In this document: positions 1 to 64,000 of the stretch, in pieces
Layout of the letters: every line of letters begins with the position of its first letter
Position numbering within the stretch: the stretch's first letter is position 1
Assembly: GCA_034008185.1 (NCBI GenBank)
Contig: CM067091.1
Coordinates: 6,365,799 to 6,429,798, forward strand
DNA from: Gorsachius magnificus
Lineage: Eukaryota; Chordata; Aves; Pelecaniformes; Ardeidae
Direction: 5' to 3'
Length of the DNA stretch: 64,000 bases
Program-made: the position numbers and the translations under genes
The notes under the pieces: generated by a model
Seen by the model: only the letters and a program-made list of their open reading frames with translations
Database searches by the model: none
What the model was told of the DNA's origin: nothing

Positions 1-646
1 CCATCCCGCTGCCCCTGGGGATCCTGGCAGCCCCGGCACCTGGGGCCCCACGCTCCCCGCCAGCCCTGGCTCTCCTTCAAAGCCATTCCTTCGCTAAGAG
101 GAGTTGGCAAAAGCCACGGGACCAGCTGGAAACCGCCTTTATTCCAGGCGGGAGAAGGGGAATGAAGGCACCCCACCACCTCCACCCTTCCCGCAAACAC
201 TGCTGGGGATTTCGGGAGGAGGCTAAAAATACTCCCCTGGCTTTAATCGTGGGGGGACAGCCCCCCAGGGACCCCACATCACATCAGGGCTGGCTCCAGC
301 GTAGGAACGATTGCGGCCGGAGCCGCGGGGCTGATGCTGTGCCCGGCCCCGGGGGGATGCCCTGGCCCTCGGGGGGCACCGGGAGCCGGAGACAAAACCT
401 TCAAAGAAGAGTTTTACCCATTTCTGCAGGCCTTGGCCCCGAAAAAGCGCACCCGAGGGTCTCGGGGGGAAGGGGGGGGACCCCAATCAACAGGATCCCA
501 AGGAAGAGAGGTGCCCCCCGGGGTGGGTACCGGGTGCTGGACCAGCACCTATGGGTGCCAGGGGCTGCCCCAGCACGGGGTGCGGGGGTTTTTCCCAGGC
601 GGGGAGCGCAGTCCGACCACCCCCCAGCGCCCCCGGCCCCGCTCAC
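1..646 (-). other. ASAP3: ASAP3 intron 1 (5' part)
   Basis: This GC-rich stretch follows the splice donor of ASAP3 exon 1 on the minus strand (GTGAGC, complement of 641-646). I see no further exon. The next coding segment expected from the mammalian protein begins ILEGDQ and was not found, so it lies left of the window. Long open frames here on both strands come from low stop-codon density in GC-rich DNA. Confidence 0.7.
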
Positions 647-772
647 CTCCTCCAGAGCCCCCACCGCCCCCCGGCACTTCTGCATCTTGGAGGCGAAGGC
701 GGCGGCGAGCGGGGAGCTGAGGTCCTCGCCGGTCACGGCCAGGAACTCGGCCACGCTGAGCTGCTCGGGCAT
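647..772 (-). CDS. ASAP3: ASAP3, first coding exon (5' partial gene)
   Basis: The exon encodes 42 residues beginning MPEQLSVAEFLAVTGEDLSS and ending GALEE, closely matching the N-terminus of human ASAP3 (MPEQFSVAEFLAVTAEDLSS...REE). ASAP3 is an Arf GTPase-activating protein with BAR, PH, ArfGAP and ankyrin domains that acts at membranes and focal adhesions. Only the residues before the BAR domain are in this window. The ATG is at 770-772 and the frame runs in phase 0 to GAG-GAG, then a GTGAGC donor at 641-646. The start is chosen by homology. The exon sits in a CpG-rich block, as expected for a promoter-proximal first exon. The neighbour, same-strand E2F2, matches the human order ASAP3-E2F2-ID3 and supports ASAP3 over its paralogues ASAP1 and ASAP2. 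Confidence 0.93.
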
Positions 773-1017
773 GGCGAGGGGGGGCCGGGCGCTCCCTGCG
801 GAGCGCCCCGGGGTGCCGGAGGGGCCCGGCTCAGCGCCCCGGGGGTGCCGGAGGGGCCCGGCTCAGCGCCCCATGCCCGCCCCGGCCCGCCGCACCGGGG
901 AGCTCCCCCCCCCCCGGGCGGCCCCCCCCCCCGGCCCCCCCCCCCGGGGGGGGGCCCGGGGGCGGCGGAGGAAGGGAAAACCCCGGGGTCTCGCTGGCTC
1001 CGCACCCCCGGGCCCAG

Positions 1018-1258
1018 CACCCCGGCACCCACCTCCCCCCGATACCCCAGCACCCAGATCACCCCAGCACCCACCTCCTCCCGGCACCACCCCGCCTTGC
1101 CCCGGCACCCAGCACCCCCCCCGGCCCCCCCAGTCACCCCAGCACCCCCTCCCCCCGGCACCCCAGCACCCGCCTCGCCCCGGCACCCCAGCGCCCAGCT
1201 CACCCCAGCACCCCAGTACCCAGCTCACCCCAGCACCCGCCTCGCCCCGGCCCCTGCC
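1018..1258. repeat. C-rich minisatellite (CACCCCAGCACCC family)
   Basis: Degenerate tandem units of about 12-24 bp built from CCCCAGCACCC / CCCCGGCACC run without a break for about 240 bp just upstream of the ASAP3 start. They read as Pro/Thr/Ala-rich frames on both strands, with no coding signature. Confidence 0.7.
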
Positions 1259-2710
1259 TTGCCTGGGGTGCGAGCACCCAGGGATGGGTGACAAGGCGAG
1301 AATGCAGCACCATTCCCTCGCGGGGCAATGGGACACGGAGAGGAGCAGGGGAGGCCGGGAGCCAGGTGTCACCCAAAGCCCAGCTTGGGCACGTGAATAA
1401 CACAAGGATGGCTTGGGATTAAACTCAGTCTCCCCAAAGAACTGGTTTAACTGGAGGCCGCCCCCACCCTGCCCTCCCTCAGACCCAGAGGGGACAATCC
1501 CTCTTTGGGCAGGGAGCATTCCTGGAGCCCTTGGCTCTTCCTGGGGGGCTTGTCATCCCACTGGAGGGGACCTCTGCAGCTGCCTGTCCCCTCACCTCAT
1601 CCTGGCCATCACAGGCCTGAGGAGCTGGATTTTGGTGTCCCATTCCCGGGCTATTTGCTCTTCCCAGAGGATGGAGGATCCCCAGACACCCCATGGGCTG
1701 GGGTTGGGTACACATGGAGCGTGTCCCACCATGGGAATGGGGTTGGTGGCAAACTGGAAAGAAGGGGACAAAAAGCCTCAGCCATGCTCTGCAGGGCTGG
1801 TTTTCCATGAGAGAGGATGACATGGGTGCGAGGTTGCTTTGAAGACACCCCCCCAATGCCCCTCGGTCCTGCCCCCTGCACCAAGCACCCCTCACCCAGG
1901 GTAGATCAGGGGGTGGACAGACCCCCCTCCCCTTTACTGAGCCTGGAGTGGGGCTCAGTAAAAGTCAGGTTTGTGCCTGACCAGACTGAGCCATCCAAGC
2001 CCTGCTCTAACCCAGTTACTGGGGCACTGGGGGGGACAGGGATGAGGGGAGAGCTGTTGCAGTCGGGCCTTGAAGATTTAATCCTCCAGGCACTGGCAAG
2101 CAGAGGTGCCCAGGGTTTAGCCTTGGGGTGCAGCCTGACCACCCCAATTTGGGGGGGATGGGGATCCAGCACCCGCCGAGGTCCTGGGACATGTCCCTCA
2201 GCAGACACAGGGTTAAGAGGCTGCAGCCCAGGCAGGATGGGAACAGGAAGAATTTGGGCGTTCCCAATGGGTAAGAGCCCCCCAGCAGACAGACACCTCC
2301 AGAGCCTTCTTTGGGTTGCATAGAGGGGGGAACTCAGCAGAGCAGCCATGGGGACAGCCCAGGGCAGAGGCTTACAGCAGCGTGGGCCAGGCCCCCGTAA
2401 ACCCTGCAGCCCCTCAGGGCAGGGCTGAGCCCCCCCAGACCCCTTGCTTCTCCCCGGGATACGGCGGGGGCCCTCCAGGCGTGGGGCTGGGGACAACCCC
2501 GTTGCTGGGGTGGCCCTGCCACCTCCTGGCCGGCCCGGGGACTGCAGGGGGGCGACACGGCCCGGGGACACCCCCCAGCTGCTCCGCAGCCCCACGGGGG
2601 ACAGGGACGGGACAGGAGCGTGGCTACAGCACTCTGGGCCCCTCCCTCATCTTACCCGGCCCGGGGGTCTCCTCCTCCTCCTCGCTAGGCAAGCCAACAT
2701 GTGCCACGAC

Positions 2711-2803
2711 CCCAGGTACCACCAGCCATCACCAGGTACCACCGGGTACCATTGAGCATCACCGGGTACCACCAGACATCACCAGGTACCACCAGCACCA
2801 TGC
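2711..2803. repeat. Minisatellite, unit about 20 bp (CAGGTACCACC)
   Basis: Tandem units of CAGGTACCACC followed by A/G-CATCAC recur about five times (2713, 2732, 2742, 2763, 2783 region). Each contains a KpnI-like GGTACC. Confidence 0.7.
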
Positions 2804-3285
2804 CACCAGCACTGTTGGCATCACCACCAAGGTCATGGCGTGGGGCAGCAGCCTGGGGAAGGACCCTCCATGGCCATGGCCCTGCCAGGGGTTCGCCCTG
2901 CAGCCTCCAAACCTGCCCTCAAATCTGGGTGCACAAGCCCGTCCCAGCTCTGGTACCCACAGGGACCCAGCCCCTAGCCCTGGGGCTTTTCCCACGCTCC
3001 TGGTTCAAGGGGCTCAAGCTCAGGCAAAGGCTCATTCCGGCTGGATTTGGGCTGGAAATCACTGATCTGCAGCAGGTTGGACCCGTTTCCCTCACTCCAG
3101 CCACAGCTTCATCTCAACCCCCTTCACCAACTCCTCTGGAGCAGGCTGGCCAGTTAAAAGGCCCCAGAACAGGCTTTTTTACACTGAAAATGGGAGCAAA
3201 ACCAGTCCAACACCTCCCTCCTCCCAAACCGCCCCAGCATTTTGCTGCTTATAGGAAAACAGTCCCTTACAACTCCGAAGTTTTT

Positions 3286-4289
3286 TTTATTTCATGCCCT
3301 CGCGGGCAGAAAACATCAAGTGCCACAAGTTTTTCCACGCCAAAACACACTCTCACCCACGCCACCTCCAAGCCAAACCACAGAAGAACCAACCCAAGGA
3401 AGGGCAACTTAAATACACTCGCTTAAAAGTCAAAATACCAACCCGACCCTTGCCGAAAGGGGGGGTCCCCGTATAAATACAGTGCAATAATTAGACGTTT
3501 TGCAATGGCACAATTAAAAGCCGTATCCAGCCCCGTGTCCGGGGGCTCGTCCCACGCTGCTTCCCAAGCCCCTCTCCGCAGGTGATGCTCCAGCCACCAG
3601 TTGATAGCATCCCTCCTCCCAGTACACTCCGGGTTTGATAACCCCCAGCACCAGTAGCTCTGAGAGACTGGAGGGAGATGGTAAGGGCTGGGGGAGAGGG
3701 GCCGCAGCCCCCCAGGAAATATGGCTCCATGTCCTGGACAGGGATTTGCCGGAGCTGCTGATTTTGGAGGCCCAGTGCCCGCACGTGAGCTTTATCCTCT
3801 CTTCACCCAAAGGTGCCTTCAGCTTTGCTGCCTGATTATTTTTTTAAGGATATTCCAGCCACGGCAGGGGGAAACGCCACTCAAAACAACCCGTCATGAC
3901 CCTGAAGAACCAGTCTAACTGGGGAGCAACTGGAGTGGTCCCAAAACATGCCACCCCCCCCCCAACAGTGCCCATTCTGGGCAGGGGTTTCTCTGCCACC
4001 CAGGGGTGCCCCTAATCCTCCCCATGCACACAAAGGCAGCCCCAGTCTGCCAGCAGCCCCAGGGCAATGGGGGATTATGGCTTACACCTCCCCAGGACAA
4101 ACAGCCCCCAGGTGGCAACCAACCCAGGAGCGCAAGAAGCCACCCAGCACGGCTGACACGAGCCCCTACCACCACCCTCAGAAAATCCAGCACTCCCCGA
4201 CCCGCCCCACACTCACCAGCTGCCCCGCAGAGACCCCACACACTCGGGACACAAGTCATCAGAGGGGAAAAAGGCAATGGCGGGGGGGC
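3286..4289 (-). other. E2F2: E2F2 3'UTR and candidate poly(A) signal
   Basis: This stretch follows the E2F2 stop on the minus strand. The only clear AATAAA on that strand nearby is the complement of 3286-3291 (TTTATT), giving a 3'UTR of about 1 kb. The 3440-3530 part is AT-richer than its surroundings, as vertebrate 3'UTR ends often are. The exact cleavage site is not determinable from sequence alone. Confidence 0.45.
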
Positions 4290-7200
4290 TCAGTGCTTCA
4301 GCAGGTCCCCCAGGTCGTACGCTTCAAAGAGGTCACTGATGCCTTCGCCCTCCAGCCCCCAGAGGTAGTCATCCTGTTCCAGGGGGGGCGAGAAGGTGAC
4401 AAAGGGTCCCGAGTCCAGGTGTGGGGGGGTGCAGGGCAGCTGGTCCTCTGTCTGCTGCAGGAGGTGCGGGGGTGAGCCCAGGAGCCCAGCCTCCACATCC
4501 AGCAACGAGCTGGGCCCCCCCGTGTCGGTGAGAGGCAGAGATGGGGGTGAGGAGGGGGTTCCTGTGCCCCCCCAGCTTTGGGGGACGGCATGGGGTGGCT
4601 GTTTGGCTGGTCCAGGGCTGTTTGGCAGGGAAGGGGATATGGTGTGGTCCTGTGGGGAGGTGGCAGCGGAGGGGACGCCGTGGACCTTGGTAGGGCTCTC
4701 CTCCATGATCTCCTCCAGGCAGAGGTACACCTCGATGGGGCCATTGCTGCTCTTCAGGTGGAGCTGGAGGTTGTCCTGGGGGGGTGCAGATCAAGGCTTG
4801 GGGGGGGCACCCATATCCCACCCCGCTTCCCCCAATCCATGCAGGGTCCAGGCAGGGATCCATTGCAAACCCTAAAGGACCAGCTCAGGGTCAAACAGCC
4901 CCATGGAGACACCCCAAAACCACCCAGAGCCATGCTGGGCTGCACCCTTGGGATGCCCCAGATGAACCCGTCAGGGACGGCGCAGAGGCAGCAGCACCCA
5001 CAGCAGCAAATGCACCCTGACCCCCACCCTGCTGCAAGGAGGGGAACGGCTCCTGCCCCCCCACACACCTTGCTGAAGTCCGGCACCTCCAGCTGCGTCT
5101 CTGGGGGAGCCTTCACTGCGATCACCGTCTGCTCCTGGAAGTCGCTGATGGCACGGAGGTCCTGGTAGGTGACATACGCCAGCGTGGACAGGGACAAGGT
5201 ATAGGAAAATAGGGGCTGCGAGTGGGACGGCTCGACCCCCCCCCATCCCGGCAGCAGCCTCTGAACGTCCCCTCCAGCTGGAGGAGAAGGGGCTCAGAGG
5301 GGTCCCCAAGACCCTGCCCTCCCTCCCCATCTCCCCCAGCAAGGATATCTCTGGTTGGCTTCGTCGTCGGCCAGCTGCCGGAGCTGCAGGGCACAGTCCT
5401 GCAGGAGCTGGTCCAGCGTCCTCTCCGTCCTGGCCAGCTCGGCCAGCTCCCCCCGCAGCGCCTGCTGCTTCGCCGTCACCGCTGCGTCTTCAAAGATCCC
5501 CGGCCCCCCCCAAAACCGCCTGTCGCCCACCCTGCCCTGTCCCCCCGTCCCATGTCCATCCCGCCAGCATCGCTCACATCCACTGGATGTTGTTCTTGGA
5601 TTTCTTGCGGATGAGCTGGATGCCCTCCAGCACGTTGGTGATGTCGTAGATGCGCCGTTTCTGGACCTCCAGCACCTCGGCTGCCCGGTTGAGATCCACG
5701 ACGCCATCGGGCGACTCGTTCAGCAAACGGATGAATTTTTTGGTGAGCAGCCCCAGCGAGGTGTCGTAGCGAGTCTTCTCCCCGGGAGACTTGGGGGCTG
5801 CAGGGAAACGAAAGACACCCCCCCATCCTCTCCTTAGTATGGGATGTGGGATGGAGGTGACACGGTACTGGTCATGCTGGGGACATTAAATGCTGTACAA
5901 TCCCTAATCTGGTGGAAAAATAACCCAGAAATACACACACCCCCCCGGGAGATTTCTGACATAGGAGGAGTTTGAATCAGCTCAAAGAGCTACAGAGCAG
6001 CAGCAAGGGGGGGCTGAGGAGCGGCGCTGCTCCCACAATGCCACCTCAGGTCACTTTGAGTGGTGCTAGAGGGGACATCGCAGCAGCTCTAAGAGGGGAG
6101 AGAAACGGGGTCTGTCCCCCTCCCAGCTCCCCCCACACCCCATCTCGCCCAGCACCACTTACTTCTGGGGCTGGAGACCTGCGCCAGCGTCCTGCCCTTC
6201 CCCTTGGGCGTGCGAAATTCGGGACCCTCCAGGTCCAGCTTCCTCTTGGCCTGGAGCAGGAGACAAAACCCCACGTCGGGACCAAGCCAGACACCCCCCT
6301 GAGCCCCCCTCGGGGCATTGGCTGGGCCCTGGGTGCCACAGCCCAGGGTGGGGGGATTTTGCAAGAGGCTCATCTGGTTGCAAAACCCCTTCTGGGAAGG
6401 GCTGCTGCAGCACCCGGCAGGGCAAAGGGCCATGAGGAGAGCTGGGTGGGGAGGAGATGGGGGGTCCCGGCACCCCCAATGGCTTCCTGCCCGCTTCCGC
6501 TGCAGCACCCAGCCCGCCCCGGTGCTCCCTGGCAGCCGCAGGGAACCCACCGGGACTTCCCCTCACCCCCAGCTCCTGGCACGGCTCCGCAGGGCTGAGC
6601 CCTGGGAACGGCAGCAGCTCCGAGGCCGGATCCTCACCCTCCCACCCTGCCAGCTGGCTCATTGGGGTGTGGGGTTTCACCCCCCCCAAGCCACGGTTGG
6701 AGGCAGCCGAGGGCACCCAGCTGCCACCAGCGCACCTGGGACCAGCCGGGCTCAGCTCAGCCCTCCCCAGGGACCCGTGGGTGCCCCAGAGACGTGCACC
6801 CAGCTGGAGGGAAACTGGGGCAAGGCAGGGTGGGGGGGGTGAGGCAGGGGGGTGCTGGGTCCTAGGAGTGGGGACACCTCCCTGCACACGCTGTCCCCTC
6901 ACCAGGGCAAGCAGCAACTTGAAATTGCCCCCAAGGGACACCCCCAGCATCACTGGGGGAGAAGAGACCCAGAGACGCGGGGGGAGGGGCGCGCACAGCA
7001 GAGCAGATGCAGAGAGGAGGTGGGGGGGTGTCACCAAACCAGCCCCCAAATGGGTACAAATACCACAGGATCCCCCCACATCTTCAAATATGAGCAGGGG
7101 TACTTTGGGGGGACACTTCGGCTCAGTAGCAGAAAGCAGCCCCCCAGCCCCATCCCATCCCCATGTGCCCCCCCAGTACCTGCTCCCAGGCTGGGCTGTC

Positions 7201-10200
7201 CCACAGGGTCCCCCCCAGCACGTCCCGCATGTTGTCCAGGTCCCCGTGCCAGCTCAGCGCAGCTCCAAGCAGTGGCTCCCCAGGGAGCGCACCCCACTTT
7301 GCGGAGAAGGGTTGGGTGCCTCGGCGACGTTCCCACCCCAGGGGGCTGGCGGGAGAGGCGCCGGGGGCTGTTTTCCACCCCCCCAGGGAGCCAGGTTGGT
7401 CCCGAGCTCCTGTGGGAATCTGTTCCCTCCCTCCCTTCCCCGAGCAGGTTTTCCCCAGCGAACGCGCCTCCATCCCCGGCCCCCGCACCCCCGGATCTGC
7501 CCCCGAGCTGCCGGCACCCCAACGGTTAACGCCGAGCGCATGGGAAACACCTGCCCCAGATCAGACCCCAACGCATCTGCCAGCACGATTTGGGACGAGG
7601 CCGGGGGGCATCATCTGGGGCCCCCCTTCTGCTGGCACCCAAACTCTTGCTTCTGAAGACACGAGTGGCTGTGGCCACCCCTGTGTCCCCATTGCTGATG
7701 GGGGGGGGTCAGCTGCACCCCATCTGGCCAAGCAATGGGGAAACTGAGGCACAGGAGCAACACAAGGGAGGTTCTGGTATCCCTGGCCTCCTGCAACCCC
7801 TCAGAGCTACAGCCACCGAGGTGGTCCCCCCCCTCCCCATCTGCAGGAGGGGACAAAGGGGGACCCCCTCCACATGGTTCGGGGTGGGGGGAGCTGGCGG
7901 GCTTGGGCAGGGGCAGGACCCTGTGGCACTGGGATGCACCAGTGAGGGACAATGGACAAGGGGGTCCCTCCTGTGTCCCAGCTGCCACCCCCCTGGCCGG
8001 GCAGGATTAGGCACTCAACAGCTGAGCGGGGCACGGCAAGGGGCTCCCAGCGCCCTGCCAGGGCCGGGGTGGGGGGCAGGATGAACCAGAGCAATTGGGG
8101 GGGGCAGGAACCAAACCCCAAGACCTCCCCAGGCACTGCAGGACCCCCCCAGGCTGCTCGCCAGCCCTCAGCCACTGCTTCCCAGGATGGGGAGACATGA
8201 CTGCACCCCAATATGATGCTGAGGGTGGGGAGGGAGGTTCGACACACACCCCCCCCCGGATGAGGGCAGGAGCCTGCTGGGGGGGCAGGCCGGGCCCCCT
8301 GCCAGCCCTGCTTGCCAAGCAGCCCTCGGCCCAGCCCTGGCGCCAGGGGCTACACCCTGCGCCCAGCCCAAGCATCAGAGCAGCCCTCTCCCCCGGGGGG
8401 GGCCGCGGCCGGCTGCTCCCGCCAACGCTTCCTTTCAACAGCACCCACTGCCTTCTCTGGGCTTGCCCGGGCTCTGCCCGGCCCTTCTGCCCCCCCCTGT
8501 GCCAGCCCCGCCGCCCCCTGAGCGTGGGAACGCAGCACCCAGGGATGGGCACCCAGAGCTGGCGGGGGGCCCCGGGATGGTGCCATCGCACCGGGGATGC
8601 TGCTCATGCCAAGGCACTGCTGGATCAGGGCCCCCAGATGCACCCCTCCCCATCTTTGGGGTGGCTGAGAGCTGGCAGGGCACAGAGGGATGAAGAACCC
8701 CCAGATTTGGGGGGTCAGGGAGGCTTTTAGCCCCACCCTGCTCATTCCCTGTGATGGGAAGACCACTCCGTGCTGGGGATGATGGCTGTACCCCCACCCT
8801 GGGTACCACTCCGAGATGCAGCCAGCTTCTCCATCCCCTCCGACACTCCCATCCCAGCATGGACGGAGGGGGAAGGCTTGGCGAGAGACATTCCCTGGCA
8901 GAGAGGAGCTGGAAGCTGTGAAAGCCAGAGACAGAAAAAGCCCCTCCGATGGCGACAGGGCGGCCACCACCTTCCCACCCATCCTGACCGCCCTCCCAGC
9001 TCCCTGCACCCCAAAAAATGCCAGCCCAGCACCCACAGGGACTGCCGCCCTTCTGCCACCCTGGGTGCTCTTTGCACGGGCGGCTCAGCCCTGCCAGCTC
9101 GCACCGAAACCGCAGCGGACTCTGAACACCCGTGTCCTGGCACGGAGGAAGCAGGGAGAGCCAGGACCCCACGGTGGAGACATCGCTCTCTTGGGGGCTC
9201 CTTTGCAGCCCTGAGCCCCTGCAGGGATCCCATGGCCCCTGTGGAGCTTGGCAAATACTCAGGGTGGAATTGCCATGGGCTAAACCAGCTTTCAAACATG
9301 CATTTGTCATGGGGGAAAACGCATTTACCCACTCCAGGACCCTCAAATCAAAGACTAAGGGACATCTGAGACTTTTTTTGAACCACGAGAGACAACCCAG
9401 GGTGATGGGCTCCCTGCAGCTGGACCAGTGACCCCTGATCATTGATACGGCACAAATCCCACAAGCTGGTGGGAGCGGCGGCAATTGCCCTGCTCGGGAA
9501 TTGGGAGGAAATGTTCATTATCTGACTGCCCCAGATCTGTACACAAAGGTTATGCCCATAAATGGGGGGGCAGAGGGGGAGCTGGCTGGAAATGGGACCT
9601 CCAGCGCCAGGAACGGGATCACGATATCAGGGAATGGGATGGAGACAGAAGGGAATGCTGCTTGCGAGCCACCGAGGGGGATGCAGGAGCATTTCATGTC
9701 CCCAGGTGTCACACAAGCCCCCCCAGACCCCATTCAGGGGACAGCCATGGGCAGGAGCACCCTGAGCATCTCCTGGCATGGGTGATGATGATGGTGGCGG
9801 TGATGCCAAAGAGGCTGTTAGCCCCAAACCAGCTCCGCAGCGATGCATGGAAACGGGACTGTGAGTTTGTGGGGTGTTTTTAGGGGTGGGGGCAGCGGCA
9901 TGGGTGTCTCCTTAAACAACAGCCCCCAGCAGCGCAGGATGCGGCATCTCACGTGGTTCGGAGACAAAGAGACCAGGGAGGAGACAGGTGGCCCCGCAGC
10001 CCCCCGGGACGGGGCTCGTGCCGGCCCCAGCCAGCCCCGCAGCCATGGCACAAAGGGGGGAGCAAAGACACCCCCTCTCCCCCGGCTGCGGCAACATCCC
10101 CAGCTGGCACTGAGCATCAGGGACTGGGGAAAGGGGAGGGGGGAATAAATAAATAAATCAAGCCTTGAAAAAACTAAATTGAAGTTAGTGGGGTCTGGGA

Positions 10201-11490
10201 TCCCTCCCAGGACTCGGGGAAAACAGAGGCTCAACAGTGAGGGCTGGACACGCGCCCGGGCTGGGGCAGGCAGGAATTAAATGCCAGCTGCCAGTGGGGC
10301 CGACCAGCCAGGGGCTCGGTGGGGGACCTCCAGGAGCAAAATCCGGCTGGGCAGAGCCGCCCACACACCCTGACACTGGGCACGGGGCCAGCACCCGACC
10401 TTGGGCCTCAGTTTCCCTGTTTAGGGCAGCGGGCGCTGGGCAGCCCTGACACTAGGGCTCGGTGACAGGGACACAGCCAGAGCCAGCAACCTTCTCCCTG
10501 TGCCACCCTGCACAGCTCCCAGCATCAGGGTCTCTGGTTCAAAGCCTTGGGGTGTCCCACGGAGGAAGGGGATTGCTTCAAATTCACACACCCCTCTCAA
10601 AAAAAAAAGATATTTCAAGCTCCGCTGTAACCGCAGGCAGGAACCAAGCTCAGGCAGCGGCGCTGAGCCACCCCTGCCCCGCGTCCCCCCACTTTGCTGG
10701 GTGACGGGTCACCACGGAGTCACAGCCCCAAAGCGGGGAGACCCCCGTGCCCCCCACCCGCAGCAGGCAGGAGCACTGCCTGCACCCAACCTTCCCTTCC
10801 TTAATGGGAAAAGGGGTTTGCAAAGGGCCTCAACGCCACAGCTGAGCTTTGGGGCGCGACCCGAACTGCTTGCAAGCCGGAGAGAGGAAAAAAAAAAAAG
10901 AAAAAGGCCGAAAAAGGCTGAAAAGCGGAAGCCGGGAGCCAGCTTTGCGGGCATGCAGGGGGCAAAGGGAAGTTGAGAAATGTATGAGCCATTTCACTGC
11001 GACTTCTGATTTCAAACCTTACCCTCCCCCACCCCAAAGAGACATCTGAAGGGGGTGCAGACCCCAATATAAACTGCAAAATTTGGAAGGGGAGGGTGCA
11101 ATGCAGCCTGGGATCACCCACCTCTTGCTCCCCACCCTGCACGGAGCCCCCAAACCCCCGTCCCACCGAAGCAACACCCAAGGAGGGGATGGGGTGCAGC
11201 ACCTTACCGGCAGCCGTCCCGCTGAGGCCGAGCGAAAATCCTGAGCTGGGGGCCCTGGGGGGTGCCATAGGGACACCCCCCCCGGGGAGCGGAGACGCTG
11301 ACAGCCGCTGGCGTGTAGACCTGGGTGAAGCAGCCGGCGGGTAACGAGGGGCTGCCCAGGCTGGAAGCCCCCTGCTCAGCGGAGCCCATCACCGACGTGC
11401 CCTTCTTCGGGGGGTGGTGGGGAGGGGGAGGCGGGAGGGCGGCACCCCCCCCCCCGGGGCGGGGGACACTCCCCTGGGGAGCCGCAGCAT
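4290..11490 (-). CDS. E2F2: E2F2 transcription factor, complete gene (6 coding exons)
   Basis: E2F2 binds TTTSSCGC sites with a DP partner and drives G1/S genes under pRB control. Coding exons: about 11208-11490, 6163-6250, 5578-5797, 5349-5519, 5069-5183, 4290-4775. Visible in order: the cyclin A-binding [10 protein letters not shown] across the exon 1-2 junction; the winged-helix DNA-binding domain from [17 protein letters not shown] to [14 protein letters not shown]; the leucine zipper and marked box from [15 protein letters not shown] to [15 protein letters not shown]; and the pRB-binding tail [20 protein letters not shown], ending DLLKH. Exon phases agree at every junction. The product is about 450 residues against 437 in human. 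The intron after exon 4 is U12-type AT-AC. Exon 1 starts MLRLPRG (11488-11490), resembling human MLQGPRA, but the frame breaks twice at G/C runs (see findings). A later ATG at 11387-11389 is an alternative. Linker sequence and position between ASAP3 and ID3 favour E2F2 over E2F1 and E2F3. Confidence 0.96.
5184..5348 (-). other. E2F2: U12-type AT-AC intron of E2F2
   Basis: On the minus strand the exon ends GCCAACCAGAG and the intron begins ATATCCTT, the minor-spliceosome 5' consensus. It ends CCCTGTCCAC before GCTGGCGTATGTC. TTTTCCTATAC, 15-25 nt upstream of the 3' end (complement of 5199-5209), resembles the U12 branch site TTTTCCTTRAY. The flanking protein reads [13 protein letters not shown] without gap against the family. 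No GT-AG pair gives this junction. The intron is 165 nt. Confidence 0.88.
6251..11207 (-). other. E2F2: E2F2 intron 1
   Basis: This 5-kb intron is bounded by the donor GTAAGG (complement of 11202-11207) and the acceptor CTGCTCCAG before GCCAAGAGG. It is GC-rich and repeat-poor. It holds two copies of the dispersed GGGAAACTGAGGC motif (7735-7754 and 10404-10420). I see no exon of another gene. Confidence 0.75.
7735..7754. repeat. Dispersed GGGGAAACTGAGGCA motif (first of eight copies)
   Basis: ATGGGGAAACTGAGGCACAG occurs here. Near-identical cores recur at 10404-10420 (-), 17661-17677 (-), 26670-26684 (-), 27195-27211 (-), 28305-28320 (+), 29178-29193 (+) and 32926-32947 (+). No longer shared flank is obvious. 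The core matches a segment of the MIR/CORE-SINE consensus (ATGAGGAAACTGAGGCACAG) as I remember it, so ancient SINE fragments are one explanation. Confidence 0.6.
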
Positions 11491-12060
11491 TGCAAAGTCC
11501 TTTCCGAGAAGCCGGGGGAGGGAGCAGAAGCACCCCGCGATTTTTCAGCAAGGGGAGGGGGGGTGTCACAATCTCAGCGGCGGCATTTTGGGGGAGCGGG
11601 GGGGGGGGGGAGGGCGGGGATCCGCCGGGATGCGGTTGACACCGTCCGGTCTCCAAAACTCCCCACACACACACCCGAAAAACCTGCAGAGAAGCAACGC
11701 GGCAGCGGCACCAAAACCGGGCGGAAAAGGCGCCGTTGGCCCCAAAAATCGCCCGCGCTCGGGCCGGGTGGGGCCGGGGCAGCCCGGAGCGCGGCCCCGC
11801 CTCGGCCCGGTGCCCCCCGCGCCCGGCTCCGCTCCCGCCCGATCGCGCCCGGCCCCGATCGCTCCTTTTTCTTTTTTTTTTTTTTTCCGGGTTCGTGTTT
11901 TTTTTTTTTTTCTCTTTAAGCGCCAAACGCCGTCCCGCGAAATTCGGATTTCCCGCGGAAAACGGCGCGCGCTGATTGGCTGCCGCCGCCGTCGCCCCGC
12001 CCCCCCGCGGCAGGCGCGGGGCAGGGCGGGGCCGCCGGGGGGGCCTTAAAGGGGCCGCGG
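11491..12060 (-). promoter_or_regulatory. E2F2: E2F2 promoter and 5'UTR with clustered E2F sites and a CCAAT box
   Basis: Within 11915-11980 the sequence shows GCGCCAAA (11920-11927; TTTGGCGC on the sense strand), TCCCGCGAAA (11934-11943) and TTTCCCGCGGAAAA (11949-11962), all E2F-type. An inverted CCAAT box (GATTGG, 11974-11979) follows directly. A T-tract pair (about 11864-11911) lies between these and the coding start. The arrangement suggests autoregulation by E2F, known for mammalian E2F1 and E2F2. Transcription start is inferred, not seen. Confidence 0.7.
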
Positions 12061-13303
12061 CGCGGCGGGGCCGGCGTGCAAAGCAGGGGGCGTGGCCTCC
12101 TGCCGGGGGGGGGGAGCCGGGGGGAGGGGGGTCACTGGGGTTGGGCTCCGGACTGGCATTTATTTTTAATTAAATATTTATTTTCTAAAGGGCACCACCC
12201 CACCCCCTGTCCCCCCAGTCTGGGGGGTTCCAGCCTGGGGGCTGCGCCCCATCCCCCCCCATCCTCATCGCACCCCGTCCCCAGCTGCAGTGACCTGGGG
12301 TGTGGGGGGCAAGAGGTCGGCGCTGTTTGGGGACCCTGGAGGTGCTCAGCCTGAGCAGATTTGGCCCCTGGTTCGCTCAAACCAGTTCACCCAACTCACC
12401 ACCCCACTGCCCCCAGTCTCGGCCACCAGCCACCCACCACGAATCCTCGGGGAGCACCAGGTCTGCCTGGCAAAGGGGAGGGAGAAAGAGGGGGTGAAGG
12501 GCTTCCCGTTTGGCCCACGGGGTATTTCAGGGTGCAGAAGTGGCAGAGAGCAGGGAGGCAATGACAGATCCCTGGGTGAGGGCAACTCCCGAGACCTACT
12601 GGGACCAGTAAAAGGCCACCACAGCCACTCAACTGAGCCACAGTTTAATCCTGCTGAGGCCAAAAGCCACAGTGGTTGGTTCCTCTCCATCACCTGGTTC
12701 CTCTCCATCACCTGGTTGCCCTCCATCCATCCTTTCCTCTCCTTCGTTCTCCTCTCCAGCACAAGGCAACTTCATGCCTGGGTCTGGGGTGGGGATGTTC
12801 AAGAGCAGAGATGGATTTTGTTGCAAAGAAGCCTCCTGGAAGACAGACAGTTGGACACACACACCAGCACCGTGGCCTCTGCTGCGGATGAGGATGGACA
12901 CCAGACCTCCAGACTCCAACTCCACTTGCAGGGGGATATCAAAAAATTTGCCAGGAGCCTCTGATCCAGGACAGACATTTGCTTCCCACCATGGAAGGCA
13001 GAACAAAAAGCCTGGCAGCAGTAAAGCCACCACGTGGCTGGGCACCATGTCCAGAAACACAGCTGAGCTTGGCAGCTCAACCCACCCAGACCTTCATCTT
13101 CCCCCCCACCCCCTCCGGGGGGAAGGCAACTGCTGTCTCCGTTTCAGCGCACAAAGACAACGCCATGCCCAGCAGGGTGGATAAATCGGTGTCGCTTGGC
13201 TGCCTTGGGCTGGCTTCAGCTTGGGTGACCCTTGGGACAGGGACGTTGGGGTACGGGGAGGGCCTGGGTTCTGGGGGATTGGGCTCGCAGGTTGTGCCCC
13301 TAC
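12061..13303. other. Intergenic DNA between E2F2 promoter and CATSPER4 remnant
   Basis: An AT-rich patch (12158-12190, TTTATTTTTAATTAAATATTTATTTTC) interrupts GC-rich DNA. A short tandem of TGGTTCCTCTCCATCACC lies at 12676-12720. A 143-codon open minus frame at 12629-13060 was compared with the CATSPER4 C-terminus without a convincing match. Any last exon or 3'UTR of CATSPER4 would fall here but cannot be identified. Confidence 0.4.
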
Positions 13304-16300
13304 CTCTTCCAGTTTGGATGAAGTGGAGATGATGTCCTCACGCATCATCAATGTGACCTCACTGGGGTAAGGGCTGTCCAAGAAGGTGGTGTAGAAAAGC
13401 TTCTGCTGAATCAGCTCATGCTCCTGTGCCATGTTGAACTCAATGGCCCTCACCTCCTTGACTATGCTAAGAGGCACAGTCAAGGGAGGAGTTCGGAGCA
13501 TCCTTCCCCTCCAGTACATAATACCTGTGCATTAAGCCTTCTCCAGGCTTTCCAGCCATGGGTTTCCACCAGCAAAGTCCTCTCCATGCCAGAAGCCATG
13601 TCCCTATGACACTAATGCCTCCAGATGGGTGACAGCCACCAGCTACCACCCCCCAAACCCAAAAGGCACAGCTCACTCTGGAGAGGTTTCACCTCGGCTG
13701 TGTGTAAATGGGCTGATTCCACCCCATCCACCCTACAACCAAGCCAGCGAAGAGGAAGGGGGTTTGCAGCAGGTCTTGAGCTCCTCACGGATCCGTTTCT
13801 ACCCTCTGATGTTCTCACTGCTGCTTTCCAAGAGGTGTTGGACTTCATGCAAGTTCTTGCTCCCCTTGCCCAAATCACTGTAGGAGAACAGGTCCTAGGA
13901 GATGTACACGGAGACCCTGTCCCCCAATACCTTTGGGCTGAGCTGAGGGTCCATGTTGGTCACCCCACCGTTTAGCAGAAAGGGTTAACATAGCAATGTG
14001 GCTATGTCCTCTCCAACCCCCATCATCAAACAAGCCAAGCCCGGAGTCCGGCACTACAGAGATGGAAATCCCGGCCTTTAAATGCTGATGGTGGGTACAA
14101 AGTGCAGATCTCTGCTACAACCAGGTTCAAACTGCTGGAAAGTCTCCACTTCTGCCCTCCTCCCTTACTCCCATTGACTTTTTTGTAAGAAACACCCATT
14201 TTATCAAAATTCTCCTGGCTTTTGGCTGGGGAGGAAGAACTATGCAGCTCTTCTCCACCCAGGCCATCTCCACAAGGGACCACCAATATGCAGCCCTTCC
14301 AGGGTGGGTTTGACAGATGCTTTCTGCCCTCTCTTGCCCACAGAGCCAGCCTGCCCTGTGTGCCTGGTTCTGGTTCTCCTCCAGGCTGCGCTCCCTCTCC
14401 CTCTGCTCCGCCTTGGTGTAGGTAGACAGGGATTGCCACAGGCTGGGTGTCACCAATGCCGCCAGCAGGTTGGCACAGATGAAGGCCTCAGTCATGATGA
14501 AGACAATGAAGGAAATGGCTGACATCATCTTCAGGGTCTGCCCTTCTTCCCTGTTGGGGACAGGGACCATCTGGTTGATGGTTGGTGGTGACCATCTCCC
14601 CAGCACCAAGCCCCAGCACCAAACCTCTCAGCATCCCGGGGTGGGCGGACACAGCTCACCCCCAGCTGTCCCTGAGCCCCCGCCCTGTGGTGGGCTCACA
14701 CCCTGCTGCATGCTCACTGGGGGACCTCATGAATGTCCAGCCAGCCATCCAGCATGATGCAGGTGACAAGCGAGTACAGGGCCTTCCCCAGGTCACCAAA
14801 ATGGTCTGGGACAGACTTGCCAAACAGGATGATGCCCAACACTGAGAAGATCTGCATGGAGCCAGTGGTGGGGGCCCCGGTACCTTTCCCGTGCTGGGAT
14901 GCTGTGCTCAGCATCCTCCAACCCCCAGCACTGGGGCTCCCTGGTATGGGCAGGGTCCAGCCAAGCTCCTCAGCCCCAGTGCTGGGAGCTCAGAATCCCC
15001 TCCAGAATCCCAGAGCCTGCCAGGAAGATGGCATGGACCAAGGAGGTGGGAAAGGGCCATCCTACTGCTGGCTCTGTGCCTGCTGTCCCCATGGTCCCCA
15101 AGCTGCCATGGCCAACACTGGATCCTGTTGGCCAAGACACTGTCCCAAGCTGATGCTCCCAGCCCAGGCGGGTGTTTCCCAGCTGCTTCCCAGCATGGAG
15201 ATAAAGAGGATGAACATGATGTTGCAGAGGTTGGCGATGACCTTGAGAATGGCCTGAAGGCCATCCTGGCCAGCCCCTTGACCAGCCTGCAGACCTGCAG
15301 CAGCCTCATCACCCTAGGGCAAGGCAAGAGCTCCTGTCACCCCACTGACCGTGCCAGGACACCTTGGTCCCCTCCTGACCTTTCCCACCAGGGTCTGGGG
15401 AGGGTCTGCACCACCAGGGATGCTCCCCAAATCAGGGCAAAAAAGAGGATGAAGAGCAAGAGGTGGTGATGTTGCCTTTCCCAGAGCAGATCCAGCGCGT
15501 GGGATGGGGGCACCACACTGTGGCCAAATCAACACAGGGACATGGGAGGCTTTGGGGTATAGCACCCCTGCCCTCGCTCACCTCAGGATCTGGAAAATCT
15601 TCTGGACATTCAGCCTGGGGACCAGGGGCCCCACCATGAGGCAGACGATGAGGAGGAAGTTGAAGATGTTCCAGCCATCCCACAGGGAGAGGAGCAGGGG
15701 GCTGAGGCTGCCCTTGTGCACCCCAAATGCGGGCCCTTTCCCTAAGGTTCCTCCCCCGGGAGCAGCCACAGGGGAGAGGGGACTGCAAGGGGCGCGTGTG
15801 CCCCATGGCTCTGCCCGGGGCGGGGGGGGGGGTGTACAACTGGCCCGGTAGCAGGTGATGGGCCACCAGCCGAGCACAGGTGGCCAGTAGCCACAGCAGC
15901 TTCAAACATCCCGTGCTTGGGGTGGGGACATGGGAGCAGATCCCGGTCCTTCCCGGGGCGGGGGGGGGGGGGGCCCGGAGCAGGTCCCGGTCCCTCCCAG
16001 GGGCAGCCCCCAGCGTGTACCGGGCTCTTCCTCCTCTGCCCTGGAGGCGGCAGCCGTGAGCCGCGGCTGCGGGGCCCGCACCGCCCGGCCCCCCCCGCAC
16101 CGCCCCCCTCCGGCGTCTCCGGGCCGCCGCGGCCGGAGGCGACGGGAGAGCGTGGGATGGAGAGCTGCAGGGACGGACGGAGCCGAGGAAGGAGGGATAC
16201 AGGGATGAAGGGACACGGGATGCAAGGACGGAGGGACGCAGGGACAGAGGGACAGAGGGATGGAGGGACAGAGGGATGGAGGGATTCAGGGACTCAAAGA

Positions 16301-16982
16301 CGGAGGGAAGGGATGGAGGGATGAGAGATGGACAGAGGGATAGGAACACGAGGGACGACAAGGAGGGGGAGAGGGCCACCAGCTTGCTGCAGCTCCCACC
16401 TTCCAGTACAGCCAGAAACCTCTGAGCCAGTTGAGCAGGACCTCGGTGGCCCAGGGCCACCAGCACGACATTGCCTATGATATAGCTCAGCCAAAACTGG
16501 AACTGGAGTGAGGAGACGGTGGTGAGAACACCAGGCAGGACCGAGGGACATGTGGCAATGGGCCGCATGTGGCAATGGCCCACCGGGAAACGAGCTGAGG
16601 TTCTCCCATCGGACTCACGGGTGCAAAATACAAAGCCTTGTGGATTCTCCGGTGGCTAGTATGGAGGAATTCACTGCCCAGATGTGAGCATGGTGACCCC
16701 CTCCCTATGCACAAAGCTCGCAGGGAAGGGGTCACGTTGGGGCATCTCTCTGCCATCAAACGGGGCTGCGGGGTTTCATGGATCCATCCCAGAGGCAGCA
16801 AAAGGGCCGGGGAAAAGGCAAGGGAAAGGGAAGGGGCAGCAGCAGGCGGTGGTGGGTTCGGCCAGCATTCATGATCAACATCATCACCCCGATCAACACC
16901 TGATTGATGGTGATGAGCACAGACAGGGTGAGCAACAGCCCACCCGTACCTTGGCTGTGTATTCCTTGTGGTCCCAGCAGTC
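13304..16982 (-). pseudogene. CATSPER4: CATSPER4 unitary pseudogene (sperm cation channel subunit 4)
   Basis: CATSPER4 is one of four pore subunits of the sperm flagellar calcium channel. Recognisable exons on the minus strand: 16982 to about 16890 (DCWDHKEY, like human DAWDMQEF, then S1 LTLSVLITINQVLIGV); 16400-16502 (S2-S3, TEVLLNWLRGFWLYWK); 15582-15679 (DGWNIFNFLL, 33 residues as in human); 15191-15313 (S4-S5, RLVKGLAR...CNIMFILFISML); 14718-14851 (pore exon, ILFGKSVPDHF and CIMLDGWLDIH, keeping the DxW filter); about 14380-14550 (S6, SAISFIVFIMTEAFICANLL); about 13780-13877 (coiled-coil start); 13304-13466 (EVRAIEFNMAQEHE). Lesions: a frame break in S1, +1 nt in 16400-16502, +2 nt in 15191-15313, TAG at 13799-13801, acceptor GG before 15679, donor GG after 15191, and probable donor loss after the coiled-coil start. 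The gene cannot make a channel. Flanks are E2F2 and ID3. Confidence 0.87.
16183..16345. repeat. Purine-rich tandem repeat (GGGACAGAGGGATGGA)
   Basis: Degenerate 8-16 bp units of AGGGACAGAGGGATGG run through the intron between the second and third recognisable CATSPER4 exons. The sense strand (minus) is correspondingly pyrimidine-rich. A G-run of 13 lies nearby at 15959-15972. Confidence 0.75.
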
Positions 16983-19900
16983 CTGGGGGGGAGGCAGGGT
17001 GGGGAGCCCAGGCGAGGTGTCCCTGCTGTCCTGGTGGGTTGCAAGTCCAGCACCCATCGCCCACCCCACCCTGTCCCACTGCACACCACATCTCTGAAGG
17101 CAATGAGCAGCCATGGTGGTTTCGCATCCGGCTCCCAGTGGCGCTGGTGGCGGGGAGGGGACAGACGGTCAGGCAGGCACTAGTGGCACCGCATCGGATC
17201 CGGTGACAGCAGAACCCCCTCACTCTCCTGTGCAGAGAAGCCATGGTGGGTGCTGGCAGCAGCCCCGGGCACCCACTGCAACGTGACCTCACCGTTCCAA
17301 GCAGCAGAATGTGTGACACCACACTTCCATGCCTCAAGACGGGGGGCATGGAAGGGGGAAAGGACCAGAGGAGCATTGTGGAGATGGAGAGGTTAATGGG
17401 GACTCAGTCCCCCAAACTAGTCTGGCTCCAGTTTGAAACTGAAAATAGCCCCCCCTCCCCGATCCCATAGCACCCCCAGGAGCTCCAGCCAAGGGGGTGC
17501 TGAGCTCCATGATAGCTCGGGATGCAGGATGAGTCCTCCTGGCTTGGCAGTTAGGAGCCTCTGGGGTGGAGGGTGGCAGAGAAAATTTGGGGACCTCTGG
17601 GAGGGTGGTGGTGGAGGCTGGGGTTTCCTTCATCCCTTCCCCACACTGGAAATCCCAAGCGTGCCTCAGTTTCCCCACTCAACGCTGGTGTGGTAACTGG
17701 AAGAGGGTGACGCGTGAGCAGGGTGTCACAGGCACCAGGAATGCCCTGTGCCGGGTGGGATGGGACCAACGGGCCATGTGGGGCCAGTTCAGGTGCCATC
17801 CCCAGCAGAGCCCAAAATACAGCAGCAGCCCTGACTCACCCCCACCCATGGAGCCAGGCCAGGCTCCGGCCCCTCGGCACCATCACTGGGGGCTGGAGGA
17901 GCTGGAAGGGCCACAGGGTCACCCCTGGGGAGGGCAGCTTCCACAGCTGGGAGCAAACCCACAGCACCCGGGATGGGGGCCAAGGTGCTTTCTGGGGGGT
18001 GGGAGGGCTGCGTGTTTGGATTTGGGGTGCTGCACATGTGCACGTGTGTGGATGTGAGTCCCTGTTGGCTGGGTTGGAGTGTGCATGCATGTGTGCATGT
18101 GTGTGCATGTGTGCAGGCATGTGTGTGCATGTGTGCATGCAGTGCGTGCATGTGTGTGTGCATGCATGTGTGTGTGTGCAGGCATGTGCATACGTGTGTG
18201 CAGGCATGTGTGTGCATATATGTGTGCATATGTGTGCTGCTGTGCCCTGCTGATGCCATGTGCAATAGTGCCTATATATGTGTGTGCACACATGTGTCTT
18301 GGAGGAGCACACGTGCAGCTGGTGCCTTGTTGGGGGGGGGATGTGTGTGCACGTTTGTGTCTGCCAGAGCGCACGTGTGTACACATGTGCGCACCCTCAC
18401 TGGGCCATGCACGTCTGTGTGTGTGCGCGTGTGTAAGTGCATGTGTGTGCAAGCGTGTGTAAGCGCCTGTAGGCACGCGTGTAAGTGCGCCCAGGCGCGT
18501 GTGCATATGTGCATCCATGCGCCTGTAAGAGCGTGTGCGCGCCCATGCTAAGCACACGCACGTACCGCGGGCTGCAAGCGCCCACATGTGCACCCAAGCC
18601 CACACGTGAGCGCGCCCGGCCGTGCACGCCCGCCCAAGGCCACGCGTGTGAGCGCTGCATCCGTCCCAGCGAGGCGGCGGCCGGCTGGCGGGGAGCCGGG
18701 GAGCGGGGGGGGCCCAGGCCTTGGCCGGGGCAGGCAGCGGGAGGAGGAGGAGGGAAGTGCGGCTCAGACAGTGCGGCGCCAGCAAACACCTGCAAACAGC
18801 TCCGGGCACACAATGGCAAATACAGGTGGGGAACCGCGGCCTCCGTCAGCGCAGCCGATTGCATCAGACTCCCGCTCTTGCCAAGAGGCGAGCGAGCCGG
18901 CCGGCCGGCCACCGGCACAGTGGCTGGGGGACGCTTGGCCTTCACCCCCCCTCGGGGTTATTTTTTCTTTTTCTTTTTTTTTTTTTGCTCTCCTCATCCT
19001 CTTTTTGCACCCATGAAATGTAGCTGGGAAGATAAAAGGGAAGCCCAGGTTGCTCGGCGGGGGAGGCGGGGGCATTTCTTGCACTAAATCTGCCCTGCAA
19101 CTTAATCCCAGCCCCGGCAGGGCAACAGCAGCTATTTTTGGTTGTGTTTTTCCTTTTTTCTTTCTTTTTTTTTCTTTTTTTTTTTTTAAATCAGGATTTC
19201 CAAGGAAAGCATCAGCATCACACTACAGCCCAGGCTGGAGGTCCAGGCAAAATCTGTGCCCCCCTGGGCCATCCCTGGGGCCTGGGAACGGCTGGGCAGC
19301 TGTTCCAGGAAAGGCCCTGGGATCTGTTCACCATGGGGGAGGAGGCGATGGCCCTGGGAGGCTTCCTGGGAGCCAGCGCCAAACCCTCACTCTGCCAAAC
19401 CCCGGGGACCCAGGGAGCCCGAGACCCCGGCCCCGGTCGAGGGAATCCTCTGCCCTGACCACCCAGCTAGGGGACGGGCACAGGGGCACCTCTGCTCCCT
19501 TGGGCTGGGACTCCCCTTCTGCCTCCCCAAAGCCCCAGCAGGACTAATTTGTCCCACACTACCAATGCCTGTCCCCACTGCTCCCAGTAACCCCAGCCCC
19601 AAACTGGGCTCATTAACTGCTCCCATGGGTCCAGGATCTCCACTGCCATCATCCCAGGTGGGGGACCCATCGCCAGCTGGGGTGCTCACACTGCAGGGAG
19701 CCCCCTTTTGCAGCTACCGAGACCCATCCCCGTCCCCTGGCTTGTTCCTGGGGTGCTTTTCTCACTCATCCCAATTAAATCCCTTTGGCACATCAGCTCT
19801 GGCACAGCTGGAGGACCACGACACTGGGACGAGCATAGGGACACTCGCCCCTAACTCACCCCTTGGCTTTTCCTCTCAAGCTAAAAGCCAGTGGAGATGG

Positions 19901-21284
19901 CAAAAGCCTATTTTTGACCATTAGCGTAACATTAGCTCAGTTCCCAGAAGCGGTGGTTTCCAGCCGGACACCCTCACCTGCCTCCCACCGCGCTGGGACA
20001 GCCCTGTGTCACCCCATCCCACCCCACCCGTGGCTGCCAGAGGGAGTCTGGGGTCATCAGGCTGGGAGGAAGGAGGGATGTTCCCAGGGCTTCATGATCC
20101 CGCTGGACTGGCTGTTGCTCTTCGGATGCCCCACGTGCTGCTTTTCCCTGCAGAAATGCCCACGGACAAGGGGTGCTTGGTGGGTGCTAGCTGCACCCCA
20201 AGCTCACCATCACGGGGACTGAGGCTGAAGCCAGTGCACATGGGGGAAGGTTTGCACCACCCTGTGCCCCAAAGCCCCTCCTGCCGCCTTCCTCCCATCT
20301 CACAGCCCTGGACCCAGCTCACCTGGAGGCTGCAGCACCCCGGGGACCCCCCAATGCCATGGGGCAAGCACCCACGCTGTGCCTGGCTGAGCCCACAGCT
20401 GCAAAGGCAAAGCCCAGCACAGGGGATGGAGGCAGTGGTGCTACAGGTGGGGGATTTTAACCCTGGGGAGAGCAGCCAGGCCTGACCCTGACTGCAGGCA
20501 GGCCAGCACCTTCCCCAGGGAGCAGGATCCGGCCCAGCTGTGCTGCAGCCACGGGGCTCAGCAGCTGAGCCGGCCGACAGGTCGCATCTGCTCCAGGGGC
20601 CAAAGGGAAACCACAGCATTAATCCGAGGGGAGGGAAAGGCATTTCTGCCCCCAACGCTCATTCCCTGGGGGTGCTGCCCCCCTTCCTCCCCCCCTCCAG
20701 CCCTGGGGGGGCTGCAGGCCAGGCAGGGGGGTGCAGCATGGATGCCACCTGGGAAATTGCAAAGCTCAGAACAGCCCTAGAGCCAGGGCAGCTACAGCCC
20801 TGAAATTCCCATTCCCTTGGGGGGGGTATCCTGGGGGAGCAGCATCATTCCTTCCAGCCCAAGGGAAGCTCAAATCCAGCCCCAGGGCAATGGGCAGCCC
20901 TTTTTTTGCAAAGCAAGAAAATAGATACTTCTGAAAAAAACCCACCAAAAAGCATCTTCTTCCCCCCCCCCAGGGCTCCAGCTACACCTCCAGATGGTCC
21001 CCAGGGCTCAGCAGCGTCTTCACTCCTTCCATATCAGATAAGCAGAGCAGCACCCAAAATAGCTGGCAGACACCTCTGCCGGGAGACAGCAGCCTAGGGT
21101 TAATTCCTCCCATACCTGAGCTGACATTTCAAAGCTATTAAACAATTAATGAGATTCCTACTGTAACCCTAGAAGTTATAATCGAGGAGAGGGGTTTTCA
21201 GGGGCTCCCACCCTCCCAACCTATGGGTGCACCCCATCTCCGTCCAGCCCAGGGATGGGGAAAACATTCCAAACAACTTTGGTT
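16983..21284. other. Intergenic DNA between CATSPER4 remnant and ID3
   Basis: No exon could be supported. 5' coding exons of CATSPER4 (a poorly conserved N-terminus) may lie at 17.0-17.4 kb but are unrecognisable. The block 18030-18580 is a cryptic TG repeat. T-rich tracts occur at 18959-18986 and 19138-19188. Around 18840-18930 a CG-rich segment with CCGGCCGGCCGG may be a small CpG island. The rest is GC-rich unique sequence. Confidence 0.45.
18030..18580. repeat. Cryptic TG/CA repeat (TGTGTGCATG)
   Basis: About 550 bp made largely of TGTGCATG and TGTGTGCA units, drifting rightward into CACGTGTG and GCGCACGT variants. Every frame reads as Cys/His/Val/Met-rich nonsense on one strand and Thr/His on the other. 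The degeneracy is high, so this is an old microsatellite. Confidence 0.85.
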
Positions 21285-22088
21285 TTTATTATTATTTATT
21301 ATGTAAAAATGGTAACTTTTATAAAAAGTTTATAAAGCAAGTACAAGGCATGTTCGCAGAAATTCACCTTCCTGCACAAAAGGTACAAAACGTTATACTC
21401 TAGTATAGAGCTCCACAATACACGAGGCCGCGGCCCCAGAGAGTTTGGTTCATACTCGAGGATGTCATGTGGCCCCCCCCCGCTCCCCAAAACCCCCTAT
21501 TTACCCCCCCACACACCCCTCCCCATCCCATTAAACACCTTTAAAAAAAAGGACTCGCTGCTATAATCCCAAAATATACAGACAACCGCCTCTTCATCAG
21601 TCTATCGTTAGGACTATCTCGGGTTTAGGTTCGGGTCCGAAGTCCGGGGATGCTGCGCCCCTCGGGTGGGGGGGTGGTGGTGGTGCTGGCGGTGGAGGGG
21701 GGGTCGGGACCAGCCGCTCCCCGCCCGCGGGGCCCGGGCCCGGGGGGGGGCGATGCCGGGGCCGGTCAGGTCGCAGACAGCCCGGCGCCACGGAGGAAGC
21801 TGCTATTTACCTCCGGCTGATAACGAACCAGGAACCGACACTGGCTGCCTGTTTGCTAATTGGCACCGGGAGGAGAGAGAAGAGGAGGGGGAGGAAGGAG
21901 AAAAAAGGGGGGGAGAAAAAAAAAGTAATTAGAGTGGTGGTAACTTGGGGATGGGGATTTGGGGGTCGCCCGGAGCGGGGGGAGGGCGTTGTATCGGGGT
22001 TATTAGTCCCCTAGGGATGCTGGTGCTGGGGAGGGGGGATATTTATGGGGGGTTTGGGAGGTTTGTCACTCACCTGATGGCGGAGCCG
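21285..22088 (-). other. ID3: ID3 3'UTR with UTR intron and poly(A) signals
   Basis: After the ID3 stop, exon 2 continues to 22074 and is followed by a GTGAGT donor (complement of 22068-22073). A plausible acceptor GCAAACAG precedes GCAGCCAGTG at about 21849, giving a non-coding exon 3 as in mammalian ID3. AATAAA signals on the minus strand are complements of 21285-21290 and 21295-21300. The terminal 250 bp are strikingly AT-rich (TTTATAAACTTTTTATAAAAG-like), typical of an unstable immediate-early mRNA 3'UTR. Confidence 0.72.
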
Positions 22089-22663
22089 TCAGTGACACAA
22101 ACTTCGCTCGTCTTTGGAGCAGAGTTCCGAGGCGAGCTCGGCCGCCTGCGGGGAGAGGGGAGAGGGCTCAGGGCCACCCCGGCGGCGGGCGGTCCCCGGC
22201 CCCCCCCGGCCCCACCGCGCCAGGACACCCACCCCCCCAACGGCACCCGCCACCCCCCAGCCCCACACGTGTGTGTCCGTCCCCCCCCCAAACCCCAGCA
22301 CATACACCCACACTCCCCCCCAGCCCAAAGCACCCCCTTTACCTTCAGGGACAGCAGGGTGGCCTCGGAGGAGTGGTCGCGGCCCTTGGCCCCCTCCTCC
22401 AGCACGATCTGCAGGTCGAAGATGTAATCGATGACGTGCTGGAGGATCTCCACCTGGCTCACCTTGGTGCCTTGCGGGATGCCCGGCACCAGCTCCCGCA
22501 ATTTGGAATAACAGTCGTTCATATCGTAGAGCAAGTTCATGGGCTCCTCCAGCGCCGGGCTCTTGTTGCTGCTCCCCCGGGCGATGGCCAGGCTCTGCTC
22601 CGAGAGGCAGCACACGGCCTCGTAGCAGCTCCGGACGGACCGCACCGGGCTGATGGCTTTCAT
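22089..22663 (-). CDS. ID3: ID3, inhibitor of DNA binding 3 (HLH protein)
   Basis: ID3 is an HLH protein without a basic region. It dimerises with E proteins and blocks their DNA binding, and is induced by BMP and serum. Coding exons are 22343-22663 (107 codons, phase 0) and 22089-22145 (18 codons plus stop), giving 125 residues against 119 in human. The N-terminus MKAISPVRS...[10 protein letters not shown] and the helix-loop-helix ([16 protein letters not shown] ... [18 protein letters not shown]) are unmistakable. Exon 2 ends [10 protein letters not shown], matching the ID3-specific NDKRSFCH tail rather than ID1, ID2 or ID4. Relative to human there is a small insertion after MKAISPVRS. The splice pair is GTAAAG and CCCCGCAG. 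A 23-nt A-run (22727-22749) lies in the 5' flank. Neighbouring E2F2 on the same strand agrees with human order. Confidence 0.96.
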
Positions 22664-22960
22664 GGTTTTGGGGAGGGGGGGGGGTTCGGTTGGGGGTGCA
22701 GGGGAAGGGGATGGGGGGGTAAGGGGAAAAAAAAAAAAAAAAAAAAAAAGCCTGGTGTTGCCGCGACGGCTGGGGCTCCGCTGGCACCTCCGAGCACCGC
22801 AGCTGGGACCCCCCCGCAGCCCGCAGCCCTGGGAGCCGGCCGGCACAGTGGGGAGGGGGCCGCCCCGCGCCGGCCCTTATCTAGGCAGCCCCGGGGCCCC
22901 CCCCCTGCATGCAAATGAGGCGCGTGCCCCACCCCTTTTAATGCAAATGAAACATTAAAC
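22664..22960 (-). promoter_or_regulatory. ID3: ID3 promoter region with paired octamer motifs
   Basis: Upstream of the ID3 ATG the plus-strand text shows two exact octamer motifs ATGCAAAT at 22909-22916 and 22941-22948, 32 bp apart in the same orientation. There is also a GATA/TATA-like AGATAAGG on the sense strand (complement of 22877-22884). The block is G/C-rich and contains an A23 tract at 22727-22749. The transcription start is inferred to lie between about 22750 and 22870. Confidence 0.55.
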
Positions 22961-24194
22961 CCCACCCTTGCATCTCAATGAAGCGAGAGGCACCCCCTGC
23001 CGCCTGTCCCCCCATCCCCCCAAAATGACCTCGGTGGCCGGGGTGGCCCCGGGGGGGGGCGGGGCCTTCCCCCCCAAACCCCCCGGACACCCCAACCCCA
23101 GCCCTTTCAACCTGCACACCCCCTCCCCCCCCATCCCAGCAAGTCCCCCTTATTTTTAGGCAGGACGATGGGGTTCCCCCCCCCCCCCCCCCACGGAAAT
23201 TAGTGCCGCCCTGTTCCTCAATCCGCTTCTCATCTGACCTCCAGACTTTCTGGCGTCAGGAATTATCTTGTGACCAGCAGAAAAAAATTAATTGCGGTAA
23301 AACTGAGGTTACGATGGAGAAACCAGATTTAGGTCAGCGACTGCGAGAGGCCTGGAGTTGGGATTTGGTTTGATTTTTTTTTTTTTTTTGGAGAGGGGGG
23401 AAAGGAGATTTATAGGCAAGGGGGGTATTTCAATACAAGTGGTGAGGGGGGGGATAAAGGCAAACCCCCTCTACCCCCCCCAAAACCATTGCTGCCTCCA
23501 AAAAACCTGAAGCTGGAGCAATCTGGGGTGGCCGGAGCCCACGGGTGACACCGCAGTGGATGGTGGTGGCACATGGAGGGGTCCCGGGGGGGGTCCCGGT
23601 CCCACAACACCCAGATTGTGGATCCCTGTTAAAAGCAAGAGGCAATGCTCCCCCCGCCCCCATCTGATTTTGGGGGAATTTTCATAGGTTTCGGTTATGG
23701 GAGGGTGAGTGCAAGAAGGGGATGTTACAGCCAAGAGGGTGGGGGGCTCCCTGGGACCCCACTCGGCCCGGGGGTCCCAGCTAATGGGGGGTGCTGGGGG
23801 GGGGCACAGAGGCACCTGGACCAAATTATGCCTGCCCACAGCAGCAATTTATTCCAGATCTGCTCAAATCCCAGTTCAGCGGCGCTGGGTTTTGTTTCCC
23901 CTCCTTACACCCCCACCCCAGGGGGGGGTCTGGGGGCCACAGGCCAGGGGCAGCCGCCCTCCGCACTTCTCCCCCAGCCCAGGAGCTGCCTGACACCCCC
24001 AACCCCCCCTCAGAGCAGCTTCAGCCATTTGGGGGGTTGCATTCTTTTTTGTCTTCTCTTTTCTTCCCCCCCCCCCGGCTAAATTTCCTGGGAAATCGCC
24101 TCTGCATGGAGGGTGGCAGCTTGGGAAGAGGTCTGATTACCCTCATTAACCTGCTGGGGGGCAAGCGGCAACAATCAGGACACCCACACACACC

Positions 24195-24440
24195 CACACA
24201 CCCCCAAAAAAAAAAGGGGGGGGGAATTTCAAAAAAATTAAGTGAAATCAAAATTGAAAAATTAAAAAAATTAAAAACTAAAAAAAATTTAAAAGGTAAC
24301 AATTTTTTTTTAAAATACAAATTGAAAAATGTAAAAAAGGCTTCAAAATATAATTGAAAAATGGAAAAATTAAAAAATAAAATTAAAAAATATAAAAAAT
24401 TTTTAAAAGGAAAATTAAAAATTTTTTTTAAAAATTACCC
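24195..24440. repeat. A-rich low-complexity island
   Basis: About 245 bp of A-dominated sequence (AAAATTGAAAAATTAAAAA units with TTTTTTTT interruptions) sits abruptly between C-rich segments. It has no target-site duplication or LINE body that I can see, so it is described as low complexity rather than a retroposon tail. Confidence 0.7.
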
Positions 24441-27400
24441 AAATGATGCAACATTTAAAAACTATTTTCAACCCAAAACTGCTTTTTCCCGGGTTAAGGG
24501 ACCCCCCCGCCCCCCCCAAAGCACCCGGTGTCCATCTGCCTCCGCCAACCCCGCTTATTCCCATGCCTGGCCCCCCCCTCACCGCCCCCCATTTCCCAAG
24601 GAGGTGATGGGGGGGGATGGGGGGGGGTGTGAAAGGCTGCTCACAGAGCTGGGGGGGCCCCGCTTTTGTTTGCAGGGGGGTTTTGTTGGCGGCGGTTCCC
24701 ACAGGCCCGCTCGGGCGGCGGGACCCGCTGCCTTTGCCCAGCTGTGGCCCGGGCCCTCCAGCTGTGTTGATCTAACTCCCGGCCCCAGACAGCCTGGCGC
24801 CAGCCCTGTGCACGTCATGCATTCACACAGGGATGCGTGGCCAAGGCAACCTTCCCCCCCCCCCCCCCCCCAAATCAACCCCACCACCACCACCGCTACC
24901 GCCACGGCCACGGCGCCCATGAACGCCACCACCAGCTTTCAGTTGCGGGGGGCAATGATCCTGGAGTACCCCTGGCGTGCGAGCGAGAGGGGAGCGCGGG
25001 GATGTTGCTCCCCGCTTGGCGCCCCGGCTTTGGGGCACCTCCTCGGGGGGCCCAAGAGTGGGGGTGTGTGTGGGGGGGTTGTCTCACGCTTTCGGGGGGT
25101 CGTCCCGCCGCCGGCTCTGGGTTTGGGGTGTCCTCGCTTTGTGGCTGGGGAGGGAGAAGCGGATTTCTTGGCGCGGAGGAGGGAGAAGGGGGGGGAGGAG
25201 GAAGGGAGCGCAAATGCTCTGGAGTGCGATGATTTCATGGTGAAAAGGGCCCACACTGGGTGTTTTATTAAAAGAAAAAATAATAAAAGGAGGAGAAGGA
25301 GTGGGAGCTTGGGCTTACCCAGCTTGTCGAGCCCCCGAAACAATGCAAACCCTCCCCATGTCCCCCCCACTCCCCATACAGCTCGGCCATTGCTCCCCAC
25401 AACCTTTCCCCCTTTCCCGGGGACAGGTCATTAATCCCATGGGATTTGCCTCCACGCTGCAAATATCTGTAGAGATCCCCACGGCTCATTGCACTTGCGG
25501 GGGGTGTGTGTGTCATAAGGAGCTGCTCCCCCCCAACAAAAAAACCCCACCCCTCAGGCTTGGGTTTGGTTAGATATATTTATTTTTTTTTCCTTAAATA
25601 AGTCGGTACAGGTGGCAGGATGTGAAGGACATAAAGCGGGGTGGAAAGGGCCGGATTCAGCCCGGCTGCCGCAGGGCAGGGAGGGCAAGCGTGGGGGTCC
25701 CAGCATTCCCGGGGGGGGGGGCAGCACTGGCGTTTTTGGGGGAATTTCTTGTGTTTTGGAAGCCAGAGGCTGCCTGGAAGTGCTGGCTGCGGGGAAGGGA
25801 TTTGGACGGGAGAGGGGAGGAACAGAGACGTGGCAGAGCGCCCAAGGCAGCTACAAAGGGAAGGGCTCTTCCCCAGGGGTCATCTGGATTCGCTTTTGGG
25901 CTAGGGCTGGGGTATAAATCCCATCTCCCTGGGATCTTTGGAGGCCCTCAGGATCCTTCAGGAGCGAGGGAAGCTGGGGGACCCAGCCAGCCGCGCTCCA
26001 GCTCAGCACAACGTGGGAGTGAGAGCTCGGAGCGATTGCTTTAATTCATTGATTTTTGGAGATTCTTTGAGCCAACCACCCAGCCTGGGCACCCCCATGG
26101 CACGGCACGGCAGCGATCCGAGGGAGTTTTGGTGCTGGAGAAGAAATCCGGATGGATGCTCTAAGGGGAAAAAGGGATTTTGGCTTCTTAAACTGGCTCT
26201 GAAATCTCCTTCCCACTTCGTCCCCAGGGCCGTGCCCAGCGTGGGGAGGCAGCCCGGTGCCATGCTGGGCTGTGCCATGTGGTGAGGTTTGGTAGCCCCG
26301 GGGGTGCCGGCTCTCCCAGTGCCCCAATTCATGCCAGAGCTGAGTGCTCCCAGATGGGCATTGGGTCTGGGACGGGCAGGGATGGGCATCGCGGACCCGC
26401 TCGGCTATCAGCCATACCGAGGGCGACCCAAAGGGCCCCGGCGTGGTTTGGCAAACCCAGCCTCCCTTGGGGTCCCCATGGCCATGGTGGCATCCCCCTC
26501 TGGGCTATGATGTCCTGGCACAATTTCGGGGTGTTTGGGGATAAATGAGGATTATAAATTGGAGCTGCCAGACTTGGATGGATGTACATCGGTGCCACAA
26601 GGCTGACAGCAGCCCATGGAGGCAGGGTGGCAGGGAAGGAGCCCGGCCCCAGCCACCCGCCTTGCCCCGTGCCTCAGTTTACCCCTTCACCCTCCGCAGG
26701 GACCCACTGCAAGAGCCAGACAGCACCAGCGGCTCCAGTCTGTGCTGTGCACGGGGCTGGAAGCGCAGGGAAATGGGGGCGGGGGGGACACACACACCAA
26801 GGAGCAGCACTGCTGGGAGTGGGCACCCAAAAAGGGGCAGTGACACCCCTCCCCCGAGCCCTGTCACTAGGAGACTGGGTCCGGCCCTGGGGAATGTGCA
26901 GCTGTTTGTGTAGGGGATTAGCCCCAGGGACCCCCCTCAGCCCCCGTGCCCCAGGCAGGGACTGAGCATCCCACCCTGAGCGGCTCAAGGGGAGCCCAGC
27001 CCGCGTGCCTGAGCCTGCAGGCAGCAGCCAGCACTGCGGGCTGAAGGGCACTCCCTGTGGTTATCATTAGGGGCCAGAGTGAACACAGGGAGGCATTACC
27101 TTGTTCCAGAGCGCCTGGGGGAGGGAGAGGAGCGCACCCACCCCCAAAGGGGCCTGTGACCCCAGCCTTGGCTGGCTGCTCAGCCACACCAGCTGTGCCT
27201 CAGTTTCCCCAGACTCTCCCCTCTCCTCCGGAGCCCAGCCAGGAGCAGGGCTGTGGCTCCATCTCCACCGGCAGGGCCAGAGGGAACCATGACTTCCTCC
27301 AGGGAAGCAGAGCCACTTCTCCAGAGCAAACCCTGGGCACCTCCAGCTCCCTGGAGGGGAGGGGCTGGGAGACTCAGAGCATCCCCGGGTGGTACCCAGC

Positions 27401-30400
27401 CACAGGGGGGGAGGCAGTGGGGCTGGGGGTCCCGCAGGTCTGGGGAGCCATCGGGCAGGCAGCAGCGGCCGTTCCCAGCGCCGGGATTCCCCGCAGCTGC
27501 TTCCTGCCGCCCTATCTCACGGGCGCATCTGGGGGAGCCGGGAGTGGCCACCCCCCCCCCCGGCGCTTCCTGCGTTGCCCCCCCCCTCCCCGGCCCTGGC
27601 TGCCGTTCTCACGGCCTCCCCCCAGCACTGGCTGGAGCTCCCCGCTTCCCCCCACCCCGATGCCCACCCTAGGCCTGACACCGCAGCAGCCCCCCGTGCC
27701 CCATCTGCACCCCTGGGGGCTCTGATCCCCCCCCTTGCCCCTTCTGGAGCATCTGCAGTGCTGGGGGGGGGGCTGGAGCATCACACCCCACGTTATCCCA
27801 ATGGGGCCAAGGCCAACCACAGGGTAAGGACAGCTTGTGCTGTGTGAACCCCCCACCCACCCATGCCTGGGGGGGGTTCCATGGGCACATCGGGGTGCCA
27901 CCAGTGGGTGGCTGCACCCACAATTTGGCCCTCAGCCCCTCCCTGCTCTATCTCCCTCCCCCCCACCTTTGGTTTTGTCCCTCCCCCATGGCATCCATCA
28001 TTTCCCCTGCAAAAGGAGGAGGAGGAGGATGGGGCAGGGGGGTGCGAAGGCCGCAGGTGTGAGCATCCCCATGCACAGCCCCCGGCTGCTGCAGGTGTGG
28101 GGACACTGGTGACTCAGAGGAGCCTGGGTCCCGCTGCCACCACCACCGGGGTGGCAAGCAAAGCGCCTCCTGCCTCCCACGATATCCTCCCGGGGCCAGG
28201 GTGCGGCGGGGGGGGGGGGGCAGCAGGCACCCAAAACCGGCGCTGCTTTCACCGCAGCCCCCCCGCCCATAGGTGGGGTGCTCTGGCCTGGCATGGTCTG
28301 GAGAGGGGAAACTGAGGCATGGGGAAGGGGAACCTAGCCCAGGTTTTGTGGGGGTAGGCAGCTCCCAGGAGGGGTTTTGCTGTTCCCCCACATCCCTCCC
28401 TTTCTCAGCCCCCCAAATTCCTCCCCCCCGGGTCCTGCCACACTGCAGGATGTGGCTTTGCCAGGCTGCCTCGTTACACCCAGAGAGACCGTTACAACTC
28501 ATCACACCCCCCACCCCACGCTGCCCAGCCCCAAATCACACCATCCCCAGCAATCCCCCCTCAGAAAACCTGACACACCCCCCTTCCCAGCACCCTAAAA
28601 CCCCTCAGATCTTTCCCCGAAAAACGAACACGAGCCCCCAGCCCAGCCACCCTCCCCACCACCCCCAGCCCGGCCGGAAAGCCACGTCCCACGGCATCGT
28701 GCAGAACAACCCCCCCCCCGGAAAAATACGGGGAGAGGGGGAGGGAAGATGCTTTATCTCAGCCCCCATCGGCCCCTAATAAGGCAGCTTTATTTTTAGC
28801 GAAGGTGAAAGCCAGAGCAACCAGCTCAAGAGCTTTTTCCACTCACATCTGCATTTGTACAATTTGGGTTTCCTGTCGTGGTTTCGGTGCTTTTCAAACC
28901 TGCCTGAATTGTTATTTTGTTCGTTTGGCGAAGAGCCCTGCAGATACCTCCCCCGGTATAAATAACGTGTGAGCATCCCCTCCCTGACCTCCTCACTCAT
29001 CTGGCCCCCACCACCCCGCTTTCTCGGAATGGGATCTGAGCATCCCCGCGGGATTCAATGCTGGCGGAGGTTCGGGGCCGGACCAAATCTTTCCAGCCCT
29101 GGACCGTGTCTTTCCAGCCCTGGGTTGCAGCTTTCCAGCCCCAGTGGGGGGGAGCAGCCGCTTTTCAGACCTTGAGCGGGGAAACTGAGGCAGGGACGGG
29201 GTCAGCGCTGGGGTTTGGGGAGCCCCAGCTTGGCCCCCCCATGAGTCCTCGGATTGCGCAGCCATGCTGGGTTTAAGCAGGAGGTGAAGTGCATTCAGGC
29301 AGCAAGGTGGGGGACAAAGGGGGGGGTTGAGGGTTGTACCCTCCCTCTGCTGGGAAGCCACCCCCATGGGGATGGGCTGAGACCTGCCCAACTCATCCCA
29401 GCTGTGCCAGGGGATGGGGCAGCACAGCCCCTCAGCACAGGCACTGGGACACACACACACACACAGCTGGGTGTCTGTGTCCCGTCCCCCCCGCCCCAGC
29501 TGGGACTGCAGCCCCCTCCCCGCTTCCTCTGACACAGAGTTTCCATCCGCCCGGAGCAGGTGCCAGGTGAGGGGCAGTGGGGGGACACACACACACACAA
29601 AAAAGGGCCCCCCCCATCTCCTCTCCTCAAGCTGCGTCTCTGCAGGGCTCCATCCAGGAAAGGTGGGACACCAGGCTTGTCCCCCCAGTACATACCAGTG
29701 CTCCTCCAAATCCTTTGGAGCCATGGGAGCCACCCCCATGCTGCCCCTTGGTCTTTGGGGACACAGCCCCCCCATACCCACCATGGTCACCCAAATCCCC
29801 TGCCACAGCCCACATGCCCATCCCAGCCTAAACCCCGGGGAGATGTGGCTGTCACCTCCTGTCCCTTGGGCAGGCTGCCTGGGCAGTGTGGGGGGGGTGG
29901 CACATCATCCCAAGGGACACCTCCCTGTGCCTCCCCATCCTTCAGCCTGGTCCCATCCCCTGACTCCAGCAGCTGGGGATTTATAGATCTATAAAAAAAA
30001 AAAAACAACCCAAAAAGGAACCACCCACAAATCCTCAGATTTGAGCACCCATCACCCCAGCCATCTCCCCCCAAGAAACTCCACTGCGGGCGCCCGCGAC
30101 CTCCTGCGGGATGAGGAGGATGAGGAGGATGCCGGGGCACGTGGCTGAAGGCCAGGGTCCCCTGTCCCCAGCTTTCATTCCTCTTTAACTCCTTCTTCAA
30201 AGCCAGGCGACGCGGCAGCTGTGGGGCCAGGTGCCGGAAGCCGACCTGCGCTCGCTTTCTCTCTGCTTTTATTTATTTGTTTCGCTCTCCATTGACCCGG
30301 AGAACTTCACTTTCTAAAAAAAAAAAAGAATAAAAATATAAAAATACGTCCCCGTGTCCCCCCTCTTCCCCACAGGGTTAGGGACAAACCCCACACCAGG

Positions 30401-31594
30401 CTCGGCTCATACCCTGTGGGTGGGGATGTGATGGCACCCAGCTCTGCACCCCTCCCTGGAGTTTGGGGGGCACCCAGCACCCAGGCAGGATGCCAGCACT
30501 GGCCAAGGCGGGGTTGAGAGGTCCCCAGCATGTGGCACCTGTGGCACCCAGGGGCTCCCCCAGGCCCTGTCACACCTCCCCCCAGTCCCCCCCCCCATCC
30601 GAAAGCTGCATCTCGGTTTTCTGCTTTCACTCACCCTTAACAACTTTTTTTTGTGTTTCACCTTTATTTTCATTTCTTGCCAGCCTTTCCGCTGTAAATC
30701 CACCAAACACAGCCCCCAAATCTGCCTGTGCAAAGAGGGGTGATGGGGTCACCGAGACAGGGACCCCCCTGCCCAGGGGGGGGAATGACACATCACAACA
30801 CCCCCAAAACAACCCCTTGTGGGCTGGTTTCCAGCCACAAACCCTCCCTGGGGACACTGAGGTGTCCCCGGCTGGACCCAGCCCAGGGCTTCTGGGTGCT
30901 GGGTGGGGTCCATGGGCTGTCTGGGTCCTGGGGGGGTCCCCAAGGTGACTCCCACCCAGAAGAACACCCCGAAGGGACAGGGCCTGTTGAGGAGCCAGGG
31001 CAGGAGGAGGAAGGACAGGTGAGCCATGCAGATGTCCTCATACCCTGCAAAACCCAGTCTGCCCAGAACAAGGTGGGATACTGCCACTGGGACCCCCCCA
31101 CCCATGCGAGGTGGGGGGGATGGAGGCTGCACTGCTGCTGGGGAGGGGAAGTGACCCCCCCAAAGACGGGGACAACGCAGAGGTCACAGGGGTGACACAA
31201 CCCTGCACCCAGCCTACCTGCCCACTCCAGCCACCTCCAACACTGCTAGTGAGGCCCCCCCAGCGGCTCCCCCTCTTAATTTCCCCCCCTCCAACACACT
31301 TGGGGCCAGTTCAGCTCTAACTGGGCTCACTGGGGCCGTTAACCCTTTGGGAGCCAGAATGGGCCATCAGGGGGGGGGCTGTCACTGCAGCGCTGGGGCA
31401 AGGGGACATGGGAAGGACGTGCTCCCCAAATCCCTTCAGCCCGGGCCGGGGCACGGTGTGGGGATGGGGGCGGGGGGGATCTGGCTCGGGATGGGGGGCA
31501 GGAGGGGGCCCAGGGCTTCCCCCAAAGGCAGGAGGGCAGGCAGGGGCCCTGCGCCCACAGAGCGTCCCCCCGCATGGCATCTGTACCCACGTGT

Positions 31595-31800
31595 GCCGTG
31601 GGTACCTGTGCGTGCTGTATGTGTACGTATGTGTGCCATATGTCACTGTGTTTGTGTACGTATGTGTGCCATATGCCCCTGTGCATGCATGTACGTGTAT
31701 GTATGTGAGCTGAATAGCCCTCTGCCTACGTGTACATGTATGTATGTGAGCTGTATGTCCCTGTGCATGCATGTAGGTGTATGTGTGTGCTGCACGCCCC
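31595..31800. repeat. Degenerate TG repeat (GTACGTATGTGTGCCATATG)
   Basis: Units of TGTACGTATGTGTGCCATATG and CATGTACGTGTATGTATGTGAGCTG repeat with variation, for example TGTGTGCCATATG at 31630 and 31664 and TGTATGTATGTGAGCTG at 31696 and 31738. This grades rightward into the GTACCGTAT minisatellite. Confidence 0.75.
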
Positions 31801-31862
31801 TGTGCATTCACACGCGTGTGCCCTCTGTCCCCGTGTGCCACCCCCACCTCTACAGGGCGCAC

Positions 31863-31992
31863 GCATGTACCGTATGGACCGCATGTACCGTATGGACCGC
31901 AGGTACCGTATGTACCTTATGGACCGCACCACCGCATGTACCGTGTGTACCGTACGTACCGTATGTACCGTATGTACCGTATGTACCGTATA
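31863..31992. repeat. GTACCGTAT minisatellite
   Basis: Roughly nine-base units (GTACCGTAT, ATGGACCGC and variants) are repeated about 14 times. The right end is a near-perfect run of TATGTACCG. All frames are open because the unit length is a multiple of three, which explains the Met-Tyr-Arg-like translations. Confidence 0.85.
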
Positions 31993-32307
31993 GGCGCGCA
32001 CGCTGCCTGCGCCGCCGCTGCCCCCTGGCGGGCGGAGCGGGCGCAGCCCGGCACTGCCCCCTGGCGGGAGAGCGCGGGGCCCCCCCCCCCGCCCCCCCCG
32101 GCGGGAGGCCCGCCCCCCGCCCGCCCCCACCTCCCCACCCTGGGGCAGAGCCATGGGCACAGCCACCCCCGGGCAGGGCCCCTGAGGGTCCCTCCCTATC
32201 CCAAAGAGCCCCCAGGCCCCCCGGTTGCACACATGGGACTGGACAGGACAGGGTGGAGGGCACGGGGCTTTAATCCTGCGGGGGCAATGGGGAGCGTGGG
32301 AGCTGTG

Positions 32308-32425
32308 GTGCATGGGGCTGGTCCCGATGCGTGGGGCTGGCTGCAATGCGTGGGGCTGGCCCTGATGCGTGGGGCTGGCTGCAATGTGTGAGGCTGGCCC
32401 TGATGCGTGGGGCTGGCTGGTGTGC
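32308..32425. repeat. Minisatellite, unit about 17 bp (GATGCGTGGGGCTGGCT)
   Basis: Six to seven tandem copies of ATGCGTGGGGCTGGCTGCA / GGCCCTG are seen. A single detached copy recurs at about 32551-32568. Confidence 0.8.
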
Positions 32426-32626
32426 CTACCCTGCCTGCAATGCTGGGGCCATGGGGACAAGCCAGGGGACACGAGGTGGCCCCTCAGGGTGTGATGGGGC
32501 AGGTGACACCAGTGCCCTTCAGGCCACAGCAGCCCCCCATGGGGGTGGCCCTGATGCGTGGGGCTGGTGCCGTCTGTGCTGGGTGATGTCCCCCCCCAGC
32601 TCCCTCAGCTCCTAGGACAGTCCCAT

Positions 32627-32648
32627 GGGGGGGGGGGGGGGGGGGGGG
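32627..32648. repeat. G homopolymer, 22 nt
   Basis: Twenty-two consecutive G residues follow CCCAT. It is a strong G-quadruplex candidate and a likely site of length error in sequencing. It lies just downstream (minus strand) of the last well-supported MsrA-like exon. Confidence 0.9.
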
Positions 32649-32778
32649 ACAGCCTGGATGGACCCCCCCAACCCAGTGCCCCATGGCATGGCGTGGCCAG
32701 GGCAGGGGTTTGCCCCATGCCCTGGGGCTGGGGGGAGATGGCCAGTGTCCCCAGGGGGGTCCTGGTGTCCCCACCTAC

Positions 32779-33939
32779 CTGCAGAGGGCAGCTGTCTGCT
32801 GCGGGGGCCCAGTGTGTAGGTGACAGAGTGGTACTGGGTGCCCAGGTCCTCTTGCTGCTGCATGCCTGGGGGGCAGCAGCCAGGGGGGTTATGGGGCACC
32901 CCCTGGCCCCCACAGAGGGTGACATGGAGAAACTGAGGCACAGGGGGTTACAGCAGCAGAGCCATCTGCAGGGGGGTCCTGCTAAAAGGGTCAGTGAGGG
33001 AAGTCTCTGTGAGCCCCCCCACACCCAGCACCAAGGGATGAAGATGCCAAGGACCCCCCATTGGGGCCAGTTTGGGGTTAAACCCCCGCCAGACTGGGGC
33101 TCCGGGGCTGCCCCAGGGCTGCAACAGGACCCATGGCCACTGCTGGCCCCAGTGGTTCGTCCCTACCTTGTGTGGGGTCATGGTTCTCCCAAAGGACTTT
33201 GGGAAGCTCCTCGTAGCTGAGCTTCTGGGGGTGGAGGATGACCCTCACTATCTCAGCATGCCCTGCCAGCCCTGTGGCGCTACTGGGGCAGCCCCTCACC
33301 GTGGCCTCCTGCCCCCCAGCCTCCCGCTGCCCCGGGATGGCAGGGTCCGTCAGCCGATGCACCCTCCCGCTGGGAGCTGAGATCTGGCAAATTTGTGAGA
33401 CTTGTGCGAAGCAGGAGTGTCAGCAGGGCTGGAGTGAGGGAGCTGGATATGGAGGGGCTGCAGCACCCACCCAGCCCCAGGACCCCCCGGGCCCCCTTCC
33501 CCAGGTGCCTGGTGGGGATGGGATGCCCAAAATCTCCCTGCACTGGGATAAATCCCCTGCTGGAGAAAGCAGCCGGGATAATATTTCCTGCAGACAGCTA
33601 ATCCTCTGCAAAATGTCTCCCAGATAAGCTGGCCAGCCGTCTGTCTGGGCTGGGGTGGGGGACAAGGGGGGATCAGCATCCAGTGGATGGCAGAGACCAT
33701 GCCACGGGAGCCCAGGCCAGGGCAAGGCAGGGGCTGTGGGACACCCTGCGATGCTGGATGGGGACATCATCCCACCACGGGGGACACTGGGGGGTCCTGG
33801 TTGCAGCACAGGAGGACAAGCCTCATTACCTGTGCGCACTTCTTCGTAGATGGGGTTGGGGGTGAAGCCTCCCGTGTAGCCTCCCTGGGTGGAGAAGACC
33901 CCTGGCATCTTCCAGAAGAGCTGCTCCACTCCCCAGCCC
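32779..33939 (-). CDS. MsrA-like gene lacking the catalytic cysteine (partial)
   Basis: MsrA reduces methionine-S-sulfoxide in proteins. Three phased exons match the family: 33830-33939 ([18 protein letters not shown] ... [11 protein letters not shown]), 33167-33271 ([20 protein letters not shown] ... WENHDPTQ) and 32779-32865 ([10 protein letters not shown]). GT-AG sites are good and junction codons join cleanly (ACA-G|GG, CAA-G|GC). Family-invariant residues are kept: Glu of GHAE, Asp of QED, Tyr of GTQY, and the WENHDPTQG block. The GCFWG active site instead reads G-R-G-W-G if the exon joins a 40-nt candidate exon at 34090-34129 (IPHMG); no other local acceptor supplies a Cys. The N-terminus, the YYAEDYHQQYL exon and the resolving cysteines were not found, apart from a weak candidate near 31.0 kb. 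It could be a pseudoenzyme or an early pseudogene. Canonical MSRA is presumably elsewhere in the genome. Confidence 0.8.
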
Positions 33940-34260
33940 CTCATCTCCACCCAGGGATTGCCAAGGGCTCATCAGGGCAGGGTAGGGCCTGATCCAGACC
34001 CCCCTCCCAGAGAGCCACGAGCCTGCAGCACTGCGCCCGAATCCATCCCCGCTTTGGGGTGTCCATGAGGACATCCCCCACCCACTCACCTGCCCATGTG
34101 AGGAATTGTCCCCAAACCCCAATCTGAATCTACGTCAGAAAGCAGCCCCGCCTAAATGATGGTTCAGCGGGAACTGCCCAGCCATGACCTGGGCAGGTGA
34201 CAGCCTGGATGTGTGGTCCTTGGGGACCCTCAGTAGATCCTCCTGCCTCTTCTAGATCAG

Positions 34261-34378
34261 ATCCCATCCCACCCATCCCATCCCATCCCATCCCATCCCA
34301 TCCCATCCCATCCCATCCCCATTCCCTCCCATCCCCATCCCTCCCATCCCATCCCATCCCATCCCATCCCATCCCTCC
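34261..34378. repeat. (CCCAT)n pentanucleotide microsatellite
   Basis: About 20 units of CCCAT occur in two blocks separated by an interrupted segment (CCCCATTCCCTCCCATCCCCATCC). It lies just upstream of the candidate 40-nt MsrA-like exon on the minus strand. Confidence 0.95.
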
Positions 34379-37300
34379 CCTTCCACCCCCCCTCGCTGGC
34401 CTGGCCCCGAGCAGGGGGACAAGGGGTCTCCCCAGGGGAGGGGGAGAGCGGGGAGGGGACACACGACACGGTGACACCGCCTCCATCTCCGAGCCCCTCC
34501 GCAGCCCCCGCACCAGCAAGTGCCGGTATTTTCCCGGGGTCCCCCCCCGCCCCGCGCTGGCAGGGAAGGGTTAACCCCACACGCACACCCTGCACACACG
34601 CACACGCGGGGGGGGCACCCCCCCCACACCACCACCCCCAGCCCGGCGGGGCCTCCTTCGCCTGGGGAGGGGACAGCGCCGGAGCCGGTCCCAGCCGCGC
34701 CATGGGGCTCCGCCTGCGGGGGGGGCTGGGGAGGGGGTGCCCCCCACCCCCGAGCCCGGGGGGGGAGAAGGGGGGGAAGGAAGAGGGTGCTGAGGGTCCA
34801 CAAGGAATCCCCCCCCGCATCGGGAATGGCCCTTGCACCCTGCTAAGGAGACACCCCTCCCTCCCCAAATCTACCCCCAATCCTGGGAATATTTGCACTG
34901 AACCCCCCCCCCAAAAAAAAAATCACAGGTGGAAAGTGGCGTTTACTGGGGTGCACTTGGAGTGGCCCCAGGGGGATGCAGGGGGACACAGGGATGAAAC
35001 TGGGGTGTCGTGTACCCCCCCTCCCCCATTGCTCCAGCCTGGTGCGATCCAGGTCCCCAGCAGGGAGCAAGGGTTACCTGTGCTGAGTTTGTGAGACCTC
35101 AGCCTTTACCTGCTTGGGACCGAGCCCTGGCCTGGAGCAGGGAGAGGGGGAGAGGAGGAAGGCCCAGGCCATAGGATGTGAATTTGAGGCAATTTCAGCC
35201 ATTTTGACTATTTTGTTGCTAAATGCCTTGTGGAAATAGAGCAGCTGAGGTTTTAACACACACCCCCCCCCAACCATTCCAGGACCAGTGTTCCAAAACC
35301 CGCTTGAAATTCACCCAAATTCACCTCGCTCTTAACTGCTCTTCCAGGACCTCCCCATCCCCCTGCAACCAAGCAGCCTCCAGCCACCCTGGCTCCCTCC
35401 CGGACTGATCTGCTGGGGGGTTTAAGCCGGCAGGGAGATGCCCCCCCCGGGTTTCCATGGCTCTGAGGGTGCCGATGGCTTGACGAAAGCCGGGGGAAGC
35501 AAGGACAGCTGGGGATTTGCTTTTTATCTCATTCAAAAATAGCTGCCCTCGCGCTGGGGGCCGGATCCTGCGCAGAGGGGGTCAAGCAGCCGCCTCCCAG
35601 CCGGACCTGAAGGATCCAGGGGTGCATCCGTATCACAGCCCCCCCCATCTCACCCCAGCCCCACAGCCACGCGCTATGGGGCAGAGGGTCCCTGGGGAGA
35701 GTCTACACAGAGGAGAAAGAAGGATCATATAGGGCTCCCACGGTAACCCTATAGAGATCGGGTCTGGGAGGGGTATGGATGCATCTGGGCTTCTATAGGG
35801 ACAAGGGTTGCGGGCAGCCCCCATCCCCAAATCTGCCATGACTCGTTTCCCCAGTGCCAGCCCAGGGGGGACACAGCTTGGTCCCAGCAGAGGGAGGTGA
35901 TGGGGGTCCCAGGGTTGAGAGGGGTGATGAGGGTTTGGAGATGGAACAGGGACCCCAGGACCCCACCAGCGGGCACTCCCGGCCATCGGCCCCAGCGTTT
36001 CGTGTTCACCGCGGACCTTGATTTAATGTCACACAATTAAGGCACGCGGTGAATGCCAAAGGGGGGGCCGGCCTGGGCTGGAGGGGGTTGGGGGGCCGTG
36101 CTCACCAAAGGAGGAGCGTGGAGATGCCAAAAAGCCTGAGCAGCAGCACCCCATCGCCACGGGCTGGTAAGGGAATGCGCTGCAGGACCCCCAGGGAGGA
36201 ACGGGGCTGGGAGGGGTCCAGCACCCCCAGCCTCCCCCCAACCCCTCCAGTCTCCTCATCTACCTCCAACTCTGCAGCCCTGTTTGTGCTCCCACGCCCC
36301 CCACCCCACCGGCTGCCATCAGGGCAGACCAGGACCCCCAGCTGCCCCCCACCCTGACCCCACCCCCAGCTCTACCAAGGAGAGAGGATGCCAAGCCCAG
36401 GGCACTCCCAAATCCCCCCCCCCCCAACCCACAGAGCCCCAACCACAGACCCTTCCTGTATTTTCCCTCTCCAGGAGTGGGTGCTGGAGCTGATGGGGTG
36501 GGAAGGGGGAACTTGGGACATTTGGGAGGAAGGGAGCAGCCAAAAGCCCTCAAGAAGCCTTCCTTAATGAGGAAGAGGAGAATGAGGAGCAACCCGGCTG
36601 TGTGGCTGCACTAAGACTCTTCTCCTGGTGAATCGGGAGCAATGGGGAGGCATCGGCCCCCATCCCACCACCCACCCCTCCAGCTTGGTGCCCAGCTGCT
36701 CCCCACCGACGGAGGAAGAGACACAGTGACAGCTCTGGGGTTTTATTTCAGCCAAACTTTGTGGAGATGCTTTTGCAGCCCCGGCGTTCCTCTCAGCCAC
36801 CGTTTCTCCAGCATTTCCAGCTGCCTCTGGCATACACCCGCCGACCTCAAGCCGAAGCCCGGAGTGGCTGCTCATGCCCCACGTTGCCAGGGGCCACATT
36901 TCGGATGGAGGTCTTGTCCACCGTGGTCCTTTGTGCTGGAGAAGGGCTGGATAAATCACTCCTGCAAGGGAGAGCATCGCTGACCTGCCCTGTCTCAGCC
37001 GGCCTTTCCTGCAGCTCCAGGTTTATCCATGTTTGTCCCAGAGAGGTGCTTTTTGGGTGCTCAGGGTTACAGCTCCCCGAGGACTAATCCAGGAACCCGC
37101 TTGTCACCAAAGGCTGCAGCAGAGCTGATGCCTGCTCCCTCCAAGGATGCTTTTTGCTGCTTTCCCTGCACAGAGCACAAGGAGACTGCTTTTCCCCATG
37201 TCCTGCTCTCCCCTGTCAAGAAATTGGGCCAGGACCGGTGTCTCATCACTGTAGATTTTCTGCTGCCGATGTCCCCACTGTCCCCCAAGGCTTGTGCCTG

Positions 37301-38494
37301 CCAGCGTCCCTCAGCAGGCCAGCTTGGTGCTGAGCCCCGTGTCTCTCCTGGGACCCACTCGCTCCCGGCAGCACGAAGCCACATCTGCTGCATCCTCCTC
37401 CTCCCATGGACCCTGTGCACCCCAACTGCCCTGTCCCTCCCGGGAGCCCGGGGCACCCCCTGCCCTCCAGAAAGCAGTGAAGGCGACGGAGATGCCAAGC
37501 CCCTGGACAGACGGCATCGCAGGCAACGTGCTCCCTCCTCATACCCAAATCTGTGCATTCTCATCCCAAAACTTGGGGAGTGCAGGACCAGGCATCACAC
37601 TCCATCTCCTCCTGGCCACCAAAACAAGGCCTGGATGAAGGAGCCAACGATGGCCATTAAACACCCGTAAAGCCCCAAAAAGAGGGTCTGGCTGAGGGAT
37701 GGACTGAGTCTGGCTGCTTGGCTCACCACTGGACAGCCCCTGGGGTGGGGGGTGACCCACGGGGCCGGGGCTGTCCTGGGGTGGCCGAGAGGGGAAGGGC
37801 TGTTTGTCAATAAAAGATCTCGTCTGTAAATGCCCGGCACAGGGGAATGAGACATCCTCCAAGCTGGCTCTGGGAACAACGCTAACTCCTTTGGGCTCTC
37901 AGCACCCCTGCACCCTGCTCACCTCCAGCAGCCTGAGGACGTGGGTGCTCCCCCATACCCACGAGTGTGGTGGGTCGGGGGCAGTTGCACCCCGGGCTGG
38001 TCTCTTCCCCCTCCCAAGGGACCCACCTGGGCACCCATGGGCATCAGAAGAGCTGCAGGTCCCCCAGGAGCTGCACCCAGCGGGGGCTGTCAAAGCATCC
38101 AGCCCTGCAGAGCCTCCGCAGCCTCCTGGGGGGGGTCCCTGCACCCCTCACCCTCCTCCAGGAAAAGGAGCCAGGCTCCAGCCCAGCGCATCCAGCATCG
38201 CCCAAGGAGGAGCTGGATGCTCAGAGCCCCCACATTCCCCTCCCCCCCAGGGACACTGGGCAGGGCAGAGATTTCGGGGTCCCTGCAGGACCACACTCGG
38301 TGACTCGAGGCCATGGAGGGAGGGCTGCAGCGATGGCACCAGGCTCCTCCGTACTGCTCAGCCTCTGCCCCAGCCTGGAGCCAGCAAAAATGCTCATTTT
38401 TAAAAGAACCATGTCCTTCCCTGCAAGCACCGCTGCCTCACCGCTGCTCTGCATCCCCAAAATGGCTCAGAGAGGCTGGGAGAGCATTGCACGG

Positions 38495-38833
38495 GGGTGC
38501 AGAGCGGTGCACAGCCAGGCACAGGGGTGCACAACCTTTCACAGGGGTGCACAACCATGCAGAGCGGTGCGCAACCAGGCACAGGTGCACAACCAACGCA
38601 CAACCGGGCACGGCAGTACATGACCACGCACAGCCCTGCACGGTAGTGCAGCACAGCAGGCAGGACAGCAGGCGCAGGACAGCAGGCAGGACAGGAGGAC
38701 AACAGGCAGCGGTGCAGGACAGCAGGAAGGACAGCATGCAGGACAGGAGGACAACAGGCAGCGGTGCAGGACAGCAGGAAGGACAGCAGGCAGGACAGGA
38801 GGACAACAGGCAGAGGTGCAGGACAGCAGGCAG
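38495..38833. repeat. Two adjacent minisatellites (about 20 bp and 52 bp units)
   Basis: 38495-38640 contains about seven units of CACAGGGGTGCACAACCAGG. 38645-38833 contains three copies of a 52-bp unit in which ACAGGAGGACAACAGGCAG starts at 38691, 38743 and 38795, with GGACAGCAGG sub-repeats. The second array reads as CCPAVLPAVL-like frames on the minus strand, an artefact of the repeat. Confidence 0.85.
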
Positions 38834-41399
38834 CCCTTCCGTAGTGATCCCCAGCCCCACACCTGGCTGCTCCTGCACCCGCTGCCATTTCCCTTTTCCA
38901 AGCAAACAAAGCAGGAGCAGAGCTGCGGACGATGCCAGCAGCGCGAGCAGCACGGGGTGGCTCAGCTGCAGCATGGAAAACTGTCCTCAAACCCCCTTGC
39001 CTGGATTCTGCTGCCTCCAGGGCTGAGCTGAGCTGCGTTTCCTTCCGTGGGGTCAGGGGGGTTTGCAAAAGGTTTGGCAAACCCCCAATCAGTCCCTGCA
39101 CGGACCCGCAGTGCGAAGGCCGAGCCCGGGTTTATGTGACTTCAGGAGCTGCAGCAGCAAAGTGGTTTTTCTTTCGATGGCACCCGGTGAGCGCAGCCCC
39201 TGGCTCGCATCCGTCCTCTGCTTCCCAGCCACCTCCTCCTAAAGCGTAACACCAGGGGGTAAAAACCAGACGGGGAGCCCTTTTCCCCACGCAGCCCAGG
39301 GAACTGTGCAAATATTTTGCCTTCCCCCCCCAAACTAGCAGCAATAAACACCTTCTTGCTCTTACCTGCACCACGCTCACGGGGAGGCAGGCGTTGCTTG
39401 CTGTTGGCGCCTTCAGGTTGTAATTACAGGTGGGGTTTTTTTTAGCTCATATCCTGAACTCTGCCACACTGGCTGAAAGTGAAGCCTCATCAGATGCATT
39501 AGAAAGTTCCCATTTTTGTCCCAGTTTAGACCAGAATGGGACCGGGTCCAGACTGAAACTGTTCTCCCCCTAGTCCTGCCCTCCGAGCATCCTCGGCAGA
39601 AGCAGCTACCTCCAAGTCACGCATCAAACACCCACTTTTCTGCACATCCGAGCTGCCCCTTCTTTCCAAGGACTATTTCTACTCTCCAGGACATTCACTT
39701 GGCCTCTTCCTTTAAAAAAAAACCCTCCTGATATTTAGCATCAGGCCCTGTTTTGGTGTTATCCTTTCCTTTCCCCTCTGCAGGTCTCCCAAACAGCAAA
39801 GGGGGAGCACGGCCTGCCAGCGATGTACAAAACTACCTATTTTTCCCTCCCCAGTTTGGAGTGAAACGGGACTGTTTCAGGTCTGCAGGCTTTGCCTTAG
39901 CTCTCTTAGCTCTCATGCAGCTAAACACAAGGGGAAATTTAAGCAGCTGCACACAACAGTGGTGCGGAGTCATCCCAGGTTAGAGGACATGGATCTACAG
40001 CTTGTGACTGAAGCGATTGGGCACTTGTATTTATTTTTTTAATGTAAAAATAATAGCAGGTCCTATACCTGCACCTGAAGTATTGAGGTTTTCAAATCAC
40101 ACCTTCCTGTTCCTCTCATGTCTCTCTTGGGTCCTTGCCTGAAGACCAAAAAGGGGGAACAAAGTGTCGGACCAACAGCGAAACCAAGCATGCAAACCCC
40201 TGCCAGAAATCACCCCCCCAGCTTTTTTTTTTTTTTAACTTGCAATTAAGATCATCTCAAAATACAAATTGTTTAATTTGGGCCTTGAATCAAGTCAAGC
40301 TTTCTGCCCTTATTGCCTCCAGCTTGGCAAACCATGCAGGTTTTTTACTCCCTCTGAAAATGCATGACAATACCAGCAAGGAATTGGGGCTTTGGGCCAG
40401 CTCGGAGGCAAAAAGTAGCCAAAGCCATCTGAGAATTAAGAGTGAAATTCTGGAGAAAACAAGTAAATGTCCCAATAAAATGCAAGTGGCCACACAACTG
40501 CTTTTGACCTGCAGAAACACTCGCCCAACCACCCCAGGGAAGCAGCCTGGGTCCTTACCCCACACAGACAGGGCTATTTGGAGTGGGGTTGCGCTCATCC
40601 GCTTTTCAGAAGCAAGAATTAGTCAATAAAAGAACAAAAATTAAGCCCGTACAGGGCGTGCAAGCGTTTGCCCAGCAGCGTGGGAGCAGGGGAAGTGGGG
40701 CTCACCAGGCTGATTTTCTGCCCAAGGTGAGAAGAACAGAGCCCGGCTGGTTCCAGATGTTTCCCAACTGCGATTTAATAATTGGAATATTTTCTACAGA
40801 GCGCAATTTTCCTTGATGACTGCCCAGTAGGTACTGACAATTAAAGCGGTGTTTGAGTGCTGAGACAGTAGATTTGTTTGTGCCTCTTTTATTTATTCCC
40901 TCTCAAGTGCCAAAACAAGAAAACCTGGAGTTTTTTTTTTTTTGATTTCTTGACCTCAAGCAGTTTTCCCAGGGGAGAGTGTTTGGGATGCGAGCAGGCA
41001 GCTGCATTTCACACACCTGGAAGGAGCTGGAAAATCCCCAACTTACCCATGAAATGGGAACAAATCCCGAGCAGCAAGGCCAGCCGAGCACTGCCCCTCT
41101 CGCCACCAGGCATCTTCCCACCTCAAGGAGCGAAAACAATCCCAGCATGCCGGGACCAAACCCTGGTGCCAGGGCAGGACCAAGCTTGGGATGCCTGGAG
41201 ATGGGTAACAGGACCCTGCGTCAAACCCAAGGAGAAACCACAACTTCACTCCTTATTTTAAAGGAATTAAATACAGCAGTGAAGGCCCAAGTTGCCGTGC
41301 AGAGCAGAGACGAGGAGGTGTGCGTCCTCGCTACGCCACAGAGTGGGCAGCGCTGGAAAGGGAGCAGCAGACAACAGTGATGCTCAACAGGATCTCACG

Positions 41400-42307
41400 T
41401 TTATTATTGAGAAGTGATTAATGGTGAAAAGAAAGGCAACGCCCATTCCTCATTGGCTTAACAAGAAACTGAAGAAACATATTCACTACACATTTTACAA
41501 TATTTTTTTTTTTGTCCAAAATTCATTTTCCTGTAAACAAAACAAGTTTTTACCACTGTTCTCAGCTTTCAAAATCAAATTAATCCAGGCTTAATCTGTA
41601 AATCCGTATAATGCACAAGAACAGAACATTTCTTAGGACTCCTAGTACTTGACTTTGAGTAACAAAGGGTCAGAGAAAAATGAACCACCTTTAAGACACA
41701 ACCTCATGGACAATTTCTGTTCAATTCTTCTTAGGCCAAAACCCCAACTTCCTCATAGAACTCCTCCTCTTCCAGGCCGGGGGGGAGGGTGGGGGGCAGG
41801 GAGAAAAAAGAAAAAGTTACTCCACTTTCCATGGTGGATGTTACAACTCGGTGTTCCAAGTGCAAATGTCAAAAACAGGGGAAGGAGGCGCGAGGGGGTG
41901 GAAGGAAGGGAAGCAGCGGGGTTTAAAAATTAGAGAGAGAGAAAAAAAAGGCATATGCCACTTACGGACTTTAAAATCCGAAAAAACATAGTAAAAAGAC
42001 AAAAACCAAAGCGTATGCTCTGAAATCACAACCAAAGCCAAAAGAAAGGGGACAGTTTTTACCTATACTCTACCTAGAAGGGATTTTTTTTGTTGTTTTT
42101 GTTTTTTTTAAGTCCTATGTCTTGTGAAATTCCAATACTTTTTTTTCTTTTTTTAAACTGCAAGTTTGTAAGAGTCTTTTTTTAAGTCAATGAAATTAAG
42201 AAAAAAAAGTCCTAATTCTCTCTGGGATGTTTTTGCTCTTTCTTTCTCTTTCTGAAAGACAGCGGGGATGCAATCTCCGCTGCAGTCTCTGTGGGAGCAA
42301 TGGCCTT
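41400..42307 (-). other. YTHDF2: YTHDF2 3'UTR and poly(A) signal
   Basis: The region between the YTHDF2 stop and a minus-strand AATAAA (complement of 41400-41405) is about 900 nt and U-rich, with several long T/A tracts, as expected for a conserved vertebrate 3'UTR. Cleavage is expected roughly 15-25 nt further left. Confidence 0.75.
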
Positions 42308-45300
42308 TTACTTGACACGGCCTTGGCGTTCCTGCAAAAGAAAAAGGAGAAGAACACGTTAGCAGGGAGCAATTTTATTCATCGCTTTCACACATCAGCA
42401 TTTCAACCTGTGAATCTGCGGTGGAGGCCCGTCCCATGCAAGCAAAGCCCGAGAAAGAGTATTCCTGTTTGCAGAGGAGGGGCTGCGACTGCGTCGTTGC
42501 CATAGCTGTATGCATCGCACTGCTTGGGTCTGCCAGCTCATCACGTTTCCCCTTTACAAGGGCTGGCGATACACTGCAGCTCCGCTCCTCTTCCTCTCCT
42601 TCGCTGCGTGTCCAGAGAAGGGTGACGGAGCTGGTGAGGGGTCTGGAGCCCAAGGCTGCTGGGGAGCGGCTGGGGGAGCTGGGGGTGTTCAGCCTGGAGA
42701 AGAGGAGGCTGAGGGGAGCCCTTATCGCTCCCTACAACTGCCTGACAGGAGGGGGGAGCGTCGGGCTCTGCTCCCAGGCGATGGGACAAGGGGAAACGGC
42801 CTCAAGTTGTGCCAGGGCAGGTTTAGGTTGGACATTAGGAAAAATTTCTTCCCCAAAAGGGCTGTCAGGCACTAGAAGGGGCTGCCCAGGGAAGGGGTCA
42901 AGTCCTCATCCTGGAGGGATTTAAAAGCCAGGCAGACAAGGTGCTTAGGGACATGGTTTAGTGGTGGGATGGCAGGGGTAGGTTAAGGGTTGGACTTGAT
43001 CTTAAGGGTCTTTTCCAACCTAAACAATTCTGTGATTCTATGATTCCTTGCTCGCGGCAGCATCCTTTGGCGGAGTTATGGGCTCTCCCCAGGACAGACA
43101 TCAGCAGGTTGCTCCAAACTAGAGGCTTAACAGCATAAAGAACAATGGCGGGGGGGGAGGGGGGAATGGGACAGGCACACCAAACCCACAAACCCAACAC
43201 GGACAAACTGAGGAACAATTGGTGGGAAAAAAGTGAGTCTAGGTCAGTGCTGAAGTTTGCAGCTGCAGCCTGTGTGGGCTGGGAACAGGAGGGACAAAGC
43301 TCCCCCGTTCTGGGCACAGACCTCCAGCATCCCTGAGACACTTCAATCTCAGCCACTGCCAGGCTGGAAACCAGCAAAGCAGAGCTCTGGGCTGGAGAAG
43401 ACTCGGGCAGCTTTGGGAGCAGCACTCAGGACTGCTGCAGGGATCAGGCAGAGCCCCTGCATCGGGGAGAAGGAAGAGGAAGTGAGGAACGAAGCGGGGC
43501 TTGCGGCACAGCTCTGCCTGTGTCCAGCTGCTGCCAGCACGGGGCAGCCCGGCTCCCCGGGCATTGCACAGACCCACGGCTTCACCTGAGCTCGCATGGA
43601 GCATTTGGGACTGAGCTAGCCCACAGCTCCAGCAGAACACCTCAACGATAACTCTGAAACCGGAAACCCAAGGTTCTTTCCCCCAACCGTGCCACCCCTT
43701 GGGTTTCACATCTCTCTTCCAGCACTGAAGGAACACGCTGTCCAGACAAACATTTGCACCAAGCTGAACAGGCAGCACAGCACCAAATACACCCAGGCAT
43801 CAAGGGCTACCGCACCTCCTCTTGTGCCACGCCAGTGGCTCTTCTTTGTTAAATCCAGACACAGCAGCTTTGCACAGAACTGAGCCTAGCCTCTCCCAAA
43901 GGGTTAAGAGATGCTGCCCAGCCCACCTTCAGAGCGCCATTTCTAGCTCACATGACACCACCTCAAAAACAAAACCTGTCAACAGCTAAAGGGCTCTTGG
44001 CTGATGCTCCTCCCAGTCTCTTAACTGTGTCTTCTCCGAGCGCAAGGCAAGTCCCTGCAGTCTCTTCTGTGAAGGGCACTATGGTGTTTTGGCTCTAGCT
44101 CCTACGCTCAGTGGTGGAGCGAGTTACTCGCCACCTAAGCCAGCCTCGAGAGATGCCAAGTCCATCTCACCTCCGCAGCAAAGCAACACCTGCAGTAGGT
44201 GCATGCTGGCAGAGCAAGACAATGTGGGTTCTCCCTTGTGTTAACTTGTGTCACTTAGAGAGAGGGGACAACTGTCAGGGCTCTGACAAACTGAAATCTG
44301 GTTGTTTCAGCTCAGGATGCTTCCCTGCGAGTCTGCTGCTCTGCCCGGGGCTGAGCAGAGCTGCCTGCCCACCTGCCCCACGTTAACCTGGTGATCAGAG
44401 GCACCATCCCTTCCACCTTGGCAGCTCACTGGCAGGGGAAGCATGCAACCTTTGCCAGAAGCATGTGGGTTGCTTGAAGAAATGTCCTCTGCCACCACTG
44501 CTAAATCCATGCAGAGCTTGTCTCTGAGAAGCTTCGATCCCAGGCTAACAGCATGTAACGCCACCGATACTTAAAAACCTTCACAAAAAAGGAGGCCTTG
44601 CATCCAGCTTAAACCAATACCCCAGGCTTTGGCAGCCCCAGCCACATGCACATGGTGACCCAAGAAGGCTTCAGCTCCAACTCCCCTGCACAAGCTGGAA
44701 GGCAAAGCAAGCCCTGGGTGATACCATGCACAGATTGCCTTCTGGGGAGAGGGATTAGACAAAGGCACACATTCTCTTCAAGAATATTTGCCTCACATAA
44801 GTCGACTTAATTCTCCTCTTCTCCAGTAAGTCTGCCCAAATCTGTTGCAGGTGCTATTTGTTGCTAAAACACACCATTGCACAACAGCAACCCCCCCCCC
44901 CCCCAACCCTACCATGGTGGGAAGCAAAGCCAGTCTTGGACGTGAAGTAAAACAAGTGCTGCAGGGAAAGCCACAAATCAAAAGGAAGGTGCCAAGCCCT
45001 GTTCCTTCTCTGCTGCCTGGCTCGGCAGCCAGCACGTTACGTTAAACAAGGACAGATGGCAACGTGACGCATTCCTTCGGGAAGGAGCTGCAACTGCCTG
45101 AGCTAATGCCTCAGTCTTCCCAAATGCAGACATGGGATAAGCTGGTGGCCAGGTTCAATCGCACATCTCGCCCCCCCCCCCCCACCCCACCCCCGCCAAC
45201 CAGGGCCAGTATCCCAGGCTGGCTGCAGACGGTGCCCAAGGGTCCTGCTGAGCACATCGCCCTGTTAGCCGACCAGATGGACCCCAATTAGTCACCACTT

Positions 45301-48300
45301 CTCCCTGCTGTGAAGGTGAAGCTGCTCCCGAGGCGAGTGTATGGTTAACACAGGGAGCACGAAACCAGACCCAGCCTTGGTGCAGAAGTGACACTCACTC
45401 CTCCTCCAAATCCCAGTGTGCCATCACCTTCAAAAGAGAGGCTAGAGCACATGTCCCCAAGCTAGAGAGGAGACCAGAGAAATGCCCAAAGTGAACATCT
45501 TAATTTCAGGGTGGATTATACCCCAATTTTTCTCAACCGTCTTCTGTTTAAAACCTCCTGCTATTCAGCCTCAAAATACTGGCGCAGATCTACCCACTCC
45601 CCTCCACCAGTGCTGCAAACAGCATCCTAAGGAGTCTGTAACAGAAAAAAAATGCAACATGACATCTAACCACACTAGCTGTGAGCTCTCGAGAGGATGA
45701 CTTCAACACCTACATCGGGCTGTCCTGCTGTCCACAAAGAGCAGGGCTTTAGGCACAGCCAAGCACCCCAGGAGCTGCAGAGGCAGCCAGCCAAGGGCTC
45801 TGCCCAGCCAAGCAGGTGCTGTTGAGGGCACTGCTGCCAGGGCTCGATGGCAGGGAAGGAACAGCTCTCTGCTCTCCACTAATTTCAATATTGCTTTTCT
45901 TGCTCTTCTCTGGGAGATTCAGAGCCGCTCTCTTGCGTCTCCTCCTGGGAAAGGGGGATAGCCAGGGCCGGAAGGGTTTTTTCCGCCATCTAATCTGCCA
46001 GCCCAACTGCAGTACATCCCATGGAACACATCGTGATCCTCAGAGTGTTGTGGAGTTACAAGCGAGCACCCAAATCATAGCAAAGCAGCAAGTGGATCTA
46101 CCAGAACACATAGCAAAGGTCAGTGGTGTTGCAAACATTCACCCTTCCCAGCTCATCTTCCTTTGAAATCACGGGCTGTGTGTTACACCATCCCACAGCT
46201 CACCCAGCTACAGGACAGCCCAGGAGAAGGCAGAGCAGCATCTGCACACACACGCTGGGCTTTGCTCTGGCACAGAGTCCCTGGAGGGCAGTGAGATTCC
46301 ATGGGAAAGTGTTTTATTCTCTTCGGCTGCTCTTTCGTTAGACCTGGGACATGTAGTCTTGATCGACGTAGGAGGAGCAAGAAAAAGTCACCAGCTCTGA
46401 CTCTCATCTCCATCTATCAAATCCCTCAGAGAGAGGAGGGGCAGGAGCATGGCAGCACCGAAATGGCTGAAGCGCAAAGCGATACGCCGATTGCTAGAAA
46501 GACGCATGCCATCGCTCAAATCAAGTGCTGACACCCACACATCACTGCGAGCATGCTTCTGGGCTGGTGGTGTGTAGAGGCACCAGGCTCAGACAAGGCA
46601 AGCATGGGTAAGTAGGAGCCCTCTGTAATCAACCTGCTTAAGCCACTTCAGTCACGTCACTGCTGTCCCTGGGGGGCTGCCGCAATGTCACAAGCCAGGT
46701 CCTGATAATAGCAACTGAACGAGCTGGTGGAGAAGGCTGATGACAGATTATGTTATCTAGTCACACTGTGGGGAGCCAACAACAACAAAAGGCTCAAGAG
46801 TTTGTACAGAGAAACGATGACAGTAGGTGATAACACTGCACGTTTGCTCAGAGGCTCTTACCTTGATTAACAACTAATGTCCAACCGCAATACTCCTCTG
46901 GCAAAGGTAAGGATATTATTGCCACACTACAGATGGGGAAATAGGAGACTATAGTCAAAGGGAGGGCCTGGAGAAGAACCAAGAGCAGCCTCCCAGCTGA
47001 GCAGCACACAAACCACGGTTTATTTGGACCTGGAGCAGAGCGTAGCAGGCTGAAGACATCAGGCGGGCCAGGAAGCAATCTCAGTTTCACTGAGAAGGTC
47101 CTACAAGTTACTTGCCCAGTAAATGCCCACAAAGCAGATCACTTCATGAGAGTATGGTCTACGCTATCCCAGTATCATTCCCCAAAGGGCTGCGACACCC
47201 AGCAATCAATTACTGGCCTTAAGACACCCACATACCACTCTGGCTCACAGACACCTTGCTCAACAGCCCAACTCGGCCCACAACGCGGCATTTTGCTGTC
47301 TGAATTCTCCTCCCAACACTGCTGTTTACTGTGCACTGGATACAATCCTGGCAAACAACACAGTGGGATTTCCACGTGCCCGTGTCTCCGAGGCAAATGT
47401 CTGACTTGCCTTACAAACCAGCAGTTACGGCAGCCCGTTGCCTCAGCCGTGCCCAGCACAGCTGTCCCAGCAGGATCAGCTCAAGGCACAGTCACAGTCG
47501 GCACAAATGATGGACAATGCATCACTTTCTTATTAAGCTCATCTGCTTGATGAACAGCCTCGCATCCTAACTGATATACAAACCAAACATGAGGTTTTCC
47601 TGTTGTCAGCATTAGAAAGCCATCAGAGTTAGAGAGGAAAGCTACATCCTAGTCTGCCTCACTTAGGAAAGGGGATAAAAATCAGATACAGGGATATGGT
47701 TATAGTCAGACATCTTCATCCTACCTCTCATTCACGTAACAGAGCTCACCACCAAGAACAGAGACAGGAAATATGCAAACAGAAGTGACTCTGTCAGAGC
47801 AGGAAAACCCTTTTGTTTTACACATCAAAATCTAATGGAGCAAGACCAAATACCCACACAACCCCAAAGGGGCAAACTCGCATCACTGAAAATGCATGAG
47901 CCAAGCTGCGATGCAACTGTGCCCCGTAAGCCCCTGCAATTCAGACATTGCCCCCGAAAATGCAGAAAGCAGCAGGAAGAACCAGTGTCCCCTGCCACCA
48001 CACTGAGCACGCACGGCTGGGCAGTTAGGAAGTTCTGGTTTCCTCTCGAAACCCGAGCACACTACGGCGTTGCTACAAGCCAGTCACCTCATCATTTAGT
48101 CACAAGGATATGAAGTCACGGAGAATAAATATGGAAGAGCAAGACGCAATTCTTCGGGTACAGCTGTAAGCCAAAACATGCCTTAACATCAGGAAACATA
48201 AACACCACAGTGGCCATGCACTTTATGGGAGACCTTGAGTTTCCATGTCAAAGCAACTAGCTTGGGGCTAGGGGTAAGAAGGACATGAAGAGTGCCAGGA

Positions 48301-51300
48301 CCTTCCCCCTGCCGTGGGTTTTATACGAGCGAGGTGGTCCTAGCTGTCAGATACCAGCCGGCACACTGCCGTTCCCTAGCATTTTTCAAGGCACCTTTAA
48401 AACTGATGCAACCGATTGCAAAGAATGAATCTCCTCTTGCTTGAGCCTCCTCTTGCGTGCATTTGATTGCATGACTAAAGCAGCCCAATTCCCAAAACCA
48501 TTTATAATTACCCTCCCATAGAGAGCCTTGTCTCACAAGAGCAAAACTCGTGCAGGAAACAAAACAATGAAAAAGCTAAGAACAGACATGAATATTTACA
48601 GCAAAGAGCAAGGCAGAGCAGCTTGGGAGGACTCCCAGTGGCGTTCCACACGAGGATGACTGGGCACCCACTAGGGACTGGAACTGGGCTTGCTGGCTTT
48701 GGAGCACAGGCAAAGTAACTGCACAAGTCCTTTCAAGTCATTAGGATGGAAAATAAAATCCTCCTTGTCTTACAGCAGGGAGTCTTTATTCTTCCCTGTC
48801 ACTACAAGGGACGAGAAGTTTTCCATGTTTCTTTTTGCAGTTTGCTGCTTTAAGCATGCCAAACACTTCCCATTCGGGCAGCTCAATTTCCCCACTACGG
48901 AGCAGGGCACTCAGCTTTGACCTATCTGTCCATGCTGAAATCCTCACAAAGCAGGGAAGTTAAGAAACTTAATAGCACAGACAAAAGTAATGGGAATAGT
49001 TAACATGAAAGTTTAAGGAAATAGTGTTGAACTATGTGAACCAGAGGCTCACTCCGAGCACTGCACCAGAGTTTCGATCTACGCCAGGCAACAGACAAGT
49101 GTCCCTTCTCATTTGGATTTACATGAAACACGTTTCATGACTTTGGTTACCTTAAATCATAGCTCACACAGTATTAGCACCTGAAAATGAGCACTACAGG
49201 AGTCTTTAGAAAAGGAAGGACCCCCACTTTAATGTTTCAAAATCGTCACTGCTGTAGGGTTAATAACGCCTTCGTGCTGCCCTCTGTCACACTACCCAAG
49301 TGTAACGCCAAGGACTGAACGATCTTGTGTGCAGAAAACCCGTGGAGCTTCACTGGAACCTGTGGTTCCATATATTCATAAAAGATCTAGAGAAAGGAGT
49401 GAACAATAAAGTGACAAAGTCTACTGATGATACTAAGCTATTCAGGATAATAAAACCATCAGCTGACTGTGAAGAGATTGAGGACTTTGAGAAAAAGCAG
49501 CTGAACATTACAGTGAATTTGGTCTGCCTGGTTTAGGTAAATCAAACAACACGTGAGAAAAAGCACTGTCCTAACTGTTAGATGACAGGCCCTGAACTGA
49601 CCATTAACAATTGTAAACTCAGGGTTACAGTCTGTAACTCTAGGAAAATACCCACCATCAAGAAGAGTAAACATCATTCAGAACGGATCATTATGCCTTT
49701 ACACAAACCCGAGCTGCACCCCCGAGCAGTGTGTCGCTCTGCTCCTCTCCATCTCTACAGGCACAGAGAAGAACTGGAAAAGGGTCAGAGAAGAGCAACA
49801 GGGATGAACAAAAGACAGAGGGGTTTTCATCCGCAGAACCACCCTGCTCTGGCTCTCAAGCCTGGAAGAGACACAACTAAAAGCAGAGCAGGCACAGAGA
49901 GTACATTGAAATCAACTGCTTGCCACCTCTTCCAGCACAAGAACTAGGGAGTATCACGAGGCAGACTGAAAGTAAACCAAAAGGATGTGCTTCTTTACAC
50001 AACACATAATTAAGCTGAAGAACTTGCTGCCGCAGGATGCTGAGGATGCTCAAGGAATGCATCAACATCTTGGCAAGAAGAGAAATCATGAGCCATTAAA
50101 AGACAAAGATACATCCTCTGGGTCAGAGAAATTCCTGACCCACAAATTGTTAAAGACAACAAAAACCTTCCGGGATGGATATATATGTGCTTGCACTGTC
50201 CTTACAGGCATTTGCTCTTGACCAAGTTATTGTTAGCTGCACGCGGAGCTTTTTACTTGGAGAAAGAGAGCAAGGATGCTTGAGCAATGTCTCTCTGTGT
50301 GTCCATCGGATCTGCAGATCTCACAGTCACAAGGGATGCAGCATTAGACTACACAGACTTACGGTCTGACCCACTGTAGTTGTTCTTGGGTTTGAGGCTA
50401 AAATACTGCCTCCATCCTGAATAAGGCAGAAGAAATACTTCACGCTGTAAGAAAAACACACAATATTCTGTTTTATGAAAGGACAAGAGATCTATTTGCC
50501 TACTTCTGTCAACCATGAAGAGCTGAATTCACAAGCTCGAGTCAAAGAGCCAACACTCCCTAGAGCCCTTTGTGTGTACCCTCATTTTATTGCCACTCGA
50601 GAGGGAACACATAGCAGCGTTCACTGGAACACAGTTTTATATTTCAACTTTTTTTCCCCCCCTTTATACATACCAAGAACACGGCACTCAAATCAGCTGA
50701 ACCCCAAATCAGGCTGGCTTGCAACAGCCAAGAGGTCGATGATCGGGACTTCATGATTTCTTAAAGATTTGCAGATGATGATGGGAAATTCTCTGAAGTA
50801 ATTTTACAGGAGATGGCATCAAATTACTAATAACAGAGCCCAGAGAGCAGAGCCTTCAATGTGTGTACAGATACACACAGGGAAGGAAACTAGAATAGTG
50901 TGGTTTCTTTTCTCCTCAAGATTAGAAACAAAAGAGATTTAAGTAGATTTTATGTAAGTCTTCTAAACTGGTATCACATTACAAGAAATAGCTCTGCAGT
51001 TAACTACAAAAAAAGAAAAGTGCTCAGCATTGTCCTTTTAATAAAAAAAAGCTCTAGTGACATGAAACCAGAAATGCAGTCTTAATTTCCAAGTTCTTGC
51101 TGAAGAACAGCTGACAAAATCCAAACACTTTCTTATTACCTGCTCAGATGCACTATTCCATGACTTTGAAACAATTAAAAAGCCTCATGCTGGGCACCCA
51201 GTCACTGGAAGGAGCTATGATCAACTCTCTATCCCAGTCACCAGCTTGGATAACCACAATCCTTGTCACCGGAGACTTCCCTGGGTAACTTTGCTACAGT

Positions 51301-54300
51301 AAAAGCAGGGTAGCACTGCTCTAGCTGGCAAGCGTCCAGAGCTTTGCACCACTAAGGAACTGGTTTACTAACTCACAAAGCTGTAAGATAGTACAATTAC
51401 TGCCAGGTACAAACAAGAACATCCAGGAAAACGAGAGGGCTCTAATAATTGCAGCAAAACCAAATCGCACAGTGCAGAACAAGAAGCTTCCTAAATGAAT
51501 ACCTGTCACATAACACTTTACAGGAGACAGAAAAAGAAGAAAGCGACTTATTTAAGACAGCAAACTGTTTGAGAATTACATTTTTGTTAAGAACGAGTGA
51601 GGAACATTGTGCACAAAGCTATTCTTGATGTATTGCATATATACAAGGCTCACGTATCAACATACTGCAACAGTTTTCTCGGGATCCTAATCAGCTTTCA
51701 GCAATGTCTTGTGACCCACTGCACTTCCACACCAGACAGAAAATCCAGGGAGCTGAACAGGACCATGCCCTGGTGCTTTGACTGAACAAAGTAGCTGGTA
51801 CATACTTATCTTCTAAGGAAAAGTACTTTGTCTAGAGAAGTAGCTGTTAATAAAATAACCCAAAACACAACACCTGGGTCAGTAGCTATTAACCTCAGTG
51901 GCAGCAAGTTACGCAGAACCCTTGGGGGGGGGGGGGGAAGCAGCGAAGCCACCACTGCTGACATCTTAGACATTCCCTCCTCGCATACCAAACCCTCCAC
52001 GCTGTTTCTAGGGAATTTGCCAGCCACACACATGCAATTTCAACTCAACTGCTGAAGGAAGAACAAAGTCATCTTTTTTAATTTAAGATATTCATTTGAA
52101 GTCATTAGTATGTTCATAATGAATGCAATTAACATATTTATAAGAACGATCAGGTCAGGGTATTCTGCAGTTGGGAGCTGAAATCACCCAGCCAAGGTGA
52201 AGATAACCTGGATGGGAGGGGGCATGAAGCTTTGCCCATACCAAGCAGGCAGTAAGTGAGTTGGGAACAAGTTTCCAAGAGCAGGACATGAAATAAACTC
52301 CCCCTGGCTCCAAGCCGTACCTGCAAGAGGTGCAAAACATCCTCATAGCATATGGTCCGCACTGCGCCTGGCCCAGCGACTAGAGAAGAACAGCTCTGAA
52401 TCCCATTACCCATCCTCAAAAAACCAATATTAAACAGCGCATCTTGACAGCTCCTGAAATCAACTTCAACAAGTCGACTTTAAACATTACATTTTATAAC
52501 TTTATATTTTATAATATTAAAATGTTATATTAAAATATTATTTTAAAGACTGCTAACAAGATACTAACAGCAAGAGACAGCGCCCTGAGGCAAGTGCAAC
52601 AGGCTTGCTCTTCCACCACTCAACTTCCACTTCAGATGCAGTGAAATGGCTCCCAGCTGCTCCCATTTTACAGATGGGAAAACAAAGTCCCCTGAAAACA
52701 AGGATTAGAGCACCAGCTAGATCTAGGCCTTGCCCTCCAGATTTCTTCTGCCTTTAAACAAAGCTAGAACACAACCAAAAATATGCAAGAATGCCCTAAG
52801 TGCTTTGTAGTGCTGGCTTAAAGATATCATAAGAACACGGCACTCCTTATGGCAAGCAGCCAGTACCAAATGACTAGAATAAGCAGTATGGTTTCTGTTT
52901 CCTCTATTACTGGGCAAATATATGAACACAGACACACATATACAAGATTTAAAAGGCCTGGAAATAAACTGAAGGAAACTGTGTGCATTGCCGAACAGCA
53001 GAGGGTTTTTGCAGCAAGGAAATTCTGCCCTGGTGCAATCAATTAATTAACTTCACTATGGCCAGGATCTGGAGCAGAAAGAGCAGATACCCACGGGATG
53101 AAAGGAACTGTGCAAATGCAAGCCGGGTTCCCTTGCTGCCATAGGAAACAGTTGGCTTTACCTGGATATTCAATATCCAGGAACCAAATCCTATAGTCAG
53201 AAACACTGTCCTGTTGGATATGGTAAACCCAAAGCAAAAGCAGCACTAGCCAGGATGACTAACAGTGGGAGGAAAGTGCTAGCCCACCCTACAGGAAATA
53301 CGTTCTCCCCTCCCGAGATTACAGATTAGGAAGAAGGAAAAAAAAATAAGCTTTGCAAAATACATCAGAAAGCATTTCTTTTTTTTTTTTTTTTACAGCA
53401 ACTGTGAAGCAGTCTGCTAGTTTCAAATAGGCTCATGTAACACCACTTAGTTTTCCCTTAAATCGTATCTTCTAAGGGGGGCAGTGACACTTGCCACTAT
53501 TAATACTCTTAACTAGCAGACGGTGCCAGCTGAGACACAAAGCAGCACATTTCCGGAAATAATAGCTCCAATCTTGCAAATCACACCTTTCTGTTTCGAG
53601 GCTGGTTTACCTCAGCATGAAATAACCTGCAAAACCCCACCCCATCCTGCACAGCTCATCCTGACTCAACACCCACCAAAGTCCCAGCGCAAAGTGTCTC
53701 TTGCCAACTGCAAACCTGGCAGCTGGGCACTCTGACTCTGGAAGGGACAGGACAGGACTGGTCCCTGGCCCGTCTTTGGATGTCACGAGGACAAACTCTT
53801 CTCAGAGGTGTTCAGAGACAGGACAAGGGGCAGTGGGCACAAACTGAAGCACAAGAGGTTTCAGTTGAATGTGAGGAAGAACCTCTTTACATTGAGGGTG
53901 ACCGAGCACTGGAACAAGCTGCCCAAGGGGGCTGTGGAGATTTCTCTGGAGATATTCAAATCCTGCCTGGACGCTGTCCTGTGCAACGTGGGTGACCCTG
54001 CTTGAGCAGGGGGGTTAGACTGGGTGATCTCCCGAGGTCCCTTCCAACCCTTGCCATTCCCTGATTCTGTGGGATATCCCATGGGATATTCTTCCTAAAA
54101 ATCCCTGGAACCTGCAAGCAGCCAAGTACCCCAAGCCTGGGCAAGGCAATGGGAGAAAGAATTAAAATAAACTTCCCTTAGAGTTTACATTTGTTGCTTT
54201 CCCACAAAACAGAAGCCATTTGCCTTTCACAAGCAAGCAGATCACTAGCTAAGATCTTTACACTGAGGTCACTACAACACTCCTAGAAAGACAAGTGTAT

Positions 54301-57300
54301 TACCATGGGCTAGGAATTTTTGTTGCTTTGGGTTGTTTTTGGGTTTTTTTTAAACAAAGATAAAACAGTCCTTGCAGGGAAGAAGTTGGTGACGTGCTCT
54401 ACAGCAAAAGTAGCCGTTACGTGTTTCAAGAAGTCCTAAACTGCTTCAGGTAGGACCATGCTTGGAGTCAACTTCATTATTTTGAGTCAGGAGAACATCC
54501 AAACCTTTTAAAAAACTGGATTAGTAGAGCAAAGCAAAGGCACTCGAAAGAAATTATGATCAGTCTCTGAGGACAAGATGGGCACAGGCAACAGAAAAGG
54601 ACAAGCGTGATTTCAGCGTTTTCAACGCTGAACTATTTACCCTCCTTCACTGGCCAAATGGAATAGCACAAACACTAAGCAAAGCATTTTTCATATTATT
54701 TCTGGGAACTATTTTAGGGAATTCTAAAGAAGTGACTAACAGCGAGAAGCATAAAAGAATATTCAAGAGTTTCCAGACTTTCACAAGAGCTTGTCCATCT
54801 GCTCGGGTAGCAAGCAGGAATCAAACTGCAAATCAGACAAAGGTTTAGGCAAGTTGAAGCCAAGTGAAACAACTGCAGCTTGCTAGAAGTTCAAAACAAG
54901 CCAAACCTTGAGACATTTAAGCTTCAAGGAACAGGAATGCAGAACATTAACATATCCCTGCCATCCAAAGATTGGTGGCAGAGACAAAGGGCTGGTAGCA
55001 ATGGGATTTCCCCGACACAAAAGCAGCTTGACAGACCGCAGGCAGGGAGCTGCGCCACCAGCTGCTGCCAGAGCAGCATTTTAACTTCCCAGGGCCTCAA
55101 CTCTCATTTCTGATTTTATTTTTTATTTTATTTTTTTCAGGTGATTACCGGAGATGCTTCAAGGCAGACATAACATGGCTTGGGGTTTTTTTTTGCCACC
55201 CACAGTATCAGGGTAACCATCAGCATCCACTCCTGGGGAAAGAAAAAAAAAACACCAACCAAAAAAAACCCCTCCTTGAGCAAAAATGACTGCTTCTCAA
55301 TGCAACCGTGCAAGAGTAGTTACAGAAACCTCAACCATCTTCAAGGCTGCGTCAGTGAGCAATCGGGGAGGTCAAACTGTTGCTGAAAGAACGACCAAGT
55401 CACTTCCTCCGTGCCAGATGTTACAGGGCAAAGGCCCTGAGCATGCAACGACGAGTGAGTCAATGGTAAAAAGCAAACACCAACTGTACATCTACAAGCC
55501 TCTCTCCTTGCCCATGAATTCCAGAGACATATGACTAAGTCTTGTTGCAAAGAAGAAACGTTTTCCTAATCAACCACTTCTGCACTGGAGTGCCACGCTG
55601 AATCAACTCAAACGTCATTTAGAAAGGAGGCCCTGGTGCACTGAACACCGATCACCTACCACTTCTGCTTCTGCCCCTCCTACACTAGCGCATCTCAAAG
55701 AAATTGAAGCAAGCAGGGGAGGAGTCTTCAAAACACAATTGAAAAGATGAGTAAAGACGGCTTACAGTTTTAAGAAAATTGCTAAGCTACATTTTTAATA
55801 CCTTCCCGATTTTCAGACATTACAACCAACTTGCAAACACAGCAGCGTTCCAGCAGAAGAGACCATCAGTCTGTCCACCTTCCCCCAGCTTTCCCCAGCC
55901 TATCGCTCTTTCTTCTGCTTGCTACCCGCTTACATTCTCCCAGCATTAACTCTTCTCGTCCATCCAACCCCCACCTGCCCTCCGGCAACATTTCTCCCCT
56001 CCCTTGCATTCTCCCACTGTGCCAAGGTCTGCCCCTCTTGTGCTGCAAACTGTCGCTCCCTAAAGCCAGATCTGGAACATACAAGAAGTCCCACTTCCCA
56101 AGACATCCTGTACACTTAGATTTCCAATTGCATTCAAAATCTCAATTAGTAGAAGAGAAATCACCACTTCAGTACAGGCTGGATACCAAGCAGAACAATT
56201 TTAGGATGTGAAGTCACACAAAATACTCAAGTTCTCAGAAAAATGTTTACACCTCCACACCTTGCAATGTATTCCTCCCTTACAGATTTTCTTCACACAT
56301 TATAAGTGCTAGGGTACCAGCTGCAAAACGTGACCACCTTTGTGTATAGGTGATGCTATTTAGACAGACAATGCTCCAAGTAAAATAGATTTAAAAAAAA
56401 TTTTTAAACCGCATTCACCATCATGGTGAGCAGTTGCAGCTCCCAATTCAGTTCTTCAACTGTTGGGTGGAAAATTCCCCATTGCTGAAGCTAAAGAGAT
56501 CGTCAGAAAACTTGGCAAGCTACCAGAAAACTGCGCTAATGCTGATTTGTAATTACTGTTTTGATCAAATACAAGCAAGACCCCTATTGTGGGGAAGGTT
56601 GGCCACAGGTGACTAACACAGCTGTACCCAAGACTCGAGGCGCATTGGTCACTGCATTTCAGGCAGAATTTTCAATTAGCAATCCTCTCGTTAATGAATC
56701 AATGATGACAGCAGGCTTTGAGCTGATGGACCCAGGCAGCCAGCGCAGCTGCAGGCAGGCGGCGAGCACAGCTCACGTGAGGCCTGCGCAGGCAATAGCC
56801 CACCGCCTTCGAACGCAGCAGAGCTCGCTGCCAAGAGGAACAGAACGACCTGCTCCGCATCCACTGGAGAGAGGACAAGTAGTCACGGCCTTAAACTGCA
56901 GCAAGGGAGACTTAGGTTGGGCATTAGACAAAGCTTTTGAACAGGAACGATAATTAAGCATAGGAATAGATTGCCTGGGGAGGGACAGGAACTGCCATTC
57001 CTGAAGGTTCTACAAGCGGTGGGAAACATCTATCACACTGACCTCACTTTGGGTAGGGGGTGGATTAGGCAACCATTGAAAGACCCAGCTCTGTTTTCTA
57101 ACAACTCCCCAAACCCCCACTGATCTCCTACTTCATGCTGTTCCAATCGAGGAGCTGACAACAGCACAGAAATAGGTTTTGTACAGTACTCAGGGAAGGC
57201 TGAGATTTAGAGCAACCGAAGGGCAGTCAACTGCAGGCAGGGCCTAGGCAAGCCTCCTCACACTGCTCTGCCAGGGTGCTGGCACCCATTTCCACCCCAA

Positions 57301-60300
57301 ACAGGGGCTGCCATTTGGGTAGCAGGTTCCATGTGTGAGCACACAGCTAGCCAAAAGGCAGACTGATGCCCACCAAGCTTGCTCACAAGCCCAGGCCTTC
57401 AGGCCCCAGATGTAGTCCGGTGCAAGGCAGCCCTCCTCCACCTCCTGCCCCACAGGACTTCGCCGAGACAGACAAACAAGTTACCTTTTTAACATTTTCC
57501 TCCTCCTCTTGGCGTTTCTCATAGTGTGAGAAGTCATCAAAGATGGAGGTGGTGTGCTTGTAGGTGGCAATGATTTTCAACACCTGCTTAGCCTTTTCCA
57601 GAGGCACCTCCTGAGTGTCCCTGGAGTTGGTCACTGGTTTATTCTCGTTGTTCTCTAGGCGGATGTGCCGCAGCTGGCTGTTGGGAACGTCCTTCACAAA
57701 AATCCACCTGACATCAAAACGTCCCTTCCACTTGTCCTGGGACCACACACCCGCACACGTGTTATAGTCTACAGCAGATTTCATTTCTGCTACTCCGCAG
57801 AAGTGACCGCTACCGTTGACACTGAACAGTAAGTAAACGGGGCCCTTCCCATTCATGGAGCGATAGGCGGCATCCAGTCTCTTGTTGCCGTGCTCTGTAC
57901 TGCACCAGATGTTATATTTAATGGAACGGTGGATATCGTCCTCAGAGTAACTCTTTATGATGAAAACCCGGCCGTGCTTTGGGTTCCAGTCAAAATCCTT
58001 GGGATTGTAGTTGTTGATGGATCTCAACTTCTCCAAGACCGGGTGCGGCTCTGAAGGAGCAGAACCAGAACTGGCCTGAGATTGTCCCACTCCGTTACCA
58101 TCCACTCCGTTTTGACCAAACCCGTTGCCGCGATTACGAGGGGCAACCCAGCGGGTGGGCTGAGCCGCCTGCTGCGGCACAGGCAGCTGGGCCGGCTGCG
58201 GCGGCGGTGGGGGCAGCGGCTGGGGCTGCTGCCCGCTTGAAGCCTGTGCCACCGGTGGGCTGTTGGCGATCTGCTGGCCCATGGGCTGGGGGGACACCTG
58301 GGCTGGCTGCTGACCAATATTCTGAACTAAAGCCTGCGATGGGGCTTTTGTCACCGGCCCTTTGTTATCCCAAGTTCCAATATCCATGTTATGTTTTATC
58401 GGAGGTGGTGGAAGACTTGAACCTGCAATGCCATTCTTAGTCTTCAGCTTGGGCTGCTGCTTAGCTGGTTTGCTAGCTATGTCAGCCCAGGAGGTCGGCT
58501 TTGGAGGAGCAATAGTAGCTGGAGGCAAACTGTTAGATGCCACGATATTACTGGTAATGGATCCGCTACCGACAGCTGAACCAACGACTTTTGGGACATT
58601 GCTTGCAACATCTGTGCTGCCCAGCTTCAGAGCTGCCATCCCTTGGTCGATGGTGTTCATGCCAGGAGCCTTGTTGAGAGTCTCGTTAGCAAAGGCAGAT
58701 TGCCCATCAATCATTGCTCCACCCAGTGAGCTAGGGGCATAGGCATAATTGCTACTATAGCCAGAACTTTGAGTGGATTGTCCCTGAGAACTGTTATTCC
58801 CCCAAGCCGAAAAGTCAATCCCACTTGGAAAGAAGTTAAAGCCATGCTGCCCGAGAAATGGAGTGCTGCCAAGGGCCCCTGGCTGCCCGAACATCGCGTC
58901 TGGGAGAAAGTGAGGCTCCCCGTTGCTCAGCTGTCCGTAAGAAGTTAGGTAGGGCATGGGTGGGTCACCCCCCGTAGACCAGGCAGCTTCGCCTAAAGAG
59001 TAGGAGAATCCAATGGAGGGACTGTAGTAGTTTGGCAAGTAGGAATCGGACATTGCAGTGTATGCATTATTCTGAAAAGAAAAAAAAACACCAACAAAAA
59101 ATAAACACAGAATAATTAGAATGAGTTGAACAAATTTCAAGGGACCAGGAATAAAAGCCATCTTAGACTTTCCATGCCCCACCCCTCCCTACCTTAGGGC
59201 TGGGCAGATAAACAGGCCCGGCCTTGAAATACCTCCTTTGTTATAAGTGTTCTAAAAACAGTTTCACTGCCAGAAAGATTAAACACAAAAGCTTAGCAAG
59301 CTTCCCCATGCTCAGATGGGAACGCGTTGTGTTCCTGATGCACGATGTGGGTCTGGACACCAGACTGCCCCAGAGCTCCTGCTCAGGCTATCAAAACAGT
59401 ATCTTCCCTAGCATCCAAACACTACCTTCTACTTTTTGTAGCTACTACCAAAGAGGGCTTTTCTTGCCCAGGTAATGTACGTATCCACCTTAATTTTGCT
59501 GTTTGAGGGGGAAGTTGGGGAAAGGGCTCAGACGTGGAATATGGAGGAAGAAGGTCCAGCGGAAGCGCACTGCCAAAATAATGAATGTCCCTAATTGCCT
59601 TCCTCAGTCCCTACCTTAAACTTACTATCCATGAAAACAGCTTTATCCCCACAATTTAAAGTTTCAGAGCTCAAAATATCCCAAGAAGTTGCAAACATGG
59701 ATTTAAAGCCTCATCCTCAAAACACACACTGCTCCAGTGCTGCGGGCTCATACTGAAAAAATACCTGAAAATGGGGAGTAATCAATAGGGTTTCAACAGA
59801 AGCCTTTTATAGCACGGTGACAGCAGCAGCACAAGAAGGCAGGCTTCAAATTCAGAGAGGAAAAATAGCTGCTCCATGCCTTGGTCTCCCTTTTACCATC
59901 GAAGCAGCCTTTAGGTTATGAAAACAAATGCCTAATTTTACAATTAGGGAACTCTCAGACATCACCAAGATTTGCTTACATGAAAAACATCTGTCATTCT
60001 GCATTCAAACCAATGCCCCCTCCGGGGAGCGGTTAAAGCCACGCTAATGGACATTATCATCCAGTAATTTGAACCTGTGTGCAGACAGCCTCATGCTATA
60101 CAGCTGCTTACATGCCAGCCCAATGCAGATGAGATGAAAGTCAGGTTCAGTTCTCATTTAAAAGCTTGGCTCGCAGCAGGCTCTACTCCATTTTTCACTG
60201 AATCATGTTTTCACGTGCCAAGTGCAGCTCCCGAGGGACTTCATGCTGTACTGAAATCTATGGAGGCTCTCAAGATGGCTCTGGCACCCTCCAGAAACAG

Positions 60301-63300
60301 CTGGTTTGCCTCTCCACCTTCCACCAAGTTAAAGGAAAGCAACAGGTTTGGGGCTAACCCAGCCGCAACTTCACAAAAATTACTACAAATTATTTAGTGT
60401 AAGGTGCTCAGAGACAAGGTTTGCTTCGTTGTATAAAACACTGAGAAGCTTTCTGTGGTGTGAATGCATAAAAACCCAGAGACGCTCTCTCCAGCTTTTC
60501 CATCTTCCCAAAGAAGGGGTCCCAAAAACAAATAAATAACAAAACTACCTCATATGCAGGGTATGGTTTTACTAATTGAGGAACTCAGCCCTGCTAAACC
60601 CAAACCAACGAACGGTCTCTAGGGCTCAATCTGTCCAAAAGCACGAAGGCACTCATTTGTAAGGCAAATAAAGGAACTTTAAATAAAATTATTTTGAACC
60701 AGTCTCTTCAAAAGATAAACCCCTCGATTGTAAGAGTAACAACGTACCCTCCTGGAAATTACCTTTAATGGAACATAAACATGCCGGCCCGTACATAAAA
60801 CCTGAGCCCAGCAGGCAGAGCAGCACTTGCCTCTCTGCAGCCTTCTCCCTCAAAGCGCACGAAGCACATCACTGTCAGATGAAAACCTGTCCCCTTGTCA
60901 CCATACAGTATTTTCTGACACCTGTTAAATGTTTAACTTCATGAGAGATTCTAACGCAGTCTGTATTAAGCTCTGACTGATAGAGTATTCACCAGCTATA
61001 TTCATGTAGTAAGGAGGGAGCACAGGAGTTAACCAACAGTGGGGCGCTGCCAGCTCAAAGCAGATTTAAGAGCCCCGCTGCTGTTCGCTACCTGAATGTC
61101 TAGGACTGCATTTTGCTATCAAACATGCCACCTCGCTCTGCTACCCTGCACTCGCACAACCGACACAGTTCCTGAGTAGTATGCAAATAAAGCTTCACCG
61201 GCTTTTAATTCTCTCCAATGACTAAGACTTTTTGTGCAGTTATTTCCTCAAATTCACTATTCCTCTTCACCTCAAGACCAGAACCAGGGTTTAAGCTTAC
61301 TTATTGTTGCTGTTGAACTTTTGGTTTTTAAACTGTTGAAGAATTGCAGTGTATCTGAGCTTTAAAATACACAGTAACCTAATTTACTAGGCTGACAAGC
61401 TAGTAACAGTCGCACCTGAAATGCAGTTCCTGAATGAAGAGCCATGAAATTTTACAACTTCTTACCCTGTACTTGCGTGGAGAGCTCAGAAAGCAATTTC
61501 AGAAGCCACTCGCGTTACCCTGCAGCAGTGGGCTGCACATAACTCATTTTTCATCTGTAACTCTCTTTCCCATCTTCAGAAAAGAAGTGCATGCTTTGAC
61601 ACCTTTGTATTTCTGAACCTGGCTGGTCTCAGCAGAACCATGGTCCCCTCCCAGACTGAACCCTAGGGTTTTGTTTTCTTACTGTATCGAGTGTCAAAAC
61701 ATGGGTGAGAGCTGACAAGCAACACAGCTTGGAGAAAAACTGAGATAAAGTCACCCTAAAGTTTCATTCAAAGTTGACACGGTGCTTTTTTACCTTGCTC
61801 CTGCTGAATTTCTAGAGCAACCGCTCTGCTCCACTTCCTGGGCCATGCTCCAATCACTTCCTTATTTTTAAAAAGTATTCTTACCAGTGTGACACACACA
61901 AAAAGAAACAAAGTATTCAGAAGTTCTTAATCAAACACGCAAAATAGGGTAAAATATCATATTGCTTCTGGCATGACAGTAACGTTCGTTCTCTTTAGGA
62001 GATTTAAATAAACCTACACTTTGCAGGAAATATTTCCACGTTCAAAAGGAAGCTGGAAATTGGTGATGTTAGTTTCTGGGATAGAAAAAACCCACCGTTA
62101 AATGACAGCTACCAGAAAGTAGCTAGTTTTATTCAAGACTCGAGAAAGTACTCACACTCTTTTGCCCTATGCAGGTCGAATTTAGGCTTGTAACTTTTCT
62201 GGGAGCTGAATGCAGTAAGTTACCTTAATGGACAGGTTGAATTCTGAAGATGATGAACAGCTGACAGGACCTTAAAAAGTATTGAGCCTCATCTCTTTAG
62301 CACAAACTAGGAAAATGCTCATTGAAAATCTAACTGAGACAGAAACCTGTTCCTGTGTTTCAATAAAACATGCATCACTTATCTGAAAAAAAATAATACA
62401 CTGACTAGTAAAAATGATCAAAAATACAGAAAGGGAAAACCAGAACAGCTTATTTTTACTAATCACAACTGGAGAGGAAAGAGAAGCCAAGAGAATGAAT
62501 TAACTGCTCCAGCGCTACTACAGATGTTTATCTACAATGCTTACTTGTACCATTTAATCAGCTGAACTCCATCTGTTATGTGCCACTCTCCTACCCCTCA
62601 CTAAGAAAAACCAACAAAAACCAGTTAACAGTGGAGCAAATCTTAAGCAGAAAGTCAAGAGGAAAAAGTATCTGGAAGTCTGACTTTCAGGAGCTGATCA
62701 CAAGCTCTCCGGCTTGACTTCTAACTAAAGTTCTCAAAAAGCCTTAGCAGCCTTTATCACATGTGTGTTCTGTGGTTTTTCTGCTGAAAAATAGAGAAAG
62801 CCCCATGACATGCATTTTCAATTTACTTGGCAAGGAAATAAAAATGTTGAAGAGTAAAAAAGCCCTCAGAGCTTAACTGCATGGGTATGAGAAAATTTCA
62901 CAAGGCAATACAGCACATCTCCTCTTATGGTGTAAAGAGCCAGAAGCCAGCAAGAAAACAAGGTCGTAACAGTAAAACTGAAAGAGCAGAAATGGTAACC
63001 TTGAGACAGTTGCATTGAAAAAAAAAAAAAAAAAAAGTTGAACACCAACTGTAGGAAGTCCTTACGCCCCCAAAAAGTCGCTAAAACCTTTACACCTCAC
63101 CCACCACAACCTAATGGATTTTAGTGTCTTCTGCCTGGAGAGAGGCATGTATAAAACAGCATCTTGTGATAGGAAAGCTGGCAAAAATGAAAACGCAACC
63201 AGTGGAGATAGGGAATGAGTGGAGATTTGTCAAGGATGCCAAATTCGCCTTCACCAGAGCGCGCTTCCTGCCCCTCAGCAGGTACTCATACTCACCGGCC

Positions 63301-63791
63301 GGGCCTGGGGACTCAAGTAGGGCTCAAAGTCATCATCGTTTAACCCATCCTTCTGATGCACGGAGCCGTTTTGCACTGAGATAGAGATGTAGAGCATTAG
63401 AAAGAACTCTGCCGATAAAACTCAAACGTTCGCCAACTTCAAGTATTTAAAGACAGACCTTATGACACAACCACCCCTCGCTAGTTTACACCACGCTTAG
63501 CCCAGCTGGGAGCGGAAAGACACGACACCACCGCACAAACGCTCAAACTTTCCCCAGCCCCCGGAGGGACGACAGGCTTCACCGCTCACGGTTTGTTTTG
63601 GTCCCAGCCGCCCCGCTGCTCAAAGGTGCGGAGACCCGAGGATATGCCGAGCAAATTTCGGAGGAGATCCTCCCCATCCCTCCCCCGCGGGCACGCTCCC
63701 CAAAGGCGCCGCTTTCCCGCGGGATCCCCCGTTTCCCAGCCCTCCCCACCGCCCGCGGGCTCTCACCTTTGTTGCCTTGGCCCTTGGGTCT
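42308..63791 (-). CDS. YTHDF2: YTHDF2, m6A mRNA reader (lacks only exon 1)
   Basis: YTHDF2 binds N6-methyladenosine in cytoplasmic mRNA and recruits CCR4-NOT for decay. Coding exons: 63767-63791 (RPKGQGNK, 25 nt), 63296-63375 ([11 protein letters not shown] ... SPQARP), 57485-59071 (529 codons) and 42308-42331 (ERQGRVK and stop). The large exon has the Tyr/Pro/Gln-rich low-complexity N-terminus ([19 protein letters not shown]) and the YTH domain (from about [13 protein letters not shown]) with all three aromatic-cage tryptophans ([19 protein letters not shown]). With the nine missing first-exon residues (MSASSLLEQ in human), the protein would be 580 residues against 579 in human. Splice phases agree throughout. 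The last intron is 15.2 kb. Exon 1 is not in the 209 bases upstream of exon 2. An ATG at 63809-63811 is out of frame and not used. YTHDF1 and YTHDF3 are excluded by sequence. Confidence 0.98.
42604..43048 (+). mobile_element. CR1 LINE, 3' fragment (young)
   Basis: The sequence runs from TCCAGAGAAGGGTGACG through GGCCTCAAGTTGTGCC and GGAAAAATTTCTTCCCC to the avian CR1 terminus CTTTTCCAACCTAAAC ... ATTCTATGATTC. It covers the end of ORF2 and the 3'UTR, and is truncated at its 5' end as usual. It is antisense to YTHDF2 and ends its 5' side only about 270 bp from the last exon. Divergence is low relative to the others here. Confidence 0.95.
49320..50395 (+). mobile_element. CR1 LINE, old 5'-truncated copy
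   Basis: The frame at 49370-49480 reads [20 protein letters not shown], the conserved C-terminal part of CR1 reverse transcriptase (FINDLEKGV...KFADDTKLF). This is followed by CAGAGAAGAGCAACAGGGATGA-like 3' sequence (49785) and an end resembling GGTCTGACCCAGTGTAG...TTCTT (50360-50390). Several indels and stops show it is long dead. Confidence 0.8.
53775..54075 (+). mobile_element. CR1 LINE, 3' fragment
   Basis: Characteristic CR1 strings are present: CTTCTCAGAGGTGTTCAG, GACAAGGGGCAGTGGGCAC, GTGAGGAAGAACCTCTTTAC, CACTGGAACAAGCTGCCC and the end GGTCCCTTCCAACCC ... GATTCTGTGGG. It is a 5'-truncated 3' end in plus orientation inside the YTHDF2 intron. Confidence 0.93.
56872..57105 (+). mobile_element. 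CR1 LINE, old 3' fragment
   Basis: GGCCTTAAACTGCAGCAAGG, GACTTAGGTTGGGCATTAG and GATTGCCTGGGGAGG follow the CR1 3' consensus. The end (GGATTAGGCAACCATTGAAAG) is more divergent. It lies about 380 bp from the YTHDF2 YTH-domain exon. Confidence 0.8.
59072..63295 (-). other. YTHDF2: YTHDF2 intron 3
   Basis: The donor CGGCCG|GTGAGTATG is at 63291-63295 and the acceptor TTTTTTTTCTTTTCAG precedes AATAATGC. The intron is of balanced composition with a 20-nt A run at 63018-63037. I see no repeats of a recognised family and no exon. Confidence 0.8.
63376..63766 (-). other. YTHDF2: YTHDF2 intron 2
   Basis: This 391-nt intron lies between the 25-nt exon 2 and exon 3. The donor is AACAAAG|GTGAGAG and the acceptor ATCTCAG. 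It crosses the edge of the CpG-rich block from about 63540 rightward. Confidence 0.85.
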
Positions 63792-64000
63792 CTGGCGCGG
63801 CGGCGCGGCATGGAAAGAGAGAGAGCGAGCGGTGAGTCAGGGGGGCGAAGCGGCCCCGGCGCGGGCGGGGAGCCCGGCGAGGCGCGGCCCGGCCCGGCGG
63901 GGGGAGGCCCGGCCGGGGGGGGGCCGGCCCCGCCCCAGCCCGGCCCGCGCCCCCGCCGCTAGGCCCCGAGCGGCGGCCTCGCCTAGCGGGCCAGGCCCGG
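63792..64000. promoter_or_regulatory. YTHDF2: YTHDF2 CpG island (intron 1 or promoter-proximal)
   Basis: The last 209 bases are almost pure G/C with many CpG. Exon 2 is preceded on the minus strand by a pyrimidine tract (CTCGCTCTCTCTCTTTCC) and CGCGCCAG, a usable acceptor. Exon 1 with the true start is expected beyond 64000. On the plus strand AGCGAGCG|GTGAGTCAG (GTGAGT at 63832-63837) is a consensus-quality donor, compatible with a divergent transcript from the same island. Confidence 0.6.

What the first reader, a model, noticed from the sequence alone, without database searches (positions are those of the whole stretch)
13304..16982. CATSPER4 survives as a readable fossil in a bird
Eight exon-sized segments match mammalian CATSPER4 in order, orientation and codon count, between E2F2 and ID3. 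Published comparative genomics describes the CatSper channel as missing from birds. A remnant this clear pins the locus, gives the ancestral position of the gene and could date the loss. The better exons still align without gaps to human, so decay may be recent in this lineage rather than at the base of birds.
Basis: partly seen in the sequence, partly recalled or inferred. Interest (0 to 1): 0.85.

Follow-up and report, generated by a model that had tools for sequence, protein, structure and literature searches.

The report
Dead CATSPER4 sperm channel gene
A modern (neoavian) bird still carries a readable but broken copy of CATSPER4, a sperm calcium-channel gene reported to have left no trace in chicken and zebra finch, and its clear damage is not seen in the gene models of other modern birds.

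Summary
On the minus strand between E2F2 and ID3 lies a multi-exon CATSPER4 gene. The read-through core matches CatSper4 chains at 8e-34, sodium channels next at 3e-21. It is dead: three frameshifts, two stops, several lost splice sites. Introns remain, so it is no retrocopy.

Closest are CATSPER4-like models of a shearwater, condor, stork and ibis, so this is a neoavian bird.

"Missing from birds" is outdated: palaeognaths keep CATSPER4 in print; chicken and zebra finch are reported without trace, read as a loss in neognaths. Here neoavian crown lineages evolve as if unconstrained (conserved/variable-site ratio 0.93, palaeognaths 0.35), and the window's frameshifts and stops are absent from the other models. 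Best reading: the gene reached the neoavian radiation with its exons complete, lost constraint about then, and broke lineage by lineage. Timing on the stem stays open. Species, other CATSPER genes and shared lesions in DNA could not be checked.

The parts
17224..17244 (-). CATSPER4 pseudo-exon 1: start codon region MASLHRR, GT donor kept (3' end inferred)
   Evidence: same start as P0004 MASLHRR and palaeognath MASP/MASS
17075..17143 (-). pseudo-exon 2 (EPDAKPPWLLIAFRDVV); AG acceptor kept, no GT at the expected donor
16890..16982 (-). pseudo-exon 3 (S1); about 22 bases missing after DCWDHKEYTAKV make a frameshift; 3' end uncertain, no GT at the expected place
   Evidence: the missing stretch is present in 4 of 4 neoavian models
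16400..16502 (-). pseudo-exon 4 (S2); +1 frameshift near 16451; both splice sites kept
15582..15679 (-). pseudo-exon 5 (S3, DGWNIFNFLL...FQILR); open; acceptor GG instead of AG
15191..15313 (-). pseudo-exon 6 (S4); +2 insertion at 15261-15260; donor GG instead of GT
14718..14851 (-). pseudo-exon 7 (S5 and pore, MLDGWLD); open; both splice sites kept
   Evidence: CatSper4 chain 9ubw_D E 2e-12
14364..14550 (-). pseudo-exon 8 (S6); open; acceptor kept, donor GC
   Evidence: an Ala residue also follows in Calonectris, Theristicus and P0071
13776..13975 (-). pseudo-exon 9; stops at 13897 and 13801; acceptor TG, donor GA
13304..13466 (-). pseudo-exon 10 (VKEVRAIEFN...SSKLEE); open; splice sites kept
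12377..12466 (-). pseudo-exon 11 (ADLVLPEDSWWVAGGRDWG..., stop); AG acceptor kept
4701..5464 (-). flanking gene E2F2 (only these exons looked for)
   Evidence: recalled human fragments
22382..22663 (-). flanking gene ID3 (exon seen, open)
   Evidence: Pfam HLH 2e-13

Best explanation
This is the in-place, intron-bearing pseudogene of CATSPER4, the alpha-4 pore subunit of the sperm CatSper calcium channel, in a neoavian bird. It makes no channel subunit now. Likely course: CatSper works only as an obligate complex, so once the complex was no longer needed or a partner was lost near the neoavian radiation, selection on CATSPER4 ceased, and each lineage collected its own frameshifts, stops and splice-site losses. 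Shown here: identity, gene structure, lesions, near-neutral evolution of the neoavian crown, absence of the window's frameshifts and stops from other neoavian gene models. Inferred: the cause, the date, and that the other neoavian copies are also decaying. The confidence given is for the first two sentences; for the timing and parallel breakage it is about 0.5.
For: Identity: read-through core vs CatSper4 chains 7.6e-34 and 1.5e-33, sodium channels next at 2.6e-21 (60 of 143 rows shown); Ion_trans 3.8e-25; of 23 homologs 19 are named CATSPER4, two are turtle proteins without a functional name and two are unnamed. Structure: 8 of 10 acceptors AG and 5 of 10 donors GT at the exon edges (9 of each, exon 1/2). 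Lesions: 3 frameshifts, 2 stops, lost splice sites. Control: YTHDF2 (about 500 codons) and the ID3 exon in the window are open. Constraint: crown ratio of branch length at conserved vs variable sites 0.93 (0.68-1.36) in neoavians vs 0.35 (0.22-0.55) in palaeognaths; changes at invariant sites 34/394 in neoavian tips vs 6/552 in palaeognath tips and 3/433 in turtles. Private lesions: the exon 3 deletion absent in 4 of 4 models, exon 4 insertion in 3 of 3 that include the exon, exon 6 insertion in 3 of 3 readable there, first stop in 3 of 3, second in 4 of 4. Clade: split of neoavians plus window from the rest has support 100.
Against: No DNA of other birds was available, so shared lesions hidden by gene-model splicing cannot be excluded. 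The exon 8 GC donor is probably shared. The neoavian stem ratio (0.67, 0.37-1.01) does not differ from the palaeognath stem (0.68, 0.22-2.36), so when constraint ended on the stem is open, and the window's own interval is wide. The genome search did not complete, so a second working copy and the other CATSPER genes of this bird were not examined.
Confidence: 0.88

Rival explanations
1. One shared death: CATSPER4 was inactivated once in the ancestor of Neoaves or Neognathae (for example by a promoter or splice lesion), and all coding lesions seen now are later noise.
For: Neutral-like evolution in the neoavian crown; 15 of 85 invariant sites already changed on the shared stem; a probably shared GC donor at exon 8; published view of a loss in neognaths (PMC6679542 passages).
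Against: The Calonectris model reads exons 3-8 against palaeognaths with only a 4-residue loss in S4 and one extra residue at the exon 3/4 junction, although the stem length at conserved sites (0.202) corresponds, if neutral, to about 0.1 substitutions per base, at which a dead 525-base core gains about 1.2 stops and, by a recalled indel rate, several frameshifts.
Confidence: 0.35
2. A working gene with altered exons or splice sites (misread as broken).
For: Five exons of the core and tail (5, 7, 8, 10, 11) are still open; 8 of 10 acceptors remain.
Against: Frameshifts inside S1, S2 and S4, two stops, lost splice sites; changes on the window branch fall on conserved and variable sites alike (wide interval).
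Confidence: 0.02
3. The copy is a dead duplicate, and a working CATSPER4 lies elsewhere in the genome.
For: The position differs from the mammalian one I recall, and Cai and Clapham report conserved human-chicken synteny around CatSper2-4; NCBI calls the neoavian genes '4-like'. The genome could not be searched.
Against: Only one neoavian form was found in three protein searches (capped candidate list in 31), and it branches next to palaeognath CATSPER4 within archosaurs.
Confidence: 0.07
4. Another six-TM channel (CATSPER1-3, CaV, NaV) or chance similarity.
For: Exon 8 alone matches CatSper4 and CaV3 equally weakly (both E 0.15); exon 10 alone matches no solved chain.
Confidence: 0.01
5. Sequencing or assembly errors mimic the lesions in an intact gene.
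For: GC-rich bird DNA is error-prone (recalled); the window here is about 60% G+C.
Against: The YTHDF2 and ID3 reading frames in the window are clean; stops and splice-site substitutions occur as well as indels; neutral-like substitution pattern.
Confidence: 0.02

Closest known systems
CATSPER4-like gene models of Calonectris, Gymnogyps, Ciconia, Nipponia and a Theristicus fragment
   Same: Same neoavian form and exons; window 78-82% identical to the four long models in the core
   Different: Where they cover them, they read through the window's frameshift and stop sites; each model has oddities of its own (skipped or shortened exons)
Palaeognath CATSPER4 (Rhea, Struthio, Dromaius, Apteryx, tinamous)
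   Same: Nearest relatives after the neoavians, with a matching start (MAS...) and protein layout
   Different: Conserved sites kept (6/552 changed in tips); CatSper published as present in kiwi, tinamou and ratites (PMC6660944, PMC6679542; passages)
Degenerate CatSper-beta, CatSper2 and CatSper3 pieces in chicken, CatSper3 in zebra finch (PMC2572835, section 10 part 1 read)
   Same: Same kind of thing: relics of the same complex in neognaths
   Different: Short pieces of other subunits; zebra finch and chicken reported without trace of CATSPER4 (PMC6679542)

Membership tests
CATSPER4 | Best match to CatSper4 over other six-TM channels | tested here: met
   7.6e-34 vs 2.6e-21 for the next family; 19 of 23 homologs named CATSPER4
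CATSPER4 | Ion_trans domain | tested here: met
   3.8e-25, hand-joined core only
CATSPER4 | Pore motif T-x-D-x-W (recalled) | tested here: not met
   Window and Calonectris have M-L-D-G-W; the other sequences have T-x-D-G-W. Expected for a dead gene, but it bars calling it a working member
CATSPER4 | Intact open reading frame | tested here: not met
   Frameshifts, stops, lost splice sites: a pseudogene by descent, not a working member
CATSPER4 | Conserved synteny with reptile and palaeognath CATSPER4 | not testable with these tools
   No vertebrate genomes held; own genome search unanswered
Unitary pseudogene | Introns kept, in-place decay, no second working copy | tested here: inconclusive
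   Introns and splice signals kept; absence of a second copy untested

The most novel reading that the evidence does not exclude
CATSPER4 entered the neoavian radiation with its coding sequence complete and was then lost several times in parallel. The published single loss in the neognath ancestor would be wrong for this subunit, and some modern birds may have lost CatSper sperm signalling only after the major orders split (a few, such as shearwaters, might even keep a nearly whole reading frame).
Probability: 0.5. Interest if true: 0.6.

Novelty: new member of a known kind. Interest (0 to 1): 0.45.

Why it matters
CatSper is essential for mammalian sperm, yet the channel has vanished repeatedly in vertebrates. 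A CATSPER4 relic readable over eleven exons in a modern bird gives a marker to time the loss, to ask whether all subunits died together, and to tell one shared loss from parallel losses across bird orders. Comparing this E2F2-ID3 interval across birds would answer that directly.

Tried and rejected
Rejected: other channel families, chance, a retrocopy (introns kept), very recent decay. I first took the exon 7/8 junction for a 1-base loss, but the junction is phase 2 and intact. I first counted the exon 8 GC donor as a private lesion; the alanine that follows in Calonectris, Theristicus and P0071 suggests it is older and perhaps usable, so I do not count it. The neoavian stem looked relaxed with sites classed on palaeognaths plus other sauropsids (0.202 conserved, 0.365 variable), but with sites classed on non-avian sauropsids alone it is no different from the palaeognath stem, so I make no claim on it. 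Pfam scans of nine and ten long ORFs of the window found only YTH and HLH (2 of 9) and nothing (0 of 10). Exon 10 alone found no solved structure up to E 1. The check for shared lesions rests on protein models, which may splice around lesions. Naming the bird failed: no bird DNA collection is held.

Full report
What is there. The minus strand from 17244 down to 12377 holds eleven exon-like pieces of CATSPER4, in order and with introns between them. tblastn with the shearwater (Calonectris) protein gives 14 segments at this locus (E 7e-25 to 0.001) and nothing better than E 2.7 elsewhere in 64 kb; with Rhea the best hit elsewhere is E 0.087. In 200 block shuffles of the 5-kb region no hit reaches the scores of 10 of the real segments. 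I add the start exon (ATG at 17244, MASLHRR, as in the ibis model), exon 2 (17143-17075) and the last exon (12466-12377).

Identity. The hand-joined core (163 residues, exons 5-8) matches CatSper4 chains 7eeb_D and 9ubw_D at 7.6e-34 and 1.5e-33, sodium channels next at 2.6e-21; CatSper1-3 are not among the 60 rows shown of 143. The pore exon aligns without a gap to a CatSper4 chain over 43 residues. Exon 8 alone is not decisive (E 0.15 to CatSper4 and to CaV3) and exon 10 has no solved relative up to E 1, but both match bird CATSPER4 proteins (exon 8 43/58 to Ciconia and to Nipponia, exon 10 45/53 to Nipponia). The first protein search returned 23 hits: four neoavian CATSPER4-like models lead, followed by ratites, tinamous, turtles, alligator and squamates; 19 of 23 carry the name CATSPER4, two turtle proteins have no functional name, and two are unnamed. 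No mammal is among them. A search with the Calonectris protein returned 67 hits (only the 7993 best candidates were scored): the same four neoavians, seven palaeognaths, 51 other sauropsid entries and five bacterial or unnamed ones. The database is clustered at 90%, so a row can stand for further species. A third search with the exon 8 reading frame gave three hits: an ibis (Theristicus) fragment and two unnamed contig fragments, one of them (P0071) 86% identical over 45% of the query and sharing window-type residues.

Damage. By my count exon 3 is 22 bases short after DCWDHKEYTAKV, which shifts the frame. Exon 4 has one extra base near 16451. Exon 6 has two extra bases at 15261-15260. Exon 9 has stops at 13897 and 13801. 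Acceptors of exons 5 (GG) and 9 (TG) are gone. Donors of exons 6 (GG) and 9 (GA) are gone, no GT stands at the expected ends of exons 2 and 3 (the end of exon 3 is uncertain), and exon 8 has GC. Kept are 8 of 10 acceptors and 5 of 10 donors. Assembly error is unlikely: about 500 codons of YTHDF2 (named from memory; YTH domain 3e-50) and the ID3 exon in the same window are clean.

Comparison with the four neoavian models. The exon 3 deletion is absent in 4 of 4. The exon 4 insertion is absent in 3 of 3 that contain the exon. The exon 6 insertion is absent in 3 of 3 readable there (Calonectris instead lacks 4 residues). The first stop site is sense in 3 of 3 that contain it, the second in 4 of 4. 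Exon 5 is entered at DGWN/GGWN in 4 of 4 and the exon 6-7 junction is used in 4 of 4. Exon 9 is entered at its normal start in 3 of 4 (not Calonectris). The GC donor of exon 8 is probably shared. These are protein models, which may skip lesions, and each has its own oddities: Gymnogyps lacks GFWLYWK and the second half of exon 8, Nipponia lacks exon 4 and much of exon 5, Ciconia lacks parts of exons 3, 5 and 6 and the tail, Calonectris has an out-of-frame stretch at exons 8-9. I infer that those copies are decaying too. As far as the printed names show, the tag LOW QUALITY, which marks corrected frames (recalled), stands on Apteryx and Eudromia but not on these four.

Constraint. In the core, neoavian pairs are 0.78-0.85 identical (10 pairs) and palaeognath pairs 0.84-0.96 (21 pairs; unmasked). 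At sites invariant in palaeognaths and 15 other sauropsids, neoavian tips changed at 34 of 394 cells against 74 of 667 at other sites (Fisher p 0.21). Palaeognath tips, each left out in turn, changed at 6 of 552 against 87 of 896; turtles at 3 of 433 against 94 of 770. With sites classed on non-avian sauropsids only (112 invariant, 129 variable), the ratio of branch length at conserved to variable sites is 0.93 (5-95% of 60 bootstraps 0.68-1.36) in the neoavian crown and 0.35 (0.22-0.55) in the palaeognath crown; the window branch alone is 1.09 (0.50-2.57). The stems do not differ (0.67, 0.37-1.01, against 0.68, 0.22-2.36). So release from selection looks about as old as the neoavian radiation rather than recent in this bird; how far back on the stem it reaches is open.

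Which bird. The window groups with Procellariiformes, Cathartidae, Ciconiiformes and Pelecaniformes (taxonomy); the branch separating them from all other sequences has support 100, while supports inside are 79 to 93.

Literature. Cai and Clapham 2008 (PMC2572835; section 10 part 1 of 2 and passages) called all CatSpers lacking in birds, reported conserved human-chicken synteny for the CatSper2-4 and CatSper-beta regions (tables not seen), and showed short degenerate CatSper-beta and CatSper3 pieces with like observations for CatSper2. PMC4290089 (one passage) saw CATSPERB only in a ratite. PMC6660944 (passages) found CatSper genes in kiwi and tinamou and three alpha subunits in ostrich. PMC6679542 (passages) reports no trace of CATSPER4 in zebra finch and chicken, presence in ratites, hence loss in neognaths. 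PMC11289002 (passages and section 21) counts three birds with CatSper4; the six bird names I looked for do not occur in its main text. Eight searches of the open-licence library brought up no title, abstract or opened passage describing a neognath CATSPER4 pseudogene; most listed papers were not opened, and subscription papers and preprints are not held.

Mechanism. In mice each alpha subunit is indispensable and knock-out males are infertile (PMC6660944 passage), so the channel is an obligate complex: loss of need, or of one partner, frees all others. The same paper finds no bird with sNHE, a CatSper activator. I infer that CATSPER4 became useless near the neoavian radiation and decayed in each lineage on its own.

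Noticed in passing
window 35994-36064 (+), with YTHDF2 at 57383-59188 (-): A mir-124 precursor (Rfam 76.6 bits) lies about 21 kb from YTHDF2 (YTH domain) and 13 kb from ID3. From memory, human mir-124 genes lie beside YTHDF1 and YTHDF3 but not YTHDF2, so this may be a further, mammal-lost member of that paralogous set.
   Followed up: partly
window 4701-22663: CATSPER4 sits between E2F2 and ID3, whereas the mammalian gene (from memory) lies between CNKSR1 and CEP85: a rearrangement in one of the two lineages, or a displaced copy.
   Followed up: no
window 14851-14718 and P0001: Both the window and Calonectris read MLDGW where the other sequences have TxDGW.
   Followed up: no
P0022, P0071, P0072 (unnamed contigs, longest 3.3-3.9 kb): Neoavian CATSPER4 relic exons occur in public unnamed assemblies, one close to this bird (86% over exon 8).
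   Followed up: partly
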